Shown here piece by piece: positions 1 through 39,716 of a stretch of DNA of 39,716 nucleotides. The stretch comes from Alphaproteobacteria bacterium. GTDB lineage: Bacteria > Pseudomonadota > Alphaproteobacteria > Bin95. Every line of letters starts with the position of its first letter. Positions within the stretch are counted from its first letter, which is position 1. The notes below the pieces were generated by a model. The model was given only the letters and a program-made list of their open reading frames with translations, was not told where the DNA came from and did no database searches. The stretch spans positions 1 to 39,716 of the forward strand of contig JAJDVH010000065.1 of the NCBI GenBank assembly GCA_022826185.1, written 5' to 3'. The position numbers and the translations under genes are program-made.

Positions 1-116
1 ATCTCGTTCCAGACGAAGCGGCAGGCGCCGGCGACCGCGGCGAGGCGCTGCGCCTTTACCCGGCTGCCTGGATGCAGCCGGTAGACAATTTGCCGATGCT
101 CGGTCTCAACAGTCAT
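1..116 (-). CDS. tnpB: TnpB-type RNA-guided nuclease / IS200-IS605 OrfB, N-terminal fragment (runs off left edge)
   Basis: Only the first 38 codons are present, read from an ATG at 114-116 toward the left edge. The translation contains VYRLHPGSRVKAQRL followed by AGACRFVWNE. This is the typical start of OrfB/TnpB proteins: a 'YRLYP' strand, then the 'GACRFVWN' helix of the N-terminal helix-turn-helix. TnpB proteins are RuvC-fold RNA-guided nucleases encoded by IS200/IS605-type elements, but the catalytic part lies outside the window, so activity cannot be judged. The start overlaps the end of the upstream small gene by 11 nt, and I see no strong ribosome binding site. The region may mark an insertion at the left flank of the pilus block. 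Confidence 0.72.
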   Translation of the reverse strand, partial: MTVETEHRQIVYRLHPGSRVKAQRLAAVAGACRFVWNE

Positions 117-303
117 CGGCCAACCATTCGATATAATCCCCCTCAAGTGCAGAGATTTCTGCTCGCAGGTCTGCCTTGGTTGTAACGCCCTCGATGACGG
201 CATCGCGGACGGTATCCGTGATTGCCTCCGCTTCAGCCTGGCCGATTCCGGCCTTGGTAAGCGCCTTGACGGCGGCGTGTGTCTCGAAGGTGGCGCTCGG
301 CAT
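106..303 (-). CDS. Small DUF1640/CCDC90-like protein, possibly truncated
   Basis: The 65-residue product begins with an ATFETHAAVKALTKAG segment and continues with AEAEAITDTVRDAVIEG and VTTKADL. This resembles the N-terminal half of DUF1640 (CCDC90-like) proteins, which start with a 'FDTHxFVKxLxxAG' helix and go on to a coiled coil with a C-terminal membrane segment. Family members are usually longer and the C-terminal hydrophobic segment is missing here, so the gene may have been shortened when the adjacent TnpB gene arrived. The last codons (GDYIEWLADDC) overlap the TnpB start. Function is unknown. The family match comes from motif memory and is moderate. Confidence 0.5.
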   Translation of the reverse strand: MPSATFETHAAVKALTKAGIGQAEAEAITDTVRDAVIEGVTTKADLRAEISALEGDYIEWLADDC

Positions 304-575
304 GGCGGAATCACAGGAAGCCCGGCGGCGGGCGGCAAGCGCCTTTGCACGGCGCTGCCGCGTCGCGAGCGGCGGCTGTCATCGGGCTAGGAGGGTGTGG
401 GTTTGCGGTGGCATTGCCAAGAGCGGAGCTTGAGGCGTTTTTTGGGGAGAATTGCAGGGCTGAAAGCAGGCCGGAATTTCCAGGGGTTGGGTTGCGGGCC
501 GGCCTCAGAATAGTCGTTTAGATGTTGATTTGTCGAGAAAAGTATGATCGAGTCTTGGCGGCGGGAGAGGACCGC
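304..575. other. Intergenic region upstream of the pilus operon
   Basis: No convincing gene is visible. Both plus-strand open frames here are Arg/Ala-rich and look spurious. GC content falls clearly in the last ~100 bases (around 505-600), as expected for a promoter region that would serve the pil operon and lie between divergent genes. TTGATT (525-530) and TATGAT (543-548) resemble -35 and -10 boxes, but their 12-base spacing is too short for a sigma70 promoter, so I do not call a promoter. Confidence 0.4.
563..570 (+). promoter_or_regulatory. Ribosome binding site for the out-of-frame pilN start
   Basis: GGGAGAGG lies 5 bases before the ATG at 576-578. It is the best Shine-Dalgarno sequence upstream of the secretin. 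It supports translation starting at 576 and passing through the C tract at 608-620, rather than at the internal ATG at 734, which lacks a recognisable site. Confidence 0.6.
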
Positions 576-2227
576 ATGGATATTTTGACTAAAAACAGTA
601 GCTTACACCCCCCCCCCCCCGAGGCGGGCAGCGAGCGTCATGGCCTAAGTCGGTAGCCGTCGCGCTGCTGTTTGCGCCGCCGTTTCTGGCGGCGTGCGAT
701 TTTCAGGAAAAGTTCGAGGCGGCCGACCGCGAAATGGACGCGGTCGAGGAGATGCTCGCGGATGCGCGGGCGTCGGAGGCCCAGAGCGGCTTCGGCTCGG
801 TCCGGCTGGTGGACCGTCATCCCTATATCGGCGCGGCGCGGATCGAGGCGGACCCGAGGGAGGGGCTGCCGGAGTTCGTGCAGGGTCAGGCGGCGGTGGT
901 GCTGCCGCAACGCGGCATGGTGAGCGATGCCGCACTGGCCGGGCAGATCGAGGAGGTCACCAGCATCCCGGTTCACTTCGTGGGGCGGGCGCCGGTGTCC
1001 GAGGAGGACGAGGCGCCGGGCGCGGCGGCGCTCACGGTCTGGCGCGAGCGCCTGGGTCCGGCAGGGGTGCTGTGGTCGGGATCGCTGGACAGCCTTCTGG
1101 ACGGCTGGGCTGAAGCGGCCGGGTACGAGTGGCGCTACGACGAGGAGCGCAGGCGCATAGAGGTCGTGCGCTTCCGCTCGGTCGTGTTCCACGTGCATGC
1201 CCTGGCAGGCAGTCAGGCGTACCAGGCCGGGTCGTCGACCAGTGACAGCGCGGAGACTGAAGGAGGGGGCGCGCAGGGAGACCATTCGCTCGAGGGAGAG
1301 GCGAAGTTCGATCCGTGGGGGGAGATCGAGGGGCAGCTGCGTGTTCTGACGGGAGAGGGCACGCAACTGACGGTGTCGCAGTCGTCGGGGTCGGTCGTGG
1401 TGGCGGGGCTCCCCGGCGACGTGGCCCGGGTGCGGGCCTACCTCGCGCATCTGAACAACGAGGTTCTGCGGCCGGTCACGGTCTCGGTCCACGTCTACGC
1501 GGTTCAGATGAACCGGAGTGCAGACTTGAATCTGGGCCTTACGGCGATGATCGGACGGCTCTTGGGCGAGGCGGTCGGGGTCAATGCCGACGGGAGCGAC
1601 GGGTCGATCGCAATCGTGCGGCCGTCTGTGGGGGAGGACGACACCTTCGAGGCGACGGTGAGTGCGCTCAGCAGGAGCGGGCGCATATCGCGGCTGCTGT
1701 CCGCGGACGTGTCGTCGCTCAATCACAAGCCTGCGCAATTCTTCGACATGTACAAGCAGACGTACGTGAAGGAGGTGAAGATCGAGGAGCCGCAAACGGC
1801 GGCGGACGGCTCCCAGCAGGGGCGGCTGTTGGTGCAGACGCCGGGGACGGTGTCGTCGGGGTTCGCGTTTTCCTTCGTGCCGCAGATCACGGGGCCGGAC
1901 GAGGTGCTGCTGAGGCTGTTCGTGTCGATGCAGGATCGCGCGGAGGGCATTCAGGAGGATCCGCAGCCGGGTCAGATACAGCGGCCGCGTTACGGCACGC
2001 GCGCTGTGAATCTCGTCCAGAACCTGCGGCGCGGCGAGACTCTCGTGGTGACGGGGTTCAGGACCCGGGAGGCGTCGCGGGAGGGTTCGGGGACCTTCGA
2101 CGAAACGATCGTGCTTCCGAAAGGCGGGAGCTCGGGCGGCCTTGCGGCGGCAGAGCAGGTCCTGCTCGTAAGCGCGCAGATCGGGCCGCCGCTGGGCGTC
2201 AGCGAAGTGCACGGGGCGGCGCTGTGA
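576..2227 (+). CDS. pilN: PilN-type secretin lipoprotein (type IVb pilus); signal peptide one base out of frame in this sequence
   Basis: PilN forms the outer-membrane secretin pore through which the thin pilus is extruded. The uninterrupted frame runs from 602 to the TGA at 2225-2227. The first in-frame ATG is at 734, but just upstream in the same frame are the codons for SVAVALLFAPPFLAAC, a lipoprotein signal with an LAAC lipobox, which shows the true start is further up. The ATG at 576 has a good ribosome site but is one base out of frame because of a 13-C run (608-620); 14 Cs would join it to the signal peptide. From 734 the product is 497 residues. The second half has the secretin pattern: VAGLPGDVARVRAYL (N-domain end), a long beta-rich region, VVTGFRTREA and a closing LLVSAQIGPP. 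pilO follows after 34 bases. No other start codon that supports a full signal is present. Confidence 0.85.
608..620 (+). repeat. 13-base poly-C tract near the 5' end of pilN (candidate phase-variation tract)
   Basis: Thirteen consecutive C residues lie 11 codons into the frame opened at the ATG 576. With 13 Cs that frame ends at TAG 654-656. With 14 Cs (or 11) it would pass through a short Pro run into the lipoprotein signal peptide of PilN. Long mononucleotide runs near the start of surface-structure genes are classic slipped-strand switches, but they are also a common place for sequencing errors. Confidence 0.7.
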
Positions 2228-2261
2228 CGCCGGGCGCGGGGGCGATGCCGGAGAGGCTGCC

Positions 2262-3536
2262 ATGACCGAGGTCGTGGTGCTGGGCGGTCGCCGCTTCGTG
2301 GCGGGCCTCTTCTGGACGAAGCCGGGGGCGGAGATCGATCCCAAGGGACGCCGGCAGTGGGCGTGGTCTGTGGAGCTGGGCGAGCAGACGGGATGGATTC
2401 CGAAGGAAGCAGGGCTGCGCGGGCTGGAGGGTGCGCCCAGCCTGGCGGCTTCGCTTGCGGAACATATCGGAGGATCGGGGGACGACGATGCCGCCGGCTG
2501 GGTCGCGCTGCTGGCGGCCGAGGACGGGCGCTCTGCCCTGGTCCGGATGAAGGACGGGGCGATCCGGACGGACGGCGACCAGGTGTTCGAGAACGCGGAG
2601 ACGGCGGAGGACACGGTTGCGTCGGCGCGGGCCGAAGGCGCTCAGGTGTACGGAACGGCCGGGGCGATCACGGACGGGGGCGGTTGGCTGGAGGTCGACG
2701 TCGGGCGGCTTCCCGAGGGGGGAGACGAGGCGGGGCTGAAGCGGACCGGCAGCGGGAAGTCCCGGTTGAAGGTGGCGGGTCTGTCGGCGGCGTTTCTGCT
2801 GCTCGGCGTGGGCGCGGTGGCGATGCTGGCGCCGGACATGCTGTTCGGGCTGGTCGGCGGAGGCCAGAAGGCGGTGATGGACGTGGTGGAGGTCGTGGAG
2901 GCCGAGGTGTCGGCGCGGATCGAGAACGGCGCGCTGGTGCGTGCGTGCAGCGATGCGGAGGCGGAGTGGCCCCCTTACATGCCGGCGTGGGAGCTGACGA
3001 GCGTCGCCTGTTACGGCTGGTTCCTGGAGACGGAGTTGATCGGGCTGCGGCCCGAGCTCGAGGGACGCGCCGTGATGCTGGTGCGCTGGGAGCTGCCGGG
3101 CAAGTACGTGGCGGCGCTCCACAGGCGTATCGCGGAGGAGCATCTGGCGGCCTGGTATCTGGCATCGGTGGTGGAGAGAAGGGCCTGGGCCGTGGTGCTG
3201 CTCGATCCGGTGCTGGGGCGCGCGGAGGGCGAGGCGGCGCTGCCTTATCTGGAGTTTCGCCGGCAGGTGGACCGTCATCTCGGGATGCAGGGCGCGCATA
3301 TCGACTACAGCGACAAGTCGGGCGTGGTTGAAGTGACCGTGGGCTTCAGCCGGGGGCTCGGGCGCATTGAGCCCGTGGTCGCGGATGTTCCGGGCTTCGA
3401 GCTTGTGTCGCTGTCGCGCAGCGGGCGCGGGATGTGGGTTCTGAAGGGCCGGCAGGTGGCGAGCGTTTGGCTCAAGGAGAGCCTGTACTGGGAATTGGCC
3501 GGCAAGGGGAGCGGCGGAAAGGTCGCCGCTTTCTGA
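2262..3536 (+). CDS. pilO: PilO2-type type IVb pilus assembly protein
   Basis: The 424-residue protein matches the IncI-type PilO (PilO2) family, which forms part of the inner-membrane scaffold between the secretin and the PilQ/PilR motor. It has a cytoplasmic N-terminal half starting MTEVVVLGGRRFVAGLFW, a region with repeated short beta segments, one transmembrane helix at about residues 168-190 (VAGLSAAFLLLGVGAVAML) and a periplasmic C-terminal half. The ATG at 2262 has GGAGAGG 6 bases upstream. It sits directly after pilN as in R64. Here pilP does not follow immediately: three other genes intervene. Confidence 0.82.
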   Translation: MTEVVVLGGRRFVAGLFWTKPGAEIDPKGRRQWAWSVELGEQTGWIPKEAGLRGLEGAPSLAASLAEHIGGSGDDDAAGWVALLAAEDGRSALVRMKDGAIRTDGDQVFENAETAEDTVASARAEGAQVYGTAGAITDGGGWLEVDVGRLPEGGDEAGLKRTGSGKSRLKVAGLSAAFLLLGVGAVAMLAPDMLFGLVGGGQKAVMDVVEVVEAEVSARIENGALVRACSDAEAEWPPYMPAWELTSVACYGWFLETELIGLRPELEGRAVMLVRWELPGKYVAALHRRIAEEHLAAWYLASVVERRAWAVVLLDPVLGRAEGEAALPYLEFRRQVDRHLGMQGAHIDYSDKSGVVEVTVGFSRGLGRIEPVVADVPGFELVSLSRSGRGMWVLKGRQVASVWLKESLYWELAGKGSGGKVAAF

Positions 3537-3551
3537 CGGGGAGGTCTGACG

Positions 3552-5495
3552 ATGAGTCGACGGCGTGAGTTGCTGGCAAGCGTTGCGGCGTTGGGACTGG
3601 TTTACGGCGGGGCGGTGCCGGGCGGCGCGGCGCTGGCGAGCATTGCAGACGAGGAGCGGGTGTTTCGCCAGGACGCCCTGGCGCACGCGGAAGCGGTGGC
3701 GGTCGGTTACAGGCAGCTGGAAGAGCACATCCTGCTGGACTCGGCCGGGGTCACGTCATGGACGGGCTCGGTGCCGCCGACGTCGACGGGATGGAAGGCG
3801 TCGTGGACCGCGCGGGGCGTGCGGGCGCGCTATTGCGACGAGACGCTGCTGGTTTACCTGCACCCGGCGGAGTTGAAGGGGGTGGGCAGGGACCACCGGA
3901 GCGTTCATTCGGCGCCCCATGCGTTCGTGGGGGAGGGCAACCAGACGCGCTTCCCGCCGCTCCACTGGCTCGACGGAAACCGGGTCACGAAAAACTCTCC
4001 CGCGGGGACGGTGCCGGTGGTGGCGCTTCCGGCATGCATGACGGGCGATGCGCTGCCGTCGGGGCGGGCGGCGCTGGCGGGGACGGTGAAGGATCCGCAC
4101 CTGACGGTGAACAAGCGGCCGGGGGTGGAGCACGAGTACCGCTCGCAGCCGTGCGCAACGGGGAAGCACGGGCCGGGGATCCGGGAGTACCGCGAGATCA
4201 CCTTTACCCTGGATGGCCGGGGCGAAGAGGTGCCGGGGACCAGGGTCGTGGGATCGTGGCAGGAGCTCGTTGACGCCTGCAGGGACGATTACACGGAGTG
4301 GGTGCACTACACGAAGGAGTGCACCTGGACGGCCGGCGCGCCGCACAACCGCGAGATGGTCGGGGAGGAGGTGTGGCGCGTCCAGGAGACGGTGACGGGG
4401 GCCGGCCGAACGCGGAATCCGCCGGGCGAGTTCGTTTCGACGACGTGCTGGAGCGGTCTCGAGGGGGAGCACCACACGGCGGAGATCGACGAGCGGTCCA
4501 GCCAGCAAAGCATGACCGTGGCGTGCGGGCAGGGGTTCACGGGATCGCGGCGCTACACCCGCACCGAGACGGTACGCTCCACGCAGTTCCCGTGGGACGC
4601 CGCGCCGGTGGTGACGACACGGTATACGAGCTGGAAGCTTGCCTCGTCGTCGTGCGTGAAGATCGAGCCGCCGAAGCCGGAAAAGCCGTTCGAGCCGAAG
4701 CCGTGCGATTCCAGCGTGGAGCAGTGCGATGGGACGGTCGACGAGGATCCGGATGTCGATTCGGAGAAGGCGGAAGTTGCCCAGGCGGGCACCTACACCG
4801 TGGACGTGGACGAAACCAGGACGCGTGATTGCAGCACGTCGGACCCCTCGCTCACGGGCACGTACGTGGAGACCCGGACGGTCAGGTACACCTACGAGCT
4901 GAAGGCGGACGGCACCCGCACGGAGACAGGCAGGAACGCCGGCGTCTGGTGGACATCGAAGAACAGTTGTAGGCAGAAGGACACGGGCCCCACGGACCCG
5001 CCCGGTCCCAGCGTCGGCCCGAGCTCGCCGTCCGGCCCGAGCTGCGGTCCGCCCGGCGACGGCAGCGCCAGTCCCGGCGAGGGCGAGTGCACCGGGATGG
5101 ACGCGTCCATCGCGGCCGCGGTGGCAGCAGCGACCGGAAACGGCGGCAACGGTGGCGGCGGCTGCTACTTCACCACGGCGGTGGTCGAGCTGCGCGGCGA
5201 CGAGCCGGACGACGGGCCGACGCTGACCGCGCTCAGGGAGTTTCGCGACACCTATATGATGGAGACGCCGCTCAGGCGCGCGATGGTGTGGGCCTACCGC
5301 CGCATCGCGCCGCTGGTGGTGCGCGATCTCCCGGCCGACGACGCCTCGTGGCAGCCCATGGGCGAGCATATCGATCGTTCGGTCGAGCTGATCCGCGAAG
5401 GCGATCTCGAGGCCGCGTTCCGCGCGTACGTGACGGGGTCTACCCGGCTGATGCTGCGCTGGTGGCTGCTCCGGGCGGCAAGGGCGGTGTCGTGA
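3552..5495 (+). CDS. Exported Cys-rich repeat protein with C-terminal CFI-box-like domain
   Basis: The 647-residue protein has an N-terminal signal peptide (SRRRELLASVAALGL, cleavage likely after ALA at 27-29). Three loosely repeated modules follow at about residues 201-243, 325-368 and 427-473. Each runs from a Cys through G-x-R/Y and T-E/R-T-V steps to a Trp and a closing Cys. A Pro/Ser/Gly-rich linker (about 475-537) leads to a C-terminal region beginning GGGGCYFTTAVVELRG and LREFRDTYM, which resembles the 'CFIATAxYG...LRxFRDxYL' motif of CFI-box proteins. The N-terminal half has scattered aromatics and Cys but matches nothing I recognise. It lies between pilO and the polyprenyl synthase, whose GTG start overlaps its stop. 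A surface or pilus-tip role is a guess. Export is well supported, function is not. Confidence 0.7.
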   Translation: MSRRRELLASVAALGLVYGGAVPGGAALASIADEERVFRQDALAHAEAVAVGYRQLEEHILLDSAGVTSWTGSVPPTSTGWKASWTARGVRARYCDETLLVYLHPAELKGVGRDHRSVHSAPHAFVGEGNQTRFPPLHWLDGNRVTKNSPAGTVPVVALPACMTGDALPSGRAALAGTVKDPHLTVNKRPGVEHEYRSQPCATGKHGPGIREYREITFTLDGRGEEVPGTRVVGSWQELVDACRDDYTEWVHYTKECTWTAGAPHNREMVGEEVWRVQETVTGAGRTRNPPGEFVSTTCWSGLEGEHHTAEIDERSSQQSMTVACGQGFTGSRRYTRTETVRSTQFPWDAAPVVTTRYTSWKLASSSCVKIEPPKPEKPFEPKPCDSSVEQCDGTVDEDPDVDSEKAEVAQAGTYTVDVDETRTRDCSTSDPSLTGTYVETRTVRYTYELKADGTRTETGRNAGVWWTSKNSCRQKDTGPTDPPGPSVGPSSPSGPSCGPPGDGSASPGEGECTGMDASIAAAVAAATGNGGNGGGGCYFTTAVVELRGDEPDDGPTLTALREFRDTYMMETPLRRAMVWAYRRIAPLVVRDLPADDASWQPMGEHIDRSVELIREGDLEAAFRAYVTGSTRLMLRWWLLRAARAVS

Positions 5496-6478
5496 TCCCT
5501 CCGGTCTTCGCCGACGACGCCGCGAAGGTGGACGACGCCGTGCGCTCGATCGTGGCCGGCGGCGTTCCCGAGGACTACGCCGCGGCGTGCGAGGCGGTGC
5601 AATACCTGATCGCGGGCGACGGCAAGCGCCTGCGCCCGATGCTCGCGGTCGGCGCCGCGCGCGCCTGCGGCAGCGTGTGCGACGACGTGATCCCGGTGGC
5701 GGCCGCCGTGGACGTTCTGCACCAGGCGACGCTGCTGCACGACGACGTCATCGACAACGCAAGCGTGCGGCGGGGGCAGTCGACCGCGAACGTGGTGTGG
5801 TCGAACAAGATCAGCGTGCTGGCGGGCGACCTGCTGTTCACGCTGGCGAGCCGGACCATCAACGAGCACCTGGCCGGGGCCAACGGCCTCGCGGTGCAGG
5901 CGATGATGGAGATCGTGAGGGGCGAGCTTCGCCAGGCGCATGACGCGCGCCACGTCGAGCGCTGCTCGACCCGCTACATCGCGGCGGCGAAGGAGAAGAC
6001 CGGCGTGATGACGTCGTTCGCCTGCGTGCTCGGTTCCATGGCGAGCGAGGTGCAGCGCGTGAACGAGGGAGCCCGCGCCCGGCTCAGACTCGATGCCTTC
6101 GGCCAAGACTTCGGCATCGCCTATCAGCTCGCCGACGATGCCTGCGACTACGGCGCGCGATGGCACAGCTTCAGGAAGCGGCGCGGGCAGGACTTCCGCG
6201 AGGGCATCGTGACCATGCCGGCGGTGCTCGCCTGGCAGCGGGGAACGCTTCAGGAGCGCGCGTTCCTCGTGACCGCGCTGGAAAGCGGCGACGTGGGCGA
6301 CGGCGATTTCGAGCGCGCGGTCGCGCTCATGGAGGGCACCGGCGCGATCGCGGACACGGTGGCGGAAGCCAAGCGCTACGGCGAGCGCGCCAAGGGGCAT
6401 ATCGCCGAGTTCGGCAACGAGGCTGCGGACGGCCTGGCCTGGCTGGTCGACCGCTACATCTGCGACGTGGAGGCCTGA
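5492..6478 (+). CDS. Polyprenyl (octaprenyl-type) diphosphate synthase
   Basis: The 328-residue protein is a trans-isoprenyl diphosphate synthase, which extends allylic diphosphates with isopentenyl diphosphate. Landmarks in order: GDGKRLRPML (residues about 44-53), the first aspartate-rich motif LLHDDVID (about 81-88), EKTGVMTSFA, the second aspartate-rich motif YQLADDACDY (about 210-219) and RRGQDFREGIVTMP. The whole resembles alphaproteobacterial octaprenyl (quinone side-chain) synthases. In the last motif the usual 'EGK(x)TLP' lysine is replaced by Ile, while both DDxxD motifs are intact. I choose the GTG at 5492 because it overlaps the upstream stop (GTGA); the same frame is open further upstream but lies inside the previous gene. 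Presence in a pilus operon is unusual; it may supply a lipid carrier or be cargo. Confidence 0.85.
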   Translation: MIPPVFADDAAKVDDAVRSIVAGGVPEDYAAACEAVQYLIAGDGKRLRPMLAVGAARACGSVCDDVIPVAAAVDVLHQATLLHDDVIDNASVRRGQSTANVVWSNKISVLAGDLLFTLASRTINEHLAGANGLAVQAMMEIVRGELRQAHDARHVERCSTRYIAAAKEKTGVMTSFACVLGSMASEVQRVNEGARARLRLDAFGQDFGIAYQLADDACDYGARWHSFRKRRGQDFREGIVTMPAVLAWQRGTLQERAFLVTALESGDVGDGDFERAVALMEGTGAIADTVAEAKRYGERAKGHIAEFGNEAADGLAWLVDRYICDVEA

Positions 6479-6481
6479 GGG

Positions 6482-7711
6482 ATGCCCTGGCGCTTGCGCG
6501 CGGTCATGGCGTTGGCCGGCAGGGTGGCGGGGGCGGCCGCGCTGCTGGTCGCGGCGGCGGCGGGGGCGAGCGGGGCGGCCGAGGACGCGGCGTCGGCCGA
6601 GGCGAACATGACGCGGCAGAAGAGCTCGCACGAGGCGCCGTTCTTCAAGGACCTGCTGACGGGCCGGGTGTGGGTGTACCAGATGCTTTCGGCGGAATCG
6701 CCGGACGTCCGGGATTACGGCAGCGCGGCCTATTTCCATGCGGACGGGCAGGTCACGATCTGCACGTCGACGGGATCGGGCGCGATCGACAACACCGGCC
6801 GCTGGCGCGTGGTGCCGTCCGAGATGTTCGTGACGCTGTTCAACTACCTGGCGCCTGGCGAGGAGCCGGACCCGGCGCAGGTGAAGAGCCACGTGCCGAT
6901 CTTCTACGATCCGGCGACGGGGCAGCTGCACAGCGAGCGCTGGGTGGCCGACGATACCTGGCAGGTGTTCCTGCGGGGCTGGGTGCAGGAGAGCTGGCCG
7001 GCGGGCCTGGCCGCGGCGTGCCCGGAATTGACCCCGGCGGGGCTGCCGCTGAACACGGCGCAGCAGTCGCTCGTGTTCTGGCAGCTCATGCGGGAAGACC
7101 CGAAGTCGCCGGTGCGGGGCTTCCCGGGATCGGAGCGGGCCATTCCCGGCGGCACGGGGCTCGCGGCAGCCGGGCACCAGCCGACCCTGCCGGCCGAGGA
7201 GCTGCGGGGCTGGCTCGCGGCGAACAACGGCATGGTCGTGAGCGGCGGGATGCTCCGCTACGTGCTGGCGCTGGGCCCGCGCGGCGACGAGGTGTGGCTG
7301 CTGGAAGGCGACAGCGACAAGGTGCTGGACACGATCAGGCTGGTGCCGCTCGAGGACGGGCAGGGGGTCGCGCTCCAGTTCACGGCGGCGCCGATCCGCT
7401 TGCTCTACAGCCTGGGCTATCCCCTCGGACTGGTGTCGACCGGCAAGCGCTACGGCGCCTTCGCGCTGATGGACTGGCTGGTCGAGCGGGCCGAGCCGGT
7501 GGCGCTCCCCTTCATGGATCGCGAGAACGTCGGCTTCCGTTTCCTGCCCGGGGGAAACCTCCGTGTGGGCACGCGGGGCGGCCGCGATATCGGCGGCGAG
7601 TGGTGGCTGTCGCAGGGCTCGCTGCATGTGCTGGTGGAGGGAATTGAAACAGCGAACACGTTCGAGTGGCGCGCTCTGGCCCGGCACGTGGGGTGGAGCG
7701 GAGAACGATGA
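6482..7711 (+). CDS. Exported protein of unknown function in the pil operon
   Basis: The 409-residue product has a clear signal peptide (MALAGRVAGAAALLVAAAA, cleavage around GASGA, residues 28-32) and no further membrane helix. The mature part looks beta-rich, with YFHADGQVTICTST, NTGRWRVVP, two Cys (in VTICTS and AACPEL) and many Trp residues. I do not recognise a family. It starts 3 bases after the polyprenyl synthase and its stop overlaps the pilP start (ATGA), so it is cotranslated with both. With the two preceding genes it forms a block that splits pilO from pilP. Confidence 0.7.
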   Translation: MPWRLRAVMALAGRVAGAAALLVAAAAGASGAAEDAASAEANMTRQKSSHEAPFFKDLLTGRVWVYQMLSAESPDVRDYGSAAYFHADGQVTICTSTGSGAIDNTGRWRVVPSEMFVTLFNYLAPGEEPDPAQVKSHVPIFYDPATGQLHSERWVADDTWQVFLRGWVQESWPAGLAAACPELTPAGLPLNTAQQSLVFWQLMREDPKSPVRGFPGSERAIPGGTGLAAAGHQPTLPAEELRGWLAANNGMVVSGGMLRYVLALGPRGDEVWLLEGDSDKVLDTIRLVPLEDGQGVALQFTAAPIRLLYSLGYPLGLVSTGKRYGAFALMDWLVERAEPVALPFMDRENVGFRFLPGGNLRVGTRGGRDIGGEWWLSQGSLHVLVEGIETANTFEWRALARHVGWSGER

Positions 7712-8778
7712 GGCCGTGGGGTGATCGAGTGAGGCGCCCGGTGGATCCTGGAGCGTGGCTGCGCGCGGGGGTGGTTTGTTTCTCCCTGGCCATCGCGCCG
7801 GTCCCGTCTCTGGCGCAGGAGGAAGGGCTGTCCCTGTTTCCCTCTCTGGGGGAAGACAGCTGGCTCGATCAGGGGGTTGGAGGGCAGCGGCCGGGAGAGG
7901 AAGGGAATGGCGAGGCAGCGGACGGGCCGTTGGCTCCGGGAGTCGCGGGCAGCGCTGATGTGGTGCCGGTGGGTCCCGAGGAGGGAGGTTCGGAGGCTGC
8001 TGGGCAAGAGCGGTCGCAGGGTGCGGCGCCGCCGTCGACGCAAGACGCAGGGCTGAGCGGGGGCGTGAGGGCGGAGAGCGAGGACCTGGAGCCGGCGGGA
8101 TCCAGCTCGCTTCTGGGCTATCTCGAGAAGAGCGACGAGGAGCCGGGGCCGGTCGTGGCCGCGCCGCCGCCGCAGGCGGCCGACGTCGGGGCGGCCCTGT
8201 TCGGCTGCCCGCGCTCGGTGCTGGAGCGGCTGCTGAGGGCGGCGACCGAGCGTGCGGACGTGGTGACGTCGCTGCAGATCGAGCACGAGGTGCTGGCGCT
8301 CTGCGGCGAGAGGCAGCGCCTGGTGGTGGAGATCCTCAAGGCGGAGGGGCAGCTCGCGGAGCTTTGGCGGGAGAGCCGCGCGCCGCCGCCGGAGGCCGCG
8401 CCGGCGGCGGAGCGCGAGGTGCGGGTGGAGCCGGCGGACGTGGTGGCGCAGCTCACGGAGTTCATGGGCGCGGAGGTGCTCTCGTTCGCGGAGGAGACGG
8501 TGGAGGCTGAACCGGAAGCGGAGGCGGAGCCGGAGGGCGAGCCCGAGCCGGAGCCCGTGCCGCTCTACGGCTGGCTGGCGATCTTCGGAACGGCAGGGGA
8601 CCTGAAGGCGCGGGTGAGCGACGGCGCGAACGTCTGGTTCGTGCGCGAGGGCGATGAGCTGCCGGGGGGCGTGGTGGTCGACTGGATCGCGGTGAGCCCG
8701 CCCGGCGTGCACGTCGGGACCGGGCAGGCGGTCGAGATGATGCCCTATGGACGGCCGCGGGAAGGAGGGGACGGATGA
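7708..8778 (+). CDS. pilP: PilP-type pilus assembly protein
   Basis: The 356-residue protein starts at the ATG 7708, which overlaps the previous stop. It has a signal peptide ending near PSLAQ (residues 28-32 region), a long acidic, low-complexity stretch, a helical segment (VLERLLRAATERADV... LKAEGQLAELWRES) and a C-terminal domain with LYGWLAIFGTAGDLKARV, FVREGDELPGGVVVDWI and PGVHV. The 'GDxLPGGxxV' motif is typical of the C-terminal PilP domain, a periplasmic beta domain that contacts the secretin. Position directly before pilQ matches R64. The Glu/Pro-rich stretch (EAEPEAEAEPEGEPEPEP) is a likely extended periplasmic spacer. Confidence 0.8.
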   Translation: MRPWGDRVRRPVDPGAWLRAGVVCFSLAIAPVPSLAQEEGLSLFPSLGEDSWLDQGVGGQRPGEEGNGEAADGPLAPGVAGSADVVPVGPEEGGSEAAGQERSQGAAPPSTQDAGLSGGVRAESEDLEPAGSSSLLGYLEKSDEEPGPVVAAPPPQAADVGAALFGCPRSVLERLLRAATERADVVTSLQIEHEVLALCGERQRLVVEILKAEGQLAELWRESRAPPPEAAPAAEREVRVEPADVVAQLTEFMGAEVLSFAEETVEAEPEAEAEPEGEPEPEPVPLYGWLAIFGTAGDLKARVSDGANVWFVREGDELPGGVVVDWIAVSPPGVHVGTGQAVEMMPYGRPREGGDG

Positions 8779-10175
8779 GCGGGGGACTGGAGAAGTTCGC
8801 CGGCCTGGCGCGTTCGGTGACGGCGGGGCAGGGCGGAGAGGGGGAGTTCGCCAAGCAGGACCAGGCGGTCGAGATGGGCCTGAAGCGGGTGTTTGCCGAG
8901 GCGGCTGCGGTGCGCGCGAGCGACGTGATGTTCCAGGCGGAGCGGGGCGGCAAGTGCGCGGTGTACGCGATCGTGAACGACCGCAAGCTCAGGGTGGGGC
9001 GCCATTTCAGCGAGGAGGAAGGGCGCCAGCTGACCGGCAAAATCTTCCACATGAAGGAGGAGGGATCGGCGCAGACCTCCTACCAGGACCGGGAGTTCCA
9101 GGGGTTCTCGGTGCGGGCGGGGAAGCTGCCGCTGCCGCCCTCGGTCTCGGGGCTGCGCTGTCAGAGGGGTCCGCACGAGCCGGACGGCGACCACCTCGTG
9201 GCGCGCCTCTTCTACAAGGACACGGTGAAGCACGACGCGTCGCTCGAGGGGCTGGGCTTCGAGGGCGAGGAAGTGGCGGTGTTCGAGGAAATCCGCCTGG
9301 GCCTGCACGGCGGGATCTTCGTCGGCGGCAGCACGGGCGACGGCAAGACCACGACGCTGGCCACCAACCTGATGCTTCAGATGCGCGAATGGGAAGGCCA
9401 GCTCAACCTGGTGACGATCGAGGACCCGGTGGAGATCGTCATTCCGGGCGCCCTGCAGATCGCCGTCGCGACGTCGGGCGTGGGCGAGGACCGGAGCCTG
9501 AACTTCCAGGAAGCGCTGATGCACTTCTGCCGCATTCATCCGGCGTCCGGAATGGTGTCGGAGATCCGCGACGTCGATGCGGCGCGGCAGGTGCTGCAGT
9601 TCATCGACACGGGTCACCAGGTGTGGACGACGATCCACGTCCATTCCGCGAACGCCATCCTCTTCCGGCTGATCGACATGGGTGTGGGCGTGGCCGAGGT
9701 GTGCAAGCCCGGCAACATCAAGCTGCTGATGAAGCAGACGCTGCTGCCGCGGCTTTGCCCGGCGTGTGCCGGGACGGAGCCGCAGGGACGCGAGGTTCCG
9801 GACTGGATGGCGGCGCGCATCCGGGGCTGGCCGGACGTGCGGTTTCGCAACGTGGACGGGTGCGCCGCGTGCAAGAGGAAGGGTGGCGGGACGCTCGCCG
9901 ACGAAGCCTGGGGCGGCTACGGCAAGCAGACCGTCGTGGCGGAGATGATCCGGCCGGACGGGGAGTACCTGGAGTTCGTGCGCCAACGCGACCCGGTCGG
10001 CGCCTGGCGGCACTGGTGCGACAGCATGGGCGGCACGCCGATCGGCGAGAAGATGTGGGAGCTGGTGCGGCGCGGCACGATCGACCCGTTCGATGCGATG
10101 CGCAAGGGCGCGAAGGTGCAGGACACGTCGGGGGCCGTGGGCCTGCGCGTGGTGGCCGAGAGCGGAGCCGAGTGA
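8775..10175 (+). CDS. pilQ: PilQ-type pilus assembly ATPase
   Basis: The 466-residue cytoplasmic ATPase belongs to the GspE/PilB superfamily and powers pilus extension. The Walker A GGSTGDGKTTT is at about residues 184-194, VTIEDPVEI (Asp box) follows, then HPASGMVSEIRDVDA (Walker B region, about 254-268) and the His box WTTIHVHSA. A zinc-binding tetracysteine lies in the C-terminal part: CPAC (about 328-331) and CAAC (about 363-366), as in PilB/GspE enzymes. The ATG at 8775 overlaps the pilP stop. Its own stop shares a base with the pilR start (TGATG). Confidence 0.92.
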   Translation: MSGGLEKFAGLARSVTAGQGGEGEFAKQDQAVEMGLKRVFAEAAAVRASDVMFQAERGGKCAVYAIVNDRKLRVGRHFSEEEGRQLTGKIFHMKEEGSAQTSYQDREFQGFSVRAGKLPLPPSVSGLRCQRGPHEPDGDHLVARLFYKDTVKHDASLEGLGFEGEEVAVFEEIRLGLHGGIFVGGSTGDGKTTTLATNLMLQMREWEGQLNLVTIEDPVEIVIPGALQIAVATSGVGEDRSLNFQEALMHFCRIHPASGMVSEIRDVDAARQVLQFIDTGHQVWTTIHVHSANAILFRLIDMGVGVAEVCKPGNIKLLMKQTLLPRLCPACAGTEPQGREVPDWMAARIRGWPDVRFRNVDGCAACKRKGGGTLADEAWGGYGKQTVVAEMIRPDGEYLEFVRQRDPVGAWRHWCDSMGGTPIGEKMWELVRRGTIDPFDAMRKGAKVQDTSGAVGLRVVAESGAE

Positions 10176-11215
10176 TGCTGCGCGGCGTGATCGCCTCGCT
10201 GGTCTTGCCCAGCCGGGTCCGGATCGACGTGTTCCAGATGATCGCGGACCTGCTGGAAAGCGGCATGTCGCTGGAGAAGGCGCTCGATATCGCGGCGGAG
10301 ACGGCAAGCGTCCAGGGCCAGGCGTGGCGGGCGGCGGTGCTGCGGAAGTGGCGCGATGCGCTGGTCGCGGGACGGTTCTCGGATACGGCGGCGCGCTGGG
10401 TGCCGCCGGCGGAAGCCATGATCTTCGGGGCCTACGGGCGGGTCGAGGCCGGCGTGCTGTTCGCCGGCGCCGCGCGGGTGGCGGAGATGCGCTCGAAGCA
10501 GAAGGGGGCCATGTGGAAGGCGCTGGCGCTCCCGGTCATGCTGATCGTGGGGCTGATAGTGCTGCTGTGGGGCGCGGGCGGGCATTTCATTCCGGTCCTG
10601 GAAGGGGTGAGCGATCCCGGCACCTGGGGCATGGGCGCGCAGGTGTTCCGGATGACGTCGGTGTGGCTCCACGGCAACTTCCTGCTGTTCCTCGCGGTCG
10701 TGGGTGGGCTGATGTTCTGCGTCTACCTGCTGATCGTCTACTGGACGGGGCCGGGGCGGCAGCACGCCGACAAGGTGGCGCCCTTCTCGCTGTACCGAAC
10801 GCTCACGGGCTCGGCCTTCCTGTTCGTGGTGCTGGAGTTCGTCTCGGCGGGCGTCGACGTGAACGAGCGCACCTTCACCGCGATGAAGAAGGGCGCCTCG
10901 CCCTATGCGCGGCATCGGATCGACGCGATCCAGCGGCACATGGCGGGTGGCGCGGGCTTCGGGGCCAGCATGCGCCTTGCCGGCCACGGCTTTCCCGATC
11001 CGGCGCTGGTGCCGGTGGTGGCGGCGCTCGACGGCACGGCCGGGTGGGAGCGCAAGCTCGGCGGGTTCGTGGAGCGCTGGGTCGGGCGCTCGGACGAGGT
11101 GCTGCGCTCGCGGGCTGCGCTGATGAACGGGACGCTGCTGTTGATCGTGACGTTCGTGATGGCGGGCGGCATCGACGCCATGTTCGGGATTTTGCAGCAG
11201 GCGGGAAATTACTGA
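10175..11215 (+). CDS. pilR: PilR-type inner-membrane platform protein (T2SF/PilC family)
   Basis: The 346-residue protein has two repeats of the T2SF fold. The first begins FQMIADLLESGMSLEKALDIA and the second FLFVVLEFVSAGVDVNERTF. Hydrophobic helices lie at ALPVMLIVGLIVLLWGAG (about 112-130), LLFLAVVGGLMFCVYLLIVYW (about 167-190) and near the C-terminus (LLLIVTFVMAGGI). PilR anchors the PilQ ATPase in the membrane and moves pilin subunits. I choose the ATG at 10175, which gives the TGATG overlap with pilQ. Confidence 0.88.
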   Translation: MLRGVIASLVLPSRVRIDVFQMIADLLESGMSLEKALDIAAETASVQGQAWRAAVLRKWRDALVAGRFSDTAARWVPPAEAMIFGAYGRVEAGVLFAGAARVAEMRSKQKGAMWKALALPVMLIVGLIVLLWGAGGHFIPVLEGVSDPGTWGMGAQVFRMTSVWLHGNFLLFLAVVGGLMFCVYLLIVYWTGPGRQHADKVAPFSLYRTLTGSAFLFVVLEFVSAGVDVNERTFTAMKKGASPYARHRIDAIQRHMAGGAGFGASMRLAGHGFPDPALVPVVAALDGTAGWERKLGGFVERWVGRSDEVLRSRAALMNGTLLLIVTFVMAGGIDAMFGILQQAGNY

Positions 11216-11227
11216 GAGGGAGAGACG

Positions 11228-11794
11228 ATGGCGATGGTGGGTACGAGGGGTCTGACGCGCTCGCGCCGCTGGCGCGGGTTCTCGCTGTTCGGCGTCCTGC
11301 TGGGGCTTGCAGTCGCGGGCGTGGTGATCGTGGGCGCGGTGGCGCTCTACAACCAGACGCAGGAGGCGGCGGGGCGCTCGGAGATCGTGACGCTGCTGTC
11401 GCAGCTCAAGGGAGCGGTGGAGAGGACCTTCGCGGGACGCCCCAATTACGGCGCCTCGGGCACCGATCTCATTCCGACGCTCGATGCGCGCGGGGGTATT
11501 CCATCCAACGCCCGGGTGGATACCGGTAGCGCTGTTCAGGTCTGGCACCCCTTCGATGCGCAGGTGAACATCGAAGCGCAGGTCGGCGAGTACACCATCG
11601 AGTTCCTCGACCTGGACGACGAGATCTGCGCGGCGCTGGCGGACGTCTATGTGGGTCAGACGCGGGCGCGCACGGGCCTGGTGTCGATCGCGTTCGGCAC
11701 GACCGTGGAGACCGCGCCGATAACGGTTGCGGAGGTGACCGCTGGTTGCGACGACGGCGCCGGCGCCAACGACGTGACGTTCAGGTTCGGATGA
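11228..11794 (+). CDS. pilS: PilS-type major prepilin
   Basis: The 188-residue protein has the PilS layout: a basic leader (RSRRWRG), a cleavage point after Gly and a hydrophobic helix starting FSLFGVLLGLAVAGVVIV. A segment resembling the PilS 'xIxxLxxxLxxxYxGxxxYG' pattern follows (VTLLSQLKGAVERTFAGRPNYG). The first mature residue would be Phe. Position 5 of the mature protein is Gly rather than the Glu typical of type IVa pilins. Two Cys in the C-terminal part (EICAAL, TAGCDD) could form the usual disulfide. The ATG at 11228 has a GA-rich site upstream (GAGAGGGAGAG). Its stop overlaps the first pilV-like gene (ATGA). Confidence 0.85.
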   Translation: MAMVGTRGLTRSRRWRGFSLFGVLLGLAVAGVVIVGAVALYNQTQEAAGRSEIVTLLSQLKGAVERTFAGRPNYGASGTDLIPTLDARGGIPSNARVDTGSAVQVWHPFDAQVNIEAQVGEYTIEFLDLDDEICAALADVYVGQTRARTGLVSIAFGTTVETAPITVAEVTAGCDDGAGANDVTFRFG

Positions 11795-12966
11795 GCCGGG
11801 ACTTGTCTCGCCGCCTGACGCTGGGCGCGGGCGGCCTGCTCTCGGTGATGCTGCTGGTGCTGGCGGCGGCGGTGCTTCTCGGCGCGTACTACACGGAGCG
11901 CGCCGATGCGGAGAGCCGTGCGGAGGATCGGGAGGCGGGGCGGGTCTTCGCCTTCTGGTTCCACGCGGCGCATCGCGCGAGCATGGATACGGACTGCAAC
12001 GCGGTGCCGCCGGCGACGGACTGTGCGTCTTACCTGGCGCAGCTCGGCCAGGGGTTGGTGCTGAGCGTCGCGGATCTTCGCAACCTGGATGCGGCGCCTG
12101 TCGGGCTGCCGGACACGGCCGGCCGGTCGGCGCCGTTCACGGTGGGAATCATCGACGATGGTGCCGGCGTGCCGATGGCGTTCGGGGTGATCGAGCCTCG
12201 GGCGTGGGCACATTCCGCATCGTTGCGCGCGGGCGTGATCGAGGGCGACGTGGCGCAGGTTGCGGAGTACGGCGATCCGGATTCGGAGATGGCCTTTCAC
12301 AGGGCGGCGATCGCGACGGCGATGGGCCGGACGCCGGCGAACGGCGTGCTGTTCGTGACCGCCGACCGGGGGGTGCGCTACCGGGACGATTCCCTTTACC
12401 GGCGCGCTCAGCCGGGCCAGCGCAGGCTGAACCGCATGGAGACGACGCTGAACGCAGGCGGCTGCGGGGCGGCGCACGACGAGCCGTGCGACCTGACGGA
12501 GGGCGGGCCGCTGACGGCGGTGAACGTGATCGCGACGCCGGATCCGGGGGCTCCGGTGGCGAGCACTGTCGGTGGCGACGGGGACGTGAACAAGGCGACC
12601 GAAGCGGGCTCCATGATCTCGGAGACGCTGCTGGGCCAGGCCGTTGAGGGAATCACCCTGACGGTGGACGCGGCATTGACGGTGGGAAGCTCCGAGAGCG
12701 ACACGGTGGTGACGGCGGACATGGATGTGGACGAGCACGCGCAGGCCGCTGCGGTGACGGGGACGAGCGTGACGGCGCTGGACGCCGCGGTGGAAACGGC
12801 GGTGTCGGTCTCGGGAAGCTCGACGATCGGAACCCTGAGCGCGGCGACCCTGACAATGACAGGGGAGTTGGCGACGGGCGCAGGCGTGTTCCAGGGGCTC
12901 TACGGACCGTCGGCGCGTTTCCAAACGCTGACGGTGGGATCGTGCGCGGGATGTTATCCGGAGTGA
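11791..12966 (+). CDS. pilV: PilV-like minor pilin/adhesin, copy 1 (shufflon-type N-terminal region)
   Basis: The 391-residue protein starts at the ATG 11791 overlapping the pilS stop. It has a hydrophobic N-terminal helix (LTLGAGGLLSVMLLVLAAAVLLG), a globular part, then LNRMETTLNAGG at about residue 212, the signature I associate with the constant region of shufflon PilV proteins. A Thr/Val/Ala-rich tail of short repeated strands (for example VTADMDVDEHAQAAAVTG) follows, ending LTVGSCAGCYPE. Copy 2 at 15305 shares the NRMET signature and the LTVGSCxGC end. The 3' end overlaps the convergent Xre gene by 13 bases. PilV is the pilus-tip adhesin that recognises recipients; no invertible segments or rci recombinase are visible. 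Confidence 0.72.
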   Translation: MSRDLSRRLTLGAGGLLSVMLLVLAAAVLLGAYYTERADAESRAEDREAGRVFAFWFHAAHRASMDTDCNAVPPATDCASYLAQLGQGLVLSVADLRNLDAAPVGLPDTAGRSAPFTVGIIDDGAGVPMAFGVIEPRAWAHSASLRAGVIEGDVAQVAEYGDPDSEMAFHRAAIATAMGRTPANGVLFVTADRGVRYRDDSLYRRAQPGQRRLNRMETTLNAGGCGAAHDEPCDLTEGGPLTAVNVIATPDPGAPVASTVGGDGDVNKATEAGSMISETLLGQAVEGITLTVDAALTVGSSESDTVVTADMDVDEHAQAAAVTGTSVTALDAAVETAVSVSGSSTIGTLSAATLTMTGELATGAGVFQGLYGPSARFQTLTVGSCAGCYPE

Positions 12967-13373
12967 GGTTGGTGCGGGTTGAGCGACGGGGCCTGGACGA
13001 TGAGGTCGTCGACGGTGCATTGCAGCGCGCCCGCCAGTCGGCGCAAGGCATCGACGGTGCCGGCGCGGCGGCCGTTCTCGATATGGCCGATGTGGGCCTT
13101 GCCGACTCCGCTGTATGCGGCCAGGGCTTGAAGGGTGAGGCCGCGGGCCTGCCGCCAGGCGCGGACCGGATGGGTGCCGGCACGCTTTGCGCGGATGACC
13201 TCGATCGGCACGGTGCCGGCGAGGCCGCGCGCGCGGCCGGCGGCCACGGCCGCGCGGTCCTCGGCGTCTTCGAGGGCTGCGGCGCGGGCGGGGGCAGCGT
13301 CGGCAAGCATGGCTTCGTAGACATCGCGGTCGAGCAGCAGGCTGACGGTGTCGGTCTTGGCCGTTGCGCTCAT
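12954..13373 (-). CDS. Xre-family HTH antitoxin-like protein (orphan)
   Basis: The 139-residue protein has an N-terminal helical region (TVSLLLDRDVYEAMLADA) and a C-terminal Cro/cI-type helix-turn-helix: RQARGLTLQALAAYSGVGKAHIGHIENG with VDALRRLAGALQCTVDDL. This architecture is typical of antitoxins paired with RelE/ParE toxins, but no toxin lies next to it; the upstream gene is a HicB-like protein 33 bases away. It may act as the DNA-binding partner of that short HicB or be an orphan repressor. Its end overlaps the end of the first pilV-like gene. Confidence 0.75.
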   Translation of the reverse strand: MSATAKTDTVSLLLDRDVYEAMLADAAPARAAALEDAEDRAAVAAGRARGLAGTVPIEVIRAKRAGTHPVRAWRQARGLTLQALAAYSGVGKAHIGHIENGRRAGTVDALRRLAGALQCTVDDLIVQAPSLNPHQPHSG

Positions 13374-13406
13374 TTGTACACTCCTCCCCGAGGGCCGTTG
13401 AATCGG

Positions 13407-13682
13407 TCAATTCGGCCCGGTTTTCAAGAGAGGGCGAAGGATGGAAACGGAGACGAGCGCACATCCATGCGGGGTATCCACGTCCTCGATGGCGGTTGGG
13501 AGGACGACCTCTTCCCCGTGTTTTTCCGCTTCGATCACGTAGTCGTTCAGGGCTTTCGTGGCACCCACAAGTGCGGCGTCGAGTGTCTTTCCCATTGCGA
13601 CGATGCCCGGCAGGTCCGGGAACGAAACGCCGTAGGTTCCGCCCCCGCCGTCAATCAGAGCGGTATATTGAATGATGCTCAT
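13407..13682 (-). CDS. HicB-family antitoxin, short form without HTH
   Basis: The 91-residue product contains YTALIDGGGGTYGVSFPDLP, GIVAMGKTLDAALVGATKAL and NDYVIEAEKHG. This is the partial RNase H-like fold of HicB antitoxins ('FPDLPG...T.G.TLDEA...A'). No helix-turn-helix or ribbon-helix-helix follows within the protein, and no HicA toxin lies upstream; the next gene upstream encodes the antidote of a different TA pair, ending 9 bases before this start. The Xre gene just downstream could provide DNA binding in trans. The start is the ATG at 13680-13682. Confidence 0.8.
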   Translation of the reverse strand: MSIIQYTALIDGGGGTYGVSFPDLPGIVAMGKTLDAALVGATKALNDYVIEAEKHGEEVVLPTAIEDVDTPHGCALVSVSILRPLLKTGPN

Positions 13683-13691
13683 GTCCTGTTG

Positions 13692-13967
13692 TCATTGTGT
13701 GACGGTAAGGCGGACGTTGAGGGTGTCGAGCACCTTGAACAGCGTGTCGATGCGCGGATTGCCGTCGCTGGAAAGCGAGCGGTAAAGTGCCTGTCTCCCC
13801 AGACCGGTGGCATTGGAAATCGATGTCATGCCTTTGGCGCGGGCCACGTCGCCGAGGGCTTCGACGAAGAATGTCGGGTCGTTGAATTTCAACGCTTCAT
13901 TGAGATACAGCACCAATTCCTCATCCGTTTCCAGAAAATCGACAACGTCGAATTTCTTGAGTTCCAT
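13692..13967 (-). CDS. Addiction-module antidote protein (HI1420/HigA-like)
   Basis: The 91-residue protein begins MELKKFDVVDFLETDEEL, continues YLNEALKFNDPTFFVEALGDVARAKGM and ends with a helix-turn-helix (SISNATGLGRQALYRSLSSDGN... DTLFKVLDTLNVRLTV). This matches the 'putative addiction module antidote' family in the HI1420 lineage, whose gene lies downstream of its toxin. Here it starts 12 bases after the end of the RelE-like toxin at 13980-14273, the expected arrangement, so the pair is likely functional. Confidence 0.88.
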   Translation of the reverse strand: MELKKFDVVDFLETDEELVLYLNEALKFNDPTFFVEALGDVARAKGMTSISNATGLGRQALYRSLSSDGNPRIDTLFKVLDTLNVRLTVTQ

Positions 13968-13979
13968 TGTGGGGTCTCC

Positions 13980-14273
13980 TCAGGTTTCGCGTGCCATGCG
14001 TTGGGCGCGCCGAATGTCCGGTTGCTGGGTCGTCTTATCGCCACCACAGAGCAAGATGACCACCGTGTTTCTTCGGATCGTGTAATAGACCCGATAGCCT
14101 GGGCCCACATTGATCCGGAGCTCGCTGACACGCGAACCGACGCTCCGGCGATCACCGAAGTTGCCGTGTTCGATTCGCCTGATTCGAGCAGCGATGGCAA
14201 CTCGCCCCCGCCGATCACGCAACTGCCTGAACCACTCCCGGAAGACTGGCGTATAGACGATTTCCACGCCCAT
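13980..14273 (-). CDS. RelE/HigB-like addiction-module toxin (HI1419 type)
   Basis: From the ATG at 14271-14273 the product is 97 residues: IVYTPVFREWFRQLRDRRGR, ARIRRIEHGNFGDRRSVG, VSELRINVGPGYRVYY, ILLCGGDKTTQQPDIRRA. These are the landmarks of the HI1419-type killer proteins in the RelE/ParE fold, which in known members cleave mRNA at the ribosome. The frame is open about 56 codons further upstream, but that part encodes a HicB-like remnant, so I place the start at the MGVEIVY Met, preceded by GGGG. The antidote gene follows 12 bases later. Confidence 0.88.
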   Translation of the reverse strand: MGVEIVYTPVFREWFRQLRDRRGRVAIAARIRRIEHGNFGDRRSVGSRVSELRINVGPGYRVYYTIRRNTVVILLCGGDKTTQQPDIRRAQRMARET

Positions 14274-14330
14274 AGTGTCCCCAATAAAGGACATTCGGTC
14301 AAGCTGACTAAGCCACAGATTGCTCATAGG

Positions 14331-14441
14331 CAGTATGGCGTGCACGCGGAGTGCAAGCGCCACGCGCGCGGACGCTTCGGCCTCTTCGCGAGTTCTGCTG
14401 CCGGCGGTGACGCTGCCTGGGAATTCCGGGAACTCGACGTT
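14331..14441 (-). pseudogene. HicB-like antitoxin remnant
   Basis: Directly upstream of the toxin, in the same open frame, the translation reads VEFPEFPGSVTAGSRTREEA and then EASARVALALRVHAIL. This fits the central HicB pattern ('FPDFPGxVTAGDTREEA...A.EAL.LH'). It starts just after a TGA (14442-14444) and lacks both the first strand and the C-terminal DNA-binding part, so it looks like a decayed hicB. The rest of the 258-base gap between the toxin and the complete hicB shows nothing else. Confidence 0.55.
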
Positions 14442-14531
14442 TCAGTCCGAGGCTTCGTTCTGGCTGATCAAGCCGGGGTATCGGCGGAGCCCGCGCGCCA
14501 TTTCGGTTTGTTGGAGGTGGCGCCGGCCTCC

Positions 14532-14960
14532 TCACGCAGCGCGGGATTCCAGCACGAGATCGTGGCCGAGGGCGTGGAGAGCCTGGTGGATACGGTTCGC
14601 GGAGCTTCGGTGGCGGGGATCGAGCATTCGACGGACAGACTTCTCTTCGATTCCAAGGCGTGCGGCGAGCGCCGCCGGGGTGACGCCGGTCCGGTGCAGC
14701 GCCAGCGCCAGCGCTGCCTTCGCCGCCGTCTCGGGGGGCACGGCGACCGGATATTCGCCTGCGCAGCGCTGGCTGGGAACAGGGATGCAATCAGCCCGAT
14801 TAATGCGACCGGCAATGGCTTCTTCGAGCGCGTCGGCGGCTTCCGCAAGCGCCTCCGCCTCGTTGCTTCCGGAGGTCAGACACTCGGGCAGATCGCGGAA
14901 AGAGACGACCAGCTCGCCGGTGCAGTCGGGGCGCAGACGTGCAGGGTAGACGAATCGCAT
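14532..14960 (-). CDS. hicB: HicB antitoxin, complete
   Basis: The 142-residue protein has the HicB RNase H-like domain (YPARLRPDCTGELVVSFRDL, PECLTSGSNEAEALAEAADAL, EEAIAGRI; residues 5-54) and a C-terminal DNA-binding part (AALALALHRTGVTPAALAARLG, about 82-103, then EEKSVRRMLDPRH). HicB neutralises HicA and represses its own operon in known systems. It starts 12 bases after the hicA stop, the usual toxin-first order. Confidence 0.88.
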   Translation of the reverse strand: MRFVYPARLRPDCTGELVVSFRDLPECLTSGSNEAEALAEAADALEEAIAGRINRADCIPVPSQRCAGEYPVAVPPETAAKAALALALHRTGVTPAALAARLGIEEKSVRRMLDPRHRSSANRIHQALHALGHDLVLESRAA

Positions 14961-14972
14961 GACTGTCTCCTG

Positions 14973-15194
14973 TCAGCCTTGTCGGATATCGGTCCGTGCA
15001 AGGCCCAGCTGGCGGATCATGGCAGACAACAGACCGGGGCCAATCTCCGTGCGCCGACCCTTCACGACGGTGAAGCGATCGCCGAAGTAGATCGTGATGT
15101 GGCTGCCCTTGCCGCGCTCGGTGTCGATACGAACCGAGACCCCGCGTTCTCTGCCGATCCTCATGACCCGGTCGATGAATTCCTTGCCCTTCAC
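14973..15194 (-). CDS. hicA: HicA toxin
   Basis: From a GTG at 15192-15194 the product is 73 residues: VKGKEFIDRVMRIGRERGVS, then GKGSHITIYFGDR and GPGLLSAMIRQLGL. This is the double-stranded-RNA-binding-like fold of HicA mRNA interferases. The conserved catalytic His follows Gly-Ser (residue 32). The frame is open to an ATG at 15245, which would add 17 residues unlike the family, so I prefer the GTG, though neither start has a clear ribosome site. It reads away from the second pilV-like gene. Confidence 0.8.
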   Translation of the reverse strand: MKGKEFIDRVMRIGRERGVSVRIDTERGKGSHITIYFGDRFTVVKGRRTEIGPGLLSAMIRQLGLARTDIRQG

Positions 15195-15292
15195 GGGGCA
15201 ACGTATGGGGCAGTCGCGCGTCGGTATCAAGCGAAACCGGAGCATTGCGGCGGCGCCGGCGACGGGCAGGAGGTCGCGTGTGGTGGCGCCGC

Positions 15293-15300
15293 GGGAGGAG
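15293..15300 (+). promoter_or_regulatory. Ribosome binding site of the second pilV-like gene
   Basis: GGGAGGAG ends 4 bases before the ATG at 15305. It decides the start over the in-frame ATG at 15245, which would put an unlikely Arg-rich extension before the prepilin leader. Confidence 0.7.
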
Positions 15301-15304
15301 CCCC

Positions 15305-16426
15305 ATGAGATCGCGCCGGCGGGGCAGTCACGGCCTCAGCCTCTTCGGCTCGCTTCTGGCGATGGCGCTGCTGGGATCGCTGATCCTCGGCGTGGTGGTC
15401 TGGCTGGAGGAGCGCGCGCTCGAGGATCGCGCGCGGCTGGCGGGAAGCAAGCTGGAGACCCTCGCGCATGCGGTCAGCTCCTACGTGCACAGCAACTTCC
15501 GGGATTTGCAGCTTAGGGTGCCTGCGGGATCGCCACAGACGACCATCACGGCGGCGGAGCTTTCAGCGGTGCTGCCGGAAGGCTTTTCGCCGGTGGATGC
15601 ACTGGGGCGGGGATATCGGGTGATGGCGATGCGGGCGGGAACGACGGGGGTCGACGTTCTGGTCGCGCAGACCTTGCCGGCGGGAGACGCCTTCGTGCCG
15701 TCGGCGGCGCTTCTGGGCGAGCGCTACGGCGGGGTGCGCATGGGCGTGGTGGCGCCGGAGGCGTCGACGCGCCTGCGGGGGCCGGCGATCGACGTGGACG
15801 TGAGTGCGTTCCAGACCGCGTTCTCGGGAGTGCCGGCGGTGGGTGCTCTCGCCGCGTTCGGCAGGTTCGACCACCAGAACGTGTTCGGCGACATGCTCTA
15901 CCGGATCGAAATTCCCGGGTTCCCGGACGCCAACCGGATGGAGACGGCTCTCCATCTGGGCGGCAACGACATCGCGGGCGCCGGACTGGTGGAGGCGCAG
16001 AGCTTCGATGTGGAGGAAGACATCGAGGTGAACGGGGCGCTCGAGGTCGAGGGCGAGTTGACGGTGGGCGAGGCGGTCACGGTAACGGGAGAGGTGACCG
16101 TCGGCGGCGCGATGACGGCGGGAAGCGGGGAATTCGACGGCCTGGTGAAGGCGGACACCGTGGAAGCCGAGACGAGCATGGAGACGGTCACGGTGACGGC
16201 GAGCGGGACCGTGACGGCGGAAACGGTCTCGGCCACGGGCGCGATGACTGCCAACAGCGCGACGATCGGCGACCTGCAGAGCGCGACCATGGATGCGCAG
16301 ACGGTGACGGCGACGAATGTGACGGCGGAGAACGTGTCGCTGAACACGATGCGTGCCACGGGGTCGATCGCGGCGGCGACGGCCGGCATCTCGAGGCTGA
16401 CGGTGGGGAGCTGCTCGGGATGTTGA
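15305..16426 (+). CDS. pilV: PilV-like minor pilin/adhesin, copy 2
   Basis: The 373-residue protein has a prepilin leader (MRSRRRGSHG), a probable cleavage after Gly10 and a hydrophobic helix starting LSLFGSLLAMALLGSLILGV. A globular part leads to FGDMLYRIEIPGFPD and NRMETALHLGGNDIAGAG (about residues 210-227), the shufflon PilV constant-region signature. The tail is a run of short Thr/Val-rich repeats (EVEGELTVGEAVTVTG, GTVTAETVSATGAMTA and similar), as in fibrous adhesins, ending ISRLTVGSCSGC. It resembles copy 1 at both signature regions. It lies downstream of the inverted TA cluster, so transcription must either read through that cluster or start just upstream. Confidence 0.8.
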   Translation: MRSRRRGSHGLSLFGSLLAMALLGSLILGVVVWLEERALEDRARLAGSKLETLAHAVSSYVHSNFRDLQLRVPAGSPQTTITAAELSAVLPEGFSPVDALGRGYRVMAMRAGTTGVDVLVAQTLPAGDAFVPSAALLGERYGGVRMGVVAPEASTRLRGPAIDVDVSAFQTAFSGVPAVGALAAFGRFDHQNVFGDMLYRIEIPGFPDANRMETALHLGGNDIAGAGLVEAQSFDVEEDIEVNGALEVEGELTVGEAVTVTGEVTVGGAMTAGSGEFDGLVKADTVEAETSMETVTVTASGTVTAETVSATGAMTANSATIGDLQSATMDAQTVTATNVTAENVSLNTMRATGSIAAATAGISRLTVGSCSGC

Positions 16427-16803
16427 GGGCGGCGGCTGTCGTGGGACTACTCGTGCTCGCGGCGAGCGCGGGGTGCCAGGACGCGCTGGCGCAGGACGGC
16501 GGGGCGAGGCCGGGCGTCGGGGTGGAATCCCGGCCGGCGGCAGGCTCGGGCGGCGGCGGGAGTACCGCATGGAACGCGGCGAAGGGGAGCGCGTTCGTTG
16601 TGCTGGAGGGGCTTCGGGCCGACATCCAGATGCTCTCGGCGTTGCGGCTGCTTCAGACGCGGCTTCTCGAATGGAACGCGGAGCTGATGGCGAGCGGGGC
16701 CGCGATCGTGTCGCTGGAGGCGAGCCTGTGCGAGGAGGCCGAGGTGGAGGTGTGGTGCGAGATCCTGCCGGCGACCTTCGGCCGGGCCGGGGGGGACGGA
16801 TGA
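16420..16803 (+). CDS. Small lipoprotein of unknown function
   Basis: The 127-residue protein starts with a lipoprotein signal (AAAVVGLLVLAASAGC; Cys about residue 19). A Gly-rich linker follows, then a helical region (FVVLEGLRADIQMLSALRLL, QTRLLEWNAELMASGAAI) and two more Cys (LCEEAEVEVWC). I do not recognise the family. The start overlaps the end of the second pilV-like gene by 7 bases and its stop overlaps the prepilin peptidase start, so it is tightly built into the pil operon. Confidence 0.65.
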   Translation: MLRAAAVVGLLVLAASAGCQDALAQDGGARPGVGVESRPAAGSGGGGSTAWNAAKGSAFVVLEGLRADIQMLSALRLLQTRLLEWNAELMASGAAIVSLEASLCEEAEVEVWCEILPATFGRAGGDG

Positions 16804-17939
16804 GCGCGGTGGATGCGGTGCTGGCTGTGGCGGTGACGGGGGCGATGGTGGCGATCGCGGCGGTGGACGCGCGGCGGTTCCAGATCAGGCCCCCGCTCGT
16901 GCTCGTGCTGCTGGGCGCAGGCGTGCTCTGGCAGGTGTTCGGCGCGGGCCAGGCGGTGGTGTCGGACGGCTTCTGGGTGCCGGCGGTAGGCGCTGCGCTC
17001 GGGGTGGGCCTGGTCGTCGCGCAGATCGGGGTGGCGCGGGCCGCGGGGCGGCGCTGGCCGCTTTTCGGCGGCGATGCGCTTCTGCTGGGGGCCTTCGGCT
17101 GGGTCCTGGGCCCCTTGGGGCTCGCCTGGTCGCTGGTGATCGGCTCGGCGTGCGCGGTGGCTCACCGCGTGTGCGTGCAGCGCCGGCGCGGGCGCAGCGT
17201 CTTTCGCGGGTATTGCCCGCTGGCGCCGGGGCTCACCGTAGGCGCGCTTGCGGTGTTCCTGTGGCTGCACGCCGGCCTGAGCCTGGCGCAGGAGGCGGAG
17301 CCTGCGGCCGGCGACGGCGAGCCCATGCGGGCGACGGAGTCGGTCGTGGTGGACGCGGCCGCCATGCCGGACGAGGTCGCGGCGCGCGAGGTGTCGGTCG
17401 AGTGGCACGAGCCGGTGAGCTTCGCCGCCGCCGTGCGCAGGATCGCGCAGGCGTCGGGGGTGGCCGTCGAGGTCGAGGAGCGGCCGTCGCGGGTCGCCGG
17501 CGGCGCGGTCGAGCTGGAGGAGCCGGAGCCGCTGCAGATGCTGTTCAAGGGCGCGCTGCGGGTGCTGGTCGAGGAGGTCTCGCGCCGGACCGGGTATGCC
17601 TGGACGTGGCGGGACGGCTCGCTGGTGTTCTTCCGCTACTGGGACAGCGAGCACGAAGGCGCGATGGCCGGGGTCGTCGAGTCCTGGCTGGTCGACAAGG
17701 AGCTCTATCCGACGGTGAGGGACGTGCTGCGCAGCTGGGCGGGGCGGGTCGGCTGGTCGGTGGTCTGGAAGTCGGCGCACGAGTACGCGGTCGGCGCCGA
17801 CGCGAGCTATTCGGGGGAGTTCCTGCAGGCGGTGGACCTGCTGTTCGCCGATCCCGGGATCAGGCGCTCGCTCGTGGTCACGGCCTACAGCCGGAACTCC
17901 CAGCTCGTGGTCGAGGACGCAGGCGCGGTGCGCAGATGA
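16800..17939 (+). CDS. Prepilin peptidase (A24) fused to a PilL/TcpQ-like periplasmic domain
   Basis: Residues 1-160 look like the catalytic half of type IV prepilin peptidases: several membrane helices, the first catalytic Asp in AVDARRFQIRPPLVLVL (Asp23) and the second in PLFGGDALLLGAFGWVLG (Asp92), equivalent to the GxGD motif. Such enzymes cleave pilin leaders; PilU does this in R64. The frame then continues, without a stop, through a last hydrophobic segment ending LSLAQ (about 160-164). It enters a periplasmic-type region: EVSVEWHEPVSFAAAVRRIA (STN-like), then PTVRDVLRSWAGRVGWSVVW and GEFLQAVDLLF, which fits the TcpQ/PilL C-terminal domain that works with secretins. SLA before Gln164 would suit signal peptidase, so the protein may be split after insertion. 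It is 379 residues, longer than a peptidase alone. Confidence 0.78.
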   Translation: MSAVDAVLAVAVTGAMVAIAAVDARRFQIRPPLVLVLLGAGVLWQVFGAGQAVVSDGFWVPAVGAALGVGLVVAQIGVARAAGRRWPLFGGDALLLGAFGWVLGPLGLAWSLVIGSACAVAHRVCVQRRRGRSVFRGYCPLAPGLTVGALAVFLWLHAGLSLAQEAEPAAGDGEPMRATESVVVDAAAMPDEVAAREVSVEWHEPVSFAAAVRRIAQASGVAVEVEERPSRVAGGAVELEEPEPLQMLFKGALRVLVEEVSRRTGYAWTWRDGSLVFFRYWDSEHEGAMAGVVESWLVDKELYPTVRDVLRSWAGRVGWSVVWKSAHEYAVGADASYSGEFLQAVDLLFADPGIRRSLVVTAYSRNSQLVVEDAGAVRR

Positions 17940-18463
17940 CGCGATGGGGCATGGCGCGCTTCAGGCGGGCCGGCTGCGGCGTGGCGCTTGGCGTCGCGGC
18001 CGCGGCGGGCGGCTGCGAGTGGCTGGACGCGCCGGAGGCGCCCGTGACGGCTGCGGTGCCCCGCATGGCGGAGGCGGCCGAACTCCGGCTCAGCGATGCG
18101 GCGCTCCGGGCGGAGCGCGCGCTGACGACGCTCCAGAGAATCAAGTCGGGCACGGATCCGGAGCTGGGCGCGGAGATACCGCGCCTCGTCGATCCGGACC
18201 TGATGCAGGCGGTGACGCTGGACTGGGTGGGACCGCTCGCCTCGCTGCTGGAGAGCCTGGCCGGGCAGGCGGGTTACGGCTTCGAGGTCGCCGGGCCGGA
18301 GCCGGTGACGCCTCTCGTGGTGTCGGTATCGGCGGAGAACCGGCCGCTGATCTTCGTGCTGCGCGATGCGGGCCTGCAGGTCGGCTCCGGCGCCCTGGTC
18401 GTGGTGGACGCCGGCAGCCGCCAGGTCCGTCTGGACTGGCGGCCGGGCTGGGAGTCGGGGTGA
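17936..18463 (+). CDS. dotD: DotD/TraH outer-membrane lipoprotein of the type IVB secretion system
   Basis: The 175-residue lipoprotein has the lipobox AAGGC at about residues 23-27, then helices (ALRAERALTTLQRIK). The DotD domain follows: DPDLMQAVTLDWVGPLASLL, GQAGYGFEVAGPEPVTPLVV, IFVLRDAGLQVGSGALVVVD. DotD, with DotC and DotH, forms the outer-membrane core of Dot/Icm and IncI transfer systems. The ATG overlaps the upstream stop (ATGA), joining pil and tra genes, and dotC follows with TGATG, as R64 traH-traI. Confidence 0.88.
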   Translation: MTRWGMARFRRAGCGVALGVAAAAGGCEWLDAPEAPVTAAVPRMAEAAELRLSDAALRAERALTTLQRIKSGTDPELGAEIPRLVDPDLMQAVTLDWVGPLASLLESLAGQAGYGFEVAGPEPVTPLVVSVSAENRPLIFVLRDAGLQVGSGALVVVDAGSRQVRLDWRPGWESG

Positions 18464-19371
18464 TGGGGCGCGTGACCGGGCCGCGTTGCCTGTTGCTGGC
18501 GCTGGCGGTTGCGGCGCCGGCCCTGGGCTGGTGGCCGGGCCAGGCCGTGGGCGCGGAGGCGCCGCCCACACTGGAGGAGCTTTACCGGGTGAGGCCCGGT
18601 AGCGACGCGGGCACGGTGTCGTTCGCCGAGGAGAAGCGGGGCGAAGCCATGCGCCTCGCGGCCGTGGCCTTCGGCGCGCAGGCCGGCCTTGCCAGGCGGA
18701 GCTGGGAGATCGCCGGGATGCTGCACGGGTTCGAGCGGCAGCTCACGCGCATCTACCGCTTCGACCAGCTCGTTCTCAGGCGCAGCGGCTTCCAGGTGCT
18801 GCCCCCGGTGCTGGGTGAGACCCGCCAGGCCTTCCGGCTTGCGCGGACGCGCACGCGGGCGGCGAGTGCCGAGAGGGTGCTTCGGATCGTCGAGGCGGAG
18901 CGCATCGTGAGTGCGGTGCCGCACTGGCGCGACTTCGTGGTGCGGCGCTGGCGGCTTGCCGAGCCGCCGGCGGCGGTGCTGTTCCCGCGCGACGAAGACG
19001 AGGAGGCGCGGTGGCGGCGCTGGCTGGGCGAGGGCTGGCTCATGGGCCGGCGGCAGGCCGAGGACGTGTTCGCGTCCGACCTGGACCGGCTCAACCGCAC
19101 CTTCGAGGGGATCGTTGCATGGCACAGGCTGCGCGAGGCCGCGATGGTCTCGGCGCCGGTGGTGCTGGCGGAGCGGACCGGAGTCAGCGGCGGCGGCAGG
19201 CTCATGCGCATCGGCGAGCTGGTGGTTCATATCGCCGATTGGGCGGCGCTGAACCCGCGCTCCGAGGAGTGGCGGGTGATGCATCAGGCCGCGCCGCTCG
19301 ACGTGGAGGTGGAAGTCGGCGGCGTGGCAGAGGCGCATCGGCTGCGGCCGGAAGAGGGGGCCGCGCCGTGA
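18463..19371 (+). CDS. dotC: DotC/TraI outer-membrane core component
   Basis: The 302-residue protein has an N-terminal signal peptide (CLLLALAVAAPALGW) without a clear lipobox, unlike the lipoprotein DotC of Legionella. Family landmarks include RGEAMRLAAVAFGAQAGLA, a helical middle and the C-terminal block RTGVSGGGRLMRIGELVVHI then ALNPRSEEWRVM, close to the DotC 'GVTGGGxEMRIxDRxxRIT...LNPxxxxWR' pattern. Its stop overlaps the GTG start of dotB (GTGA). Order and spacing match the R64 traH-I-J cluster. Confidence 0.88.
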   Translation: MGRVTGPRCLLLALAVAAPALGWWPGQAVGAEAPPTLEELYRVRPGSDAGTVSFAEEKRGEAMRLAAVAFGAQAGLARRSWEIAGMLHGFERQLTRIYRFDQLVLRRSGFQVLPPVLGETRQAFRLARTRTRAASAERVLRIVEAERIVSAVPHWRDFVVRRWRLAEPPAAVLFPRDEDEEARWRRWLGEGWLMGRRQAEDVFASDLDRLNRTFEGIVAWHRLREAAMVSAPVVLAERTGVSGGGRLMRIGELVVHIADWAALNPRSEEWRVMHQAAPLDVEVEVGGVAEAHRLRPEEGAAP

Positions 19372-20537
19372 GCCCGGAGTCGCGATGGCCGGGCGGCGAG
19401 CACGTGTTCGATCCGGGCGAGGTCGACTCCTTTCTCATGTGGGCGGTGGAACAGGGCGCCTCCGACGTCTCGTTCCAGACGCGGTGTCCGGCCTTCATCG
19501 AGGTCGACGGCGTTCTGAGGCGGGCGACGCGCGTGCTCGTGGACGGCCCGGCGATGGAGCTGCTGTGCAAGACGTTCTTCGGAGAGACCGCCGATCCTCT
19601 GTTGCGCGGCGGCGATGCGATCGACACGGCGCACACGGTGAAGCGCGGCCGGGGCGAGGCGGCGCAGAGGTTCCGGGTGAACCTGTCGGCGGTGCAGGTG
19701 GAGAGCGCGTTCGCGGTGAACATCACCATGCGCGTGCTGCCGGGCGCGCCGCCGGCGCTCGACGATCTGGGCATCGAGGACGAAGTGGCGGAGCCGTGGC
19801 GGACCTGCCGGGGCCTCACGCTGGTCACGGGCGTGCCCGGCAGCGGCAAGTCGACGCTGCTTGCGGCGGGGACGCGCAACCTTCTGGAGACGGGCGCCGG
19901 CCGGGTGCAGAGCCTGGAGTCGCCGATCGAGTTCGTGTTCGACGGAATCGGCGGCGAGGAGGCGCTGATGTCGCAGTCGGACATTCCGGAGCATTTCCCG
20001 GATTTCAAGACGGGGCTCCGGGCGTGCCTGCGCCGCCGGCCGGCTGCGGTGATCGTGGGCGAGGCGCGGGACCTGGAGACGGTGGAGGCGGTGATCCGGG
20101 CCGCCGACTTCGGGATCGCGGTCTACACGACGACGCACACGATAGGGGTGGCGGCGACCATGCGCCGGCTGCTGGCGGAGTTTCCGGTGGCGGAGCGGGC
20201 GGAGCGGGGCGCCGCGTTCGTCGACGTCCTCAACGTCGTGGTGAGCCAGATGCTGCTGCCGTCTCCGGGCGGGGGCCGGCATGCGCTGAGGGAGTGGCTG
20301 ACCTTCGGCAGCGGCCTCAAGGCTGCGCTTCTCGACGCGCCGCAGGAGCGCTGGACGGCGATGATCGCCGCCGCGCTGGCGGAGACGGGGAACCATTTCC
20401 GGGCGGCGGCCGAGCGGGCGTTCGCAGACGGGCGTATCGGGGAGGCGGATCTCAGGCGGATTTCGGCCGCTCATGCCGAGGCGAAGGGCGGGCGGGGAGA
20501 CGACCGGGTGCTGCGGCCGGTCGGAGAGGCGCATTGA
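19368..20537 (+). CDS. dotB: DotB/TraJ secretion ATPase
   Basis: The 389-residue protein starts at GTG 19368. It has an N-terminal PilT-like domain (EQGASDVSFQTRCPAFIEVD), Walker A GVPGSGKSTLL (about 154-164), SLESPIEFVF, PAAVIVGEARDLETVEAVIR (Walker B/Asp box region, about 225-244) and the TTTHT His box. DotB is a hexameric ATPase at the cytoplasmic face of type IVB systems, related to VirB11 and PilT. It lies directly downstream of dotC and 15 bases before icmT. Confidence 0.9.
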   Translation: MSPESRWPGGEHVFDPGEVDSFLMWAVEQGASDVSFQTRCPAFIEVDGVLRRATRVLVDGPAMELLCKTFFGETADPLLRGGDAIDTAHTVKRGRGEAAQRFRVNLSAVQVESAFAVNITMRVLPGAPPALDDLGIEDEVAEPWRTCRGLTLVTGVPGSGKSTLLAAGTRNLLETGAGRVQSLESPIEFVFDGIGGEEALMSQSDIPEHFPDFKTGLRACLRRRPAAVIVGEARDLETVEAVIRAADFGIAVYTTTHTIGVAATMRRLLAEFPVAERAERGAAFVDVLNVVVSQMLLPSPGGGRHALREWLTFGSGLKAALLDAPQERWTAMIAAALAETGNHFRAAAERAFADGRIGEADLRRISAAHAEAKGGRGDDRVLRPVGEAH

Positions 20538-20552
20538 GCGGGGGGAGGCGGG

Positions 20553-20834
20553 GTGAGCGAGGAGGAGACGCGCGCTGTTTCATGGCGGGACAGCATGCGG
20601 CCGGTGAGGGTGTACGGGCTGGATGCGCGCCTGCTGATGCTGTTCATGATCTGGGTGTTCCTGCCGGCGTGGTGGACGACGGCGCTGCTGGTGTGCGCGA
20701 TCGCGGCGTTCCGCGTGGCCGAGCTGAAGGGCTACCGCTTCGGCGCGGCGCTCAGGGCCGTGCGGGCATGGTCGGCCGGGCGGCGTCATGCGCTGGGCGG
20801 GGAACGGCTGCGGCGCTTTGTGGACTTTGGCTGA
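20553..20834 (+). CDS. icmT: IcmT/TraK family membrane protein
   Basis: The 93-residue protein matches IcmT/TraK: WRDSMRPVRVYGLDARLLML, WVFLPAWWTTALLVCAIAAF and GYRFGAALRAVRAWSAG. These correspond to 'WRDxxRxxRxxGxDARxxxP...WW...' and the closing Arg-rich segment. The GTG start at 20553 has a GGGGGAGG site upstream. IcmT is a small inner-membrane protein required by type IVB systems. The next gene either starts within it (20768) or at its stop (20834). Confidence 0.88.
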   Translation: MSEEETRAVSWRDSMRPVRVYGLDARLLMLFMIWVFLPAWWTTALLVCAIAAFRVAELKGYRFGAALRAVRAWSAGRRHALGGERLRRFVDFG

Positions 20835-21418
20835 TGTGCCAGGCGGCGCCGGCGCCGGCGGATTTCCTGTACGTGCCCTCCGAGGAGGCGCTGCCGACGC
20901 TGAACCTGGTCGAGGACGGCGCGGGGGCGACGCTGCAGGGCGTGCTCGTGTTGCTGGCGCCCTCCTCGCTGACCGTGCGCTTCGATCGCCGCGTCGAGAC
21001 GGGGAGGCCCGTGGTGGCGCCCTACGGCGACTGGGAGGGGCTGCTCGAGCGCGAGGGGCTTTCCTGGGTGCGCAACGGGACCGAGGTGCACGTCTTCCCC
21101 GCGTGGCTCGAGGAGGACGCGATCGAGCTCGTGGGCACGGACCCGGGAGCGATGCGCTGGCGGGTGGGCTCCGAGGAAAGCCTGCGCGACGTCCTGGAGC
21201 GCTGGTCGGAGCGCGCCGGCGTGGACGTGCTGTGGCTGACGGACCGTCACTACCGGCTGCACGAGGGCCGCGTGTTCGGCGGCAGCTTCGCCGACGCGGT
21301 GGGCGCGCTGTTCTTCTCGCTCTCGCACCTGCCGCACGCGCCGGTGGGCGAGCTCGCCGGCGACGGCGGGGTGCTGTCGGTGCTGCACCGGGCGGTGGGC
21401 AAGGGAGCGGACGGATGA
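20768..21418 (+). CDS. Exported TcpQ-domain protein at the traL position
   Basis: Starting at the ATG 20768, inside icmT, gives 216 residues with a usable signal peptide (TAAALCGLWLMCQAAPAPA, then DFLYV). The ATG at 20834, which shares a base with the icmT stop, would leave no hydrophobic core, so I prefer 20768. The C-terminal half contains MRWRVGSEESLRDVLERWSE, RAGVDVLWLTDRHYRLHEG and VFGGSFADAVGALFFSL, the TcpQ pattern also seen in the prepilin-peptidase fusion. TcpQ-like domains assist secretins. A second copy inside the dot cluster suggests a similar outer-membrane role for the transfer channel. Confidence 0.72.
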   Translation: MVGRAASCAGRGTAAALCGLWLMCQAAPAPADFLYVPSEEALPTLNLVEDGAGATLQGVLVLLAPSSLTVRFDRRVETGRPVVAPYGDWEGLLEREGLSWVRNGTEVHVFPAWLEEDAIELVGTDPGAMRWRVGSEESLRDVLERWSERAGVDVLWLTDRHYRLHEGRVFGGSFADAVGALFFSLSHLPHAPVGELAGDGGVLSVLHRAVGKGADG

Positions 21419-22212
21419 AGACGGTGGGCTGGCTGGCGTGGCTGATGGCCGCGCTTGCGGTGGCGTTCTTCCTGGTCGCGGCGCCGCGAGCGCAGGACGA
21501 GCCGGAGGTGATCGCGGAGCTGCGCGCGCAGGGCGCGGAGATCGTGGAGCTCGGGCGGCAGGGAGGACTCGAAGGCTATTTCGTGAAGCTGCCGGACGGG
21601 AGCGTCTACACGCTCTACGTCACGGAGGAGGGCTTCTCGGTCAACGGGCTGCTCTATGCGCCGGACGGGGGCTTGCTCACGGGCGCGCAGCTGGAGATGG
21701 CGCGGCAGCTGGAAGGACCGGGCCCCGTCGATCCGGAGAAGGCGGCGCTCGAGCAGCGCTTCCTCGAGTCCCTGCAGGGGCACGGCTTCACGGTCGGCGG
21801 GAAGGGACCGGTGGTGGTCGTGTTCGCCGATCCGGAGTGCCGCTGGTCCAGGCTGGTCGTGGCCGAGCTGGCCGAGCGCGCGATGGAAGGCGCGATGCGC
21901 GTGCGCGTGGTGCCGGTGGCGCTGCTGGGGACGGAATCGGCGCTGCGCGCCATGGTCGTCCTGTCGAGCGAGCATCCGGAGCTGGAGTGGTTCTCGCCGG
22001 GCGTCTCGGTGGGGGGCGCGCCGGCGGGCGGCGAGCGGGTGATGGACAACAACCGCCGGTTCGAGGCGTGGGGCGCGCGCGCGGTGCCGCTCACGCTCTA
22101 CCGGGAGAAGGACGGCGATATCGCTGCGGGCGTGGGCGACATCGTCGACATGCGGGCTTTCGTGGCGGGGCTCTACCGGCCGCCGGAGCCGAGGACGGGT
22201 CTTGGGCGGTGA
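21415..22212 (+). CDS. DsbC/DsbG-like thioredoxin-fold protein with CxxS site
   Basis: The 265-residue protein has a signal peptide (WLMAALAVAFFLVAAPRAQ), a DsbC-like N-terminal dimerisation region (GLEGYFVKLPDGSVYTLYV, FSVNGLLYAPDGGLLTG) and a thioredoxin-fold C-terminal domain (VVVVFADPECRWSRLVVAEL). It retains a cis-Pro loop near GARAVPLTLY and the Asn-rich segment MDNNRRFEAWG. DsbC proteins carry CxxC, but here the site is Cys-Arg-Trp-Ser (about residues 141-144), so a resolving cysteine is missing. It could isomerise disulfides or act as a chaperone for Cys-bearing pilus and channel proteins. Start and stop overlap the neighbours. Confidence 0.78.
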   Translation: MKTVGWLAWLMAALAVAFFLVAAPRAQDEPEVIAELRAQGAEIVELGRQGGLEGYFVKLPDGSVYTLYVTEEGFSVNGLLYAPDGGLLTGAQLEMARQLEGPGPVDPEKAALEQRFLESLQGHGFTVGGKGPVVVVFADPECRWSRLVVAELAERAMEGAMRVRVVPVALLGTESALRAMVVLSSEHPELEWFSPGVSVGGAPAGGERVMDNNRRFEAWGARAVPLTLYREKDGDIAAGVGDIVDMRAFVAGLYRPPEPRTGLGR

Positions 22213-22850
22213 GCGCACGGCTGCAGGCGATCCGCCAGGCGGCGCGGCTGGTCGGGTTTCACCGGGACCAGCATCACAGCTGGCGCAGGGCGGCGCTCTT
22301 CCTGGTGGTGACCAACATCCTGACCCTGGTGGTCACGGTCGGGTACATGAACATGCACTCCACGGTCTACGTGACGGTGGCGGCGACCTCGGACGGGCGC
22401 CTGGTGCCGCTCACGCAGCTGAGCGAGCCGATCATGACGGATGCGGCGCTCAAGACGTGGACGGTGAGCGCCGTGACCGAGGCGTTCACGCTCGGCCACC
22501 ACGACTGGCGCATGCGCCTCGGCGCGGTCAGGGAGAGCTTCACCGACCGGGGCTACGAGTCCTTCGTCAACGGACTGGAGGAGAGCCGGTTCCTGGAGCG
22601 CATCCGGGAGAGGCTGCAGGTCTCGTCCTCGGTGGCGCGCGGCGTGCCGGTGGTGACGTCCACCTTCCTCCACGGGGACCGGCTGGTCTGGCAGATCGAG
22701 TTCCCGCTTCTGGTCACCTTCGAAGCGGGATCGAAGACCTTCAGCCAGGAACTGGTGGCGGAGGTCCTGGTCATGCGGGTGCCGCTCTGGGAGCGCGAGG
22801 CGGGGATCGCGATCGAGCAGCTCATCGCCACGAAGGGGAGGGACGCATGA
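22209..22850 (+). CDS. dotI: DotI/IcmL (TraM) inner-membrane core protein
   Basis: The 213-residue protein begins at GTG 22209 (overlap with the previous stop). It has a cytoplasmic N-terminus, one membrane helix (AALFLVVTNILTLVVTVGY, about 28-47) and a periplasmic domain (VPLTQLSEPIMTDAALKTWT, VTEAFTLGHHDWRMRLG, FTDRGYESFVNGLEES). These landmarks match the DotI/IcmL/TraM family, whose periplasmic part has a VirB8-like fold. It sits before dotH as in R64. Confidence 0.88.
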   Translation: MSARLQAIRQAARLVGFHRDQHHSWRRAALFLVVTNILTLVVTVGYMNMHSTVYVTVAATSDGRLVPLTQLSEPIMTDAALKTWTVSAVTEAFTLGHHDWRMRLGAVRESFTDRGYESFVNGLEESRFLERIRERLQVSSSVARGVPVVTSTFLHGDRLVWQIEFPLLVTFEAGSKTFSQELVAEVLVMRVPLWEREAGIAIEQLIATKGRDA

Positions 22851-23809
22851 GGCGGATCGTGGCAGGCGCGGTGCTGTGCGGGTTGCTGGCATGGCCGCTC
22901 GCCGGCGCCGTGGCGCAGGACGAGCGCGAGGACCTGGAGGCGCTGCGGGACGCGATCGTGCTGCCGCCGGACGAGGTCGTGCGCGCCGGGCGCGGCTCGC
23001 TGCCCTTCACGGAAGAGCAGATCGAGTTTCTCGGGAGCTGGATGCGGCATGCGCAGGAAGCGACGGAGCGGGCCGGCAACCCGCCGGCGGAGGGCCGGAT
23101 CAGGCGCCTCGACGTCGAGAGCGGCTCGGTCGAGATACCGGAGATATCGGTGCGTTGGGGCTATGCGACCGCACTGGCGTTCGTCGACCTGACGGGGGCG
23201 CCCTGGCCGATCCAGGAGGTGGTCGTCGACAGCGAGTTCCTGCCGGACGGGAGCGGCGGCGACGCGGCGGAGAGCCCGGGCGGGGTATCCCACATGCTGT
23301 ACCTGGTGCCGCAGAGGCGCTTCCTGCACGGCAACGCCGCGGTGCAGCTCGAGGGGCACGTGCAGCCGGTGGTGCTGCGGCTGCTCGACGACGGCGATCT
23401 CGTGGACTTCCGGGTGGAGGTGAGGCTCGCGCACGCGGGGCCGCACGCGGACGCGAGCGCTCTCGTGGTGCGGCGCGGATTCCACGCCGGCGATGCGGTG
23501 CTGCTCGACCTGCTGGGGGGCGTGATCCCGGGCGGGGCCGAGCGCCTGGCGGTCGACGGCGGCGGCTACGAGACGCGGGCGTGGCGGCACGAGGGCGACG
23601 TGCTGATGGTGACGGATTCCCTGGTGCTGTCGCCCGGGCCGTGGGCGGCCGAGCGGGGCAGCGGGGACCGCTGGGCCTACCGGCTGCCGGATTCGCCGCT
23701 GGTCCTGGTCGCGAGCGACGGCCGCGAGGTGCGCCTGACACTGAGGCCGGAAGAGAGCGCGGTGCTGTTGGGAGACGTGCTGGATGAGGAAGCACAGGCT
23801 GGTCGTTGA
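22847..23809 (+). CDS. dotH: DotH/IcmK (TraN) outer-membrane core protein
   Basis: The 320-residue exported protein has a signal peptide (VAGAVLCGLLAWPLAGAVAQ). The DotH pattern follows: FTEEQIEFLGSWMRHAQEA, VSVRWGYATALAFVDLTGAP with WPIQEVVV, HMLYLVPQRRFLHGNAAVQL and a C-terminal beta domain. DotH is the VirB9-like component placed between DotG and the DotC/DotD lipoproteins. Its 3' end overlaps the HU-like gene by 26 bases. Order dotI-dotH agrees with R64 traM-traN. Confidence 0.87.
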   Translation: MRRIVAGAVLCGLLAWPLAGAVAQDEREDLEALRDAIVLPPDEVVRAGRGSLPFTEEQIEFLGSWMRHAQEATERAGNPPAEGRIRRLDVESGSVEIPEISVRWGYATALAFVDLTGAPWPIQEVVVDSEFLPDGSGGDAAESPGGVSHMLYLVPQRRFLHGNAAVQLEGHVQPVVLRLLDDGDLVDFRVEVRLAHAGPHADASALVVRRGFHAGDAVLLDLLGGVIPGGAERLAVDGGGYETRAWRHEGDVLMVTDSLVLSPGPWAAERGSGDRWAYRLPDSPLVLVASDGREVRLTLRPEESAVLLGDVLDEEAQAGR

Positions 23810-24038
23810 AGCCGCGGAGCGCGCCGGCGCTTCGAAGGTGGTGGGCGGCAGGATCGTGGGGATGGTCCTGGAAGGGATCGTCCGCGAGGTGGCGCAGGGC
23901 GGCGAGGTGAGGCTCGGGCTGTTCGGGTCGTTCACCTGTGTGGAGGTGAGCGTCGGCGGAGACGGGAAGAAGGTGAAGGCGCACCGCGAAGTCCGGTTCG
24001 TGCCGGGGAAGAAGTTCCGGGATGCGCTCCACGTATAG
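23784..24038 (+). CDS. HU/IHF-like DNA-binding protein
   Basis: The 84-residue basic protein reads like a small HU: VVEAAERAGASKVVGGRIVG (helical dimer part), VLEGIVREVAQGGEVRLGLF with GSFTCVEV (the 'LxGFGTF' beta region) and the end REVRFVPGKKFRDAL, matching the HU C-terminus 'FKPGKxLKDAV'. The DNA-binding arm is altered (GGDGKKVKAHRE instead of NPxTGE). It starts 26 bases inside dotH and ends 17 bases inside dotG, so it is a true operon member. A link to DNA processing or packaging for transfer is inference. Confidence 0.75.
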   Translation: MRKHRLVVEAAERAGASKVVGGRIVGMVLEGIVREVAQGGEVRLGLFGSFTCVEVSVGGDGKKVKAHREVRFVPGKKFRDALHV

Positions 24039-25098
24039 AGCATTAGCGATCGGGGCGGCGATCCTGCTGGCGCCGGCCGGAGCGGGCGCGCAGGACATCG
24101 TGCCGGACAACAGCCGCATCGATCTGGACGTGACCGACGATCTCTCGGACCAGTACGGGGGGACGATCGAGGAGCGGGAGCGGCAGGACGAGGAAGCGGC
24201 GCGGGAGTCGGGAGATTCGAGTCTGCCGCTGTTCGTGGGGCCGGGGGAGGAGAGGCCGGCGGCGGAGGAGGCGGAGCCCGTGCGCGAGGAACCGCAGCCG
24301 GCGCGGGTGGAGTACAGGGACCCGCCGGCGCCCGTCGAGGTGGCGGCGCCGCGCGGCGATCCCTCGAACGAGGGGCTGGGGCTCGCGATCGGGCTGCTGT
24401 TCGAGCAGTGGAACCGCGCGCCGAACGTGGTGCGGATCGTCTATCGCAGCGCGGGCGAGGAAGAGGACGCCGCCGACGTGGACCGGGAAGAGGCGGCGGA
24501 CGAGGCGGCGCCCGCGCGGCCGGCGGCGGCGGGGCTGCCGCAGGTGGCGGCGGGCGACGGGCTCTATGGGCGCGTGCTCTACGGCGTGAGCTCGGACTAT
24601 CCCGGCCCGGTCCTCCTGGAGGTCTTGCAGCACCCGCTGTCGGGAGCGGTGCTGAGGGGCGGTTTCGAGGTGGTCCGCGAGCGCCTCGTGCTGCGCTTCT
24701 CGAGCATGGAGTTCCGGGGACGGCGGGTGGCGATCGAGGCGCTGGCGGTCGATCCGGACTGCGCCTGCTACGGGGTCGAGGGCGAGGTCGACCGTCACTT
24801 CTTCGAGCGGGTGCTGCTGCCGGCGGCGCTCGCGTTCGGGCAGGGCTACCTGGAGGCGCTGGCGAGCCCGGCGAGCACGATCACGACGGTGCAGGGCGAG
24901 CTCGTCGTGGAGGAGCGCGCGGACCGTGAGGATGCGGAGCTCTATGCCGGCGCGGCCGGCGCCGCGCAGGCGCTCGGGAGCGTGCTTCTCGAGACCGCGC
25001 CGAGCGGGCCGACGGTGACGCTCGCGCGGGATACCGAGCTGGTCGTGGTGTTCACCTCGGGACTGGACGGAGCCGGGCCGGGAGCGGGCGATGGATGA
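24022..25098 (+). CDS. dotG: DotG/IcmE (TraO), short VirB10-like channel protein
   Basis: The 358-residue protein has an N-terminal hydrophobic segment (ALAIGAAILLAPAGAGAQ), an acidic/Pro-rich linker (about 45-165) and a VirB10-like C-terminal domain: AGDGLYGRVLYGVSSDYPGP, LQHPLSGAVLRGGFEV, FSSMEFRGRRVAIEALAVDP, DRHFFERVLLPAALAFGQGY, VTLARDTELVVVF. These fit the DotG/TraO C-terminal channel domain. It lacks the long pentapeptide-like repeats of Legionella DotG and is much shorter, as in simpler conjugation systems. The start overlaps the HU-like gene; the stop overlaps dotE by 8 bases. Confidence 0.88.
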   Translation: MRSTYRALAIGAAILLAPAGAGAQDIVPDNSRIDLDVTDDLSDQYGGTIEERERQDEEAARESGDSSLPLFVGPGEERPAAEEAEPVREEPQPARVEYRDPPAPVEVAAPRGDPSNEGLGLAIGLLFEQWNRAPNVVRIVYRSAGEEEDAADVDREEAADEAAPARPAAAGLPQVAAGDGLYGRVLYGVSSDYPGPVLLEVLQHPLSGAVLRGGFEVVRERLVLRFSSMEFRGRRVAIEALAVDPDCACYGVEGEVDRHFFERVLLPAALAFGQGYLEALASPASTITTVQGELVVEERADREDAELYAGAAGAAQALGSVLLETAPSGPTVTLARDTELVVVFTSGLDGAGPGAGDG

Positions 25099-25639
25099 GG
25101 GCAGCGGCTCTCTCGCCGACCTGGTGATCTCGCTCGCAGGCGACATCGACGAGCCGCTGCGGCTCCTGATTTCGGCGGTCTGCTACCTGCTGGCGCTCGG
25201 GCTGTTCGCGCAGGGCTGCTTCAGGCTGCTGCGCGCCTCGGAGCGGGTCCAGGGCGTGAGCGGCATGGGCACGGCGCTCTGCTTCGTGGTCAGCGTGGTG
25301 CTGGTGACCCTGCCGTCGTGGATCGTCGCCGGCGAGATGACGATGTTCGGGGAACGGACGGGCGGTGTCGAGGCCACGCTCGGGTACTCGGGCGGGGGCG
25401 AGGGCGTGGACGCCATGAACCGGCTGCTGAAGGCCGTGTTCGTCATCGTGGGCCTGGTCGGACTGATCGCGTTCGTGCGCGGGCTGTTCGTGCTGCGGGC
25501 GGCCGCCGACGGGCGGCCGGGAGCGACCGCCGGCGGAGCGGCCGTGATGATGTTCGGCGGACTCCTGGCCTGGCACATGGTGCCGGTCATCGGCGCGCTG
25601 CAGAGCTCGCTCGGAATCAAGGTCCTGGAAATCTCGTGA
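25091..25639 (+). CDS. dotE: DotE/IcmC (TraQ-like) membrane protein
   Basis: The 182-residue protein has four membrane helices (LLISAVCYLLALGLFAQGCF, MGTALCFVVSVVLVTLPSWI, LLKAVFVIVGLVGLIAFVRG, AAVMMFGGLLAWHMVPVIG). A conserved-looking loop contains MTMFG and LGYSGGGEGVD, typical of the IcmC/DotE/TraQ group. It is placed between dotG and dotP as traQ is in R64; traP/dotF, normally between traO and traQ, is absent. Confidence 0.8.
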   Translation: MDEGSGSLADLVISLAGDIDEPLRLLISAVCYLLALGLFAQGCFRLLRASERVQGVSGMGTALCFVVSVVLVTLPSWIVAGEMTMFGERTGGVEATLGYSGGGEGVDAMNRLLKAVFVIVGLVGLIAFVRGLFVLRAAADGRPGATAGGAAVMMFGGLLAWHMVPVIGALQSSLGIKVLEIS

Positions 25640-25653
25640 GGGGAGGGAGAGCG

Positions 25654-26037
25654 ATGAAACGGGCGTGGCAAAAGGCGTGGGTATGGCTGTGCGTGGCCGG
25701 GACGGTGCTGTGGGTGAACACGGCCTGGGCGCAGACCGCCACGGACAAGTCGATCGGGGATCTGGCGGAGGAAGCGAGGTCGGATCTGCTGGGCGCGACG
25801 GGGTTCATCTCCGCGATCTTCTACATCATCGGCGCGATTCTGGTGGGCTTCGGCATGCTGAAGATCAAGCGGCACAGCGACCAGCCCCAGCAGGTGACGC
25901 TCGGCAGCGGGATCATGTGGATCCTGATCGGCGTCGCGCTGATCGTGGCGCCGTTCATCATCGATGCGGTTGCAAACACGTTCGGGACGGATGCCGGGGG
26001 CAGCGGTCCGAACATCGCGCCGCCGAAGCTGAACTAG
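25654..26037 (+). CDS. dotP: DotP/IcmD (TraR-like) membrane protein
   Basis: The 127-residue protein has a signal-like N-terminus (VWLCVAGTVLWVNTAWAQ) and two hydrophobic segments (GFISAIFYIIGAILVGFGML, GIMWILIGVALIVAPFII) joined by KIKRHSDQPQQVTLGSG. That loop is the hallmark of IcmD/DotP ('KxKxHxDNPxQVxxG'). The ATG at 25654 has GGGGAGGGAGAG upstream. It follows dotE by 14 bases and precedes dotO by 22. Confidence 0.85.
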   Translation: MKRAWQKAWVWLCVAGTVLWVNTAWAQTATDKSIGDLAEEARSDLLGATGFISAIFYIIGAILVGFGMLKIKRHSDQPQQVTLGSGIMWILIGVALIVAPFIIDAVANTFGTDAGGSGPNIAPPKLN

Positions 26038-26059
26038 GAGCGGCGTCGGGGGCCGGGCC

Positions 26060-29056
26060 GTGATCGAGAGGCTGGAAGAGGTCCTTCGCATGGGCTGGAC
26101 CGTGCGGCGGAAGTCGCTCGAGAGCTTCATGCTGCCGATGGCGACGGGCGGAGACGGGACGATCGTCTGCAGCGACGGCTCGCTGGTGTCGCTGTTCGAT
26201 CTCGAAGGCTCGCGCTCGATGGTGGGACGGGAGGAGCTGGACCGCTTCGTGGAGGTGCTGAACCGGCGGCTCAACTCGACGCTGCTGACGGGTGGGCATG
26301 CGCTGCATGTGGTGTTCGAACGGGCGGTGGAGGAAGGGGAAGAGGCGGTGCGGCGGCTGTCGCAGGGACAGCGGGGCAGCGCGCGCGGCCTGGGCCTCGA
26401 GCTCGACGACGTGTTCGACGAGCGGGAGCGGCGGATCGGAGAGGCGGCGGTTTCGGAAACGCTGACGGTCGCGGTGTGGAGCCGCGTCTCGGCCCTGACG
26501 GGCGAGCAGAGCAAGCGGGACGGGAAGGCGATCCGCAGGCGGCTGAAACGGTGGCTGCCGCGCAGGGACGAGTCGCAGTGCCCGCTGGCCGTGTTCGAGA
26601 GCCTGGTCCCGCGCCACGAGGCGTGGGCCGAGGCGGTGGAATCGGTTCTGGGCGATCTCGGTCTGGTGACCCGCCGCCTCGACGACGACGGGGCGCTGAG
26701 GTCGATTCGCCGCTTCGTTTCGGGAAGGGAGTCGACGTCGGACGATTGGAGGCCGGTGCTGGCAGCGAACGACGCGCCGGCGCGGGTGACGGAGCCGCCG
26801 GAGCTGGGGGCGTTTCCTCCCCCCCTGGCGCCGCAGCTCCTGGTGGGGGAGGTGGAGGGGAACGGTTCCGTCCTGCGCGTGGGCTCCCGGCTGTACGGCG
26901 CCCTGGACATGTCGCTCGGGCCGCGGCGGGCGCGGCCGTTTTCGGAGTTTCTCGAGCAGGTCGCGCGGGCCGGCGTGAACGTGCGGTTCTCGGCGCTGGT
27001 CGAGGGCGGGGGCCTGGAGGGGCTGGGGCCGGCCATGGCGCGCGTGGCCTCGGCGTTCCTGGCGTTCTCGTCGCCGGACAGTGCGGCCGTGCGTGACGCG
27101 ATGCGCGAGCTCCACGAGGTGAAGGGCAGGGCCGAGGCGGTGGTGCGCTTGCGGGTGGGCGTGCTGACCTGGGTGCCGCCCGAGCAGGGCCGCGATGCGC
27201 TCCAGCGGCAGCTCAGCAGGCTGCAGCAGGTTGCCGAGGGATGGGGCGAGTGCGTGTTCACGCCGCTGGTGGGCGACGTCCTGGAGAGCTATGCGGCATC
27301 GGTTCCCGGGTTCTGCTGCGGCGGCACGGCGGAGGCGGCGGCGGCACCGCTGCCCGAAGCGCTGCGGCTGCTGCCGCTGGGGCGCCCGGCGCCGATCGCG
27401 CGCAGGAGCGTGGACCACGTGTTCCGGGCGCGGGACGGCAAGCTGCTGCCGTTCTCGTTCCGGGAAGGCGAGGATTACGGGTTCGAGCTGATCTACGGAA
27501 TCCCGGGGCAGGGCAAGTCTGTGCTGATGAACAGCGTCGGCTTCGGGTTCTGCCTGCAGGGCGGGCTGGGGCGTTTGCCGCTGAGCGCGGTGATCGACAT
27601 CGGACCGTCGTCGTCGGGCCTGATCTCGCTGTTGCGGGAGGCGCTCCCGGCAGAGCGGCGGGACGAGGCGGGCTGGTTCCGGCTGAGCATGGACGCGGCG
27701 CGGCACGCGATCAATCCCTGCGACACCCAGCTCGGCTGCCGGGAGCCGCTTGCGGCGGAGCGCGAGTTCGTGGCGAACCTGCTCAGGCTGATCGCGACGC
27801 CGGTCGGGATCGAGGGGGTGCCGGACGGGCTTCGGGAGTTGATCGATCCCGCGATCACGGTGGCCTACCAGATGCGCTCGGACGAGAGCCCGGACGGCGA
27901 GCCGAACCTCTATACGAGCGGACGCGACGGGGTGGTCGACGAGGTTCTGGCGCGGATCGGCATGCAGCCGGAGCTGCGCACGACCTGGTGGGAAGTGGTG
28001 GACGCGCTGTTCGATGCCGGCGAGCCGGGGATCGCGGAGCGGGCGCAGCGCTATGCGGTGCCGGTGCTGCGGGATTTCGTGTCGGCCGCACGGCACGAGC
28101 GGGTGCAGGGCCTGGTCCGGCATACGCAGTTCGGAAGCGGCGGCGAGACGGTGACGGAAGCCTTCCTCAGGCTGGTGACGGCGGCCCTGGAGGCGTGGCC
28201 GATCATGGCGCACCCGACGGCGTTCGATATCGGCCGCGCGCGCGTGGCGGCAGTCGACCTGGGTGACGTCGCGCCGCACGGCTCGGCCGAGGGCGACCGG
28301 CAGACGGCGGCGGTCTACATGCTGGCGCGGCACGCGCTCACGCGGCACTGGTGGATCGGCCCGGAGGCCGCGGCGCGGATCCCGGAGCGATACCGCGGCT
28401 ATCACGTGGAGCGTCTGCGGGAGATCAGGGAGACGCCGAAGCGGCTGGCGTTCGACGAGTTTCACCGGACAGGGGGCGCGGACGCGGTGCGGGCGCAGGT
28501 CGAGCGGGACGTGCGCGAGGCAAGGAAGCTCAGGGTGCAGCTCTGCCTGGCATCGCAGAGGATCGAGGATTTCGGCGAGGCGCTGACCGAGCTCGCCAAC
28601 CGCTACTGGGTGCTGGGCGCCGGCGGCAAGGATCGCGAGGTCGAGACGCTGTCGTCGCTGTTCTCGCTCTCGGCGACGCTGCAGCAGGCGATCAGGTTCC
28701 AGTTGACGGGGCCGGGCGAGCGCGGCGCGCCGGCGCTGCTGATCGCGTCGGACCGCGGCGGACGGTTCGAGCAGGTGGTGGTCAACGGGCCGGGGCCGGC
28801 GGAGCTCTGGGCGCTGACCACGGCGCCGCGCGACGTGGCGCTGCGCGAGCGCCTGTACGACCGCATGGCGCCGGCGCACGCGCGGCAGGTGCTGGCGCGG
28901 CAGTTCCCCTCGGGCTCGGCGCGGAAGCGGATCGAGCGTGAGTTGCGCGCCGCCGGCGAGGCCGGAGAGGGAGCGTCGGAGCGCTCGGTGCTGGACCGCA
29001 TGGCGGCGGAGTTGGTTGCGAGTGGGGCGGCACAAGCGGCGGAGGCGGGATTGTGA
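26060..29056 (+). CDS. dotO: DotO/IcmB (TraU) VirB4-like ATPase
   Basis: The 998-residue ATPase has Walker A YGIPGQGKSVL at about residue 478, Walker B-like RLAFDEFHRTGG at about 795, and CLASQRIEDFGEAL and NRYWVLGAG in the RecA-like domain. The N-terminal third is the VirB4/DotO-type region. DotO/TraU energises type IVB assembly and transfer together with DotB. The start is GTG 26060; the stop overlaps the GTG of the next gene. Length is close to the family's roughly 1000 residues. Confidence 0.92.
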   Translation: MIERLEEVLRMGWTVRRKSLESFMLPMATGGDGTIVCSDGSLVSLFDLEGSRSMVGREELDRFVEVLNRRLNSTLLTGGHALHVVFERAVEEGEEAVRRLSQGQRGSARGLGLELDDVFDERERRIGEAAVSETLTVAVWSRVSALTGEQSKRDGKAIRRRLKRWLPRRDESQCPLAVFESLVPRHEAWAEAVESVLGDLGLVTRRLDDDGALRSIRRFVSGRESTSDDWRPVLAANDAPARVTEPPELGAFPPPLAPQLLVGEVEGNGSVLRVGSRLYGALDMSLGPRRARPFSEFLEQVARAGVNVRFSALVEGGGLEGLGPAMARVASAFLAFSSPDSAAVRDAMRELHEVKGRAEAVVRLRVGVLTWVPPEQGRDALQRQLSRLQQVAEGWGECVFTPLVGDVLESYAASVPGFCCGGTAEAAAAPLPEALRLLPLGRPAPIARRSVDHVFRARDGKLLPFSFREGEDYGFELIYGIPGQGKSVLMNSVGFGFCLQGGLGRLPLSAVIDIGPSSSGLISLLREALPAERRDEAGWFRLSMDAARHAINPCDTQLGCREPLAAEREFVANLLRLIATPVGIEGVPDGLRELIDPAITVAYQMRSDESPDGEPNLYTSGRDGVVDEVLARIGMQPELRTTWWEVVDALFDAGEPGIAERAQRYAVPVLRDFVSAARHERVQGLVRHTQFGSGGETVTEAFLRLVTAALEAWPIMAHPTAFDIGRARVAAVDLGDVAPHGSAEGDRQTAAVYMLARHALTRHWWIGPEAAARIPERYRGYHVERLREIRETPKRLAFDEFHRTGGADAVRAQVERDVREARKLRVQLCLASQRIEDFGEALTELANRYWVLGAGGKDREVETLSSLFSLSATLQQAIRFQLTGPGERGAPALLIASDRGGRFEQVVVNGPGPAELWALTTAPRDVALRERLYDRMAPAHARQVLARQFPSGSARKRIERELRAAGEAGEGASERSVLDRMAAELVASGAAQAAEAGL

Positions 29057-29571
29057 CGAGGGTGGGCGGATGGGCGTATGCGGCCGTGGTGGCGGCGGGG
29101 ATCGCTGCGTCGGCAGGGATCAAGGATGCGGCGGCCCAGGACGCCGGCGACGGCGCCTGCGATCCGGAGATCAGGGAGGGGCTCATGGAGAGCGCGTCCG
29201 CCGGCGTGCAGGGGGACCTCGCGATCATCCGGGATCCGGACCAGGGGATCAGGAGTCCGGACTCGATCCTGGATCTGTCGTGCCTGGAGGAGCTGTTCGA
29301 TTTCGGAGGGTTCGACGTCTTCTACGATCCGGGAGCGTCCATGCAGGATCTGATGGGACTGCTCGAGCGGCAGGTCTGCACGGTGGCGCGGAACGCCTAC
29401 CGAGGATACGTGGGCCGGTCGCTGGATACGAGCGCACTGGCCTGGGACCTGGAGCGCCTGCCCGGCGTGGAGGTGGACACGCGGCGCCGACACTTCCTGC
29501 GGGAGCCGGTGCGGGGCGGCGACCTCGACGTGAATCTCGAGAATTACCGGAACTCGCTGGGCGGGGAGTAG
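29053..29571 (+). CDS. Exported protein at the traV position
   Basis: The 172-residue product starts at GTG 29053 (GTGA overlap with dotO). It has a signal peptide (YAAVVAAGIAASAGIKDAAAQ) and three Cys in the mature part (GACDPEI, LSCLEELF, RQVCTVA). Segments such as SPDSILDLSCLEELFDFGG recall exported conjugation proteins of this class, but I cannot assign a family. Position between the TraU and TraW equivalents corresponds to traV of R64; the sequence relation is not established. Confidence 0.65.
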   Translation: MTRVGGWAYAAVVAAGIAASAGIKDAAAQDAGDGACDPEIREGLMESASAGVQGDLAIIRDPDQGIRSPDSILDLSCLEELFDFGGFDVFYDPGASMQDLMGLLERQVCTVARNAYRGYVGRSLDTSALAWDLERLPGVEVDTRRRHFLREPVRGGDLDVNLENYRNSLGGE

Positions 29572-29575
29572 GGTG

Positions 29576-30700
29576 ATGCGCAGGCTGTGGCTGAGCGTTT
29601 GCGGCGTTGCGCTGGCGGCGATCCTGACGGCCGGGGCTGCCGGCGACGCGCACGCGCTGTTCGGCAGGTCCAAGTGCGACCCCACGGACAACGACCGGGC
29701 GGAGGCGAGCCGGGTGCTGCGCGGGGTGAAGCAGCGCCTGGACGTGATGGAAGCCAACATCGTGGAGGCGCTGCGGCTCACCACGGGGCAGGTCTCGGGC
29801 TACATCGCCCAGAACGCGAAGACGACGACGCAGGCGCTGGACGCGCAGACCCAGCTCATTGCGCAGATCGCGCGGGAGGTGGAGGAGACGCGGAGCGTGC
29901 GGGAGCACCGGCCGGCGGAGACCGCGTGCGACACGATCACGGGGCTGAGCGGCCTCGGAGACAGCCGTCGCGCTTCGGAGGCGGCCGGCAAGGAGGCGGA
30001 GAGAGTCGAGGGGGGCCGCGTGATGGGGGACCGCGGTGCAGTCTCCGAGGTGGGCGGCGCGAACAACGATGCCAGGTTCGAGGCGGTGCTGAGCCAGTAC
30101 TGTCATGCAGGGCGCGGCGGTCAGAGCGAACAGGTGTGCACGGCGTCCGAGGAGCTTCACGGCGCCGATCTGCGGCCGGGCAATCTGCTGGAGACCCGGA
30201 CGTTCTCGACGCGTGAAGAGCTCGAGACGGCGGTAGAGGTGTCGCGCAACCTCGCGGCACCGGTGGTGTTCGGGCAGTTGCCGTTCGTGACGGCGGAGAC
30301 CGAGCAGGAGAAGGTGCGGGTGCTCTATGCGCGTTCGCTGGATGCGCGGACGGCGCTGAGCGCCGATTTCATGTCCCATGCGCGGAGCCTGCGCTATCCG
30401 GGGGCGGCGCTGGGTGGTTGGGTCGCGCAGCTGGTGCCCGGTGAAGCGGGACGCGCCGGCGAGGGGCTGAGCCGGTACGAACTCCTGGAGATCCTCGCCA
30501 GCCGGCGCTTCGAGGACCCGAATTGGTTCGTCGGGCTGCAGGGCATGAGCGAGGCGAACCTGCTGCGCGAATTGGTGACGCTCCAGGCGATCGGGCTGAT
30601 GCTGGCGTGGGAAGGCTATCGCCTGTCGGAGCGGCGCGGCGCGATCGACGCGACGTCGCTATCTGTGGCGTTGGAAAGGGCTCGGGGGAGCCTCTTCTAG
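29576..30700 (+). CDS. Exported coiled-coil protein at the traW position
   Basis: The 374-residue protein has a signal peptide (VCGVALAAILTAGAAGDAHA), a long helical stretch (RVLRGVKQRLDVMEANIVEA, then QALDAQTQLIAQIAREVEET) and several Cys (SKCDPT, TACDTI, SQYCHAG, EQVCTAS). The C-terminal third is helical and contains PNWFVGLQGMSEANLLRELV. Size, export and place before dotA suit TraW of IncI plasmids, but this is position-based. A GTG at 29573 directly precedes the ATG; I choose the ATG because it follows a GGGGAG at proper distance. Confidence 0.65.
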   Translation: MRRLWLSVCGVALAAILTAGAAGDAHALFGRSKCDPTDNDRAEASRVLRGVKQRLDVMEANIVEALRLTTGQVSGYIAQNAKTTTQALDAQTQLIAQIAREVEETRSVREHRPAETACDTITGLSGLGDSRRASEAAGKEAERVEGGRVMGDRGAVSEVGGANNDARFEAVLSQYCHAGRGGQSEQVCTASEELHGADLRPGNLLETRTFSTREELETAVEVSRNLAAPVVFGQLPFVTAETEQEKVRVLYARSLDARTALSADFMSHARSLRYPGAALGGWVAQLVPGEAGRAGEGLSRYELLEILASRRFEDPNWFVGLQGMSEANLLRELVTLQAIGLMLAWEGYRLSERRGAIDATSLSVALERARGSLF

Positions 30701-30727
30701 GCTTCGGGACGAGGGGACTGACGCGAG

Positions 30728-33130
30728 ATGATGGCGCTCCTCCGGTTCTTCTTCTTGCCCGAGATTGGACGCTCGTTGCGCGAGCTGCGGAGCGCGGCCG
30801 GCCGGATCAAGGGGCTATGCAGTGCCGCCTTTGCTTGGCCGTCGAAGGGAGAGTGGCGCTGGTCGCGGCTTCGGGAGCCCTCGGCCCGGCTTCCGGCCTG
30901 CCTGGGCGCAGCTCTGGCGGGTACGGGCGCCGGGTTCGCAAGCTTGGGCGCGAGCGGCCTGATATCGGCCGAGGCCGAGGCCCAGTCCGACCTGCTCCCT
31001 TTCGATTTTACGGAGCTCGATCCGTTCGAGGAGACGTCGCACACGACGCGGGAGATCCTCGGGTTCCTGAACAGCTTTCGGCCGGGAGGGGGCGGAGAGG
31101 GTCCGGCGGCGCTCGCCAACATGCTGTACGTGTTCAACGGCGGCATCCTGGTGCTGGCGGGATTTCTGCTGGTCTATCACACGGTGGCGGGCACGGTGGC
31201 CACGGCGCGGCAGGGCCGCTGGGGGTTTGGCGGCTGGGAGGTTCTGCGGGTGGTGATCGCGGTGGGGCTGATGGTGCCGCTGCCGCCGGGGGGCATGAAC
31301 GGGGGGCAGCACATCGTGCTGGGGCTGGCGCGCGCCGGCGGTGATTTCGCGAACACGGTCTGGCAGCCCTTCGCAGACGACATGCTGGGCGAGTCCGAGA
31401 CGGCGGTTCCTTTGCCGAAGGACGATCTGTGGCGTTCCGCGATCGCGCGGGCGCTGGTGGTCGAGACGTGCACGGCCGTGGCGAACGCGGAGGTGGGGGA
31501 CGTGCAGGTGGGGCCGGCCGTGTTCCGCAGATCCGAGGGCTTCATTGTAAGGGAGCGGGTGTCTGAGGACGGCTCGATTTCCTACGGCTACAACGCGCGG
31601 CGGGTGCCGAACATGTGCGGCGCGATTCGCTTCGTGGACGTGGATGACGATCAGCTGAGCATGGGGATCGCAGACGTGACACCCGGGGACGGCGAGGCGG
31701 GGCGGCTGCTGGCGGGAAACGCACACTACAGGGCTTTGGCGGGCTCGCCAGCGGGGGGCGGGACGCCCGTGCTGGACGAGCTGGCGGTGATTGCGAACCG
31801 CCTGCAGGCGCCGCTGAGAGGCCGGATCGTGGTGGACGACGGTAGCGGCGAAGCCGGGGCGGACGGTGCGGGCGAGTATCCGGAGATTCCGGACGTGGAG
31901 GGGATGCTGGAGCCGCTTGGGGCGCGCTATCTGGCGGCGCTGAGGGTGGGGCTGGAGGACTCTGCGAGGGTGGAGACCGAGGATCGCAGGGCGCGGCTGG
32001 AGGGCATGGAGCGGGACGTGGAATGGTTGGCCGCGGCGTCGTTCATCAACACGATTGCGTACCGGACGGGCTCCTTCCACGCGGTGTCCTACGGCGTTCC
32101 GGACGTGGTTCCGCCCAATTACGAGGAGCTGGGGAAGAAGGACGAGGTGGCCGCGGCCGCAGTGGGGCTGCTGGTGCAGGAGCTGAACAAGGGCGGGCGC
32201 TTTCGACCGAGCCATCTGCGGATGGGAGAGCAGGGCATGGCGGGGTCGTTGTCGGGGCTAGCCAGTTCAAAGGAAGGATTGGGCGGCGTTCTGTTCGGGA
32301 TGTTCGACCTGGAAAGTGTATTCGTGACGACGGATGAATTTGACAGAACGCTCAATCCGATCGGGCAGTTGGCGTCGTTCGGATCGAGCCTGATCGGTGC
32401 GGCCTTGCACACGTACACGGGCCTGATCGCCTCGACGGTGGCGCTTCATGCGACGTCGGCGACGGTGGCGGGGATTCCGGTACTGGGGAAGTTGTGGCTG
32501 GGAGATGCTGCGAAGGAGGTGACGGCGGGAGCGCGGGCGGTGTGGGACGTGGGCGGCGGTTTGGTGAACATGGTGCTTGGGATTCTGCTCATCGCCGGCG
32601 TGATGCTCGCTTTCGTGTTGCCGTTGATTCCGTTTATCCGCTTCCTGTTCGGAATCCTGACGTGGCTGATGACCGTGGTCGAGGCGTTCCTCTCGATCAC
32701 GGTGTTCGCGGCTGCGCACGTGACGCGGGGTGAGGGCAATCAGCTGATGACGAGTGTGACACGGAGTGGCTGGCTGTTCCTGCCGGGACTGGTGCTGCGG
32801 CCGGCGTTGATGCTGTTCGGCTTCGTGCTCGGCTATTGGGTGTTCGTGGCCGGGGTGACAATCCTGAACGGGGTTTTCGTGCCTTACCTGAAGGACGCAG
32901 ACGAGCTCTCGGGCATCGGGCTGGAGGGGTTCATTCCCATGATCGTTGTCTACGTTTTCATCTGTTACACGCTCATGAACATGGCCTTCAAGCTGATCGA
33001 TATCCTGCCGAATGTGGTGATCGAGTGGATCGGCGGCCGGGGTTCGGCTTCGGCCGGTGGGACAGAGGGGGCCATGGGTGGAATTACATCGGGTGTCGGT
33101 CGCCTGGCGGCCATGCGGTTCGGGCGTTAG
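30728..33130 (+). CDS. dotA: DotA/TraY polytopic membrane protein
   Basis: The 800-residue protein fits the DotA/TraY family. It has an N-terminal leader with a hydrophobic stretch and a likely cleavage near EAEAQ (about 83-87), two helices (LYVFNGGILVLAGFLLVYHT; VLRVVIAVGLMVPLPPGG) flanking a typical 'MNGGQ' loop, and a large periplasmic region with Cys (EVGDVQVG, NMCGAI). A C-terminal group of helices follows (VLGILLIAGVMLAFVLPLIP, ILTWLMTVVEAFLSITVF, PALMLFGFVLGYWVFVAGV, MIVVYVFICYTLMNMAFKLI). DotA/TraY is essential for type IVB transfer. It is the last canonical dot gene here. Confidence 0.88.
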   Translation: MMALLRFFFLPEIGRSLRELRSAAGRIKGLCSAAFAWPSKGEWRWSRLREPSARLPACLGAALAGTGAGFASLGASGLISAEAEAQSDLLPFDFTELDPFEETSHTTREILGFLNSFRPGGGGEGPAALANMLYVFNGGILVLAGFLLVYHTVAGTVATARQGRWGFGGWEVLRVVIAVGLMVPLPPGGMNGGQHIVLGLARAGGDFANTVWQPFADDMLGESETAVPLPKDDLWRSAIARALVVETCTAVANAEVGDVQVGPAVFRRSEGFIVRERVSEDGSISYGYNARRVPNMCGAIRFVDVDDDQLSMGIADVTPGDGEAGRLLAGNAHYRALAGSPAGGGTPVLDELAVIANRLQAPLRGRIVVDDGSGEAGADGAGEYPEIPDVEGMLEPLGARYLAALRVGLEDSARVETEDRRARLEGMERDVEWLAAASFINTIAYRTGSFHAVSYGVPDVVPPNYEELGKKDEVAAAAVGLLVQELNKGGRFRPSHLRMGEQGMAGSLSGLASSKEGLGGVLFGMFDLESVFVTTDEFDRTLNPIGQLASFGSSLIGAALHTYTGLIASTVALHATSATVAGIPVLGKLWLGDAAKEVTAGARAVWDVGGGLVNMVLGILLIAGVMLAFVLPLIPFIRFLFGILTWLMTVVEAFLSITVFAAAHVTRGEGNQLMTSVTRSGWLFLPGLVLRPALMLFGFVLGYWVFVAGVTILNGVFVPYLKDADELSGIGLEGFIPMIVVYVFICYTLMNMAFKLIDILPNVVIEWIGGRGSASAGGTEGAMGGITSGVGRLAAMRFGR

Positions 33131-33142
33131 GGGGCAAGACGG

Positions 33143-35092
33143 ATGTCCAGGTTGTGGTGGAACGTGGTGCTGGGCGTGGGCCTGTCGGGCCTGGGCGCGG
33201 GCGCGTGCATGTGGATGGTGTCGACGGTGCCGGCGCCCTCGTTGGTGCTCGTGGCGGTGTCGGCCGCGCTCTGCGGGCTGTTCGGCGTGTTCCTGGGGAC
33301 GGGCCGGAGCAAGCGGACGATGGGGCTGCGGTTGGGCACGTTCGCCGGCGCGGCGGCGGCGCTCGGCGGGGCGGCGTGGATCGAGGTGTTCCAGCCGGTG
33401 CTGGCGACGGGATCGATCGATGCCGTGGTGGCGCGGCTGTCGCAGGGACGCCTGGTCGACCTGGTGGTGATGGTGGCGTCGAGCGTGGGCGCGGTGCTGG
33501 CCTGCCTGGTGTGGGCAGAGGTGGCGCTGTTCTGGCTGCGCTCGCTGGACAAGGGCCGCCGGCGGCGGCGCGCGGAGTCGGATCTCTACGGAAAGGCGGA
33601 TTTCCTGGATCGGCGGTTCATGCGCGAGTTGACGAAGCGGCGCGGAATCCTGCTTGGCCAGTGGGGCTCGGGCGCGCGCGCGCCCCTGGTCGCCTGGCGC
33701 CTGGAAGGCTCCGCGCTGACGCTCGCCCCGCCCCGTACCGGCAAGGGGGCGACGATCGCGCTGAACTACCTCTCGCCAAAGTGGCGGGGCTGGGAGGGGT
33801 CCACGGTGCTGCTGGACCCGAGGGGCGAGATGTTCCCGGTGGTGGCGCGCAGGCGCCGGCAGATGGGCCGCCGCGTGCTGCTGATGGACCCCTACGGGGT
33901 GGTGGAGGGGCACAGGCAGAAGCTGCCGGGGCTCTACCTGCCGCTGACGCGGAGCGAGACCTTCAATCCGCTGGATTTCATCCGGGACGACGAGGCGAAG
34001 GCGGTGAGCGATATCTACGTGCTGCTGGACGCGCTGCTGACGCCGCCGCCGGCGAACCGCTCGCAGTCGAACGCGCAGCACTTCTACCAGTCCTCGCGGG
34101 CGATCATCGCGGGGTACATCGCCTGGGTGCGCTTCAGGTGCGAGCCGGGGGAGCGAACGCTGGGCCACGTGCGGGACCTGCTGATGTCGTCGGTGGCGGA
34201 CCGCAAGGAGTGGGAGGACGGGGTGCTCAAGGAGGAGCGCTTCGCCGGCGGGCTGGCGCACGAGGCGGTGGAGCGGATGCGGCAGGTGTCGGACGAGGAG
34301 CGGGGGTCGAACTTCTCCTCGATCGCGAACCAGATGTCGTTCCTCACGTCGCCGGCGATGGTGCGCTCGACAAGCAGCTCGAGCTTCGATCCCGAGGTGC
34401 TGGTGGACGGGAACACGGACCTGTTCGTGGTGGTGCCGGAGGACGAGAGCGGGAACGCGAGATCCTGGCTCAGGCTGTGGATCACCATGCCGAACGCGCT
34501 CTCGACCAGGCGGCCGCTGAAGCGCGACCTGCTGCTGATCATCGACGAGATGCCCAAGCTCGGGTTCCTGCAGCCGGTCATGGACGGCTACAACATGGCG
34601 GCAGGAAGGGGCGTGCATTTCTGGTCGTTCGCGCAGTCGATATCGGCGCTCGACGAGACGTGGGGGGCGGAGAGCCGCAAGACCCTGACGCACCTCGCCG
34701 AGATCGTGCAGTACATGGGCCTGTCGCGTAACGACCCCGAGGGCGCGGAGCAGATCTCCCAGGCGATCGGGAGCGGCACCTACGAGAGCCAGAGCGAATC
34801 GCACTCGGGCAGCATGTCGGACGCGCGGCTCATCGCGTCGAAGACCCAGACCCAGGCCGGCGAGACGCTCTCTCTGGTCAAGGAGCGGCTGGTGACTCCG
34901 GACGAGCTGATGACGCTCCGGCCGGACAGGCAGTTCGTGCTGGCCTCGCCGAAGGACATTCCGCGCGATCCGATCGCGCTCGAGCACACGCATTACTGGA
35001 CGCACCGGCAGACGCGGGGCCTGTTCGATCCGAACCCGCTGATGGTGCGCCGGGACGAGGGCGAGGGCGAGGAGCGGGAGGAGGCGGCATGA
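33143..35092 (+). CDS. VirD4/TraG-type coupling ATPase (T4CP)
   Basis: The 649-residue protein has N-terminal membrane helices (about 10-110), Walker A LAPPRTGKGATIALNYL (about 193-209), a STVLLDPRGEMFPVVARRRR block (the usual 'DPKGE' is DPRGE), Walker B LLLIIDEMPKLG (about 460-471) and FWSFAQSISAL. It resembles VirD4/TraG of IncP and Ti systems ('T4SS-DNA_transf') more than the DotL/TrbC proteins that accompany most type IVB systems. Coupling proteins bring the relaxosome to the channel. The stop overlaps the next gene (ATGA). Confidence 0.88.
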   Translation: MSRLWWNVVLGVGLSGLGAGACMWMVSTVPAPSLVLVAVSAALCGLFGVFLGTGRSKRTMGLRLGTFAGAAAALGGAAWIEVFQPVLATGSIDAVVARLSQGRLVDLVVMVASSVGAVLACLVWAEVALFWLRSLDKGRRRRRAESDLYGKADFLDRRFMRELTKRRGILLGQWGSGARAPLVAWRLEGSALTLAPPRTGKGATIALNYLSPKWRGWEGSTVLLDPRGEMFPVVARRRRQMGRRVLLMDPYGVVEGHRQKLPGLYLPLTRSETFNPLDFIRDDEAKAVSDIYVLLDALLTPPPANRSQSNAQHFYQSSRAIIAGYIAWVRFRCEPGERTLGHVRDLLMSSVADRKEWEDGVLKEERFAGGLAHEAVERMRQVSDEERGSNFSSIANQMSFLTSPAMVRSTSSSSFDPEVLVDGNTDLFVVVPEDESGNARSWLRLWITMPNALSTRRPLKRDLLLIIDEMPKLGFLQPVMDGYNMAAGRGVHFWSFAQSISALDETWGAESRKTLTHLAEIVQYMGLSRNDPEGAEQISQAIGSGTYESQSESHSGSMSDARLIASKTQTQAGETLSLVKERLVTPDELMTLRPDRQFVLASPKDIPRDPIALEHTHYWTHRQTRGLFDPNPLMVRRDEGEGEEREEAA

Positions 35093-36615
35093 CCGACGCG
35101 GAGGGCAGCGCTCCGGCCGCGGCCGGCAAGGCGGAGCCGCCGGCGGAGGTGTCGGGAACGCCGCTTCCGGAATCGGGCGCAGAGGCGGCAGCGGGGCCGA
35201 AGGGCGGGGACGCGGAGGGCAGCGGCGGCGCCGTTGGCTGGGGTCTGGAGGCGGAGGAAGGAAGGGCCGATGTTCTCGCGGAGTTCTGGGGGGATGAGCC
35301 GCTCGGCGGAGCCGGGGCCGGTGGGGAGGCCCCCGCGGCGCGCGACGGTGGCGGTGCAGGCGGGCCGGCTCGGGAGCCGGGCGCGGACGGGCCGGGGCGG
35401 GAAGAGGCGGCGCGGCCGGTGGAAGCGGCGGGACGACCTGCTGATCCGGTAGCGGGCGGGCGGCGGCTGGAAGCGCAGGCGCAGGGGGCGGAAGGCGGTG
35501 ACGCGGGGGTTGCTGTTCGCGAGCCCGATTCTGCGCAGGCGGCGGCGGGGCCGGCAGCGGCGTTGCCGGGGGTCGAGGGCGCGGCGATGGGGTCGGCGGC
35601 CGATATGGCGGCGCGGCGAGCGGAAGTGGATGCGCAGGGTGTCGAGGACGAGCTGTCGGGGGTGGAAGGCGAAGAGGCCGGCGCGGCGGTCGCTGAGGCC
35701 GGAAACGGAGGCGGCGGGGCTCCGGAAGGGGGCGGAGAGGCAGGGCAGGAGTCGGCGGACGCGGCGGTGGCCGCGGGCGCGCCGGCAGTCGAGGACGCGC
35801 TGCCGGGGGAGGAAGGCGAGGAGGCCGGGCCTGCGGCGGGTGGGGTGCTTGCGGCGGTGGAGGCGTTGAGGTTCGAGCTTGGTGATGTGGAGGAAGTGGC
35901 TTTGGGGCTGCGGACCAAGCTGGGGGAGGTGTCGAAGGAGCTGGGGGAGATCAAGGGCAAGCTGGATGCGGTGGTGGAGGCGCCGGGGAAGGAAGCGGAC
36001 GGATCACGGGAGACGGTGAAGGAGGGGCTGGGAAAGATAGAGGCGATGATTTCGGATTTGCCGGATTCGTTGATCGCGCAAAGCGAGCTGCTGAAGCAGG
36101 CGGGGGAGGGGCAGGGCGAGAAGGGAGGGGACAATTTTCTGTCGCAGTTGAGGGAGATGCTGCAGGCGGGCCTGCAGAGGGTGGACGAGCGGATCGAGGG
36201 GGTGGTCGAGGCGGGGAACAAGCAGTCGGAGGCGTTCGAGGGGGTCAAGCTGGAGGTGGAGGTGGTGAAGAAGGTGGGCGCGTTGGTCGGGAACCTCGAA
36301 GAGAGGCTGGAGGCGTACAAGAAGGACCTGAGCCGTGACCGCGAGCTGGTCGGAGGGGCGCGGCGCTGGGTGGTGCTGGCGCTGGCGGCGTTCGCGGCGC
36401 CGGCGCTGGTGCTGGCCGGGACCTTCGTGGGACAGCAGTGGCAGGTGCTGCCGCTGCAGGAGTCGACGGGAGGGTGGAAGGACCACGTGTGGGAGCGTTA
36501 CGGCCTCGACCTGGTGGAATGCGTGAAGACGGGGGTTCGCCAGGGGGGGCCGTACGACTGCACCGTCGATGTGGGCGCGTCGGTCGATCAGGTTCGCCGG
36601 GCGTCGGGGCGGTGA
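35089..36615 (+). CDS. Low-complexity Ala/Gly/Glu-rich coiled-coil membrane protein
   Basis: The 508-residue product has a disordered N-terminal half (about 1-255) made almost entirely of Ala, Gly, Glu and Pro. A heptad-rich helical part follows (about 258-415: LGLRTKLGEVSKELGEIKGK, RVDERIEGVVEAGNKQSEAF, VGNLEERLEAYKKDLSRDR), then one membrane helix (VVLALAAFAAPALVLAGTFV, about 427-446) and a 60-residue tail with two Cys (VECVKT, YDCTVD). No family is recognised. Cotranslation with the coupling protein suggests a helper role in DNA delivery, but that is inference. The frame is real: it continues across 1.5 kb with a coherent coiled coil, and the antisense frame is poorer. Confidence 0.65.
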   Translation: MTDAEGSAPAAAGKAEPPAEVSGTPLPESGAEAAAGPKGGDAEGSGGAVGWGLEAEEGRADVLAEFWGDEPLGGAGAGGEAPAARDGGGAGGPAREPGADGPGREEAARPVEAAGRPADPVAGGRRLEAQAQGAEGGDAGVAVREPDSAQAAAGPAAALPGVEGAAMGSAADMAARRAEVDAQGVEDELSGVEGEEAGAAVAEAGNGGGGAPEGGGEAGQESADAAVAAGAPAVEDALPGEEGEEAGPAAGGVLAAVEALRFELGDVEEVALGLRTKLGEVSKELGEIKGKLDAVVEAPGKEADGSRETVKEGLGKIEAMISDLPDSLIAQSELLKQAGEGQGEKGGDNFLSQLREMLQAGLQRVDERIEGVVEAGNKQSEAFEGVKLEVEVVKKVGALVGNLEERLEAYKKDLSRDRELVGGARRWVVLALAAFAAPALVLAGTFVGQQWQVLPLQESTGGWKDHVWERYGLDLVECVKTGVRQGGPYDCTVDVGASVDQVRRASGR

Positions 36616-36635
36616 GGACGGAAATGGAGGCGGCG

Positions 36636-36842
36636 ATGAGCGAAGCGGCGTGCCGGATGTGCGGCTGCACGGAAGAGAGCGCGTGCGTTGACGAGTGGGG
36701 CGATGCCTGTGGCTGGTCCGCGGCCGATCCCTCGGTCTGCACGTTCTGCGAGGAAGGGGTGCCCTGCACGAAGGGAGGCCCGGGCGAGGGAGGCGCGTCG
36801 TTCGCCGGCGCGGGCACGGTCGGTTTCGTGAGGAGGTCCTGA
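36636..36842 (+). CDS. Cys-rich mini-protein (putative zinc-binding)
   Basis: The 68-residue protein has the pattern CRMCGCTEESACVDEWGDAC, then GWSAADPSVCTFC. This resembles the 'CxxCGCTxxxAC...CxWxxPDLCSxC' motif found in small phage and plasmid proteins, which probably bind zinc. The ATG at 36636 has GGAGG 5 bases upstream; an ATG at 36624 is less well placed. The nrdJ ATG follows immediately after its TGA, so the two are probably translated together. Function is unknown. Confidence 0.65.
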   Translation: MSEAACRMCGCTEESACVDEWGDACGWSAADPSVCTFCEEGVPCTKGGPGEGGASFAGAGTVGFVRRS

Positions 36843-39212
36843 ATGACCGAAATGCTGCCGATCTCGTCCCGCATCTGGGACATGAAGTACCGGCTGAAGG
36901 ACGCCTCCGGCAATCCGGTCGACGGCACGGTCGAGGACACCTGGCGACGCGTCGCCCGCGCGCTCGCCTCGGTCGAAGCCGAGCGTGAGTCCTGGGAGGA
37001 GGCGTTCTACGAGGCCCTCGAAGGATTCGGGTTCCTCCCCGGCGGCCGCATCCTCGCCGGCGCCGGCGCGGACCGGCAGGTGACGCTCTTCAACTGCTTC
37101 GTGATGGGGCGGATCGGGGACGACATGTCGGCGATCTTCGAGCATCTGAAGGAGGCCGCGCTCACCATGCAGCAGGGCGGCGGGATCGGCTACGACTTCT
37201 CGACGCTCCGGCCCAAGGGCGCGGTGGTGAAGGGCGTGGGCGCCGATGCGTCGGGGCCGCTGCCTTTCATGGACTGCTGGGACGCGATGTGCCGCACGAT
37301 CATGAGCGCGGGCTTCAGGCGGGGCGCCATGATGGGCTGCCTGCGCTGCGACCACCCCGACATCGAGGCCTTCGTGGAGGCCAAGCGCGATCCCGGCCGG
37401 CTGCGCATGTTCAATCTCTCGGTGCTGGTGACCGATCCCTTCATGCAGGCCGTGAGGGAGAATGGCGCGTGGGAGCTGGCGTTCGAGGGGGTGGTCTACA
37501 AGACGGTCCGGGCGCGGGAGCTGTGGCAGAGCATCCTGCGCTCGACCTATGCGTATGCCGAGCCCGGCGTGATCTTCATCGACCGGGTGAACCAGGCGAA
37601 CAACCTCGGCTATTGCGAGGAGATCTTCGCCAGCAATCCGTGCGGGGAGCAAATGCTGCCGCCCTACGGCGCCTGCCTGCTGGGCTCGGTCAATCTGGCG
37701 AGCCTGGTGCGGCGGCCGTTCGAGGCGGAGGCGGAGCTGGACCTGGAGAGGCTGGAGGCGCTGACGCGGGTGGCGGTGCGGATGCTGGACAACGCGATCG
37801 ACTGCTCGCGCTTCCCGCTCGAGGCGCAGAAGGCGGAGGCGCAGGCCAAGCGGCGGATCGGGCTGGGGGTCACGGGTCTCGCCGACGCTCTGATCATGTG
37901 CAGGGCGCGGTACGGCAGCGGACAGGGAAACGCCCTGGTCGAGCGCTGGATGGGGAGGCTGCGGAGGGCGGCGTACCTGGCCTCCGTCGCGCTGGCGCGG
38001 GAGAAGGGGACGTTCCCGCTGTACGACGCTGCGCGCTACCGGGACAGCCCGATGGTGCGGGGCCTCGACGAGGACGTGCGGCGGGAGGTCGCGGAGGCGG
38101 GCGTGCGGAACGCGCTGCTCACCTCGATCGCGCCGACCGGCACGATCTCGCTGCTGGCGGGTAACGTGTCGTCGGGGATCGAGCCCGTGTTCAGCTACTC
38201 CTACACGCGTAACGTGCTGACGCCGGACGGCACGCGCAGGGCGGAGGCGGTCGAGGATCACGCCTACCTCCTGTTCCGGCGGCTGAAGGGCGATGCGGCG
38301 CCGCTGCCGGACTATTTCACGGATGCGCAGTCGCTGACGCCGGAGGACCACCTGGCCGTGCAGGCGCGTGTGCAGGCGTTCGTCGACAGCTCGATCTCCA
38401 AGACGATCAACTGCCCGGAGGAGATGGGGTTCGAGGAGTTCGGCGACGTCTACCTGAAGGCGTACGAGCTGGGCTGCAAGGGCTGCACGACGTACCGGCC
38501 GAACGAGGTGACGGGCGCGGTGCTGGCCACGGCGGGCGCGGGAGAGGCGCGGCCGCCGGGCGGGGACGGCGCCGCAGAGAGGCCGGACGGGAGCGGGCCG
38601 GCGGAGGTTGCGGGGCAGCCGGCGCTGCCGCTCGAGGAGCCGCCGGCGCGGCACGAGGACGAGTTCGAGGCAGGGGCCGTGGTGCACCTCACGCGGGCGC
38701 TGGAGCGGCCGGAGGCGTTGCAGGGCAGCACTTACAAGATCCGGTGGCCGGAGCACGACCACGCGATCTACGTGACCATCAACGACGTGGTGAGGGACGG
38801 GCGCAGGCAGCCGTTCGAGATCTTCATCAACTCGAAGAACATGGAGCATTACGCCTGGACGGTGGCGCTCACGCGGATGATCAGCGCGGTGTTCCGGCGG
38901 GGCGGGGACGTGTCGTTCATCGTGGACGAGCTCAAGGCGGTCTTCGATCCGCGCGGCGGGCAGTGGGTGGAGAGGCAGTACGTTCCGTCCATGCTGGCGC
39001 TGATCGGGATGGTCATCGAGGGCCACCTGAGGGCGATCTGGGGCAGGCCGGAGGAGCGGCAGGCGGAACCGCTCGCGATCGAGGGCGGGGGCGGCAGCGG
39101 AACCGCCGGGGTCGCGCGGCCGAGGCTCTGCTCCCGTTGCGGCCAGCCGGAGCTGGTGCACCGGGAGGGCTGCGACGTGTGCCTCTCGTGCGGGCACTCG
39201 AAATGTGCGTAG
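36843..39212 (+). CDS. nrdJ: Adenosylcobalamin-dependent ribonucleotide reductase (class II)
   Basis: The 789-residue enzyme reduces ribonucleotides to deoxyribonucleotides. Landmarks: GFLPGGRILAGAG, TLFNCFVMG (active-site Cys, about 85), QQGGGIGYDFSTLRPKGA, NPCGEQMLPPYGACLLGSVN (catalytic Cys and Glu, about 266-285), TSIAPTGTISLLAGN, TINCPEEMGFEEFGDVYL with ELGCKGCTTYRPN, and a C-terminal zinc-ribbon-like tail (CSRCG...CDVCLSCGHSKC). The pattern fits the long NrdJ family that uses coenzyme B12 and does not need oxygen or a second subunit. Such enzymes are common on large phages and plasmids. It is followed by an inverted repeat. Confidence 0.93.
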   Translation: MTEMLPISSRIWDMKYRLKDASGNPVDGTVEDTWRRVARALASVEAERESWEEAFYEALEGFGFLPGGRILAGAGADRQVTLFNCFVMGRIGDDMSAIFEHLKEAALTMQQGGGIGYDFSTLRPKGAVVKGVGADASGPLPFMDCWDAMCRTIMSAGFRRGAMMGCLRCDHPDIEAFVEAKRDPGRLRMFNLSVLVTDPFMQAVRENGAWELAFEGVVYKTVRARELWQSILRSTYAYAEPGVIFIDRVNQANNLGYCEEIFASNPCGEQMLPPYGACLLGSVNLASLVRRPFEAEAELDLERLEALTRVAVRMLDNAIDCSRFPLEAQKAEAQAKRRIGLGVTGLADALIMCRARYGSGQGNALVERWMGRLRRAAYLASVALAREKGTFPLYDAARYRDSPMVRGLDEDVRREVAEAGVRNALLTSIAPTGTISLLAGNVSSGIEPVFSYSYTRNVLTPDGTRRAEAVEDHAYLLFRRLKGDAAPLPDYFTDAQSLTPEDHLAVQARVQAFVDSSISKTINCPEEMGFEEFGDVYLKAYELGCKGCTTYRPNEVTGAVLATAGAGEARPPGGDGAAERPDGSGPAEVAGQPALPLEEPPARHEDEFEAGAVVHLTRALERPEALQGSTYKIRWPEHDHAIYVTINDVVRDGRRQPFEIFINSKNMEHYAWTVALTRMISAVFRRGGDVSFIVDELKAVFDPRGGQWVERQYVPSMLALIGMVIEGHLRAIWGRPEERQAEPLAIEGGGGSGTAGVARPRLCSRCGQPELVHREGCDVCLSCGHSKCA

Positions 39213-39237
39213 GCCGGGCGGCGCGGTGCCGCCCGGC
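39213..39237 (+). terminator. GC-rich inverted repeat between nrdJ and ssb
   Basis: A perfect 10-bp stem (39213-39222 with 39228-39237) encloses a 5-base loop right after the nrdJ stop. No T-run follows, so it may be only a weak terminator or an mRNA-processing/stabilising hairpin. Confidence 0.5.
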
Positions 39238-39261
39238 GGGTAGCTTGTGAAAGACCTGAAG

Positions 39262-39269
39262 AAGGAGGG
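39262..39269 (+). promoter_or_regulatory. Strong ribosome binding site of ssb
   Basis: AAGGAGGG lies 4 bases before the ATG at 39274. It is one of the strongest such sites in the window, in keeping with a product needed in quantity. Confidence 0.65.
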
Positions 39270-39273
39270 AACC

Positions 39274-39716
39274 ATGTCTTTGGGGTTGAACAGGGCCGAC
39301 ATCATGGGACGCCTGGGTAGCGACGTGGAGATCAGGCTGATGCAGTCGGGCGAGAGGGTAGCCAACATGTCGGTCGCGACCGACGACAGCTACACGAAGA
39401 AGGAGACCGGCGAGAGGGTGGAGCGGGCGGACTGGCACCGCGTCGTGACCTTCGAGCAGGGGTTGATCGACGTGCTGGAGAAGTACGCGAAGAAGGGCCG
39501 GATGATCTACGTGTCGGGCACGCTGAAGACCCGGCGCTACCGCAAGGGCGGCGAGGACACCGACCGCTTCTCGACGGAGATCCACGTGAACAGGACCGGC
39601 CGGGTGCTGTTCCCGGCCGGGGTGGGAGAGGCCGAGGGGGAGGGGGCGGCGGATGCGGCTGGGGCGACCGAGGCCACCCCGGCGGCCGCGCCTGCGCCGG
39701 CGGCCGAGGGTGAGGC
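39274..39716 (+). CDS. ssb: Single-stranded DNA-binding protein, truncated at right edge
   Basis: About 147 codons are present. The OB fold is clear: NRADIMGRLGSDVEIR, ANMSVATDDSYTKKETGERV, ADWHRVVTFEQGLIDVLEKY, AKKGRMIYVSGTLKTRRY and a closing beta strand. An Ala/Glu-rich linker follows and the frame is still open at the window end, so the acidic tip is not seen. Conjugative elements often encode Ssb to coat the incoming strand. With nrdJ upstream it forms a DNA-synthesis pair. There are 61 bases between the nrdJ stop and the ssb start, holding the hairpin. Confidence 0.9.
   Translation, partial: MSLGLNRADIMGRLGSDVEIRLMQSGERVANMSVATDDSYTKKETGERVERADWHRVVTFEQGLIDVLEKYAKKGRMIYVSGTLKTRRYRKGGEDTDRFSTEIHVNRTGRVLFPAGVGEAEGEGAADAAGATEATPAAAPAPAAEGE

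Follow-up and report, generated by a model that had tools for sequence, protein, structure and literature searches.

A run of 13 cytosines separates the probable start codon of a putative pilus secretin gene from its lipoprotein signal, and its length sets the frame in which the remainder of the gene is read. We give about an even chance to the reading that this run is a replication-slippage phase switch of the secretin whose assembled state is OFF. The length is known from one assembled consensus of an uncultured alphaproteobacterium, whose draft genome (G000) comprises 4.48 Mb in 279 contigs. The analyzed window is an entire contig of this genome (C120; 39,716 bp), and approximately 600 bp lie between the run and a contig end. 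The features at the beginning of the gene, in window coordinates, are as follows.

562–569, plus strand: Shine-Dalgarno-like sequence GGGAGAGG, read directly, with 6 nt spacing to the ATG at 576
576–578, plus strand: probable secretin start codon (ATG GAT ...), aligned to the TTG/ATG-GAT-TCG starts of five same-genus homologues
576–656, plus strand: short frame resulting from 13 Cs, 26 aa followed by TAG, by frame reading
602–2227, plus strand: PilN-like secretin frame, without a standard start before 734 (TIGR02520, E 9e-37, below the curated cut-off; PF00263, E 1.5e-5)
608–620, plus strand: frame-setting C13 homopolymer, read directly
647–697, plus strand: lipoprotein signal KSVAVALLFAPPFLAAC, with the Cys codon at 695–697 (Cys invariant in 10 aligned homologues)
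734–736, plus strand: internal ATG downstream of the signal, by frame reading

The initial annotation had described an ATG at 576 with a Shine-Dalgarno-like sequence that reads into 13 Cs and terminates at a TAG (654–656), and both its coordinates and its arithmetic hold. The translation of this frame is MDILTKNSSLHPPPPEAGSERHGLSR. The secretin frame opens with LTPPPPRGGQRASWPKSVAVALLFAPPFLAAC, is intact over its 541 codons, and displays coding-like GC3 immediately downstream of the tract. The signal ending in FLAAC (683–697) lies in this frame, which is not joined to the ATG at 576. Upstream of position 734 it contains no ATG, GTG, or TTG, the only near-cognate codon being CTG (at 665, 668, and 686), so that the ATG at 734, located beyond the signal, is indeed the sole standard start left, as had been claimed. 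Frame reading also bears out the claim that one additional C would join the ATG at 576 to the signal and the secretin, and extends it, since removal of two Cs fuses the same frames. The gene combines two of the characteristics of a contingency gene, namely a G/C homopolymer of at least 9 nt within the gene and a tract length that decides whether the start is joined to the conserved frame. A plus-strand promoter consensus was looked for upstream of the gene, and no match was found.

Among the other seven genomes of the genus, six carry homologues of the secretin at about 40–45% identity, and a scan of named genome records yielded 22 loci, overlapping in part with the genus set; all of these are from metagenome-assembled genomes (MAGs), and all are alphaproteobacterial except one labelled Acidobacteria. 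The signal Cys (C32 of the frame) is invariant in all 10 aligned same-genus sequences, so we take the signal-carrying frame upstream of the ATG at 734 to be real. The TTG/ATG-GAT-TCG starts of five relatives (L004, L005, L007, L017, and L019) align with ATG-GAT-ATT at 576, which makes this ATG the likely true start. A C tract near the start is absent from every relative examined. Given the Cys conservation, the start homology, and the tract-free relatives, the start and the signal are most probably parts of one gene, with C13 between them. The three propositions on which the initial annotation was built, i.e., that the ATG at 576 is a real start, that the lipoprotein signal lies in the other frame, and that tract length sets the frame, are therefore backed by comparative evidence as well as by frame reading. 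In the same five relatives a conserved, though varying, box (CACCACA ... GGAAGCTGTTGGATTCG ... TTGTCAAC) lies ahead of the secretin start or reaches into it; the more distant flanking sequences are different, as though the secretin were situated near the end of an inserted element.

Comparison with related elements had also been proposed as a check, with an intact start lacking the tract in a relative named as evidence against switching. Such starts do occur, in literal agreement with that description; they do not thereby refute switching in the present lineage, since contingency tracts can be lineage-specific. In Neisseria, for instance, phase-variable pilC alleles are confined to the pathogenic species, with commensals also carrying pilC (PMC5953494). 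Nearer copies of the element were found neither by a single-protein scan of genome contigs nor by either of two viral-contig scans; an alignment scan of genome contigs gave nothing above 46% identity over the full protein, and a tblastn search of plasmids gave distant relatives only (~30% identity).

The tract is an outlier with respect to the composition of its surroundings. The window contains 7225 C runs of length 1, 1633 of length 2, 218 of length 3, 30 of length 4, and 7 of length 5, the counts dropping approximately four- to eight-fold per extra base, and the only longer runs are one of 7 and the one of 13. No C/G run of 13 appeared in Markov simulations of order 1, 2, 3, or 5 (60 windows each). 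The whole genome includes eight C/G runs of at least 9 nt (13, 12, 11, 11, 9, 9, 9, and 9), of which C13 is the longest. By the run-length spectrum, the simulations, and the genome-wide rarity, C13 is an expanded tract and not a compositional tail. Arrival of the tract together with a mobile upstream segment was considered and rejected, as a DNA search with positions 1–730 returned short partial matches only. At 3–113 on the minus strand, an open reading frame resembling the N-terminus of an IS605-type TnpB is truncated by the contig end; its 116-aa frame has no Pfam match.

With regard to the gene product, the PilN family model TIGR02520 is the best match (126.8 bits against a curated cut-off of 287.65), and the secretin domain PF00263 scores just under its threshold (25.1 bits against 27.5). 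Since the family score is below the curated cut-off, we describe the product as a divergent PilN-like secretin and do not place it within the PilN family. Its frame includes the N-terminal lipoprotein signal of a PilN-type secretin, and its neighborhood contains the following genes.

2262–3536, plus strand: next gene, without a family match in profile searches
8775–10175, plus strand: pilus assembly ATPase (PilQ-like; T2SSE), PF00437, E 1.5e-39
10172–11215, plus strand: inner-membrane pilus protein (PilR/ComGB-like), NF041012, E 1e-6, a weak match below cut-off
11228–11794, plus strand: type IVB pilin (bundlin/PilS-like), PF05307, E 2e-8, and PF08805, E 2e-5, both above cut-off
19011–20537, plus strand: DotB/TraJ-like ATPase, TIGR02524, E 3e-74, below the curated equivalog cut-off
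30728–33130, plus strand: DotA/TraY family protein, TIGR04346, 206.8 bits against a cut-off of 100
33143–35092, plus strand: coupling protein (TraG/VirD4 type), PF02534, E 7e-43

An assembly ATPase (PF00437) and a type IVB pilin (PF05307/PF08805), as expected of a pil neighborhood, are thus accompanied by all three of the DotA/TraY, DotB/TraJ, and coupling proteins that characterize I-type (Dot/Icm-like) conjugation. On these predicted functions, the locus is a set of divergent type IVB pilus genes adjoining an I-type transfer-like system. The pilus and transfer genes examined are intact, and the reading frames listed across the remainder of the window are long and dense. Within the pilus/transfer gene run there are also a polyprenyl synthetase gene (5528–6478; PF00348, E 2e-50) and, at 12954–15308, an XRE-type regulator with a Gp49/HigB-like toxin candidate, located between two genes for minor-pilin-like proteins that both terminate in or near LTVGSC(A/S)GC.

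Long C tracts occur elsewhere in the genus in several contexts. In genome G002 (contig C426, L136), an out-of-frame C11 at 4088 splits a type IIG restriction-methyltransferase-like gene into frames 1234–4266 and 4073–4948, whereas in G003 the orthologue (L149) runs through the tract site as a single open frame. In the genome studied here (G000:C39:17550, L068), a C11 lies ~30 bp upstream of the ATG of a frame beginning MKPQISRRDALRAAG... (signal-like); the sister site in G005 reads GCCGCCCG, and its flanks are identical over >100 bp to the left (with one mismatch farther out) and ~70 bp to the right. A further locus is in G005 (C147:4500–15189, L090), where four lasso-precursor-like genes carry leader tracts of 23, 14, 11, and 14 Cs (at 1903, 5991, 7218, and 8478), a few codons upstream of W-x-x-P-x-[ILV]-R. 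After this motif comes a core that begins with Gly and has Glu as its eighth or ninth residue, an apparent architecture as in lasso peptides. Relative to the longer ATG, one of the four tracts is in frame and three are out, two of the three having a shorter in-frame ATG. Neighboring genes encode a candidate asparagine-synthase-type cyclase, a sulfotransferase, and two HPr-kinase-like proteins, and phase variation of these putative lasso peptides is possible.

Not every tract is a switch, since the run at G000:C140 (L077:1502) is in frame within a 730-codon frame and is conserved at 11 nt (C11/G11) in a sister species (G003:C602, L042:1188); as assembled, it is not a switch. For the tract at C186, no orthologue covers the tract. 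In addition, a beta-barrel porin gene of G005 (BBP2_2, E 5e-87) has a C14 (C114, L083:1498) ~50 bp ahead of its likely ATG. Taken from assembled consensus sequences throughout, poly-C tract dynamics in the genus is plausible, and the presence of several frame-setting tracts makes switching at the secretin more plausible. A genus-wide poly-C contingency system that acts on the transfer pilus secretin, the type IIG restriction-modification-like gene, and the lasso precursors is a tentative proposal; if it exists, cells of one population would differ in DNA exchange, DNA defence, and peptide production.

Under the slippage model, the gene would begin at the ATG at 576 and encode an outer-membrane lipoprotein secretin for the type IVB pilus found alongside the I-type (DotA/TraY) conjugation-like machine, and the C13 between start and signal would be prone to slippage during replication. 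Addition of one C or deletion of two would join start, signal, and secretin (ON), whereas other lengths would lead to termination at the TAG at 654 or at another early stop (OFF), the changes being reversible. In the assembled OFF state only the ATG at 734, without a signal, would remain. Tract length would vary among cells and switch the secretin, and the pilus, perhaps together with contact during liquid mating, would follow. By analogy with R64, in which loss of the pilus affects liquid mating more than surface mating, pilus loss here would be expected to do the same. MutS and MutL domains were found in the genome; slippage rates are accordingly expected to be low to modest, and loss of mismatch repair is unsupported as a cause of the tract.

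The chief competing explanation is that the run actually measures 14 (or 11) nt, the assembled 13 being a sequencing or consensus error, and that the secretin is expressed in the ordinary way. Long C/G runs are difficult to size accurately, the draft is fragmented, the identified relatives are all MAGs, most of them with contig names of short-read assemblers, and the genus includes tract-like runs at contig ends that are artefactual in appearance. On the other hand, the other frames listed for the window are long and closely packed, and the C11 of contig C140 recurs at an identical length in an independent MAG; moreover, a true run of 14 would still be a slippage-prone tract. We regard a miscount as rather doubtful, short of improbable. 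Fixed loss, in which expansion of the tract recently inactivated the gene on its way to becoming a pseudogene, would account for a tract that is found in a single lineage, in the OFF frame, and in no relative, but the secretin frame and the examined pilus and transfer genes remain intact, which makes this outcome unlikely.

Two further alternatives leave the DNA unchanged or the tract without a role. A −1 ribosomal slippage on CCC CCC (or its transcriptional equivalent) could yield some full-length secretin, because a −1 shift within the tract reaches the secretin frame at CGA (620), and the PPPP codons would favor pausing; relatives, however, produce the protein without any such tract, and we consider this route quite improbable. 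Initiation at a non-standard CTG (665 or 668) would give a shortened signal and reduce the tract to irrelevant upstream sequence. In three relatives (L002, L003, and L006) the secretin frame likewise contains no ATG, GTG, or TTG before the signal, and translation may begin at CTG. Nevertheless, the CTG at 665 lies within the hydrophobic stretch, so that no positively charged n-region is left, no Shine-Dalgarno sequence precedes it, and the starts of relatives align with the ATG at 576; a CTG start is thus very hard to credit. If the tract does vary, as replication slippage would predict, the contact pilus of a conjugation-type element would be under a bet-hedging switch carried by the element itself, and the range of homopolymer phase variation, which is most familiar in host-associated pathogens, would extend to uncultured alphaproteobacteria.

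Among open-access titles and abstracts, no conjugative pilus secretin switched by a homopolymer was found. The locus is similar to that of R64/IncI1 PilN, the secretin of the thin pilus, in that a lipoprotein secretin is encoded in a pil locus next to an I-type transfer apparatus; unlike members of that family, the present secretin scores below the curated cut-off of TIGR02520. In R64-type pil loci it is the PilV adhesin that varies, through a shufflon, and we know of no homopolymer switch in R64-type pilN. In the fim/bvgS systems of Bordetella pertussis, as proposed here, a change in poly-C length alters a surface appendage or its regulator; in contrast to C13, however, the fim tracts are located in promoters, and the run in bvgS, which is shorter, does not lie between a start codon and a signal peptide. 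In N. meningitidis, homopolymers of at least 8 nt are predominantly variable within single colonies (PMC5084427), and Neisseria pilC is phase-variable via G(9–20) tracts in the reading frame whose length determines the ON or OFF state (PMC5953494). PilC1/PilC2 differ in being type IVa pilus retraction/adhesion proteins with documented tract-length variation, whereas the target here is a type IVB pilus secretin adjoining transfer genes, known at one assembled length. In both cases a pilus biogenesis gene contains a G/C homopolymer within its coding frame, and by this analogy Neisseria pilC is the closest mechanistic precedent.
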